From an uncultured Gammaproteobacteria bacterium (GTDB lineage Bacteria; Pseudomonadota; Gammaproteobacteria; GCA-001735895): a DNA stretch of 34,696 nt. The DNA is taken from contig CALJYH010000087.1 in the NCBI GenBank assembly GCA_937984095.1, positions 1-34,696 of the forward strand, in the 5' to 3' direction. Made by a program: the position numbers and the translations under genes. Positions 1 to 34,696 of this stretch are shown here, one piece after another (the stretch's first letter is position 1; every line of letters starts with the position of its first letter). Under the pieces are notes generated by a model, which saw only the letters and a program-made list of their open reading frames with translations, was not told the DNA's origin and searched no databases.

Positions 1-759
1 TCGGGTAACGCCGTCAACGCTGCCGAGTTCGGAGATATAGCGCAAAATATCGAGTGGCTCGATCTCGCCGAGAAAGTCACGTTCGTTCCAGATCGACAGG
101 AAGGAAATGATGCCATAAGCGCCCCAGTTGGAAACGTCGGCGACGATCAATTCGTCGCAGTTCGTGGTCGACGGCACGATGTTCAAATCCTCCAGCGCGG
201 CGGCGACCTTGCCCATGCCGATTTCGTTGCCGCCGTCGCCGATGGCGATGGTCTGGCACTGGCTCAGGTTCATGAAATTGTCGAAGCAGGCAGTGTTCGC
301 GGTGATGCTTTCGCCGCGCATGTTATAATAACCGCCGTCTGCCGCCTGTCCGGGACGTTCGATCGATATCACCGCGTCAGGCCGAAACGCGGTCAGCGCG
401 TGTTGCGCCTCGTATTCTCGTCGGTCGTGGTCGCCGACATGAATTTCGTAGACGCGAAAACGCTCCGCGAGCGCCTGCGCAAGCGGCCTGCCGCAGATCA
501 GGATCGGGGTCGCGCCGAGTTTTTCCAACGTTTCGTAGAGCGCAATCGCGCCGACCGGTCCATCGGTCTCGAAGGTTTCAACGACCGGAAAACCGGTGCC
601 GATTAACACGATATTATGGCAATCGCGCAGGATCTTCGCCGCGCGCTGGCAGTAACCGGATTCGAGGTGCGGTTGCACCGTCTTCATGCCACGTAAATTG
701 CGTGCTACCAGGATATCTTCAATTCTGCGGCTTAACTCCAGGTTTTCGGCTTGATTCAT
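1..759 (-). CDS. DUF4392 protein, D-glutamate cyclase C-terminal-half homologue (3' partial)
   Basis: The frame opens at ATG 759-757 (MNQAENLELS...) and stays open to the window edge, giving 253 residues with the C-terminus missing. The motif IGDGGNEIGMGK at residues 173-184 and the segment GTGFPVV near residue 54 are what I recognise as DUF4392. In mammalian D-glutamate cyclase (DGLUCY), which interconverts D-glutamate and 5-oxo-D-proline, this domain forms the C-terminal half and a DUF1445-like domain the N-terminal half. Here the DUF1445 half is a separate gene at 3132-3920, with pxpABC between the two. The start lies 10 nt after the pxpC stop, so it is probably the next gene of the same operon. 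I see no strong Shine-Dalgarno sequence. The family call is firm. The reaction is inferred from the eukaryotic fusion and the context. Confidence 0.85.
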   Translation of the reverse strand, partial: MNQAENLELSRRIEDILVARNLRGMKTVQPHLESGYCQRAAKILRDCHNIVLIGTGFPVVETFETDGPVGAIALYETLEKLGATPILICGRPLAQALAERFRVYEIHVGDHDRREYEAQHALTAFRPDAVISIERPGQAADGGYYNMRGESITANTACFDNFMNLSQCQTIAIGDGGNEIGMGKVAAALEDLNIVPSTTNCDELIVADVSNWGAYGIISFLSIWNERDFLGEIEPLDILRYISELGSVDGVTR

Positions 760-769
760 GGCTTTATGC

Positions 770-1705
770 TCAACAGGGTTGCAGCGAGGTGCGTTCGAAT
801 CGGGCCTGCTCGAGGCAGTGAATATTGTGTGCCTGCTCGATACTGATCGCTTCGAAACGCACCCGTGAACCTGGTGATAACTGCGACAACGTCGCGGTAT
901 CAAGAGGTATCACCGCTCCAATCTTGGGATAGCCACCGATGGTCTGCCGATCGTTCATCAAAACGATAGGTTGACCATCCGCCGGAATCTGGATCGCACC
1001 ATGGCAAATGCCTTCAGACAGCATGCCGACCATATCGGAATGCACGGTTTCACCTTCGAGCCGAAAGCCCATGCGGTCGCAGCGTTCGCTCAGGCGATAC
1101 TCGGAATTGAAAAAGCGCCATTGCTGAACCGGGTTAAACGAGGCCTGCTGATATCCGGGGACGACACGGAGCCTGGCAAAATCTGAATATTTCGGCCTAT
1201 CTGCTGCGGTCAGGTAACAATGGGTAGATAATCTTTTACTACTGCATGGCAGTTGATCTCCTGCCTGCAATTTATCGCCGTTGAGGCCACCGATTTTTTC
1301 GCGCAGCACGGTTGAGCTGCTGCCGAAGCTGGGTGCGATATCGAAGCCGCCGCTGACCGCCAGATAGCAGCGGGTACCGGCACTGGTAAAACCGATCTCA
1401 AGCTTATCGCCAGGATTAATGTCATAGGTGCACCACTGCTCAATCAACTCTTGGTTTAGCTTGCAGGGTGCTGCTGCGCCGGTGATCACGAAACTGGTAT
1501 CGAGTTGCGCTTCAATGACTAATCCGCCAAAGCTGATTTCAAGGCAGGTAGCATTGACGTCATTTGCCAGCATGCGATTAGCCCAGTCAAAAGCAACACC
1601 GTCGAGTGGGCCGCCGGTGGTCAGTCCCAGCTTGTGTGCGCCAAATCGTCCGCGGTCGTGGAGCAGGCTGAGTAAACCCGGTTGCTTGACTAAAAAGCTA
1701 CTCAT
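770..1705 (-). CDS. pxpC: 5-oxoprolinase subunit PxpC (KipA/biotin-dependent carboxyltransferase family)
   Basis: A 311-residue protein of usual family length. Recognisable segments are GLTTGGPLDG at residues 27-36, followed by the ANRML stretch, and NDRQTIGGYPK at residues 251-261, both typical of the KipA/AHS2 fold. PxpC forms the ATP-dependent 5-oxoprolinase with PxpA and PxpB, opening 5-oxoproline to glutamate in the cytoplasm. Its ATG overlaps the pxpB stop in an ATGA arrangement, indicating translational coupling. Older annotations may call it urea amidolyase-like or allophanate hydrolase subunit 2. The pxpA and pxpB neighbours favour 5-oxoprolinase. Confidence 0.92.
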   Translation of the reverse strand: MSSFLVKQPGLLSLLHDRGRFGAHKLGLTTGGPLDGVAFDWANRMLANDVNATCLEISFGGLVIEAQLDTSFVITGAAAPCKLNQELIEQWCTYDINPGDKLEIGFTSAGTRCYLAVSGGFDIAPSFGSSSTVLREKIGGLNGDKLQAGDQLPCSSKRLSTHCYLTAADRPKYSDFARLRVVPGYQQASFNPVQQWRFFNSEYRLSERCDRMGFRLEGETVHSDMVGMLSEGICHGAIQIPADGQPIVLMNDRQTIGGYPKIGAVIPLDTATLSQLSPGSRVRFEAISIEQAHNIHCLEQARFERTSLQPC

Positions 1706-2379
1706 AGTTCGCCACCCTGGTCGATAAATTCGTCACGGCTTATCGCACTAAAACGAATTCGATCCCCTACCTGAACCGGCATACTGGGAGTTTTGTCGGG
1801 ATCGAACATGCGCGTGGGGCAGAGTCCAATCAGGTTCCAGCCTCCGGGGGAAACTGCTGGGTATACCGCGGTCTGGCGGTCGGCGATAGCAACTGCACCT
1901 CGCGCTACTTTTTGTCTCGGGGTGGCCAGGCGGGGAGCCGCGATGCGCTCATCGACTTCGCCGAGATAGGCAAATCCTGGTGCGAAGCCGATCGCGTAAA
2001 CCCGGTACTCCTGCTGCTGATGTATCTCGATTACATCGTCAATGCCGATATTAGCGCTTGCAGCAATGACTTCGAGATCTGGTCCCGATTCTTCGCTGTA
2101 ATAGACGGGTAAGGTGACCAGGTTTCCCGCCGATGCGCCAACACTATCGAGATTCGTTAAAGCAGCGCGCAGCTGTTGTTTGACTGCGAAATGATCGCTG
2201 CGGTCCAGGTCGAAGATCACCAGCAACGAAGCATAGGATGGCACCAGGTCGACGATGCTGTCCGGCATCGTGGCAAGAATATTGGTAACCGCGGCCTGGA
2301 TCTGTGCCGATACTGCCGCGCTGGTTTGCTCGGCAAAATAGACGATAAATGCGTTTTGCCCCGCAATTTCGATTCTCAT
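1702..2379 (-). CDS. pxpB: 5-oxoprolinase subunit PxpB (KipI family)
   Basis: A 225-residue protein with the KipI/AHS1 signature GFAPGFAYLG at residues 131-140 and SPGGWNLIG at residues 177-185. It is the partner subunit of PxpC. In the three-gene system PxpB and PxpC are thought to handle ATP-dependent activation of 5-oxoproline for PxpA. Order (A-B-C), strand and spacing (8 nt after pxpA, 4-nt overlap with pxpC) are those of a standard pxpABC operon. Members in Bacillus also act as kinase inhibitors (KipI), but there is no kinase here. Confidence 0.92.
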   Translation of the reverse strand: MRIEIAGQNAFIVYFAEQTSAAVSAQIQAAVTNILATMPDSIVDLVPSYASLLVIFDLDRSDHFAVKQQLRAALTNLDSVGASAGNLVTLPVYYSEESGPDLEVIAASANIGIDDVIEIHQQQEYRVYAIGFAPGFAYLGEVDERIAAPRLATPRQKVARGAVAIADRQTAVYPAVSPGGWNLIGLCPTRMFDPDKTPSMPVQVGDRIRFSAISRDEFIDQGGEL

Positions 2380-2387
2380 GCGTCTGA

Positions 2388-3119
2388 TCAGGAATGAATG
2401 ATTTTGCGGATTTCTTTGATTGCGGTAATGCCTTCGTCATTATCACCGTGTACGCAAAGCGTATCGGGTTTTAACTCCAGGGTATTACCGCTCACCGATG
2501 TAACCGTGCCTTGACTGCAAATCTGTTCTACCTGCGCCAGCATCTTATCGCGGGTATGCACCGCACCGGGTTTGGCCCGCGAAAGCAATTTGCCGTCATC
2601 GTCGTAACAGCGGTCGGCGAAAGCCTCGAACCAGAGATCGATTCCATGAGTGGCTGCCTCGTCACGGTGAAGTTCGGCGTCGGGCGTTGCCTGCAGCATC
2701 AGCCGCACGGGTTTGTGAAAATCAGCAATCGCCTTCAGGATCGGAGCACGCACCGATTCTCTTGCCATCATGTCGTTATAGAGCGCGCCGTGCGGTTTAA
2801 CATAGGCCAGTTCAAGTCCCTGAATCTTGGCCATGCCTTCGAGCGCGGCGATCTGGTAGTGCATGAATGCTGAAATCTCTTCCGCCGAACAATGCATCGG
2901 TCGACGCCCGAATCCTACCAGGTCGGGATAGGCCGGGTGTGCACCCACCATGACATTGTTCTGTTTCGCGAGCGCCAGGGTCCGCTCCATGACCAGTGGA
3001 TCGCCACCGTGAAAACCACAGGCAATATTGGCCTGGTCAATATGGGGCATGACTTCGTCGTCGCGGCCCATTTTCCAGGAGCCGTAGCTTTCACCGAGAT
3101 CGCAATTGAGCATCAACAT
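2388..3119 (-). CDS. pxpA: 5-oxoprolinase subunit PxpA (LamB/YcsF family)
   Basis: A 243-residue protein starting MLMLNCDLGESYG, with ANIACGFHGGDP near residues 31-42. Both are hallmarks of the LamB/YcsF TIM-barrel-like family, and the length is typical. With PxpB and PxpC it cleaves 5-oxoproline to glutamate at the cost of ATP. A second in-frame ATG two codons in gives the same protein minus two residues. The gene lies 12 nt downstream of the DUF1445 gene and 8 nt upstream of pxpB. Confidence 0.93.
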   Translation of the reverse strand: MLMLNCDLGESYGSWKMGRDDEVMPHIDQANIACGFHGGDPLVMERTLALAKQNNVMVGAHPAYPDLVGFGRRPMHCSAEEISAFMHYQIAALEGMAKIQGLELAYVKPHGALYNDMMARESVRAPILKAIADFHKPVRLMLQATPDAELHRDEAATHGIDLWFEAFADRCYDDDGKLLSRAKPGAVHTRDKMLAQVEQICSQGTVTSVSGNTLELKPDTLCVHGDNDEGITAIKEIRKIIHS

Positions 3120-3131
3120 GTGTATTTCCGC

Positions 3132-3920
3132 CTACATCACCGCGAGGTGGCTGTTGGGTAAGTCAGAGACCAGCATGCAACCGGGCGAATGCGTGATACA
3201 AAACGGGGGCCTGGCCTGCTCAACTGCCACCTGGGGTGTTACGCCGCAGGCCCAGAAAATAGGCACTTCGTCAGAGTGTATCGTAACGGCATCGCCGAAT
3301 TCGGGCTGGTTAATGTCTCTAATGCCGATCCTGCCGGGGTCGCCAAAGTGGACCGGTGCACCATGTACCGCCGGAAAACGAGTGCAAATCTGGATCGCGC
3401 GTATCGCGTCTGATGGAATCAACGGCCGCATACTGACCACCATTTTACTCGCGAAGCGGCCCGCAGGATTGCAATCGATATCGGTGCGATACATCGGTAC
3501 ATTAACGCCTTCGCTGACATTTCTAATCTCGAGGCCATCATCGATCAATGCTTCCTCGAAAGAAAACGAACATCCCAGTACGAAAGACACCAGGTCGTCA
3601 CGCCAGATATCGCTGATGTCATTCACTTCATGGCTGAGCTCGCCGTTTTCGAAGACCCTGTAACTGGGAATATCGGTACGAATATCCAGGTCTTCGCCGA
3701 GTTTCGGTATGCTGTAGTCACCGGGGCTTGTGGCCATGCCGATCAGGGGGCAGGGCTTGGGATTCGACTGGCAGAATTGCAGGAACTCGCTGGCGTAATC
3801 GGCGGGGAGAATACACAGGTTACCCTGTACAAAACCGCGCGAGTAGCCGGAGGTGTTGCTGGTGAATTCGCCGTTACGGATTTTACGACGCAGTTCGAGA
3901 GGTGAAATATCCTGGTTCAT
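3132..3920 (-). CDS. DUF1445 (YcsI-type) protein, putative D-glutamate cyclase N-terminal half / hydro-lyase
   Basis: A 262-residue protein, the common length for bacterial 'putative hydro-lyase' DUF1445 members. Typical segments are [10 protein letters not shown] at residues 116-125, HGAPVH at 186-191 and GDPGRIGI at 193-200. In mammals this domain is the N-terminal part of mitochondrial D-glutamate cyclase, and bacterial copies often neighbour pxpABC. Here the complementary DUF4392 half lies at the other end of the pxp genes. The gene begins 30 nt after the acyl-CoA ligase, so it may read through from the dmdA operon. The name 'hydro-lyase' is only a family label. D-glutamate/5-oxo-D-proline interconversion is an inference. 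Confidence 0.88.
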
Positions 3921-3950
3921 ATCAGACCGAAATAGGGTTTAACCCGAGTT

Positions 3951-5582
3951 TTACAACTCTTTGGCCCGGTCGCGCAATACATTTTTCTGAATCTTGCCGG
4001 TCGCAGTTTTGGGAAGTTCGCCAAAAACGACTTTTTTAGGGCGCTTGAAGCGGGCCATGTTGTCCGCGCAAAACTCGATCAACTCCTGTTCGCTGGCTTC
4101 GGCATCTGTTTTCAGTTCGACAAATGCGCAGGGAACTTCACCCCATTTTTCATCGGCCAGGGCTACAACCGCAGCTTCGCCGACCGATGGGTGCTTGTAA
4201 AGCACGCCTTCTACCTCAACCGAAGATATGTTTTCACCGCCTGAAATAATGACATCCTTGGCGCGGTCCTTGACCTGGATATAACCATCGGGATGGATAA
4301 CCGCAATATCGCCACTTAGAAACCAGCCATCCTTGAAGACATCGGCAGTGGCATCGGCATCCTTCAGATATCCCTTCATCACGGTATTGCCTCGAATGAC
4401 AATTTCGCCCATGGTTTCGGCATCCCAGGGTACCGGTTGACCGCTCTCCGGATCGATTACATCGACTGCTTCGGTCATAGAAAAACGAACCCCCTGGCGT
4501 GCCTTGAGTTCCGCCTGGCGCTCAATCGATTGCTGGTACCAGTCATCCTGTGGCGCCGAGTGCAGTATATGTCCATAAGTCTCGGTCAGTCCGTAGACGT
4601 GCATGACCTCGAAATTAAACTGCGCCATGCTTTCCAGTACCCTGGCCGGTGGCGGTGCGCCTGCGGTCATCGCGTAGATTGTATTGTCGAATACTTTTTG
4701 ATCCTCGGCCGGGGCATTGGCAAGCATGTTCAATATGATAGGCGCGCCGCCGAAATGAGTGATCTTGTGTTCGTCGGCAAGCTCGAAAAACAGTTTCGGA
4801 ACAAATGCGCGAATGCAGACCACGGTTGCGGCCAGTGCGGTCATAGTCCAGGCATGTCCCCAACCATTGCAGTGGAACATCGGCACCGTGTACAGGTATC
4901 GCGGATGTGGCGGCAGCGCCCAGGAAATGACGGTGCCCATGGTCATCAGGTAAGAACCGCGGTGATGGTAGACCACGCCCTTGGGCAGCCCAGTGGTTCC
5001 CGAGGTGTAGTTAAGAGTCAGCGCCTGCCATTCATCTTCGGGCGGTCGCCATGCGAAGGTATCGTCGCCACGATCGATCAGGTCTTCATAAAAACTGAAA
5101 GCAACATCAGAGGGCAATTCCGGTTTTTCAGCCGCATCGGCATCGTCGATGATGATGATTTCAGGCTGCAGCTCGCAGCTTTGCAAGGCTTCCTCCAGCA
5201 CTGGCCAGAGTTGGCGGTCACAAATGAAAACCCGGGACTCACCATGATCGATGATATGAGCCACGGTCGCCGCGTCCAGTCGAGTGTTAATCGTATTTAA
5301 TACCGCACCCGCCATCGGAATCGAGAAATGGCTTTCGAACATTTCAGGTGTATTGAAGGCGAATATCGAGACGGTATCGTTTGTGCCGATGCCTCGTGCG
5401 GCCAGGCTTGAAGCGATCCGGGTGCAGCGATTACGCGTCTGCGCCCAGGTGTAGCGACGCTGATTATAAATCAGTGCTTCGCGTTGCGGATAAATATCCG
5501 CCGTGCGTTGCAGGAAAGACAGTGGTGTCAGCGGTACAAAGTTGGCGGCGTTGGAGTCCAGTTGATCGTATTCGATAGTCAT
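3951..5582 (-). CDS. Acyl-CoA synthetase, DmdB-like short/medium-chain AMP-forming ligase
   Basis: A 543-residue ANL-superfamily enzyme. The P-loop is YTSGTTGLPKG at residues 192-202, VPMFHCNGWGHAW follows near 233-245, a SGDIAVIHPDGY hinge region is present, and the catalytic lysine is K530 in PKTATGKIQ. The MFHCNGWG segment is seen in the branch with short- and medium-chain ligases and 3-methylmercaptopropionate-CoA ligase (DmdB). Downstream of a dmdA homologue, activation of methylmercaptopropionate is the natural hypothesis, but substrate cannot be read from sequence. An AGAGG ribosome site precedes the ATG. The 149-nt gap to the upstream gene holds a hairpin and a REP-like element. Confidence 0.85.
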   Translation of the reverse strand: MTIEYDQLDSNAANFVPLTPLSFLQRTADIYPQREALIYNQRRYTWAQTRNRCTRIASSLAARGIGTNDTVSIFAFNTPEMFESHFSIPMAGAVLNTINTRLDAATVAHIIDHGESRVFICDRQLWPVLEEALQSCELQPEIIIIDDADAAEKPELPSDVAFSFYEDLIDRGDDTFAWRPPEDEWQALTLNYTSGTTGLPKGVVYHHRGSYLMTMGTVISWALPPHPRYLYTVPMFHCNGWGHAWTMTALAATVVCIRAFVPKLFFELADEHKITHFGGAPIILNMLANAPAEDQKVFDNTIYAMTAGAPPPARVLESMAQFNFEVMHVYGLTETYGHILHSAPQDDWYQQSIERQAELKARQGVRFSMTEAVDVIDPESGQPVPWDAETMGEIVIRGNTVMKGYLKDADATADVFKDGWFLSGDIAVIHPDGYIQVKDRAKDVIISGGENISSVEVEGVLYKHPSVGEAAVVALADEKWGEVPCAFVELKTDAEASEQELIEFCADNMARFKRPKKVVFGELPKTATGKIQKNVLRDRAKEL

Positions 5583-5639
5583 ATTAGCCTCTGAAGGTAC
5601 ATGCCATTACTGTAATTTAGGACAGTGCCAAGTTAACAA

Positions 5640-5704
5640 GATCCCGGCCCCCCGGGTACGCGGGGTTGACGCATCGGTAAGCGTTTGGCGCCTTCCGGGA
5701 TGAC
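5640..5704. repeat. Degenerate REP-like palindromic element
   Basis: Inverted ends GATCCCGG (5640-5647) and CCGGGATGAC (5695-5704) flank a GC-rich core containing a second palindrome, CCCCGGGTACGCGGGG. GTCATCCCGG-type ends are common in bacterial REP elements. This copy is imperfect, so the assignment is moderate. It is noncoding and lies between two genes of the same transcription unit. Confidence 0.5.
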
Positions 5705-5734
5705 CTGGATGTGCTTTGCAACACATCCAGGTCA
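5701..5734 (-). other. Perfect 13-bp intercistronic stem-loop at the fadN-like stop codon
   Basis: The arms TGACCTGGATGTG (5701-5713) and CACATCCAGGTCA (5722-5734) are exact reverse complements around an 8-nt loop. The stem begins at the TGA stop of the upstream gene on the minus strand. No T-run follows on that strand, so it is not a standard intrinsic terminator. An mRNA-stabilising or processing hairpin that sets different levels for the genes on either side fits better. Confidence 0.6.
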
Positions 5735-8035
5735 GTTTCTGACGGGCGAACCGGCATCCAGCATACTGTTAATGCGCTCGCGAGTCGCGGCGCTGGCAAT
5801 CAGGGTCAGGAATGATTGCCGCTCGGCGTCGTAAAAATCCTGTTCACTGCAGATCGTTCCCGGTTCGATATCTCCACCGGTTACGATTCTTGCCATTTCG
5901 CTGCCGACATTAACGTCGTGTGGCATAAATACTCCCTTGTCACGAGATTGTTCCAGCCATTTGACCATTTCTTCGAATAAGGGTCTACCCGGCATGGTGA
6001 GGGCGGGGCGCTCGAATGGCACCTGGCCCGACGCGTCGTCGACCGCCTTGATCGCTTCCCCCAGGATACGATCGCGATTGATGACGAAGCGATCGTGCGG
6101 TCGCAGCATTGCCTGCTGCTTGGCTATTATGGGTGAAGTTGCAGTTTTGCCATAACCGAGATTCATGAACGCCTTCCAGCAGGCTGCTGAAATATCATCG
6201 CTACATTGCAATAATTCAATCCATCGATACAGGGTTTCCTTGCAGCCGCCGCCACCCGGAACGACACCGACCATCGATTCAACCAGGCCGGTGACAGAAT
6301 TAGCGTGGCATATCACCTGCCTGGCATGTAACACGACTTCAAATCCGCCACCGATCGACAGGCCTACCGGTGCCGCAACGATTGGAACCGATGCCGTCTG
6401 CATGCGATGCACCGTGTTCTGAAAATCCTGCAGGAATTTATCGAGGCCGTCCATGTCTTCCTTTAAAAAGAAATTCCGCACTGCCTGTAGATTGACCCCA
6501 CAGGAGAAATGCTGGGCATCGTTATGCACGATCAGGCCGCGCAGGCCTTCGGCTTCGACCTGGGTTAGCGCATCATCGAGAATCGCCATCGAATCGGCGT
6601 CCAACGCGTTTGCCTTGCTGTGAAATTCAACCAGCGCGATACCGTCGAGATCAAACCAGCTGGCGACAGCGCAGCAGTTGCGTGGCTGCATTGTCTGGCG
6701 TTTTTCATTGAAGCGGATTACACCGGCGGGTCGTTCAATTGCCTGCCAGATCCCGCCATGCAGGCGCGCCTGCAGTTCATTGTTTTCGACTCGATAAAAG
6801 CTCGAACCCGCCGCTTCAGCGAGGAATTCGGGTACCGGTAACTGGTCTGCCTCGAGCTTTGCGATAAACGCATCAACGCCAATTTCGTCGATTAATTCGA
6901 ATGGGCCCTTGATCCAGTTATAGCCGAGCTTCATCGCGTCATCGATGCCGACCGGGTCGTCCCCAACCTCTGGAATTAATGATGCGGCATAACTCAAAGT
7001 GCGCGACAGTACCCGCCACGCAAATTGACCGTACAGGCTGTCGTCATCCAGCAGGTGTTTGACTCCCTGTTGCTCGGCCTTGTCGGCGATTGGCAGGTTT
7101 AGCCGCGGCGCATCCTGGTACTCGCTAGATTCAAGATTAAGAACTTCGCGTCCGGATTCGGCGTCGCGGTAAAATCCCTGGCCCTGCTTGTTTCCGGTTT
7201 GCCCGTTGGCGATCATTTGCGTCATCAACGGAATCCTGGCGGCCTCGGCATGGAAAGGATCCGATTCGGGCAGGATATTGACCAGGCTTTGCACTACGTC
7301 AGACATTAAATCGATTCCGATCAAATCGTAGAGCCCGAATACGCCAGTCTTCGGGATTCCCATCGGGCGCCCGAAAATCGCGTCGGCTTCGAGCGGATTC
7401 AGACCGAGTTCGAAGGCAGCGTGCAGCGCGCACTGGATCGCGAATACGCCGACCCGGTTACCGAGAAATCCGGGGGTGTCGAGACAGCGTACGACACCTT
7501 TTCCGAGTTGTTGTTCGCAAAAATCAGCCAGCAGCTCGATCACCGCGTCGTCGGTATCTTCGCCACGCACCAGTTCCAAAAGGCGCATGAAGCGTACCGG
7601 GTTGAAAAAGTGTGTGATCGCAAAACGCTGACGAAATGGCTGTGACATGTCTTCGACCAACAGGCGGATCGGAATGGTCGAAGTGTTCGAAGTAATGATC
7701 GCATTGGCGTGGCAAACGGCATCGAGGCGTTGATAAAGGTCCTTTTTGATATCGAGACGTTCAACCACGGCCTCGGCGACCCAGTCGCAATCCGCGAGTT
7801 GATCGAAATCATCACGGGTGTTGCCGAGGTGGATGAAAGATTCGGCCTCCTTGCTGACTAATCCCGGTTGATCAGGGTCACGCAGGCGTTCGAGGCCGCG
7901 TTCCGACAACGCATTGGGATTATCATCACTGGGTAAATCCAGCAGCCAGACTTCGATGCCTGCGTTGGCTACCTGGCCGGCGATACCGGAACCCATAGTG
8001 CCGGCGCCGATGACGGCGACTTTTTTAATAGTCAT
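5732..8035 (-). CDS. FadN-like fusion: 3-hydroxyacyl-CoA dehydrogenase plus enoyl-CoA hydratase
   Basis: A protein of 767 residues from the ATG at 8035; an adjacent TTG would add one residue, but AGGGG is well placed for the ATG. The dehydrogenase comes first: Rossmann motif GAGTMGSG at about 10-17, SNTST near 117, THFFNP with the catalytic His near 142, and C-terminal HAD domains to about 430. A crotonase domain follows from about 460, with FSCGVNL near 510, GLSIGGGFE near 558-566 and GLVESMVGVVPGG near 583-595, so both catalytic-type glutamates are present. This order matches FadN of Bacillus, not FadB. It could hydrate and oxidise acyl-CoA intermediates from the neighbouring ligase. In a DMSP context the hydratase might stand in for DmdD, which is speculation. 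Confidence 0.88.
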   Translation of the reverse strand: MTIKKVAVIGAGTMGSGIAGQVANAGIEVWLLDLPSDDNPNALSERGLERLRDPDQPGLVSKEAESFIHLGNTRDDFDQLADCDWVAEAVVERLDIKKDLYQRLDAVCHANAIITSNTSTIPIRLLVEDMSQPFRQRFAITHFFNPVRFMRLLELVRGEDTDDAVIELLADFCEQQLGKGVVRCLDTPGFLGNRVGVFAIQCALHAAFELGLNPLEADAIFGRPMGIPKTGVFGLYDLIGIDLMSDVVQSLVNILPESDPFHAEAARIPLMTQMIANGQTGNKQGQGFYRDAESGREVLNLESSEYQDAPRLNLPIADKAEQQGVKHLLDDDSLYGQFAWRVLSRTLSYAASLIPEVGDDPVGIDDAMKLGYNWIKGPFELIDEIGVDAFIAKLEADQLPVPEFLAEAAGSSFYRVENNELQARLHGGIWQAIERPAGVIRFNEKRQTMQPRNCCAVASWFDLDGIALVEFHSKANALDADSMAILDDALTQVEAEGLRGLIVHNDAQHFSCGVNLQAVRNFFLKEDMDGLDKFLQDFQNTVHRMQTASVPIVAAPVGLSIGGGFEVVLHARQVICHANSVTGLVESMVGVVPGGGGCKETLYRWIELLQCSDDISAACWKAFMNLGYGKTATSPIIAKQQAMLRPHDRFVINRDRILGEAIKAVDDASGQVPFERPALTMPGRPLFEEMVKWLEQSRDKGVFMPHDVNVGSEMARIVTGGDIEPGTICSEQDFYDAERQSFLTLIASAATRERINSMLDAGSPVRN

Positions 8036-8044
8036 CAATATCCC

Positions 8045-8842
8045 CTAGGCTGCTTCTTCAAGCGAGCTAATCAATTCACGTAGTTTTTGTAATGTCTGGC
8101 GTGGCGCCTCGATTGGCAGCATGTGACCATAGCGTTCAATGATCGTAACCCTGGCATTGAGTTCTTCGGCAAAGGCCATGCCGGCCTTGACCGGGGTGAG
8201 CCGATCCTTGCGTGCCAGGATCAGCTGCGAAGGCACCTCGATGGATTTGGCAACGACACTGCCTTTTTCATAGTTTGCACAGGCGACCAGGTCTTCGTAT
8301 AGCGGGTTACGCGCCATGATTTGGCGGCCGATCGCAATCGGCTGCATTCCCGGTACCGCGCTGATACCGTATTGCGCATCGGGACCAAAGCCCCACAACA
8401 ACAACATTTCCGCGGCATTCCCGGCACTGTTTTTGGCCGCTTCGATCAACGCCGGGTTGACTGGAATCGCACCCGCAGTACCAATTCCGGTGATTGATTT
8501 CAATAGTTCGGGCGCCTGCCGCGCCAGCTCGAGCACGTCTAGAAAACCCTGCGAATGCCCTACCGCATGTATCCTGGATACGCCCGCAGCACGAATAAAA
8601 TCAGCCAGCCACGCACCCATCTCCTCGATGCTTTCGAGTGGCTCGCCCGCAGAAAGACTATGCCCGGGAAGATCGGGCGCTAGCACCGAGTAGCCGTTGT
8701 AGGCAAACCAGCGGGTTTGCAGGGCCCAGCTACGGTGGTCGAGCCCGCTGCCGTGTACAAACATAACCGTCGGCAGGCTACTGTCGAATTCTTTGCCACC
8801 GGTGGCGGCATAGGTTTTTTGACCGCGTACCTCGATATACAT
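8045..8842 (-). CDS. Alpha/beta hydrolase
   Basis: A 265-residue single-domain alpha/beta hydrolase without a signal peptide. The oxyanion segment is FVHGSG (28-33) and the nucleophile elbow is GHSQG with Ser97. The likely acid is Asp213 in ARKDRLTP and the base His240 in YGHMLP, so the triad is complete. Its start overlaps the metY stop by one base (TGATG), showing translational coupling, and the FadN-like gene starts 9 nt after its stop. The family is too broad to assign a substrate. Acyl-CoA thioesterase or ester hydrolase activity would fit the operon. Confidence 0.85.
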   Translation of the reverse strand: MYIEVRGQKTYAATGGKEFDSSLPTVMFVHGSGLDHRSWALQTRWFAYNGYSVLAPDLPGHSLSAGEPLESIEEMGAWLADFIRAAGVSRIHAVGHSQGFLDVLELARQAPELLKSITGIGTAGAIPVNPALIEAAKNSAGNAAEMLLLWGFGPDAQYGISAVPGMQPIAIGRQIMARNPLYEDLVACANYEKGSVVAKSIEVPSQLILARKDRLTPVKAGMAFAEELNARVTIIERYGHMLPIEAPRQTLQKLRELISSLEEAA

Positions 8843-10149
8843 CAGGATTCTCCCGCGGCGCGCTCTGCTGCCTTGAAACCGCGCGCGAAATCGGCCTTGA
8901 TGTCGCTAATATCTTCGATTCCGACCGAGACCCGGATCATGTCTTCGCTAATTCCCGCGGCTTTCATATCGTCAACGGTGAGACGCGAATGCGTGGTGCT
9001 ACCTGGATGTAACACCAGCGTGCGCGAGTCACCGACATTAGCCAGGTTCGACGCCAGCTGTAACGAGTCGATAAACGCTGCGCCCCCGGCACGGCCACCG
9101 ACAACCCCGAAGCACAGCATCGAGCCGGCACCATCAGGGAACAGGGTTTCAGCCAGCGCATGACTCGGATTCGATTCCATATCAGGGTAGTTGGTCCAGG
9201 TCACTGCTTTCTGCTGCTGTAACCAATCGAGCAGTGCTTTTGCATTGGCAACATGTTGTTTCATACGCAGGCTCAGTGTTTCGATACCCTGCAGGATCAG
9301 GAAAGCATTGTGTGGGCTCATCGCGGCACCAACATCTCGCATCGATTCGGCGCGCATCTTCATCGCCAGCGCCGAGGGTCCGAATTCTTCCCAGAACTTG
9401 ATGCCGTGAAAAGGTGCATAGGGTTCGGTTAATTCCGGAAAACGACCGCTTTGCTCCCAGTCGAAGCGGCCACCGTCGACGATAGCGCCCCCGATGGCGA
9501 CACCATGTCCCCCCATCCACTTGGTGACCGAATGCACGACAACATCGGCGCCGTGGTCTATGGGACGACACAGGCTCGGGGTGGCGAAAGTCGCATCGAC
9601 AACCAGCGGTATACCGGCTTCGTGTGCAATCTCGCTAATACCTGGAATATTGGCAATCTCGAGACCCGGGTTACCGATGGATTCACAGAACACCATCTTG
9701 GTATTCGGCTGGATCGCGTCTCTTAGCGCCTGTTCATCGTTGATCGGGATAAAAGTACATTCGATGCCGAGGCGCTTGATCGTATGCTTGAGCAGGGTTG
9801 CAGTCGAGCCGTAGATCTGGGTCGCCGAAATCATGTGATCGCCGGCCGAGCACAGGGTGATAAAAACCGTGAACAGCGCGCTCATGCCGGACGCGGTGCA
9901 AATCGTGCCGCTGCCGCCTTCAAGAGCGGCGATGCGTTGCTCGAGTACGGCCACCGTGGGGTTGGTAATACGACTATAGATGTGTCCACCCTGTTCGACG
10001 TTGAACAGTGACGAACCATCGCTAACGCTTTCGAACACGTACGAGGTGGTCTGGTACACCGGCACCGCGCGAGAGCCGTGGTCACTTTCAGGCACATAGC
10101 CGCTATGCAGTGCCACGGTGTCCGGTTTGAGGTACGAAGATCGACTCAT
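8842..10149 (-). CDS. metY: O-acetylhomoserine sulfhydrylase (aminocarboxypropyltransferase)
   Basis: A 435-residue Cys/Met-metabolism PLP enzyme. The Schiff-base lysine is K210 in HSVTKWMGGHG. YSRITNPT near 58-65 and TASGMSA near 85-91 are also typical, and the length is that of MetY rather than the shorter MetB/MetC. MetY forms homocysteine from O-acetylhomoserine and sulfide, and some members use methanethiol to make methionine directly. A strong GAGGAG site precedes the ATG, 15 nt after dmdA. Placement after a DMSP demethylase suggests methanethiol capture, which is inference. Confidence 0.9.
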   Translation of the reverse strand: MSRSSYLKPDTVALHSGYVPESDHGSRAVPVYQTTSYVFESVSDGSSLFNVEQGGHIYSRITNPTVAVLEQRIAALEGGSGTICTASGMSALFTVFITLCSAGDHMISATQIYGSTATLLKHTIKRLGIECTFIPINDEQALRDAIQPNTKMVFCESIGNPGLEIANIPGISEIAHEAGIPLVVDATFATPSLCRPIDHGADVVVHSVTKWMGGHGVAIGGAIVDGGRFDWEQSGRFPELTEPYAPFHGIKFWEEFGPSALAMKMRAESMRDVGAAMSPHNAFLILQGIETLSLRMKQHVANAKALLDWLQQQKAVTWTNYPDMESNPSHALAETLFPDGAGSMLCFGVVGGRAGGAAFIDSLQLASNLANVGDSRTLVLHPGSTTHSRLTVDDMKAAGISEDMIRVSVGIEDISDIKADFARGFKAAERAAGES

Positions 10150-10164
10150 GGTTCTCTCCTCAGG

Positions 10165-11265
10165 TTAGTTTATGGCGTCAAAATCAAATGGCAGATCGAC
10201 GACTCGGGCGGTTACACCCTCAACGGTTAATTTATCACGCTCACCCAGGTAATCGCGTTTCATCATCGCCATCGCCAGGTGTTTCCGGTACCGCGGTGAC
10301 CAGACATGCGACCTGATTTCACCGACGATTCGATTATCCACTTCAATTCTGAAATCTTCAAAAACCATGTCCTTACTAAAAACCAGTCCGACCAATTGGT
10401 GCTCATGTTTACCGGCGATTGCGCGCAAGGCAGGCAGGCTGATCGATTCGATATCCGCGTCGATATCCATGTAGGCGTCGAGTCCACATTCGAATGGATT
10501 GTGGGCATCGGTCACGTCGTTACCGTAGGAAAGCAGTCCGCTTTCGACGCGTTCGATCAGGTTCGGTCCCCCGGCCTTTACGTGGAGGTCTTTACCGAGG
10601 CGGAACAATTCATCCCACAACGGTTCGGCCAGGCTGGCATCGTTCAGATAAATTTCGAATCCGCCTTTCTTGCTGTAGCCCGAGCGCGCAACCATCATCT
10701 TCTTGCCCTGAAATTCCAGCATCTTGGATCGGAAGAAGCGAATTCCAGGGACCTCGTCACCAAACAATCGTGTCACCAGTTCTTCGGCCTTGGGCCCCTG
10801 TACCGCGAGTGGCCAGACGTCGGGCTCGCTGACCTGTACATCGAGGCCGAATCCGGTCACTAGCCCCTTGGCCCAGAGTTTGACATCACTATCTGAAATC
10901 GAAATCCACCAGTCACCCGGGGCGAATTTTATGATGATCGGATCATTAATCAGGTTTCCTCTTTCGCCGCAAAGCGGCGCGTACAGACCCTGTCCGATGA
11001 CTGCCTTGCGGATGTCGCGCGGGGTCATCAACTGCATCAGGCGTTCACTGTCGGGACCCTTGATTTCGACCTGCCGCTGACAGGACACATCCCATACCTG
11101 AACATGTTCACATAAGTGCCAGTAGTCTTCTTCAAAGCCGCCGAATGCAGTGGGTAACAACATGTGATTGTAAACGGTATAGGCCGTGACCCCGGCCGCT
11201 TCGACCCTATTGGTGAAAGGCGTAGGGCGGGTACGATGGGAAATGCTCAGATACTTGTTATTCAA
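10165..11265 (-). CDS. dmdA: DMSP demethylase DmdA (GcvT-type aminomethyltransferase family)
   Basis: A 366-residue folate-binding GcvT-fold protein. The segments YNHMLLP (32-38), SISDSD (122-127), QGPK (156-159), RSGYS (194-198), PNLIER (234-239), SYGND (246-250) and NPFECG (256-261) match what I recall of SAR11 DmdA rather than generic GcvT. DmdA moves a methyl group from DMSP to tetrahydrofolate, leaving 3-methylmercaptopropionate. The start is TTG at 11265-11263, with an in-frame TAA two codons upstream and the next Met only at residue 35, so TTG is the only reasonable start. It is the first gene of the long minus-strand operon and has an operator-covered promoter upstream. A related demethylase with another substrate cannot be excluded. 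Confidence 0.83.
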   Translation of the reverse strand: MNNKYLSISHRTRPTPFTNRVEAAGVTAYTVYNHMLLPTAFGGFEEDYWHLCEHVQVWDVSCQRQVEIKGPDSERLMQLMTPRDIRKAVIGQGLYAPLCGERGNLINDPIIIKFAPGDWWISISDSDVKLWAKGLVTGFGLDVQVSEPDVWPLAVQGPKAEELVTRLFGDEVPGIRFFRSKMLEFQGKKMMVARSGYSKKGGFEIYLNDASLAEPLWDELFRLGKDLHVKAGGPNLIERVESGLLSYGNDVTDAHNPFECGLDAYMDIDADIESISLPALRAIAGKHEHQLVGLVFSKDMVFEDFRIEVDNRIVGEIRSHVWSPRYRKHLAMAMMKRDYLGERDKLTVEGVTARVVDLPFDFDAIN

Positions 11266-11328
11266 CCTTTAGTCTCTTTGTTTAGATAAGTGAGAATACG
11301 GCTTGAACCGGTCTATTTACGCGCCGCA

Positions 11329-11357
11329 ATCCTAGTCTTTTTTGATTTGTCTGACAA
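11329..11357 (-). promoter_or_regulatory. Putative sigma70 promoter of the dmdA operon
   Basis: On the minus strand, TTGTCA (11357-11352) is five of six to the -35 consensus. It is followed after exactly 17 nt by TAGGAT (11334-11329), four of six to the -10 consensus. Transcription would start near 11322, leaving a leader of about 57 nt before the TTG start. The -35 lies inside the palindrome at 11345-11359, so a bound protein would be expected to block it. Confidence 0.5.
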
Positions 11358-11359
11358 AT
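11345..11359. promoter_or_regulatory. GntR-type operator upstream of dmdA
   Basis: ATTTGTCTGACAAAT is a perfect inverted repeat, ATTTGT-N3-ACAAAT, of the shape bound by FadR-subfamily GntR regulators (GT-N3-AC core). The site at 21751-21765, between the gntR gene and acuI, differs at one spacer base only. I infer that the GntR protein encoded at 20975-21697 binds both. Confidence 0.7.
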
Positions 11360-11401
11360 AAGAAATTACCTGCTAACTACCTGTTTTTACCAGATCACGA
11401 C

Positions 11402-12238
11402 CTATTCAGGATAAAGCGGGGTGTTGGCTTCGATTTCGGCCACGCGTGGGCCATAGTGCAAAATGCTCGACTCCTTTTTTCCGATTAAACCAGGCCGGGT
11501 GGAATAGCCCAGAATGGCCTGGATTCGCTGCCGGGAACCTTCAACCCCAGTTACCCGGTGCAGTGAATAATGACCGCGAAACAGCGACAACGTGCCTGCC
11601 TTTAAGCGATTCTGACGCACCCGATCACTATTGCCATCCAGAACCGCCTGTACTGCGTCGAAGTTTTCGTCCTCCTCGGAGCGAATCGCCGGGGCATATT
11701 CGAATATCCCTCCGGCTTGGGGCTCCTGTAACAACAATGTAGTCACCATGGTTCCGCTATCAAAATGCCATTGCTGGCAGCCGCCCTGGTTCATGACTGA
11801 AATATTAAGCGACTGGTATGGATCCTGGTTACGATAAACCGGCTTCTCGGTTACAGCGGACAGAAAATCGAGCATTAAATCGCTGCGATAGAGCTGGCTC
11901 AGCAAAAATTCTGGTGGGATCAAATCGGCTGCCACCTGTGCCAGGTTACGTTTGCCTTTATGCCTTAACGGGTGCGTGGCAGGGACATCGTCACCACTAC
12001 CGAGTTGATAATTAAAGAAGTAGGGACTGACCTCGGTCGGGCCGGGATAGGCGAGATGTGCTATAGATAGTGCCTGTTGTACCATCTTGGTGAGTGCTGG
12101 TGCCGTTACGAACTTCGGCAGGATGCATGAACCATCCTGGTCAAGTCTGGCGCGCAGCTGCGCGACCCAGGTCCGTGCATCAGCGGATGACAAGTTATCG
12201 AGCGGGTAAACCGCGGTATTGATAATCTGGGGTGACAT
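11402..12238 (-). CDS. Fe(II)/2-oxoglutarate-dependent dioxygenase-like protein
   Basis: A 278-residue protein carrying the facial triad His158-x-Asp160 (QQWHFDSG) and His227 (YSLHRVTG), plus Arg238 (SRQRI) in the usual 2-oxoglutarate position, on a cupin-like double-stranded beta-helix. Asp is present where 2OG halogenases carry Gly or Ala, so hydroxylation or another oxidation is expected. The substrate is unknown. I recall similar proteins annotated as ArpA-like or HalD-like oxygenases. The gene lies 136 nt upstream of dmdA on the same strand, but the dmdA promoter lies between them. It is divergent from the radical SAM gene at 12324. Confidence 0.75.
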   Translation of the reverse strand: MSPQIINTAVYPLDNLSSADARTWVAQLRARLDQDGSCILPKFVTAPALTKMVQQALSIAHLAYPGPTEVSPYFFNYQLGSGDDVPATHPLRHKGKRNLAQVAADLIPPEFLLSQLYRSDLMLDFLSAVTEKPVYRNQDPYQSLNISVMNQGGCQQWHFDSGTMVTTLLLQEPQAGGIFEYAPAIRSEEDENFDAVQAVLDGNSDRVRQNRLKAGTLSLFRGHYSLHRVTGVEGSRQRIQAILGYSTRPGLIGKKESSILHYGPRVAEIEANTPLYPE

Positions 12239-12323
12239 CGCGTTAAAATTACAGGTTTTTTGTCTCGATGCAAGCGGGTAATACTTGTGTCGGGGTGTAT
12301 GAATAATTTAGGCTTCGGCAACC

Positions 12324-13223
12324 ATGCTTCAACAACTTCCCGTGCAATATATAGAACCGCTATTTCGTCCTCCGAGCGAAGCGCGGTCATTGATTTTCCA
12401 GGTGACTAATGGTTGCAGCTGGAATCGCTGTACCTATTGCGAAATGTACACCGACCCACAGAAAAAGTTCAGACCGCGAGCGGAGGCGGAAGTGCTTGCC
12501 GAAATTCGCGCCTGCGCCGAGCAGGGACTCGAACCACGGCGGATTTTTCTTGCCGATGGCGATGCGCTCGTGTTATCGATGCGTCGACTGCGCATCATTC
12601 TCGGCGAAATCAGGTCTGCGTTACCCTCGGTTAGCCGGGTGTCCTCGTACTGCCTTCCATCCAATCTCAAGCATAAAACCGATGAAGATCTGCAGGAGCT
12701 TGAATCACTGGGATTAAAGATCATATATGTCGGTGCCGAAAGTGGGGATGACGAGGTGTTACGGAATATTGACAAGGGCGAAACCTATGCCTCCACCGCA
12801 GACGCCCTGATCCGCGCCAGTGCCGCTGGCATCAAGACCTCGGTCATGATTTTGAACGGTATTGGCGGCAGGAGCTTCAGTCGTCAGCATGCGCTTGCCT
12901 CGGCCCGACTTGCCAACGACACCCAGCCGGATTACCTGGCGACGCTGGTGCTGACGTTTTACAAGGGGAGCGAGAAGTTTGCCGCTGGTTTTGACAACGG
13001 CTTTGAGGAACTCGGCACGGTCGAGCTGTGTGAAGAAATGAAAACGCTGATTACGGCAACCGAACTGAAAAGTACTATTTTCCGCAGCGACCATGTCTCT
13101 AATCACATGGTGTTGAAAGCTGTGCTGGGTAAGGACAAGCAGCGCCTGTTGAGTCAAATCGACCAATCGATCGCGTACTTTAAGGATCATCCGGAATTTG
13201 AAAATGGCAACTTCGGTTACTGA
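12324..13223 (+). CDS. Radical SAM protein with CX4CX2C cluster motif
   Basis: A 299-residue protein. Cys31, Cys36 and Cys39 in NGCSWNRCTYC form a CX4CX2C motif, one residue longer than the canonical CX3CX2C radical SAM motif. GGRSF and an EVLAEI helix follow, as in related radical SAM proteins. No second cluster or cobalamin domain is visible. The C-terminus overlaps the DUF1289 gene by 20 nt, so the two are co-translated, and the Nudix gene follows. The substrate is unknown. The family is widespread in proteobacteria and uncharacterised as far as I know. Confidence 0.8.
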   Translation: MLQQLPVQYIEPLFRPPSEARSLIFQVTNGCSWNRCTYCEMYTDPQKKFRPRAEAEVLAEIRACAEQGLEPRRIFLADGDALVLSMRRLRIILGEIRSALPSVSRVSSYCLPSNLKHKTDEDLQELESLGLKIIYVGAESGDDEVLRNIDKGETYASTADALIRASAAGIKTSVMILNGIGGRSFSRQHALASARLANDTQPDYLATLVLTFYKGSEKFAAGFDNGFEELGTVELCEEMKTLITATELKSTIFRSDHVSNHMVLKAVLGKDKQRLLSQIDQSIAYFKDHPEFENGNFGY

Positions 13224-13407
13224 TCATTTAGCGCGGGTTGAATCACCCTGCGTGCGCAAGTGCACGCTCGATGACGATGACATCTGTCTCGGCTGTTTCC
13301 GCAGCATTGACGAAATCTGCTCCTGGGGTGGCGCCAGCAATCAAGAGCGTCTGGAATTTCTCGAGTTGGCAGCAGCAAGAAGGAGCAGGAACTCGAAACG
13401 TGCCTGA
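13204..13407 (+). CDS. DUF1289 family small cysteine-rich protein
   Basis: A protein of 67 residues from the ATG at 13204; a TTG at 13198 would add two. Cys16, Cys20, Cys28 and Cys31 in SPCVRKC and ICLGC form a small metal-binding-type knuckle typical of DUF1289 (YdhL-like), followed by the conserved IDEICSW segment. It overlaps the radical SAM stop by 20 nt and the downstream GTG start by 8 nt. The function of the family is not established. Confidence 0.85.
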   Translation: MATSVTDHLARVESPCVRKCTLDDDDICLGCFRSIDEICSWGGASNQERLEFLELAAARRSRNSKRA

Positions 13408-14008
13408 TCTCGACGATCTCAGCGTCGATGAAATTCGTGCGCGCCTGCATGCCCAGCGCGAAACGACTTATGATGTACCCCCGGAAATGTTAAGTGACGC
13501 AGCGCGCGAGGCAGCGGTACTAGTGCCGTTTCTGCGTATCGAGGACGCCTGGCATATTCTCTATATAAGACGTACCAGTTATGAAGGTGACCGCCATAGC
13601 GGACAGGTTGCTTTCGCCGGCGGCAAGCGCGATGACGAAGACGAGTCATTGCTTGCCACTGCACTACGGGAGACCGAGGAAGAGATCGGGATCTCCACTG
13701 GCGATATCGACGTGCTCGGACATATCAACCATCACCATACCATTAGTGAATTCCAGGTGCGGCCTTACGTTGGGGTCATACCCTGGCCGTACCAGTTGAA
13801 ACTCGATGAAATAGAGGTTGCACGCGCATTTACGATGCCATTGAATTGGCTCGCACAAACCACTAATTACCGTACCGAGGAACGTCAGCATCCCGATTCA
13901 CAACGCCCGTGGCCAGTCGTCTACTATGATTTATACGATGGTGAAATGTTGTGGGGCGCGACCGCACGTATGACCCTGTCGCTGATCGAGGTATTAAGCG
14001 GCAAGTGA
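13400..14008 (+). CDS. Nudix hydrolase, CoA pyrophosphatase (NudL-like)
   Basis: A protein of 202 residues from GTG at 13400, chosen because the longer open frame from 13238 runs antiparallel-style through DUF1289 and encodes a low-quality leader. AGGAG at 13381-13385 is 14 nt upstream, rather far. RHSGQVAFAGGK (65-76) and RETEEEIG (90-97) match the CoA-pyrophosphatase (UPF0035) form of the Nudix box, with the GQVAF motif characteristic of NudL. Such enzymes cleave CoA or acyl-CoA to 3',5'-ADP and phosphopantetheine. It ends 1 nt before the convergent fpr gene. Confidence 0.82.
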   Translation: MPDLDDLSVDEIRARLHAQRETTYDVPPEMLSDAAREAAVLVPFLRIEDAWHILYIRRTSYEGDRHSGQVAFAGGKRDDEDESLLATALRETEEEIGISTGDIDVLGHINHHHTISEFQVRPYVGVIPWPYQLKLDEIEVARAFTMPLNWLAQTTNYRTEERQHPDSQRPWPVVYYDLYDGEMLWGATARMTLSLIEVLSGK

Positions 14009-14009
14009 T

Positions 14010-14753
14010 CTAGTGATACTTTTCGGTGGTGAAGTGACCCGGGTCGCGACGGCGGTGTTTTTTCATCTCCCGGGATACCAGCTCAGCGCTGACATCGGTA
14101 ATCATGTCTGAGCTACCGCACATCATGACATGTGAATTCTCGGCGTTAATGATAATGCCTGCCTGCTGCTCGAGACTGCCATCTCGCATCACGGCGGGCA
14201 CCCGTTTTGCAAGGCTCCCATCCAGTTTTTCACGCGTGACTATCGACAGGTAGCAAAATTGTTCACCATGAGTACTCGCGATCTGTTCGATCACGTCCTG
14301 GTAGGCAAGTTCTTCGGCATAACTGACAGAGTAAACCAGAATAATTTTTTCAAATTTCTCCCAGGCTGCCTTGCTTTTGAGGATTGACAGGAATGGGCCG
14401 ATTCCAGTGCCGGTTGCGATCATCCATAGATGCCTGCATTGCGGTATTTCACTGACGGTCAGGAATCCCGATGGATTATCGGAAACCAGCACGTCGTCAC
14501 CCGCCTTGAGGTCGAATAAACGCGGTGATAAAGGACCCTCCTCGACGATGTTGAAATAGACCTCGAGATGGTCTTCCCCAGGGGTATTGACCAACGAGTA
14601 GGGACGTGCCAATACCGTATCGCCATCCGCTAAGCCGATACGGACAAATTGTCCTGCTTCGTATCCACCCAGCTCGACATCGATAATCAACGAAGTCAGG
14701 TATTGATTGAGGCGCCGATTATCGACAACCCTGCCTTCCAGCCAGTTAGCCAT
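14010..14753 (-). CDS. fpr: Ferredoxin/flavodoxin-NADP+ reductase
   Basis: A 247-residue two-domain flavoprotein. The FAD-binding RPYSL motif is at 50-54, the NADP-binding GTGIGP at 115-120, and the C-terminus is GHFTTEKYH, an aromatic-containing tail typical of bacterial plant-type-fold Fpr. It exchanges electrons between NADPH and ferredoxin or flavodoxin in the cytoplasm. It is transcribed alone and converges with the Nudix gene. The REPIN-like repeat lies in its upstream region. Confidence 0.9.
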   Translation of the reverse strand: MANWLEGRVVDNRRLNQYLTSLIIDVELGGYEAGQFVRIGLADGDTVLARPYSLVNTPGEDHLEVYFNIVEEGPLSPRLFDLKAGDDVLVSDNPSGFLTVSEIPQCRHLWMIATGTGIGPFLSILKSKAAWEKFEKIILVYSVSYAEELAYQDVIEQIASTHGEQFCYLSIVTREKLDGSLAKRVPAVMRDGSLEQQAGIIINAENSHVMMCGSSDMITDVSAELVSREMKKHRRRDPGHFTTEKYH

Positions 14754-14827
14754 TGTGGACCCTTGTCATTTGTATAATGCCGACGTCATAAGATTCGAGG
14801 CCTTAAATTCTGAACCGGAACTATACC

Positions 14828-14898
14828 GTCATTCCCGCGTAAGCGGGAATCTTATCATCGCGGTATCGAGCCGAGATCCCCGCTTGCGCGGGGATGAC
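14828..14898. repeat. REPIN-like pair of inverted REP palindromes
   Basis: Two 20-bp hairpins, ATTCCCGCGTAAGCGGGAAT (14831-14850) and ATCCCCGCTTGCGCGGGGAT (14876-14895), are nearly identical when one is reversed. The outer ends are GTC (14828) and GAC (14898), making the whole unit an imperfect palindrome with GTCAT...ATGAC ends. A further fragment, GCGGGGATG, follows at about 14909. This is the layout of a REPIN, a nonautonomous element mobilised by RAYT transposases. No RAYT gene is present here. It fills the 203-nt gap between fpr and the GST gene. Confidence 0.8.
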
Positions 14899-14956
14899 GT
14901 GAAGAATCGCGGGGATGCTATCGGATTTCGCGCAGATTACCGGTCTGGCAATCATG

Positions 14957-15616
14957 TTATGCCGCCAGTCGTTGCAAGCTGTAGGATCCATTCTTTTCCA
15001 TCGCGCTGAGATACAGGTCTTCAAATTCATCGACGACTGAATCGCGGACCTCGGGCAAGGTCAGCAGGCGTTCGGCCCAGGCGACAGTGCGGGGCATGGT
15101 TGCAGGATTAATCACCGAAAGTCTGCCGTTGGCCACAGAGTCTTGCCTGAAAAAAGGAGCGAACGCGGTATCGGCGAGTGAGAATTCTGCGCCGTTGAAC
15201 CAGGGACCGTCGCCGAGGCGTTTCTCCACACGCTCGAGCTGGCTGACCAGTCGTTCCCGATACTTACTATACCTTTCCTCGTCCTTACTCATTTTCATCA
15301 TGTAGAGATTACCTAGCATATTCGACGCAAATTCTATCCAGGCGCGGTTCTTGGCGCGCGCCAGAGGCTCTTTGGGTTGCAGCTCGCCACCCGTAATTTC
15401 GTCGAGGTATTCATTGATGACCGCTGATTCGAACAGGATCTCGTCGTCAACTTTCAACACCGGAACTTTTCCCAGCGGTGAAATTTCAAGGAACCAGCCG
15501 GGTGGGTCGGCGAGGTCGATATAGGTGATATCGAAATCGATATTCTTGTGTTTCAGGGTAATAACCGCACGTTGTACGAACGGGCAGGTCTTAAAGCTGA
15601 TCAGATGTAGCGACAT
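14957..15616 (-). CDS. Glutathione S-transferase family protein
   Basis: A 219-residue protein with an N-terminal thioredoxin-like domain starting CPF (Cys11) and the cis-proline/glutathione segment GKVPVL plus ES-AVI near 49-66. An all-helical C-terminal domain contains SLADTAFAPF. The CPF cysteine places it with Cys-type GSTs (omega/lambda/Lig-like) that perform thiol-disulfide or deglutathionylation chemistry rather than classical conjugation. The substrate is unknown. Confidence 0.85.
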   Translation of the reverse strand: MSLHLISFKTCPFVQRAVITLKHKNIDFDITYIDLADPPGWFLEISPLGKVPVLKVDDEILFESAVINEYLDEITGGELQPKEPLARAKNRAWIEFASNMLGNLYMMKMSKDEERYSKYRERLVSQLERVEKRLGDGPWFNGAEFSLADTAFAPFFRQDSVANGRLSVINPATMPRTVAWAERLLTLPEVRDSVVDEFEDLYLSAMEKNGSYSLQRLAA

Positions 15617-15743
15617 TGTGTTGTTCCCGGGCTTAAGTCAGAATAAAAGTGTCAGATCCACTAGGTATGGGTCATAAAAAACAAACTCAATCCCAAAATA
15701 ATTAAATATTTTGGTGGGCCTGAGTCATTGAGGAGAAATTACT

Positions 15744-16412
15744 ATGTCGACCGCGACACTAGGTCTCGACGAAACCCTGCAAAAATACCTGCTCGAGGTT
15801 TCGTTACATGAACCGGAAGCCTGCCTGCGCTTGCGCCAGCAAACACTGGAACTGCCGGATGCCAATATGATCAGTTCGCCCGAACAGGTGCAATTGTTAA
15901 AGTTGCTGTTCAAAATGCTGGATGCAAGAAATGGCCTCGAAATCGGCACCTTCACCGGTTACACCACTTTGAGATTGACCATGGCGATGCCGAAACTGAA
16001 AATGACCTGCTGTGACGTGAGCGAAGAATTCACCCGTATTGCGCGCGAGCACTGGCAGGCGGCACAGGTTCAGGATCGGATCGATTTACAAATTGCACCG
16101 GCGCAGCAAACCCTGGATGGTCTGATAGACGAAGGATTCGAAGGCGCCTACGATTTTGCTTACATCGACGCGGATAAGAGTGGTTACCGGGGTTACGTCG
16201 AATCCTGCCTGGCGCTGGTTCGCCCTGGTGGCTTGATAACACTCGATAATGTGCTCTGGAGTGGTGCGGTGGCCGATCCGGAAGATACCAGCGAAGATAC
16301 GGTTGCGCTGCGTGAACTCAATCAATGGATCTATGCACAGGCGCCCAGTCGCTATGATATGTCACTGATTCCGATCGGTGACGGCCTGACTCTACTACGC
16401 AAGTATTACTAG
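15744..16412 (+). CDS. SAM-dependent O-methyltransferase (caffeoyl-CoA OMT-like)
   Basis: A 222-residue class I methyltransferase. Motif I is LEIGTFTGY (65-73), the metal/substrate acidic motif is IDADK (141-145, Asp143), and LDNVLWSG (167-174) follows. This is the pattern of the cation-dependent caffeoyl-CoA/catechol OMT family. A good AGGAG site lies 7 nt before the ATG. It is divergent from the GST gene, across a 127-nt AT-rich gap, and convergent with mtnA. The acceptor is unknown. Confidence 0.88.
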   Translation: MSTATLGLDETLQKYLLEVSLHEPEACLRLRQQTLELPDANMISSPEQVQLLKLLFKMLDARNGLEIGTFTGYTTLRLTMAMPKLKMTCCDVSEEFTRIAREHWQAAQVQDRIDLQIAPAQQTLDGLIDEGFEGAYDFAYIDADKSGYRGYVESCLALVRPGGLITLDNVLWSGAVADPEDTSEDTVALRELNQWIYAQAPSRYDMSLIPIGDGLTLLRKYY

Positions 16413-16443
16413 TGAATAAGGCAGGGATAGATTTGCTCGGGCT

Positions 16444-17550
16444 CTATGTTAAATCTAGCGAGTTCTCGCGAAAAGTACTAGCCAGTTTGCTTTCTGTGGC
16501 CTCGATGATTGCTGCTTCGGTGATCAGGCCCGTGATCAGTCTTGCCGGGGTCACATCGAACGCGTAGTTAGTTACCTCTGTGCCTTCCGGGGCGATCGTG
16601 ACATGTCCGATTTCGCCGCTGGGCAGCTTCCCCATTACCTGTGAAACCTCGGTTCCATCACGCTGTTCGATGGGCACTTCCTCCTTTCCGTCGCTGATGG
16701 TCCAGTCGATCGTCGTACTCGGCAGGCAAACGTAAAATGGGACGCCATTGTCTTTTGCTGCCAATGCTTTCAGGTAAGTGCCGACCTTGTTGCAGACATC
16801 GCCGCTGCGGGTGGTTCGATCGCTGCCAACCAGGCACAGGTCAACCATGCCATGTTGCATCAAGTGTCCGCCGAGGTTATCGACGATGAGGCTGTGCGAT
16901 ACATCATGGTGACCCAGTTCCCAGGCGGTCAGGCTAGCCCCCTGGTTGCGAGGACGGGTTTCATCAACCCAGACGTGGATTGGAATACCGGCGTTGTGCG
17001 CCATGTAAATCGGTGCAGTCGCAGTACCCCAGTCGACCGTCGCAAGCCACCCGGCATTGCAGTGAGTCAGGATATTAACGTTTTCGCCGGGTAATTTCCG
17101 GGCGGCTATTTGCTTGATTACTTCTAGGCCATGAATGCCTATGGACTGGTTGGTTTCGACATCCAGTTCGGCGATTCGACCTGCTTCAACGAACGCCCGG
17201 TCAATCCGCTCACCGGGTGCCAACGATTCCAGACAGTCACGAAGGCGATCCAGTGCCCAGCGCAGGTTGACTGCGGTTGGTCGGGTCTGGAATAACCGGG
17301 AGTAGGCATTCTGCATAGCGCTATCGGATGGGTCCTTACGCATCGCCAGATAATATCCGTAGGCTGCGGTTGCACCGATTAAGGGTGCACCGCGCACCAC
17401 CATATCGCGTATCGCAATGCACGCATCCCCCAGGTTTTGCAAGTTCCTGACTTCGAACGCATGTGGCAATCGGGTTTGATCGATGACGTCAATCGACCAG
17501 CCATCGTCATTAATCCAGATGCTGCGGTAGGCAACTCCATCGACATTCAT
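16444..17550 (-). CDS. mtnA: S-methyl-5-thioribose-1-phosphate isomerase
   Basis: A 368-residue protein of usual MtnA length. RGAP is at 53-56, the catalytic Cys164 lies in [15 protein letters not shown] starts near 197, and the catalytic Asp244 lies in [15 protein letters not shown]. It converts methylthioribose-1-phosphate to methylthioribulose-1-phosphate in methylthioadenosine salvage. It starts 3 nt after the aldolase gene's stop, which argues that the aldolase acts on its product. No mtnP, mtnK or mtnB-E gene is in the window. Confidence 0.93.
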
Positions 17551-17553
17551 GAT

Positions 17554-18219
17554 TCAGTTGCCATCAGCAGGTTGCTTGCCGTAGCTTTCAAACCTTTCCA
17601 GTACCTCGGTCATTTGAGCCTGGTCCAGGATAACCGGATCGCCAGCCTGGCGCGCATACCAGTACTGTTTTGCCAGGGTTTCGATCTCGACCCCGAGCCA
17701 AAGTGCCTGGCCCAGGTTATCGTGATAGCAAATCATGCCGTGGGTTCCGAGCAGGCAGGCGCGACGGCCATCGAGTGCAGTCAGCATGTTGTCAGACAGC
17801 TCCTGCGTGCCGAACAGAGCGTAATCAGCGCAGCGAATATCGCTACCACCGGCGACTGCAACCATGTAATGAAACGCGGGGATTTCCAGTCGCAGGCAGG
17901 ATAGTGCCGTCGCGAAGATTGAATGGGCGTGTAATACCGCTCCCGCCTCTGGCCGATTAACGTAGATATCCCGGTGCATGCGCCATTCGCTGGATGGCGT
18001 CAGTGAATCCTCGGAATTACCATCCAGATCAATCAAAACAATATGCCCGGGCTGCAGCTGCTGGTACGGTATGCCCGACGGCGTAATCAGAAACCCATCC
18101 TCGAAACGCACGCTGATATTGCCGGCACTGCCCTGATTAATGCCCTGCGCATTCATCGCCAGGCAACTTTCGATCACGTTGCGCGACAAAGATTTTCGCA
18201 TGCCAGCATTTGAATTCAT
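17554..18219 (-). CDS. Class II aldolase, FucA-like; probable methylthioribulose-1-phosphate aldolase (Ald2)
   Basis: A 221-residue zinc aldolase. Glu78 (SSEWR), His97 and His99 (LHAHS), and His160 (GTHG) line up at a constant +5 offset with FucA Glu73, His92, His94 and His155. NQGSAGN and LITPSGIPY are also FucA-like. MtnB dehydratases belong to the same superfamily, but the FucA resemblance plus coupling to mtnA favours the DHAP-shunt aldolase. That enzyme splits methylthioribulose-1-phosphate into DHAP and 2-methylthioacetaldehyde. L-fuculose-phosphate aldolase is the alternative, but no fucose genes are nearby. Confidence 0.82.
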   Translation of the reverse strand: MNSNAGMRKSLSRNVIESCLAMNAQGINQGSAGNISVRFEDGFLITPSGIPYQQLQPGHIVLIDLDGNSEDSLTPSSEWRMHRDIYVNRPEAGAVLHAHSIFATALSCLRLEIPAFHYMVAVAGGSDIRCADYALFGTQELSDNMLTALDGRRACLLGTHGMICYHDNLGQALWLGVEIETLAKQYWYARQAGDPVILDQAQMTEVLERFESYGKQPADGN

Positions 18220-18230
18220 GGATGGATTTC

Positions 18231-19199
18231 CTACTCGATGGTTTCGCGTTGTTGTAGACGCCAGCCCTGGTAATCGATACCCCTGTCGTAAACTCGTTTG
18301 TTAACGTAATCGAGTGCACCCCAGAGCCGATAAAACTGAACTACAGAATCGATACGCATGATTTCGTGGCCAGCGGGACTGAACAGTATAACGGTCGGAG
18401 TATAAAACAGACCGAGGTCTTTTCCCCATTGAATAGCCGTGGTTTTTATGCCACCCGGAGTGATCACCTCGGTATCTGCAAAAAGATTCAGCTGTACCAC
18501 GTCCATTTTTGCAATTTCCCCGAGAATTTCGTCTTGCATGAGTGGTCCGCTATGGAGCAATTCACAGGCATGACACGAGCCCTGTTCAAATATGACGGCA
18601 AGCGGTTTTTCTGAGGATTGCTTGCTGCGGTCCAGGTAATAAGGCGGCTGCATAAGAAAGTCGCGTTCAATCAAATCACCGGAGGTGAAAAATAATCCGG
18701 GTTCTGCGCGTTCGAGGTAATCGCGAAATTTCTCAACACGGTAAAATCCCTCGGCTACATAATGCAGCGCTGCGCGAAACTGGTACGGTGGATAATAACC
18801 GCGCAGGCGATAAACCGGCTTGCCCTTGCGATCATAGAATACCAGTGACGGTGTGAAGTTAGTGTCGTAGCGCAATGCGAGTTCGCGTTCGGTGTAGGTG
18901 TTGCCATTGGTATCGACAAACTCCTCGATACCCCAGATGTCGACGGGTATCACATCGAAATGCTCACGCAGGTAATGTTCGGTCGTGCTGTCGGAGAGAT
19001 TGATCTCGAAGAATTTTTCGCAGTAGGCACAACGATCCTGTCCGTAGTAAACCGCGATGCCGAATTTTCCCTGTTCTCGTGCTTCGTCGATATCGTCATT
19101 CAGATCGCCGAGGCTGAGCTTGAACCAGTCGGGATAAACCAACTCCTCGTCGAGCAGGGTATCGTCGAATTTGAGTGGATCCTTATCGCTCATAGGCAT
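18231..19199 (-). CDS. Tandem thioredoxin-like domain protein
   Basis: A 322-residue protein with two thioredoxin-fold halves. The first has CAYC (Cys57, Cys60) and a cis-proline segment TPSLVFYD near 116-123. The second has CHAC (Cys209, Cys212) and TPTVILFS further on. No signal peptide or membrane anchor is visible at the N-terminus (MPMSDKDPLKFDD), so it should be cytoplasmic unless the start is wrong. AGGAT precedes the first ATG. It resembles thioredoxin_2/SoxW-type proteins. It lies between manC and the aldolase, 11 nt from the latter. Its partner is unknown. Confidence 0.75.
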   Translation of the reverse strand: MPMSDKDPLKFDDTLLDEELVYPDWFKLSLGDLNDDIDEAREQGKFGIAVYYGQDRCAYCEKFFEINLSDSTTEHYLREHFDVIPVDIWGIEEFVDTNGNTYTERELALRYDTNFTPSLVFYDRKGKPVYRLRGYYPPYQFRAALHYVAEGFYRVEKFRDYLERAEPGLFFTSGDLIERDFLMQPPYYLDRSKQSSEKPLAVIFEQGSCHACELLHSGPLMQDEILGEIAKMDVVQLNLFADTEVITPGGIKTTAIQWGKDLGLFYTPTVILFSPAGHEIMRIDSVVQFYRLWGALDYVNKRVYDRGIDYQGWRLQQRETIE

Positions 19200-19255
19200 T
19201 AAATATCCTACTTCATCGGCAGAGCGGACTGACTCAGGTCAATTATTGATGAAAA

Positions 19256-20662
19256 TTACGGGTCGCTGCGTCCATAAATATCATCGAAACGGACGATGTC
19301 ATCTTCACCAAGATAGGAGCCCGACTGTACTTCGATGATATCGAGCGGGATGTTGCCCGGATTTTCAATGTAGTGGGTGGCCCCGATAGGAATGAATACA
19401 GACTCGTTTTCATGCAGGTCGAAAATCTCGTCGTTGCGAAAAACCCGTGCCGTGCCCTTGACTACAACCCAGTGCTCGGCACGGTGATGGTGCTTTTGCT
19501 TGGATAATCGGGCGCCGGGGCTGACGGTTATTCGTTTGACCTTGTAACGGTCGCCTTCATCTACGGAATCGAAACTACCCCAGGGGCGGTAAACGATGCG
19601 ATGAAAGTTTTCTTCCCCGCGTTGCTCTCCCTTGAGTTGCTCTACAATTTGCTTTACTTCCTGTGCCTGCTCCTTGTCCGCCACCAGCACCGCGTCATGG
19701 GTTTCAACGATAACAAGGTCTTTAACCCCAACCGTGGCGACCAGGCGACTCTCCGCGTGCACAAATGAATTTTCGGTGTTGGTTGTAATTACATCGCCAT
19801 GGACAGTATTTCCGGCCTCATCTTTTTCACCCTGGTCCCATAGTGACGACCAGCTGCCGATATCACTCCAGCCGGCATCCATCGGCACCACGCAGGCCAG
19901 GTCGGTTTTTTCCATTACCGCATAGTCGATAGATTCGGGCTCGCAATTAGCAAACGCATCCGGATCAAGTCGTAAAAATCCGATATCTTCTTGCAGGTTG
20001 GCAATTGCAAGCTGGCAATGCCTGATCATATCCGGTTTAAATTTATCCAGCTCCTGCAGATAGGTTTGTGCCTTGAACATAAACATTCCACTGTTCCAAT
20101 AGTAATCTCCCGTGGTCAGATATTCTTCGGCCGTGTCGCGATCGGGTTTTTCGACGAATTGATCGACGATAAATCCATTACCTTCGGCTTCTCCGCGTTT
20201 AATATAACCGTAACCCGTTGCGGCATTTGTAGGAACGATCCCGAAAGTCACCAGTTTACCCGCCTCGGCCAGTGGCAGGGCTTGTGTTACCGCGTCGCGA
20301 AACGCCTTCTCGTCAGCTATTTCGTGGTCTGCCGAAAGCACCAGCAGGACCGGATCTTGCGCGAGCCCGGTGGCGTGAATCGCCGCAACCGCAATGGCTG
20401 GTGCCGTATTCTTGCCAAAGGGTTCGAGAATGATCGATAAATCTTCAATGCCGATCTGGCGTGCCTGTTCGGCAACGATGAAGCGGTGTTCATTGTTGCA
20501 TACCACGGTAGGGGCGGTATGTTCCAGCCCGTCGAGGCGCGACAATGTCATTTGCAGCATAGTCTGGTCATGCAGCAGACTTAGAAACTGCTTGGGATAC
20601 ATTTTGCGCGACAATGGCCATAGCCTGGTGCCAGAACCGCCGGAGAGAATAATGGGAATCAA
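19256..20662 (-). CDS. manC: Mannose-1-phosphate guanylyltransferase / mannose-6-phosphate isomerase
   Basis: A 468-residue bifunctional type II enzyme. The N-terminal nucleotidyltransferase has [10 protein letters not shown] and the KMYPKQF lysine region (7-26), then FVEKPDR. The C-terminal cupin isomerase domain, from about 350, has [19 protein letters not shown] and a downstream ENESVFIP segment. It makes GDP-mannose for surface polysaccharide. No other polysaccharide gene is nearby. AlgA, XanB and CpsB are equivalent names. Confidence 0.93.
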
Positions 20663-20756
20663 TTTATGTTCTCGCTCTTAAAGTGAATCTTTTACAGTTG
20701 AAATAGCCCAGTCCGTCAACCATTATAGGTTGATATGTAAGGTAAAAACAGGCGCT

Positions 20757-20978
20757 ATGTCACAGCAAACGTCGAGATCAGTTCAGGTCATTGAGGTCTA
20801 TAAAAAACACAAGCTCGCAGCCAATGCACTGTCCCACATTCATGAGTTAATTCAAAGCTTCGAACGGGATCGCGTTGCGGACCGGCGTTTGGCGGTAATC
20901 GGGTTACTGAGTATTCTGGTGCTGATCGGAATCTCGTCTTACTTTTTGCTAAACAGTGACAGTCTCATATTACCCTAA
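20757..20978 (+). CDS. Small single-pass membrane protein, unknown
   Basis: A protein of 73 residues from the ATG at 20757. The frame is also open from an upstream start at 20730, but that would add a nine-residue leader without support. An amphipathic, charged N-terminal region (VYKKHKLAANALSHIHEL) precedes a hydrophobic segment at about 45-65, and the C-terminus is short. It is divergent from manC, and its TAA overlaps the convergent gntR stop by 3 nt. I do not recognise a family. Confidence 0.55.
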   Translation: MSQQTSRSVQVIEVYKKHKLAANALSHIHELIQSFERDRVADRRLAVIGLLSILVLIGISSYFLLNSDSLILP

Positions 20979-21697
20979 GCTCTACAGGCACTCGCCTGTT
21001 CAAACTTTTGCAACAGGTAATCCAGTAATTCATCCATACGTTCCTTGAGCGCATTGGTGTCACCCTGTTTGAGATGCTCGAGCATTTGCTGATGCAGCGA
21101 GATAATATCGCTGCGCTCACGCACCACTGTTACCACCATGTTGGTAACCGGAATCAGCGCCTCGATTACGGTATACATGACGAAACGCAACATGCCATTG
21201 TCGGTGGCATCGACCAGGGCCCGGTGAAAGGCGACATCGGCCTGGCAAAATGCTTCATCGCTGATCCCGGGGTCTTGTTGGCGCTTTAAGGCGGTTTCGA
21301 TATTCTGGATATGGGTTTCGCCCGCATTGGTCATGGCGAGATCGATGCAACTGCCTTGCAACGCCCGCCGCGCCTCGATAATTTCTTCAATACCGAGAGC
21401 CCCCATGCCAACCAGCAGGGTCGCCGCACCGCTCAGGGACTCGGCCAGTTCAGCGTAACTCGGCTGGACCACGAAATTCCCACCCGTCGGGCCACGTTTT
21501 GCGCGAACCAGGTTCTGTGCGGCGAGTCGCTTCAGGGCTTCACGTACGCTTGGGCGCGAGACGCCGTAGCGCTGTGCGAGTTCATCCTCGGTGGGCAAAC
21601 GTTGTCCGATTTTGAATTGTCCTGCAACGATAGCGGCGCGCAGTTGTTCGGCAATTTGTTTCGAGATACTTGCCTTTACGATTGTGTTTTCCTGCAC
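20975..21697 (-). CDS. GntR family regulator, FadR/FCD subfamily
   Basis: A protein of 240 residues from a GTG start at 21697, with AGGGA upstream. The N-terminal winged helix-turn-helix spans about 10-77 and includes LPTEDELAQRYGVSRPSV. The remainder is an all-helical FCD ligand domain with DVAFHRAL and a later SLHQQMLEHL histidine, as in metal-assisted acid-binding members. It is divergent from acuI with a perfect palindrome between them, and a nearly identical palindrome covers the dmdA promoter. I infer a repressor responding to a DMSP-derived acid or CoA ester such as acrylate, 3-hydroxypropionate or methylmercaptopropionate. The ligand is not readable from sequence. Confidence 0.9.
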   Translation of the reverse strand: MQENTIVKASISKQIAEQLRAAIVAGQFKIGQRLPTEDELAQRYGVSRPSVREALKRLAAQNLVRAKRGPTGGNFVVQPSYAELAESLSGAATLLVGMGALGIEEIIEARRALQGSCIDLAMTNAGETHIQNIETALKRQQDPGISDEAFCQADVAFHRALVDATDNGMLRFVMYTVIEALIPVTNMVVTVVRERSDIISLHQQMLEHLKQGDTNALKERMDELLDYLLQKFEQASACRA

Positions 21698-21750
21698 TGT
21701 GATGTCCCTAAGTATTGGTGATGCATTTGCTGAAAAATTACTTTAACATG

Positions 21751-21765
21751 ATTTGTCTTACAAAT
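21751..21765. promoter_or_regulatory. GntR-type operator between gntR and acuI
   Basis: ATTTGTCTTACAAAT is a perfect ATTTGT-N3-ACAAAT inverted repeat. It is identical to the dmdA site at 11345-11359 except for one spacer base. On the gntR side, TTGTAA within it could be a -35, with TAATTT (21740-21735) 17 nt on as a weak -10, the same geometry as at dmdA. This suggests autoregulation. The acuI promoter is not resolved. Confidence 0.72.
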
Positions 21766-21787
21766 AGAAATTCTATGGGGTCGAAGC

Positions 21788-22777
21788 ATGTCAGGACAAT
21801 TTCAGGCTTACCAAATTGGCAAAAGTGATGAGGGCCAACGTTGCGTGCTGACGCAGCTAAGCGACAATGATTTGATGGAAGGCGACGTCACGGTCGACGT
21901 CGAATATACCACCCTAAATTACAAGGATGGCCTGGCGCTAACCGGCAGGTCACCGATTATTCGTAAGTTTCCGCTCACGCCCGGTATTGATTTCAGCGGC
22001 ACGGTTTCAGAATCCAGCCATTCCGGTTTCAGTGCCGGTGATCGTGTGATTCTGAATGGATTTGGTGTTGGCGAAGGGCACTCGGGTGGCTACGCGCAAA
22101 AAGCGCGTGTTAGTGGCGACTGGCTGGTCGCGCTACCGGAAGGCCTGGATACACGCCACGCGATGGCGATTGGGACCGCGGGATATACCGCGATGTTGAG
22201 CATCATGGCGCTGGAAGACCATGGTATCAATCCCGGTGATGGCGACATCCTGGTCACTGGTGCATCAGGCGGGGTTGGTAGTGTTGCCGTCGCGATTTTG
22301 AATCGGCTTGGACATCGTGTGGTGGCAACTACCGGACGCATGAATGAAAAAGAATTTTTGATAGATCTGGGCGCCGCGGACGTACTGGATCGAGCGGATT
22401 TTTCGGAAAAGGCGCGTCCGCTTGGCAAGGAACTGTGGAGTGGGGCGATCGACGTCGCGGGTGGCAATACACTTGCCAACGTCCTCAGTCAGCTCAAGTA
22501 TGGTGGTGCGGCAGCCATATGTGGTTTGGCCGAGTCGATGAACCTGCCGACTACGGTGGCGCCGTTTATACTTCGTGGCATTTCAATGTATGGTATCGAT
22601 TCGGTAAATGCACCAATCTCAAAGCGCAAAATCGCCTGGCAGCGGCTGGCTTCTGACCTTGACCTTGATCTGCTAGATAGCCTGTCTTTCGATCTGGATT
22701 TTGCAGATTTACCGCAGGCGGCGGAAGATATTCTGGCCGGCAAAATCAGGGGCAGGGCGGTCGTCAAGGTTCCCTAG
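21788..22777 (+). CDS. acuI: Acrylyl-CoA reductase AcuI / YhdH-type quinone oxidoreductase
   Basis: A 329-residue MDR-superfamily NADPH-dependent reductase. LNYKDGLALTG (43-53, with the family Tyr45) and GIDFSGTV (66-73) are characteristic of YhdH/AcuI. The Rossmann motif is TGASGGVGSVAV (157-168). No zinc-ligand pattern is seen. AcuI reduces toxic acryloyl-CoA from DMSP cleavage or 3-hydroxypropionate to propionyl-CoA. A divergent GntR gene and a shared operator with dmdA support a DMSP role. Without them YhdH would be an equally good name. Confidence 0.88.
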   Translation: MSGQFQAYQIGKSDEGQRCVLTQLSDNDLMEGDVTVDVEYTTLNYKDGLALTGRSPIIRKFPLTPGIDFSGTVSESSHSGFSAGDRVILNGFGVGEGHSGGYAQKARVSGDWLVALPEGLDTRHAMAIGTAGYTAMLSIMALEDHGINPGDGDILVTGASGGVGSVAVAILNRLGHRVVATTGRMNEKEFLIDLGAADVLDRADFSEKARPLGKELWSGAIDVAGGNTLANVLSQLKYGGAAAICGLAESMNLPTTVAPFILRGISMYGIDSVNAPISKRKIAWQRLASDLDLDLLDSLSFDLDFADLPQAAEDILAGKIRGRAVVKVP

Positions 22778-22838
22778 TGCTCTTTCAACCTAACCCAAAG
22801 GGCACTGAACCTACAATTGTAAGGTTGAAACAGCACTA
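22775..22838. repeat. Long inverted repeat spanning the acuI-eamA gap
   Basis: Arms TAGTGCTCTTTCAACCT (22775-22791) and AGGTTGAAACAGCACTA (22822-22838) pair at 16 of 17 positions around a 30-nt loop. The left arm contains the acuI stop and the right arm ends one base before the eamA GTG. A second near-palindrome, CCTACAATTGTAAGG, overlaps the loop. No T-run follows, so a simple terminator is unlikely. It could limit read-through or translation of the transporter. Confidence 0.7.
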
Positions 22839-23729
22839 GTGGAGCGTCGCTACAGTTATGGCGTAACGCTGGTTATTATCGGCGGCTTTTTCCTCAGTAC
22901 CTCTGGCATCCTGTTACGTAACATCGAGTCGGCAAGTGGCTGGCAGGTTCTGTTCTACCGGGGTTTTACCTTCTCGCTAACCCTGTTTCTTTTGTTGCTG
23001 ATTCGATATCGATCGGGCATTGGTCGCGCATTCCTGACGATAGGTAAACCCGGACTCTGGGCGGCACTGGTGCTGGGGCTTGGCTCGATTTGCTATATCT
23101 TTGCAATCCTGCTGACCACGGTTGCAAACGCCGTGTTTATTATCGGTGCAGCGCCACTGGCTACTGCTTTCGTGGCCTGGTTGGTGCTCGGCGAGAGAAC
23201 TTCTCGCTTCGGCGTTATTGCGATGCTGGTGTCACTTGCCGGTATCGGCCTGATGTTCGCCGATGGCCTGCTCGAAGGTCGCTGGGCCGGTAATGTCGCT
23301 GCACTCGGCGTGGTCGCGTCTTTCGTCGCTTTCCTGTTGATAATCCGCGATAAACGTGGAACCGATATGTTGCCGGCGACCTGTCTCAGCGGGATCGTGA
23401 TGGGTGGATTTGCGGCATTTTTTGTCGATTCTTTTGTCATTTCAAATCGCGACCTGGCAATTGCGATCACCATGGGCTGTCTGCAGTTTGGTATCGGGTT
23501 CTGGTGCTTCACCGTTGCGGCGCGCTATATCATGGCGTCCGAAGTTGCACTTTTCTCTCTGACCGAATCGATTCTTGCTCCAATCTGGGTCTGGATCGGA
23601 ATCGGTGAAAAACCAAGCTGGCTAACCTTGATCGGCAGCGCAGTGGTATTTGTCAGCGTCGTTACCTATTGCATTAACGGCATTCGAATTGAAAGGCAAC
23701 TGTTGCGGATTCAATCGAATTCGATTTGA
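22839..23729 (+). CDS. EamA/DMT family transporter
   Basis: A protein of 296 residues from GTG at 22839. It is highly hydrophobic, with about ten membrane segments in two EamA-type repeats. The first helix starts near residue 8 (VTLVIIGGFFLSTSGILL), and charged residues sit in the short loops, consistent with a drug/metabolite transporter of the inner membrane. It follows acuI on the same strand after 61 nt occupied by an inverted repeat, so co-transcription is possible. The substrate is unknown. The last 19 nt overlap the convergent MOSC gene. Confidence 0.87.
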   Translation: MERRYSYGVTLVIIGGFFLSTSGILLRNIESASGWQVLFYRGFTFSLTLFLLLLIRYRSGIGRAFLTIGKPGLWAALVLGLGSICYIFAILLTTVANAVFIIGAAPLATAFVAWLVLGERTSRFGVIAMLVSLAGIGLMFADGLLEGRWAGNVAALGVVASFVAFLLIIRDKRGTDMLPATCLSGIVMGGFAAFFVDSFVISNRDLAIAITMGCLQFGIGFWCFTVAARYIMASEVALFSLTESILAPIWVWIGIGEKPSWLTLIGSAVVFVSVVTYCINGIRIERQLLRIQSNSI

Positions 23730-24148
23730 TCGCCGATCTTTATCTCACCTGGTTTTATGACGTTGCAGCATATCCCGCCTCGCCAATCCGGTGTTAAGGC
23801 TGTGGTTAGCCCCTGGTGCTGCGCATCCATGAGTGAGCAGGGATAGGTTTCACTGGTTACCATAAGTTCCACTGCGCCGATGCGTACGGTTTTGCCCACA
23901 TAAGAGGAATCAAATTCAACCTTGTCAACCAGCAGGTTGGCGCGACGCGTGGTCCATGCCAGGTCGGTATCGACTTCGGTGCAGGCTTTATGCCAGGCTG
24001 ATTCACTCAGGATGGTTATCTGGCGTCCCTGCTGGGTTCCCCGAAAATCGCCGAGAATTCCGTTTGCGACGGTAATCTGTGCGCTATCGATCACTTGCAT
24101 CGCTACGCGCGGTCGATTCTTTATTGCGATTGCCCTGATCGAACTCAT
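23711..24148 (-). CDS. MOSC domain protein
   Basis: A 145-residue stand-alone MOSC domain. ANGILGDFRG (28-37), RRANLLVD (68-75), the conserved Cys104 in YPCSLMD and the WRGGICC segment (122-128) are typical. MOSC domains bind sulfur or molybdenum cofactor, and stand-alone members such as YiiM and the mARC relatives reduce N-hydroxylated or related compounds. The gene overlaps the transporter gene tail to tail by 19 nt. No molybdenum gene is nearby, so the role stays open. Confidence 0.83.
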   Translation of the reverse strand: MSSIRAIAIKNRPRVAMQVIDSAQITVANGILGDFRGTQQGRQITILSESAWHKACTEVDTDLAWTTRRANLLVDKVEFDSSYVGKTVRIGAVELMVTSETYPCSLMDAQHQGLTTALTPDWRGGICCNVIKPGEIKIGDQIEFD

Positions 24149-24183
24149 GTCTGTCTCTAGCTCATTTTTTTGCAGCAGAATTG

Positions 24184-25560
24184 TTACCGCTTATTCAAAT
24201 GATAACAAGGGATATAGGTTTTGCCAGGCACTTTCATGCGTTGTTGATCGACAAAGGAATGCAGTAAATCGTCCAGCGATTGCATGATATTTTTTTCACC
24301 ACTAATATCAAAAGGTCCGTGTTTCTCGATCCGCTGGATACCATCGGCTTTTACATTACCCGCTACTATGGCCGAAAATGCACGGCGCAGATCGGCCGCG
24401 AGTAAATGCAAGGGCTGGTCGCGGCTGATGCTCAGCGCGGCAACATTTTCATGGTTTGGTTCAAACGGTTTTTGAAACTGGTGATCGATATTCAAGATCC
24501 AGTTGAAATAATAGGCATCAGAATGCTCGCGCCGGAAGTTACGCACCGATTCCAATCCGGCTGCCATTTCACGTGCGACCTTGACAGGGTCATCAATGAT
24601 GATGCTGTAGTGTTCCTGCGCCTCAGGTCCAAGTGTCAGCTTGATGAACTCGTCTATTTGTTTGAAATAATCCCTGGAGCTGGCAGGGCCGCTTAGAATC
24701 AAAGGGAATGGTATATGCTGATTCGCCGGATTCAGCAGGATGCCCAGGACGAAGAGGATTTCCTCGGCGGTACCGACCCCTCCTGGAAACACGACGATCC
24801 CATGGCCGGCGCGCACGAAAGCTTCGAGTCGTTTTTCAATATCCGGCAGAATGACGAGCTCGTTGACGATCGGGTTGGGGGATTCGGCGGCGATAATACC
24901 TGGCTCGGTCAGTCCGACATAGCGACCCCGGCGGATACGCTGCTTGTTGTGACCGATCGCAGCGCCTTTCATCGGTGCTTTCATGGCTCCGGGACCACAG
25001 CCGGTACAGACATTCAAATTGCGCAGGCCTAGCTGATAGCCCACACCTTTACAGTAGTCGTATTCGACTCGACCAATCGAATGTCCACCCCAGCAGACGA
25101 CCAGGCTTGGCTCGATCTCCGGAACGAGTATGCGAGCGTTGCGCAGAATATGAAACACCACGTTGGTGATTCCCTCACTGGTGTTAATGTCGAAGATCTG
25201 ATTGGAAACGATTTTGTTTTTGACGTACGAAACGTCCCGTAATACGGCGAATAATTGTTCCTGAATTCCGATAATGACCTTGCCATCGACAAAGGCACTT
25301 TCGGGTGCATTTTTGATCTCGAGCTTAAGCCCGCGCTCCTGCTGTACCACGCGAATTTCGAAGTCACGATAACGCTCGAGTACCTCACGTGCGTCATCGG
25401 TGGTACTGTCGACATTCAATACGGCGAGCGAGCAACGCCGAAACGTTTCATAAAGACCATCATCCTTGTTGCCCTGTTTTAGCTGGCTTACCTCGAGCTG
25501 TGACAGGATATCCATGTTACCGCGGGGTGTAAGCCGTGTTATTTCCGTGTTTTTAGTCAT
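24184..25560 (-). CDS. ppnN: Nucleotide 5'-monophosphate nucleosidase PpnN (LOG family)
   Basis: A protein of 458 residues, close to the 454 of E. coli PpnN. The central LOG domain has GGHSIGR (158-164), GCGPGAMKAPMKGA (187-200) and the nucleotide-site motif PGGVGTAEE (259-267). N- and C-terminal extensions of the PpnN type flank it. PpnN hydrolyses purine nucleoside monophosphates to base and ribose-5-phosphate and is tuned by (p)ppGpp in E. coli. It is divergent from the gene at 25618 across 57 nt. Confidence 0.93.
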   Translation of the reverse strand: MTKNTEITRLTPRGNMDILSQLEVSQLKQGNKDDGLYETFRRCSLAVLNVDSTTDDAREVLERYRDFEIRVVQQERGLKLEIKNAPESAFVDGKVIIGIQEQLFAVLRDVSYVKNKIVSNQIFDINTSEGITNVVFHILRNARILVPEIEPSLVVCWGGHSIGRVEYDYCKGVGYQLGLRNLNVCTGCGPGAMKAPMKGAAIGHNKQRIRRGRYVGLTEPGIIAAESPNPIVNELVILPDIEKRLEAFVRAGHGIVVFPGGVGTAEEILFVLGILLNPANQHIPFPLILSGPASSRDYFKQIDEFIKLTLGPEAQEHYSIIIDDPVKVAREMAAGLESVRNFRREHSDAYYFNWILNIDHQFQKPFEPNHENVAALSISRDQPLHLLAADLRRAFSAIVAGNVKADGIQRIEKHGPFDISGEKNIMQSLDDLLHSFVDQQRMKVPGKTYIPCYHLNKR

Positions 25561-25617
25561 CGTTCAGAGTGTTAAAATTTCGTCTATAGTATAGTTCAGT
25601 AGCTAAGGAATCATGAC

Positions 25618-26211
25618 ATGAGTGATCAATTATTCGAAGTCGCGTTTTCAGGCCAGATTAGTGAAGGTGCGAATCTGGAAGAAGTTAAGGCCAGGATCGG
25701 CAAAATGTTCAATGCTGATGACACCAAGTTGGCGCAACTGTTTTCCGGCAAGCGAATTGTAATCAAGAAAAATATCGATCAGGCTACTGCCGCGAAGTAT
25801 AAAACAGCGCTTAATCGTGCCGGTGCCGAGTGTGAGATCAGTTCACCGGGTGGTGAGGCAACCGCAGCAGCTCAGCCAACGGCTGCAATGCCTGCTACCG
25901 CACCTGCTCACGCTGAACCTGCAGCTAAATCGGCACCGGTCTCGGCTGAATACGAAACCAGCTACGACGGCGAAGTTGCTCCCCCACCGAAAACCGATCC
26001 GCTTGGTATAACAGGGGATCAGATTGAAGACCTGGCTGTATCGATCGCGCCGGTTGGCAGTGAACTGCAGGATGAATACAAACAACCCGAAGAGCCCGAT
26101 ATCGATGTTACCGGTTTTGATATTGCGCCGGTGGGCAGCGATCTCAGCGACGCCAAGAAGGAGCAGGAACCACCACCACCTGACACCAGTGGTATCACCC
26201 TGGCCGACTAA
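25618..26211 (+). CDS. Unknown protein with compact N-terminal domain and IAPVGS repeats
   Basis: A 197-residue acidic protein. Residues 1-78 look like a beta-alpha-alpha-beta-alpha-beta unit (FEVAFSG, LEEVKARIGKMF, KRIVIKK, ATAAKYKTALNRAG, AECEI), reminiscent of the L7/L12 C-terminal fold. An Ala/Pro-rich linker follows to about 110, then a tail with two copies of IAPVGS(E/D)L-D, separated by acidic PxxDxxG spacers. No signal peptide or membrane segment is seen. I recall similar N-terminal domains in gammaproteobacterial hypothetical proteins but no function. Confidence 0.75.
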   Translation: MSDQLFEVAFSGQISEGANLEEVKARIGKMFNADDTKLAQLFSGKRIVIKKNIDQATAAKYKTALNRAGAECEISSPGGEATAAAQPTAAMPATAPAHAEPAAKSAPVSAEYETSYDGEVAPPPKTDPLGITGDQIEDLAVSIAPVGSELQDEYKQPEEPDIDVTGFDIAPVGSDLSDAKKEQEPPPPDTSGITLAD

Positions 26212-26218
26212 ACCCTGT

Positions 26219-27637
26219 TTAAAGCATATCGGAAGCGTAGTCTGCGAGGCGCGAGCGCTCAACATTCATCAAAGTGATATGTCCACTGTGTTCCCAGTGT
26301 TTGAAACGATCAACTACATATGTCATGCCGGAAGTGGTTTCGGTCAGGTAGGGTGTATCGATCTGCTTGAGGTTGCCAAGGCAAACGATCTTGGTACCGG
26401 TACCGCTGCGTGTAATTAGCGTTTTCATTTGCTTCGAAGTCAGGTTTTGCGCCTCGTCGATAATAATGAACTTGTTCTGGAAGGTGCGTCCGCGCATGAA
26501 GTTAAGTGATCGGATCTTGATGCGGTTGCGCAGTAAATCGTTAGTCGCGGCCTGTTCCCAGGAATCTTTTTGATCACTGCCGGTAAGCACTTCCATATTG
26601 TCCATCAAAGCACCCATCCAGGGCGTCATTTTCTCTTCTTCCGTGCCGGGCAGAAAACCGATATCTTCGCCAATCGGGATCGTCACGCGGGTCATTATGA
26701 TTTCCTTGTAAAGGCCCTGGTCCAGCGTCTGGGTCAAACCCGCAGCCAGTGCCAGCAGGGTTTTACCGGTACCGGCGCTGCCCGATAGTGTGACAAAGTC
26801 GATTTCCGGGTCCATTAACAAATTTAGCGCAAAATTTTGCTCACGGTTACGCGCCATAATGCCCCAGACTGAATGGCGCTGGCCGTAGTAGTTCTGGCAA
26901 ACTTCGATCAGGAATCCCTTCTCGTTTTTCCTGCGCACGATAGCCTCGAATTCACGATCAATATAGATGAACTGATTTGGGTACCACTCTTCGCCGCTCA
27001 GGCTTTGTACTTCGTAGTAGGCCTTGCCTTCTTCCTGCCAGCTTTCGATTTGCTTGCCGTGAGCCTCCCAGAAGTCGCTGGCAAGCGCACATGAACCGTT
27101 GAACAGCAGATCCAGGTCATCGACTACCCGGTCATTGGCATAGTCCTCGGCCTTGATGCCGAGGATTGTCGCCTTGATGCGCAGGTTGATATCTTTTGAA
27201 ATCAGGACAATTTCGTGATTCCTGACTTCATCTTTGAGCGAGATGATTGTATTCAGAATCGAATTGTCATTTTTATTCCCCGGCAACGATTCCGGCAGAT
27301 TGGAGCCGTGTGCCTGGGTCTGGAAAAAAAGTCGTCCGCTGCACTTGTAAGGTTCTTCCGCGGCACTGAACTGGTTGAGTTGCAAACCCTGTTCGATAAT
27401 GATCTCTTTTTGCGCGTTCAGTAGTTCGTCGATAAAACGGTTGGTTTGACGTACGTTGCGTGCGACTTCCGAGACCCCGAGTTTGGCATTATCCAGTTCT
27501 TCGAGCACGGTCATCGGCAGGTAGACGTGGTGTTCCTGAAATTTGAAGAGGGCCGAGGGGTCGTGCATCAAAACGTTGGTATCAAGCACGAAAATTTTAA
27601 TATCGGGGCCGGAATCGGCGAGTACTACGGGTGACAT
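26219..27637 (-). CDS. PIN-PhoH fusion ATPase (YlaK-like)
   Basis: A 472-residue protein. The N-terminal PIN nuclease domain carries LDTNVLMHDP (Asp19) and SKDINLRIKA (Asp149). The C-terminal PhoH P-loop domain carries Walker A GSAGTGKT (286-293) and Walker B IIIDEAQN (391-398). PIN-PhoH proteins are ATP-dependent RNA helicase-ribonucleases in actinobacterial toxin-antitoxin-like loci, while proteobacterial housekeeping copies are less well understood. It converges with the gene at 25618, leaving 7 nt between stops. Confidence 0.9.
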   Translation of the reverse strand: MSPVVLADSGPDIKIFVLDTNVLMHDPSALFKFQEHHVYLPMTVLEELDNAKLGVSEVARNVRQTNRFIDELLNAQKEIIIEQGLQLNQFSAAEEPYKCSGRLFFQTQAHGSNLPESLPGNKNDNSILNTIISLKDEVRNHEIVLISKDINLRIKATILGIKAEDYANDRVVDDLDLLFNGSCALASDFWEAHGKQIESWQEEGKAYYEVQSLSGEEWYPNQFIYIDREFEAIVRRKNEKGFLIEVCQNYYGQRHSVWGIMARNREQNFALNLLMDPEIDFVTLSGSAGTGKTLLALAAGLTQTLDQGLYKEIIMTRVTIPIGEDIGFLPGTEEEKMTPWMGALMDNMEVLTGSDQKDSWEQAATNDLLRNRIKIRSLNFMRGRTFQNKFIIIDEAQNLTSKQMKTLITRSGTGTKIVCLGNLKQIDTPYLTETTSGMTYVVDRFKHWEHSGHITLMNVERSRLADYASDML

Positions 27638-27812
27638 AAAGCAAACTCTTGGGTGACGATTAATGGTAATTCAATCGGTTTGAACATGCACTAGATTTGT
27701 GTCAACAATCAGGTTTTAGGAATTGAATCAGCACTACCTACTGCAGGATTCGAACGAAAACGGGACGCTTGAAGAAACCAGAGCAATTGTTTCGGCTGGC
27801 CAGGCACGATTA

Positions 27813-27836
27813 TCCTGCGTACCATTTCGCGCAGGA
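27813..27836 (+). other. Small hairpin in the leader of the CoA-transferase gene
   Basis: TCCTGCG (27813-27819) and CGCAGGA (27830-27836) form a perfect 7-bp stem with a 10-nt loop, ending 13 nt before the GAGGTG ribosome site. It may be a leader structure. The rest of the 223-nt gap (27638-27860) between the divergent phoH and CoA-transferase genes shows nothing I can name. Confidence 0.35.
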
Positions 27837-27860
27837 CATTTTATTTAACCGAGGTGTTTT

Positions 27861-29057
27861 ATGAAGTCATCGGGACCGCTTGCGGGGTATCGGGTTATTG
27901 AACTGGGGCAGCTACTGGCGGGACCGTTTGCCGGATGCATGCTGGGTTATTTTGGTGCAGAGGTGATCAAGATTGAACCACCTAACGGCGGTGATCCTAT
28001 TCGGCGCTGGCGTGAAATGCGCGGTGATACTTCGTTGTGGTGGCGTTCGCTGGCGCGCAACAAGAAATTTGTAACCATAGATTTAAAGGCCGATCAGGGC
28101 GTTGACCTGGTGCGTCAGCTGATCGAAAAAGCCGATGTGGTAATTGAAAACTTCAGACCCGGCGTGGTCGAGCAGTGGGGTCTTGGCCCGGAGGATTTTA
28201 AGGATAGTAATCCAGGACTGGTGTACGCTCGTATATCTGGCTATGGACAGGACGGCCCCTACGCAAGCAAGCCCGGTTTTGCCTCGGTTTGCGAAGGTAT
28301 GAGCGGTTTTCGTTATGTCAACGGCCACCCGGGAGAGGCGCCGGTGCGACCTAATCTCAGCATCGGGGATACGATTTCAGGGATCCACGCTGCGCTAGGC
28401 ATTACCATGGCGCTGTTGGAGAAGCAGTCGAGTGGAGCTGGGCAGGTCGTTGATGTGGCGTTGGTCGAATCGATGTTTAACCTGATGGAAGCGATAGTAC
28501 CGGAGTACGATGGTAACGGCGTAATTCGCGAACCCTCGGGTAGTACCGTTACCGGGATCGTGCCGACCAATACCTACCGTTGCCGTGACGGCAAGTTTAT
28601 CGTCATTGGCGGCAACGGTGATTCGATTTTTCGGCGCCTGATGGTTGTGGCGGGCCATCCGGAAATGGCCGATGATCCGCGTCTGACGTCTAACCCGGGT
28701 CGGGTGAAACACGAAGTCGAAATAGATTCAGTGTTATCACAATGGTGTGCCGCTAACGAATCCCGAGATCTGCTTGATAAACTCGATCAGGCCAGAGTGC
28801 CGGCCGGTCCGATCTACAATGCCGAGGATATGCTCAATGATGAACATTTCAATGCCCGTGGATTGTTCGAAACTGTTGAGATTGACGGACAGCCCTTAAA
28901 AATTCCGGCGTTGGTGCCCAGGCTTTCGCGTACGCCTGGCGCCACACGGTGGCCGGGTGGTGAACTGGGGCATGATAATCGTGAGATACTTAAAGGATTG
29001 CTGGGCTTAAACGAGCGCCAACTTGAAGAGCTCAAATCTGCTGCCGTGATTGCTTAG
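27861..29057 (+). CDS. Class III (CaiB/BaiF) CoA-transferase
   Basis: A 398-residue family III CoA-transferase of normal single-domain length. VIELGQLLAGPFAG (13-26), the VIKIEPP segment (35-41) and IGDTISG containing the probable catalytic Asp170 are all present, and GRGLFE-like text occurs late. These enzymes transfer CoA between carboxylic acids. Although the DMSP lyase DddD also belongs to class III, it is a double-length protein, so this is not DddD. A GAGGTG site precedes the ATG. Substrates are unknown. Confidence 0.9.
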   Translation: MKSSGPLAGYRVIELGQLLAGPFAGCMLGYFGAEVIKIEPPNGGDPIRRWREMRGDTSLWWRSLARNKKFVTIDLKADQGVDLVRQLIEKADVVIENFRPGVVEQWGLGPEDFKDSNPGLVYARISGYGQDGPYASKPGFASVCEGMSGFRYVNGHPGEAPVRPNLSIGDTISGIHAALGITMALLEKQSSGAGQVVDVALVESMFNLMEAIVPEYDGNGVIREPSGSTVTGIVPTNTYRCRDGKFIVIGGNGDSIFRRLMVVAGHPEMADDPRLTSNPGRVKHEVEIDSVLSQWCAANESRDLLDKLDQARVPAGPIYNAEDMLNDEHFNARGLFETVEIDGQPLKIPALVPRLSRTPGATRWPGGELGHDNREILKGLLGLNERQLEELKSAAVIA

Positions 29058-29114
29058 ATGGGTGTCACGGGGAGCTTAAAATTGATTGCCAGGTTAAAAG
29101 ATTGAGGTGAAGAG

Positions 29115-29558
29115 ATGCAAAAATTGACAATATCCGTAATAGTGCTGGCGCTCGCCAGTTTTGGTTTAGCCCCGGTTTATGCCGATGGTGGTGATAGTGG
29201 AGGTGGTTCCCGGCTAGCGCCGTTCCAGAAGCTGATCAAAAGTGAAAAATACCAGCAGGCGATTATCGAACTCGACGAGGCTCTAAGTGACTCGCCCGAT
29301 GATGCCGACTTGTTGAACCTGGTGGCCTACAGTCATCGCAAACTGGGTCACTTTGAGATCGCATTAGAGAATTACCAGAAAGCATTGAAAATTGATGCCG
29401 AGCATCGTGGCGCCAATGAATACCTGGGCGAGCTTTACCTGCAACTCGGACAGCCTGAAAAAGCCGAGGAGCGGCTTGCTGTTCTGGATAAGGAATGCTT
29501 TTTCGGCTGCGAAGAATATGACGAGTTGAAACAGGCAATCGAGGAATACCGGAAATAA
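29115..29558 (+). CDS. Secreted tetratricopeptide-repeat protein
   Basis: A 147-residue protein with a Sec signal peptide (hydrophobic residues 4-20, probable cleavage after VYA at about 23) and a Gly/Ser-rich linker. About three TPR units follow (ALSDSPDDADLLNLVAYSHRKLG, FEIALENYQKALKIDAEHRGA and a third). Two cysteines sit late in CFFGC and could form a disulfide. It is probably a periplasmic scaffold. It lies 57 nt after the CoA-transferase, with a GAGGTGAAGAG ribosome site. Confidence 0.8.
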   Translation: MQKLTISVIVLALASFGLAPVYADGGDSGGGSRLAPFQKLIKSEKYQQAIIELDEALSDSPDDADLLNLVAYSHRKLGHFEIALENYQKALKIDAEHRGANEYLGELYLQLGQPEKAEERLAVLDKECFFGCEEYDELKQAIEEYRK

Positions 29559-29624
29559 AATCTTTTAGAGGGAACACCAATTCACCCGCAACGAGGCGCT
29601 GGTATTTCGTGATAAGCTAACGCG

Positions 29625-30584
29625 GTGATTTATTACCGTGAATTAAGCCTGGACCGGGCCAGCGAGTCACGCAAAGACCGTGAATGGCTCGAACAGCAGT
29701 GGGCCAGACAGCAGTGTCGTGTTTTTATCGTAAAAAACGATAAAAGCCTGATGTGCTGGAATGACCGAAAGCAGGACATCCCGGAAGTCATTCATTTCCC
29801 AAAAGCCGAAATTGAAAACCTGACAGACGAATCCGAGCAGCGAGTGTTCCTCGGCCTGGATCGTCATGGTCCGATATTCGCACTAGATGTTTCCGCTCAC
29901 GATGATGATACGCTCGTGGATTTTGTTGGTGGCAACGAATTCATCGATCTGCGGGATGTTGGCTGGCTACTGGATTCCCAGCAGGCCGCCCAACTCGCCT
30001 ATGCCAGGGGATTGCTTTTCTGGAATCGGAATCACCGCTACTGCGGTATTTGCGGTAGTCCGACGCAAAGCGAAAACGGCGGCCACATGCGCCGTTGTAC
30101 TAATAGCAGTTGTGCCCGCATGCATTTTCCGCGTACCGACCCGGCGGTAATCATGTTGGTCGAAGATCGTTCGGATCCAAAAAACCCACGTTGTCTGCTA
30201 GCGCGCAACTCGCGCTTTCCGAGCCGCATGATGTCGACACTGGCAGGTTTCGTAGATCCGCTGGAAAGTCTGGAAGAGACGGTCGCGCGTGAAGTTTTCG
30301 AAGAATGTGGCATCAAGGTGGGAAAAATCGAGTACCAGGCCTCCCAGCCCTGGCCCTTTCCGTCTTCCATCATGCTGGGGTTCAGGGCCGAGGCACTGAC
30401 CCGGGATATCACGGTGGACGGTGACGAAATCGAAGAAGCCTACTGGTTCGAAGCCGAGCAGTTAAAAGAGTTTGGGGAGTGGGGTGATGACGGAGATTCT
30501 TTCTGTCTACCGAGGCAAGATTCGATCGCTCGTTACCTGGTGAACTCGTGGATGAACGAAGTGCTGGAGGCTAAAGCTCGTTGA
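29625..30584 (+). CDS. nudC: NAD+ diphosphatase / NADH pyrophosphatase
   Basis: A protein of 319 residues from a GTG start. A zinc ribbon is formed by Cys140, Cys143, Cys158 and Cys163 (RYCGIC...RCTNSSC). The Nudix box runs from about 208 to 230 (GFVDPLESLEETVAREVFEECG) and is followed by the NADH-pyrophosphatase signature SQPWPFPSS (240-248). It cleaves NAD(H) to NMN(H) and AMP, and E. coli NudC also removes NAD caps from RNA. The second cysteine pair is spaced CX4C. It converges with the RND gene. Confidence 0.93.
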   Translation: MIYYRELSLDRASESRKDREWLEQQWARQQCRVFIVKNDKSLMCWNDRKQDIPEVIHFPKAEIENLTDESEQRVFLGLDRHGPIFALDVSAHDDDTLVDFVGGNEFIDLRDVGWLLDSQQAAQLAYARGLLFWNRNHRYCGICGSPTQSENGGHMRRCTNSSCARMHFPRTDPAVIMLVEDRSDPKNPRCLLARNSRFPSRMMSTLAGFVDPLESLEETVAREVFEECGIKVGKIEYQASQPWPFPSSIMLGFRAEALTRDITVDGDEIEEAYWFEAEQLKEFGEWGDDGDSFCLPRQDSIARYLVNSWMNEVLEAKAR

Positions 30585-30597
30585 ACTGCGCGATCCG

Positions 30598-33500
30598 TTA
30601 AACTAATTGAGATGCCAGCAGTTCCTGGTGTTCATCTGCTTTCACCGGGCGATGATCAGCGGCAAAGAAAGTGTAAATCACCGGTAGCACGAACAGGGTG
30701 AACAGGGTGCCGATTGCAAATCCGCACACAATGGTGATCCCAATCGATTGTCGGCTCGCTGCACCCGCACCGCTCGCGACAACCAGCGGCATGATACCGA
30801 TAATCGTGGAAAAGGAAGTCATCAGGATTGGTCGTAGTCGGATTGAGGCGGCCTTGATTACGGCCTCGACCGGTGACAGGTTATCGTTTTTCTGCATTTC
30901 GTTGGCAAATTCGACAATCAGGATGCCGTGCTTGCTGACCAACCCAATTAGTGTAATCAAACCAACCTGACTATAAATATTCATCGACACCTGCGACAGG
31001 AACATCGGTATCAGAGCCCCAAACATTGCCAGTGGTACCGTTGTCAGGATAATGAACGGGTCACGCAGACTCTCGTATTGCGCGGCCAGTACCAGGAATA
31101 CGATGACAATTGCGAAGCCAAACGTGAGTGCCAGTACCGATCCCTCCTTGATCAGCTGGCGCGACTGTCCCTGGTAGTCGAAGGTATAACCCGCCGGTGC
31201 AACTTGTTCAGTTATTTCACGCAGTACCTGCAACGCCTCGCCAAGCGGCACGCCCGGCACCGCATCGATTTTGGCGGCGTTTTGTTGCTGAAACTGCACC
31301 AGTTCACGGGGTACCGAGGTATAGTCAATGTCAACCAGCGTTGACAGGTTGATTTGTTCGCCCCGGTCGGAGTAGACAAAATACTGGCCGACGATTTCGG
31401 CATTTTGACGTTCCTCGCGTCGCGCCTGTGGGATGATCTTGTAACTGCGTCCGGCCAGGTTGAAGCGGCTGACATAGCCTTCAGCCAGGATCACACCCAG
31501 GGTCTGACCGATTTCACGCATCGAAATACCCATTGAGTCGGCGCGGTCTCGATTTATCGTGACCCGTATTTCCGGTTTGCTGAAATTGAAGTCACTTTTA
31601 ATGAAGAAAAACTTGCCACTCTCGCGGGCTTTGTTAAGAATTTGCTGGACCACGCCATATAACTGATCGTAGCCTTGTTGGGTTTTGAGAATGAATTCGA
31701 CCGGGGTGTTACCACTGGCACCGGGTAGCGAGGGTGGATTAAACGCAAAACTTTGCAACCCGGGCTGTTGATCTAGCGCCTGCTGGATTTCCGGAATCAT
31801 TTCGATCGAAGTCAGGTTGCGATCCTCCCATGGCTTGAGCAGCATGCCAGCGAAGGATACCGTAGGCCCGGCAAAGCCGTTCGCCATGAAAGACGATTGA
31901 TACTCATCTTCGTAGTTGCGGAATATATCGATGTAGGGTGCGGTGTACTTGTTCAGGTAGTCGAGGCTGCTGTGATCGGGTGCCTGCGAAAAGGTGAAGA
32001 TCACACCCTGGTCTTCTTCCGGTGCGAGTTCTGTCTGGATGAACTGGAACATGGACGCAAGCATTACGACCACGCCTATCACGAAGACAACCGTGACGGA
32101 GCGCGTTTTCAATGAGTTGGCAAGGGCATTTTCATAACGGCGATGTATACCCTCGAACAGATTGTTTACATAGCGGGCATAGGCGTTGTTGGAGATGGTA
32201 GGCTTGAGCAGCCGCGAACACATCATCGGCGACAGGGTCAGCGCGATAATGGTCGAAATGATAATCGTACCGACCAGGGTGAATGCGAACTCCTTGAACA
32301 ATACACCGGTGAGTCCGCCAAGCAGGCCAATCGGGGCGTAGACCACGCACAGTACGATCGTGGTAGCGATAACCGGCTTGGCAATTTCGCGCGCACCCTG
32401 CAACGCTGCCTGCAACGGTCGCAGGCCTTCACCGATATGACGGTATATGTTTTCCACTACCAGGATTGCATCATCGACTAGCAGGCCTATTGCCATAACC
32501 ATTGCCAGCAGTGTTAACAAATTGATCGAATATCCCATGATTTGCATGTAAAACAACACGCCGATGATAGACAGCGGGATAGTGACCAGCGGAATCATGG
32601 TGGAGCGGAAGGATCCCAGAAACAGGAAGATAACGACGACGACGATGAGAGAGGCTTGTGCCAGGGTAAAGATCACCTCGTTGATCGATGCCTGGATGAA
32701 TTCGGTAGAATCATAGGCAATCGCGACATTGAGGCCAGGTGGAAAAGAACTCTTCATCTTTTCCAGTTCGGCGGTAACCAGCTTGATCGTGGTTAACGGA
32801 TTACCATCGGTGGTGCCGTTAATACCAATGTAAATCGACGGTACGTTATCGAACATGACCAGCGAGTCATAGTTTTCGGCACCGAGCTCAATTTCGGCTA
32901 CGTCACCGAGACGAACCTTGTTATCCCCTTCTTCGCGGATGATGAAACGCTTGAAAATTTCCGGGTCACCGGTATCGGTCACCGCGTTGACGTCGGTTTG
33001 CACCAGTTGCCCTCGAGTCTGCCCGGCGGCTGACTGGTAATTTTCGTCGCTGATTGCATTGACAATATCGGCTGCCGAAACCCTTAACGCGGCCATGCGC
33101 ACCGGATCCATCCAGACTCGCATCGAGTAGGTTTTACCACCCAGGATTTCGGCCTGTGCGACTCCCTTGACGGTGGCCAGTGCGGGTTGAATCGTACGCA
33201 ACAGGTAATCGGTAACCTCAACGTCAGATAGCGTCTCGCTGTAGAAGCCATAGTAAGCCAGTGCGAAGCCTTCCGCCGATTGCTTGACAATGACCGGGTC
33301 TTCGGACTCAATCGGTAACTCTCCCCTGACCGACGAGACCTTGGTGCTGACCTCGGTCAGGGCTACATCTGCATCTACCCCGAGTTTCATATGCACTTCA
33401 ACGACTGAAACGCTGTTACTGCTACTGGAGCGCACGAAATCGATCCCCACGGTGCTCGAAACTGCCTGCTGGACCGGGGTGGTGATGAAGCCTTGTATCA

Positions 33501-33669
33501 ATTCGGCGCTGGCGCCGGGATAGGCGGTGGTGATCGTTATGATCGAGGTTTCGAGTTCAGGATACTGTCGGACCTGGGTATTGAAAAAGGCCTGCACACC
33601 GAGCAATACAATCAGCGTGCTGATCACCAGGGACAGCACCGGGCGCTTGATGAAATAATCGGTCAACAT
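30598..33669 (-). CDS. HAE1-family RND efflux transporter
   Basis: A 1023-residue inner-membrane pump. The N-terminus FIKRPVLSLVISTLIVLLG is the first transmembrane helix. Two large periplasmic loops and twelve predicted helices follow. The proton-relay aspartates Asp399-Asp400 lie in GLLVDDAILVVEN, equivalent to AcrB Asp407-Asp408. It is slightly shorter than AcrB. It exports hydrophobic or amphiphilic compounds using the proton gradient, with the adaptor encoded 6 nt upstream. No outer-membrane TolC-type gene is seen in the window. Confidence 0.92.
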   Translation of the reverse strand: MLTDYFIKRPVLSLVISTLIVLLGVQAFFNTQVRQYPELETSIITITTAYPGASAELIQGFITTPVQQAVSSTVGIDFVRSSSSNSVSVVEVHMKLGVDADVALTEVSTKVSSVRGELPIESEDPVIVKQSAEGFALAYYGFYSETLSDVEVTDYLLRTIQPALATVKGVAQAEILGGKTYSMRVWMDPVRMAALRVSAADIVNAISDENYQSAAGQTRGQLVQTDVNAVTDTGDPEIFKRFIIREEGDNKVRLGDVAEIELGAENYDSLVMFDNVPSIYIGINGTTDGNPLTTIKLVTAELEKMKSSFPPGLNVAIAYDSTEFIQASINEVIFTLAQASLIVVVVIFLFLGSFRSTMIPLVTIPLSIIGVLFYMQIMGYSINLLTLLAMVMAIGLLVDDAILVVENIYRHIGEGLRPLQAALQGAREIAKPVIATTIVLCVVYAPIGLLGGLTGVLFKEFAFTLVGTIIISTIIALTLSPMMCSRLLKPTISNNAYARYVNNLFEGIHRRYENALANSLKTRSVTVVFVIGVVVMLASMFQFIQTELAPEEDQGVIFTFSQAPDHSSLDYLNKYTAPYIDIFRNYEDEYQSSFMANGFAGPTVSFAGMLLKPWEDRNLTSIEMIPEIQQALDQQPGLQSFAFNPPSLPGASGNTPVEFILKTQQGYDQLYGVVQQILNKARESGKFFFIKSDFNFSKPEIRVTINRDRADSMGISMREIGQTLGVILAEGYVSRFNLAGRSYKIIPQARREERQNAEIVGQYFVYSDRGEQINLSTLVDIDYTSVPRELVQFQQQNAAKIDAVPGVPLGEALQVLREITEQVAPAGYTFDYQGQSRQLIKEGSVLALTFGFAIVIVFLVLAAQYESLRDPFIILTTVPLAMFGALIPMFLSQVSMNIYSQVGLITLIGLVSKHGILIVEFANEMQKNDNLSPVEAVIKAASIRLRPILMTSFSTIIGIMPLVVASGAGAASRQSIGITIVCGFAIGTLFTLFVLPVIYTFFAADHRPVKADEHQELLASQLV

Positions 33670-33675
33670 CGCGGG

Positions 33676-34696
33676 TTATTGACTAGATGACTTGTATTCG
33701 GGCACGTCATCGACGATCGCAACCCGCAGACTTGGGTAGAGTTTGAGTTGTCCCGAGGTGACCACAATATCACCGGGTTTCAAACCACTATTCACACCGG
33801 CAAATCCTAAGCTACGGTAAGCGACATCAATCTGGCGAGCAGCCAACCGGTAGTCGGGCAGGGCCTCCTCGCTACCACCGGGTTGTCTTTCGAGAACGTA
33901 AGCCGCCTCGCCGTAAATGTTATAAAAGATCGCGGTTTCAGGAACGGTTACTACTTCCAACTGGCGTCTTGAGCGAACACTCATATCGGCGAACATGCCA
34001 GGCGCCAGTAATCGTTCTCGATTGTCTACTATCGCACGAATCGCGATATTACGCGTATTGGCATCGAGTTGCGGATTCCAGGTTTCAACTTTGGCGTTAA
34101 ACGTCTGATCCGGATAAGCGTGGACGCGAAACTCGATCAACTGATCGATAATGAGGTCATTAAAATTGCTTTCCGGGAGGGTAAAGTCGAGATATAGCCA
34201 GTCGAGCGACAATAGGGTCACGATATTGGTCCCCGGTGCAACGTATTCACCAAGATCGACCTGGCGAATACCAAGCTTTCCTGAAAATGGCGCAAAGATT
34301 TGCTTCTTCTCGAGCGCGGCACGGGCAACGTTGATCTGGGCCTCGGCGATATCAACCAGCGATGCCTGGGTATCGATATCGTTACTGGTTACAAACGATT
34401 GATCCTTGAGCTTGAGCAGGCGTTTATACTGGCTATTATCGGCGTTAAACTTGGCGCGTGCTGATTCAAGGTTGGCGGTTTCGGTACGATTGTCGAGCTC
34501 GACCAGCAGTGATCCTTGTTTGACTTCACCACCCGATTCGAATTTAATCGATGTAATTACGCCCGAAACCTCGGTCGTTACATCTACCCCCTGAAATGCC
34601 ACCAGAGTGCCTATCGCCTTGATACGGCGTTCCCATTGTGCCGTTTCAGCCTGGGCTACGGTTACGCTTATCGGTGGAGGAGCCTGGCTGCCCTGG
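33676..34696 (-). CDS. RND periplasmic adaptor (HlyD/MFP family), 5' partial
   Basis: The frame is open from its TAA at 33676 to the window edge, about 340 residues with the N-terminus missing. An internal GTG at 34602 is not the real start, because the upstream residues (PPPISVTVAQAETAQWERRIKAIG) are typical of the adaptor's beginning. The lipoyl half motif is GVITSIKFESGGEVKQG, followed by an alpha-hairpin with heptads, the second lipoyl half (APFSGKLG) and the beta-barrel domain. It links the RND pump to an outer-membrane channel. Confidence 0.88.
   Translation of the reverse strand, partial: QGSQAPPPISVTVAQAETAQWERRIKAIGTLVAFQGVDVTTEVSGVITSIKFESGGEVKQGSLLVELDNRTETANLESARAKFNADNSQYKRLLKLKDQSFVTSNDIDTQASLVDIAEAQINVARAALEKKQIFAPFSGKLGIRQVDLGEYVAPGTNIVTLLSLDWLYLDFTLPESNFNDLIIDQLIEFRVHAYPDQTFNAKVETWNPQLDANTRNIAIRAIVDNRERLLAPGMFADMSVRSRRQLEVVTVPETAIFYNIYGEAAYVLERQPGGSEEALPDYRLAARQIDVAYRSLGFAGVNSGLKPGDIVVTSGQLKLYPSLRVAIVDDVPEYKSSSQ

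Follow-up and report, generated by a model that had tools for sequence, protein, structure and literature searches.

The dmdA product carries out the first step of DMSP demethylation, and the acuI product clears acryloyl-CoA, which is toxic. In Ruegeria pomeroyi, DMSP and acrylate induce both genes and MMPA does not; the demethylase gene there takes its cue from acrylate, which the competing branch produces (PMC3338564). The two genes form one operon in this organism, the regulator of which is not named in the accessible part of that paper (PMC3338564). In Rhodobacter sphaeroides, acuI is controlled by AcuR, an acrylate-responsive repressor encoded alongside it in acuR-acuI-dddL (PMC3017554). 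AcuR belongs to the TetR family (PMC3338564), and its operon, as described in the available text, carries a lyase gene and no dmdA (PMC3017554). The open-licence literature that we searched, in so far as its text was accessible, yielded no GntR-type regulator of dmdA. The split between demethylation and cleavage of DMSP in marine bacteria sets how much sulfur can leave as DMS.

Here we describe a candidate regulator from an uncultured gammaproteobacterium, together with the site that it probably binds and three putative targets. As in R. pomeroyi (PMC3338564), dmdA and acuI would be under one control; unlike in R. pomeroyi, they belong to separate units that are 10 kb from each other and have an operator each, and gntR is divergent from acuI. 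The regulator is encoded locally, as AcuR is, but is of the GntR/FCD type. The reading we favour, with a probability of about 0.87 and on the strength of sequence comparisons, is that expression of the dmdA operon, of acuI and of a cysteine desulfurase gene is held down by a GntR repressor of the FadR type, which a product of DMSP cleavage would release.

The window, that is, the whole 34,696-nucleotide stretch of DNA analysed, contains the dmdA operon on the minus strand and the gntR-acuI pair at higher coordinates (Table 1). The metY-like enzyme probably serves methanethiol capture, and the alpha/beta hydrolase gene adjoins metY and dmdA in relatives too. The acyl-CoA synthetase is a candidate for the MMPA-CoA ligase step; it scores 324 against the cut-off of 822 for the MMPA-CoA ligase equivalog NF005426. 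Since the same genome also has a DMSP_lyase-family gene (C83:24145-24570; 85 bits, cut-off 27), acrylate may arise inside the cell.

Table 1. Genes, operators and promoters of the dmdA and gntR-acuI loci.
Feature	Position	Strand	Details
Acyl-CoA synthetase, PRK08162 subfamily	3951..5582	-	NF006020, 817 bits (cut-off 677)
FadB-like 3-hydroxyacyl-CoA dehydrogenase / enoyl-CoA hydratase	5732..8038	-	PF02737, PF00725, PF00378
Alpha/beta hydrolase of the dmdA operon	8045..8842	-	PF00561/PF12697
metY-like O-acetylhomoserine sulfhydrylase	8842..10149	-	TIGR01326, 580 bits (cut-off 495)
dmdA, DMSP demethylase	10165..11265	-	TTG start; NCBIfam NF009133, 466 bits (cut-off 410)
dmdA operon promoter	11329..11357	-	-35 TTGTCA inside operator 1, 17-bp spacer, -10 TAGGAT
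Operator 1	11345..11359	-	ATTTGTCTGACAAAT; minus-strand reading ATTTGTCAGACAAAT, 7-1-7; over the dmdA operon -35
gntR, FadR/FCD-type regulator	20975..21697	-	GTG start; PF00392 and PF07729; proposed binder of both operators
acuI promoter	21743..21770	+	TTAACA, 16 bp, TAGAAA; predicted from alignment conservation
Operator 2	21751..21765	+	ATTTGTCTTACAAAT, 6-3-6; in the acuI promoter spacer, 53 bp upstream of gntR
acuI, acrylyl-CoA reductase (NADPH)	21788..22777	+	NF051456, 474 bits (cut-off 440)

Both 15-mers lie exactly where the original prediction had placed them. It had described both as perfect 6-3-6 inverted repeats, which is right for operator 2; operator 1 is better read as 7-1-7, with the arms ATTTGTC-T-GACAAAT. 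Even with up to three mismatches allowed, the window gives only these two places, in agreement with the earlier by-eye scan of intergenic regions, which showed no third perfect copy; the scan returns four strand-matches, against a mean of 1.88 in shuffled sequence, where four or more occur in 16 of 100 shuffles. We also considered, and dropped, the idea that palindromy per se is unusual: there are eight perfect 6-3-6 repeats in the window, and first-order Markov copies contain 9.5 on average. The same figures are what might be said for a coincidence, in which a palindrome of a common kind happened to occur twice. This we regard as extremely improbable, as the same arm is used twice in just 1% of 200 Markov copies and the sites are conserved both within the genus and outside the class.

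Exact ATTTGTCTKACAAAT occurs twice in the genome (a 1.97 Mb assembly, 62.7% complete), both times in the window, with no match to the reversed-pattern control. Rather than the many unrelated copies that the original prediction had named as a warning sign, exact TTTGTMNKACAAA occupies only three places in the genome, and the third, on contig C121, is a conserved further putative target. With up to one mismatch, TTTGTMNKACAAA matches at 10 places and its reversed control at 24, so the one-mismatch matches do not point to additional targets. At operator 1, column identity across 20 genomes averages 97% inside the site and 63% on either side, in an alignment whose rows were selected for a site with up to two mismatches. 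It is conservation, not palindromy, that on sequence grounds decides that these sites are likely to matter.

We compared the orthologous loci in a family set of 41 genomes, 19 of which have gntR. Within the genus, every one of the 19 gntR genes has a site (up to three mismatches) 51-67 bp upstream. Sites are present in 23 of 30 dmdA upstream regions (29 regions plus G006) at up to three mismatches, and in 21 of 30 at up to one. When only close dmdA genes are counted, a site with up to one mismatch is found in 18/18 gntR-bearing genomes vs 3/9 gntR-less ones (Fisher p 0.0003, a value that ignores kinship); in the other six of the nine the dmdA operator is decayed or absent. The palindrome is thus kept at both loci, gntR-acuI and dmdA, in all gntR-bearing genomes that could be scanned. 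The AcuI tree forces at least three gains or losses of gntR. Among these genomes, the sister pair G017/G027 is instructive: G027 is without gntR and its acuI operator has decayed, with the bases just before the operator unchanged. Decay at acuI is weaker overall, and a site with up to three mismatches is still seen in 5/8 gntR-less genomes. The variant acuI palindromes of three such genomes (G006, G007 and G010) are provisionally taken as decay, not as a specificity switch.

The exception is G023, which has sites with zero and one mismatch at dmdA and acuI although its assembly, 92% complete, yields no match to gntR, beside acuI or elsewhere. It speaks for another factor, a GntR paralogue or a global regulator, binding both sites, with the neighbouring gntR being incidental; at 92% completeness the gene may also simply be unassembled. 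We consider such a factor quite improbable, given the site upstream of gntR throughout the genus, the poorer sites in gntR-less genomes and the recurrence of the core beside orthologues elsewhere: exact TGTCNGACA lies within 200 bp of the regulator in 51 of 60 non-genus loci (those not Thiodiazotropha or Motiliproteus), nearly all of them alphaproteobacterial. These cores are concentrated near gntR, with 70 in 12.6 kb vs 10 in the 1,049 kb elsewhere. Similarly, TTGTCNGACAA with up to one mismatch is found at 51/64 non-genus regulators vs 0.56 expected from shuffles.

Taken together, site conservation, decay in gntR-less genomes and recurrence beside non-genus orthologues support the proposal, first made from the window, that one FadR-type regulator would control both the dmdA and the acuI arm. 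Outside the genus, an acuI homologue is present in 54/60 regulator loci and a dmdA homologue in 34/60. A direct operator at dmdA is mostly absent there, with a site of up to one mismatch within 250 bp in 3 of 35 cases, and all three of these genes lie within 221 bp of gntR. The remaining non-genus dmdA genes are 0.8-2.2 kb from gntR, and only a long transcript common to both genes could bring them under this control.

As was suggested originally, operator 1 covers a -35: the promoter-like element TTGTCA-17-TAGGAT on the minus strand is conserved in relatives, with the -10 place being mostly TAGSAT in their alignment. A promoter scan of 11200-11500 gives this as its sole match (one found, shuffle mean 0.3). 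The consensus scan missed the acuI promoter, returning one minus-strand match only; sisters have TAGAAT at acuI, and G009 and G023 have TTGACA-17-TATCAT. The third target, a SufS-like cysteine desulfurase gene outside the window, has its conserved candidate site just downstream of the -10, over the likely transcription start. Sites over the -35, in the spacer or just after the -10 are repressor positions. It could be argued that the same regulator binds both sites as an activator required for expression of dmdA and acuI. GntR-type activation does exist, as with C. glutamicum GntR1/2 at ptsG, where the site is centred at -60 (PMC2230225, as far as its accessible text goes). None of the three sites here is upstream of a -35, the acuI site sitting in the 16-17 bp spacer, and eight scanned genomes without gntR have kept acuI, which is easier to reconcile with a repressor; we therefore hold activation to be unlikely.

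The gntR product combines an N-terminal winged helix (PF00392, residues 12-69; 74.9 bits, cut-off 27) and a C-terminal FCD domain (PF07729, residues 105-226; 71.2 bits, cut-off 24.3), the architecture of the FadR-subfamily proteins NanR, LldR, PdhR and FadR. Regulators of this subfamily bind their operators as dimers. The gntR product falls far under the cut-offs of these four families: 120.5/260 for NanR (NF003011), 88/311 for LldR, 82.6/330 for PdhR and 43/249 for FadR. Its nearest solved relative by sequence is NanR (6on4, E 1.5e-20), and a fold search with the predicted model returns NanR first, with CGL2915 and FadR also among the matches, at TM about 0.5. The FCD region of the model is all-helical (residues 101-240, block pLDDT 81-97), and the winged-helix part is of low confidence. 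In the DNA-reading helix region, VSR and REALKRLAAQ are invariant in 30/30 aligned orthologues; the G005 regulator, outside this alignment, differs at one residue. Metal-binding FCD regulators use an Asp and three His as ligands. In the gntR product Asp154, His158 and His202 are invariant in the 30 orthologues, and the nearly invariant Leu224 occupies the place of the last His in the aligned NanR stretch. The operator consensus given for the FadR subfamily in the accessible text of PMC2230225 is TNGTNNNACNA; TTGTCTGACAA and TTGTCTTACAA both match it, which bears out the idea that the core shape fits GntR sites.

Under the repressor reading, the gntR product would bind ATTTGTCNKACAAAT-like sites, masking the -35 of the dmdA-metY-hydrolase-fadB-acs operon, occupying the acuI -35/-10 spacer, which is also upstream of its own gene and may thus bring about autoregulation, and covering the likely start of the desulfurase transcript. 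Accumulation of a DMSP-cleavage product would make it release the DNA, so that demethylase, acryloyl-CoA reductase and a sulfur-handling enzyme would be made together. The inducer is most likely acrylate or acryloyl-CoA, by analogy with R. pomeroyi, for which the available text of PMC3338564 leaves the regulator unnamed. We lean slightly towards a broader proposal: that one acrylate- or acryloyl-CoA-sensing GntR repressor, common to Rhodobacterales and a few Gammaproteobacteria lineages, is the missing link from the DMSP cleavage product to demethylation, and that this genus has gathered the dmdA operon, acuI and the cysteine desulfurase via the same operator.

The desulfurase-gene site follows the regulator across genomes, being present (up to three mismatches) in 13/15 gntR-bearing vs 1/10 gntR-less ones. 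G022 and G009 have gntR and no desulfurase site, and G027, without gntR, keeps the site at two mismatches. Counted across all 41 genomes regardless of position, the 13-mer TTTGTCNGACAAA is not enriched (26 forward matches vs 39 in the reversed control), and the case therefore rests on site location; a longer pattern gives 86 strand matches across genomes vs 24 in its reversed control. At locus L133, GTCNGAC occurs in chance number only, the two operators there being of the ATTTGTAAGACAAAT form, which that pattern does not match. Isolated matching places are also present in G032 and G038, which belong to another genus and have no gntR. The sites at L111 and L112 fall inside coding frames and were left out of the target count; that at L113, in G009, is intergenic.

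Our analysis, working from sequence, upholds and strengthens the original prediction that a single FadR-type regulator would control both the DMSP demethylase (dmdA) operon and the acrylyl-CoA reductase gene acuI. The gntR product carries a GntR winged helix and an FCD domain, and the dmdA and acuI products exceed their NCBIfam cut-offs. Both operators lie where they had been placed; of the two, described as perfect 6-3-6 inverted repeats, ATTTGTCTGACAAAT is better read as a 7-1-7 repeat and ATTTGTCTTACAAAT is a 6-3-6. Their core fits the FadR-subfamily operator form TNGTNNNACNA given in PMC2230225, in keeping with the likeness to known GntR sites first noted. Inverted repeats this long are not unusual in themselves (eight in the window, where Markov copies average 9.5), but just 1% of 200 Markov copies had the same arm used twice. 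Scanning the window with up to three mismatches gave no third copy, in line with the earlier scan by eye, and in the 62.7%-complete assembly of the same genome (1,965,043 bases, 148 contigs) the exact 15-mer ATTTGTCTKACAAAT is found at the two operators only. The shorter TTTGTMNKACAAA occurs exactly in three places; with up to one mismatch it matches 10 places versus 24 for the reversed control, and such looser matches alone therefore carry no meaning.

Coordinates of operators, related sites and neighbouring features (G000, the window's own genome; other G numbers, genomes of relatives; C, contig; L, locus)
Feature	Location	Strand	Remark
Operator 1	window 11345-11359		over the -35 of the minus-strand dmdA operon
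CWGGTA-kind repeats	window 11360-11398	-	upstream of operator 1
Likely salvage cluster	window 16444-19199		between the operators
gntR	window 20975-21697	-	FadR/FCD-type regulator gene
Operator 2	window 21751-21765		between gntR and acuI
Third operator	G000:C121:48806-48820 (in L227)		directly upstream of SufS-like cysteine desulfurase gene (start 48828); kept in much of the genus
DMSP_lyase-family gene	G000:C83:24145-24570		PF16867
Site at second dmdA copy	G028:C64:57-71
Additional perfect site	G011:C1, about 4090 (L109)		start of hydratase-ligase pair
TTTGTCGGACAAA	G009:C511, about 3752 (L113)		intergenic, flanked by two minus-strand genes
ATTTGCCATGCAAAT	G010, L116 6345-6359		acuI promoter position

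We searched 41 family genomes, 31 of them from the window's genus. gntR is present in 19 of the 41, every one within the genus, and in all 19 the gntR match is preceded, at a distance of 51-67 bp, by a site with up to three mismatches, which bears out the expected conservation. dmdA homologues were found in 30 of the 41. Among their upstream regions (one per genome, G006 included), 23 of 30 have a site with up to three mismatches and 21 of 30 with up to one; the seven with no site at three mismatches belong to close homologues in the gntR-less G006, G008, G010 and G015 and to divergent homologues in G007, G014 and G027. The second dmdA copy of G028 also has a site. In an operator-anchored alignment of 20 genomes mean column identity is 97% inside the operator versus about 63% in both flanks, a contrast that is partly selection since rows were picked for a site with at most two mismatches.

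The site tends to go with the presence of the regulator gene: next to close dmdA homologues it is kept with up to one mismatch in 18/18 gntR-bearing and 3/9 gntR-less genomes, G006 counted (p 0.0003, uncorrected for kinship). The three gntR-less genomes that keep it are G021, G025 and G023. The N-terminal part of acuI is also not found in G021 and G025, so their gntR may be unassembled; G023 is the exception at the gntR-acuI locus itself, lacking gntR and keeping the dmdA site. At acuI, a site with up to three mismatches is present in 19/19 gntR-bearing versus 5/8 gntR-less genomes, and at the desulfurase gene in 13/15 versus 1/10. On a tree of 30 AcuI proteins gntR has to be gained or lost six times, and branches with good support force at least three of these events. 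G017 and G027 are sisters; the one lacking gntR has a decayed acuI operator while the bases directly before it are intact, and its desulfurase site still has only two mismatches. The gntR-less G010 has another perfect palindrome, ATTTGCCATGCAAAT, at the matching acuI promoter position, reflecting either decay or the site of another regulator.

The operator at dmdA includes the -35 element TTGTCA, as had been proposed, with a TAGSAT-like -10 17 bp away. At acuI it occupies the promoter spacer (TTAACA-16-TAGAA(A/T); TTGACA-17-TATCAT in G009 and G023). At the third target it lies 3' of a promoter-like stretch, TTGCCA...GACAAT, with seven bases from site end to start codon in the window's own genome. 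Such positions suit a repressor, which acts by blocking the promoter. Upstream of operator 1 there are three CWGGTA-kind direct repeats at about 11-bp spacing, partly preserved among the nearer relatives but with no evident counterpart in the more distant; they are possibly an activator site.

Following dmdA on the same strand are genes for a MetY-like sulfhydrylase, an alpha/beta hydrolase, a FadB-like enzyme and an acyl-CoA synthetase, which together look like a single operon for use of DMSP after demethylation. metY and the hydrolase gene also follow dmdA in the relatives examined (G010, G013, G021, G023, G025), and in locus L133 fadB and acs likewise join them. Between the operators, mtnA, an L-fuculose-phosphate-type aldolase gene and an unassigned 322-residue gene form a likely methylthioadenosine salvage (DHAP-shunt-like) cluster. 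Given the DMSP_lyase-family gene, the genome may have both DMSP branches; none of its TTTGTMNKACAAA matches with up to one mismatch falls on that gene's contig.

According to PMC3338564, dmdA-acuI of R. pomeroyi responds to DMSP and acrylate, not to MMPA. Taken with the DMSP_lyase-family gene, this makes the simplest picture one in which GntR would act as a repressor that acrylate or acryloyl-CoA releases from its operators. All 30 aligned regulator orthologues share Asp154, His158 and His202, but where NanR has an aligned His the regulator has Leu224, which makes a complete metal site doubtful. The ligand is possibly a CoA thioester. As a kind, such a regulator would be ordinary, a local FadR-type repressor.

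We compared related loci for the best 80 of 498 relatives. These comprise 16 from within the genus, with identities of 75-96% (L123-L135, L140-L142), three Thiodiazotropha at 62-63% (L136-L138), one Motiliproteus at 52% (L139) and 60 at 40-47% (L143-L202), named Rhodobacterales or Alphaproteobacteria almost throughout. In the 64 non-genus loci of these best 80, the best match to TTGTCNGACAA by the gntR start has zero, one or two mismatches in 13, 38 and 13 cases, against shuffle expectations of 0.02, 0.54 and 5.8. Within the group of 60 (same 80 of 498), an exact TGTCNGACA lies within 200 bp of gntR in 51 loci, and there are 70 such cores in 12.6 kb near gntR versus 10 in 1,049 kb elsewhere. 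acuI homologues are present in 54 of the 60 and dmdA homologues in 34, counts that reflect homology only, not family cut-offs, in loci some of which are cut by contig ends. Outside the genus, again among the best 80, the site adjoins gntR, and a dmdA site of its own (up to one mismatch) is mostly absent (3/35, those three within 221 bp of gntR). In Ruegeria denitrificans (L198, 7887-9917) PpoB2-family and DinB-family genes separate the site from dmdA. Among 369 sampled Gammaproteobacteria genomes three have a gntR orthologue, two of them in the window's genus. gntR has probably moved between the classes by gene transfer.

The proposed regulon would comprise demethylation, acrylate disposal and, probably, sulfur transfer; neither a regulon of this composition nor its span of two classes is reported in the literature searched. 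The desulfurase orthologue of G017, 93% identical to that of the window's genome, retains the GHK Lys and the SufS-aligned Cys. The additional site in G011 lies at the start of a gene pair for a crotonase/enoyl-CoA hydratase and an NDP-forming CoA ligase, which may serve a route for acrylate or 3-hydroxypropionate in G011; among NCBIfam models the ligase best matches 3-hydroxypropionate-CoA ligase, scoring 294 bits where the cut-off is 1300.
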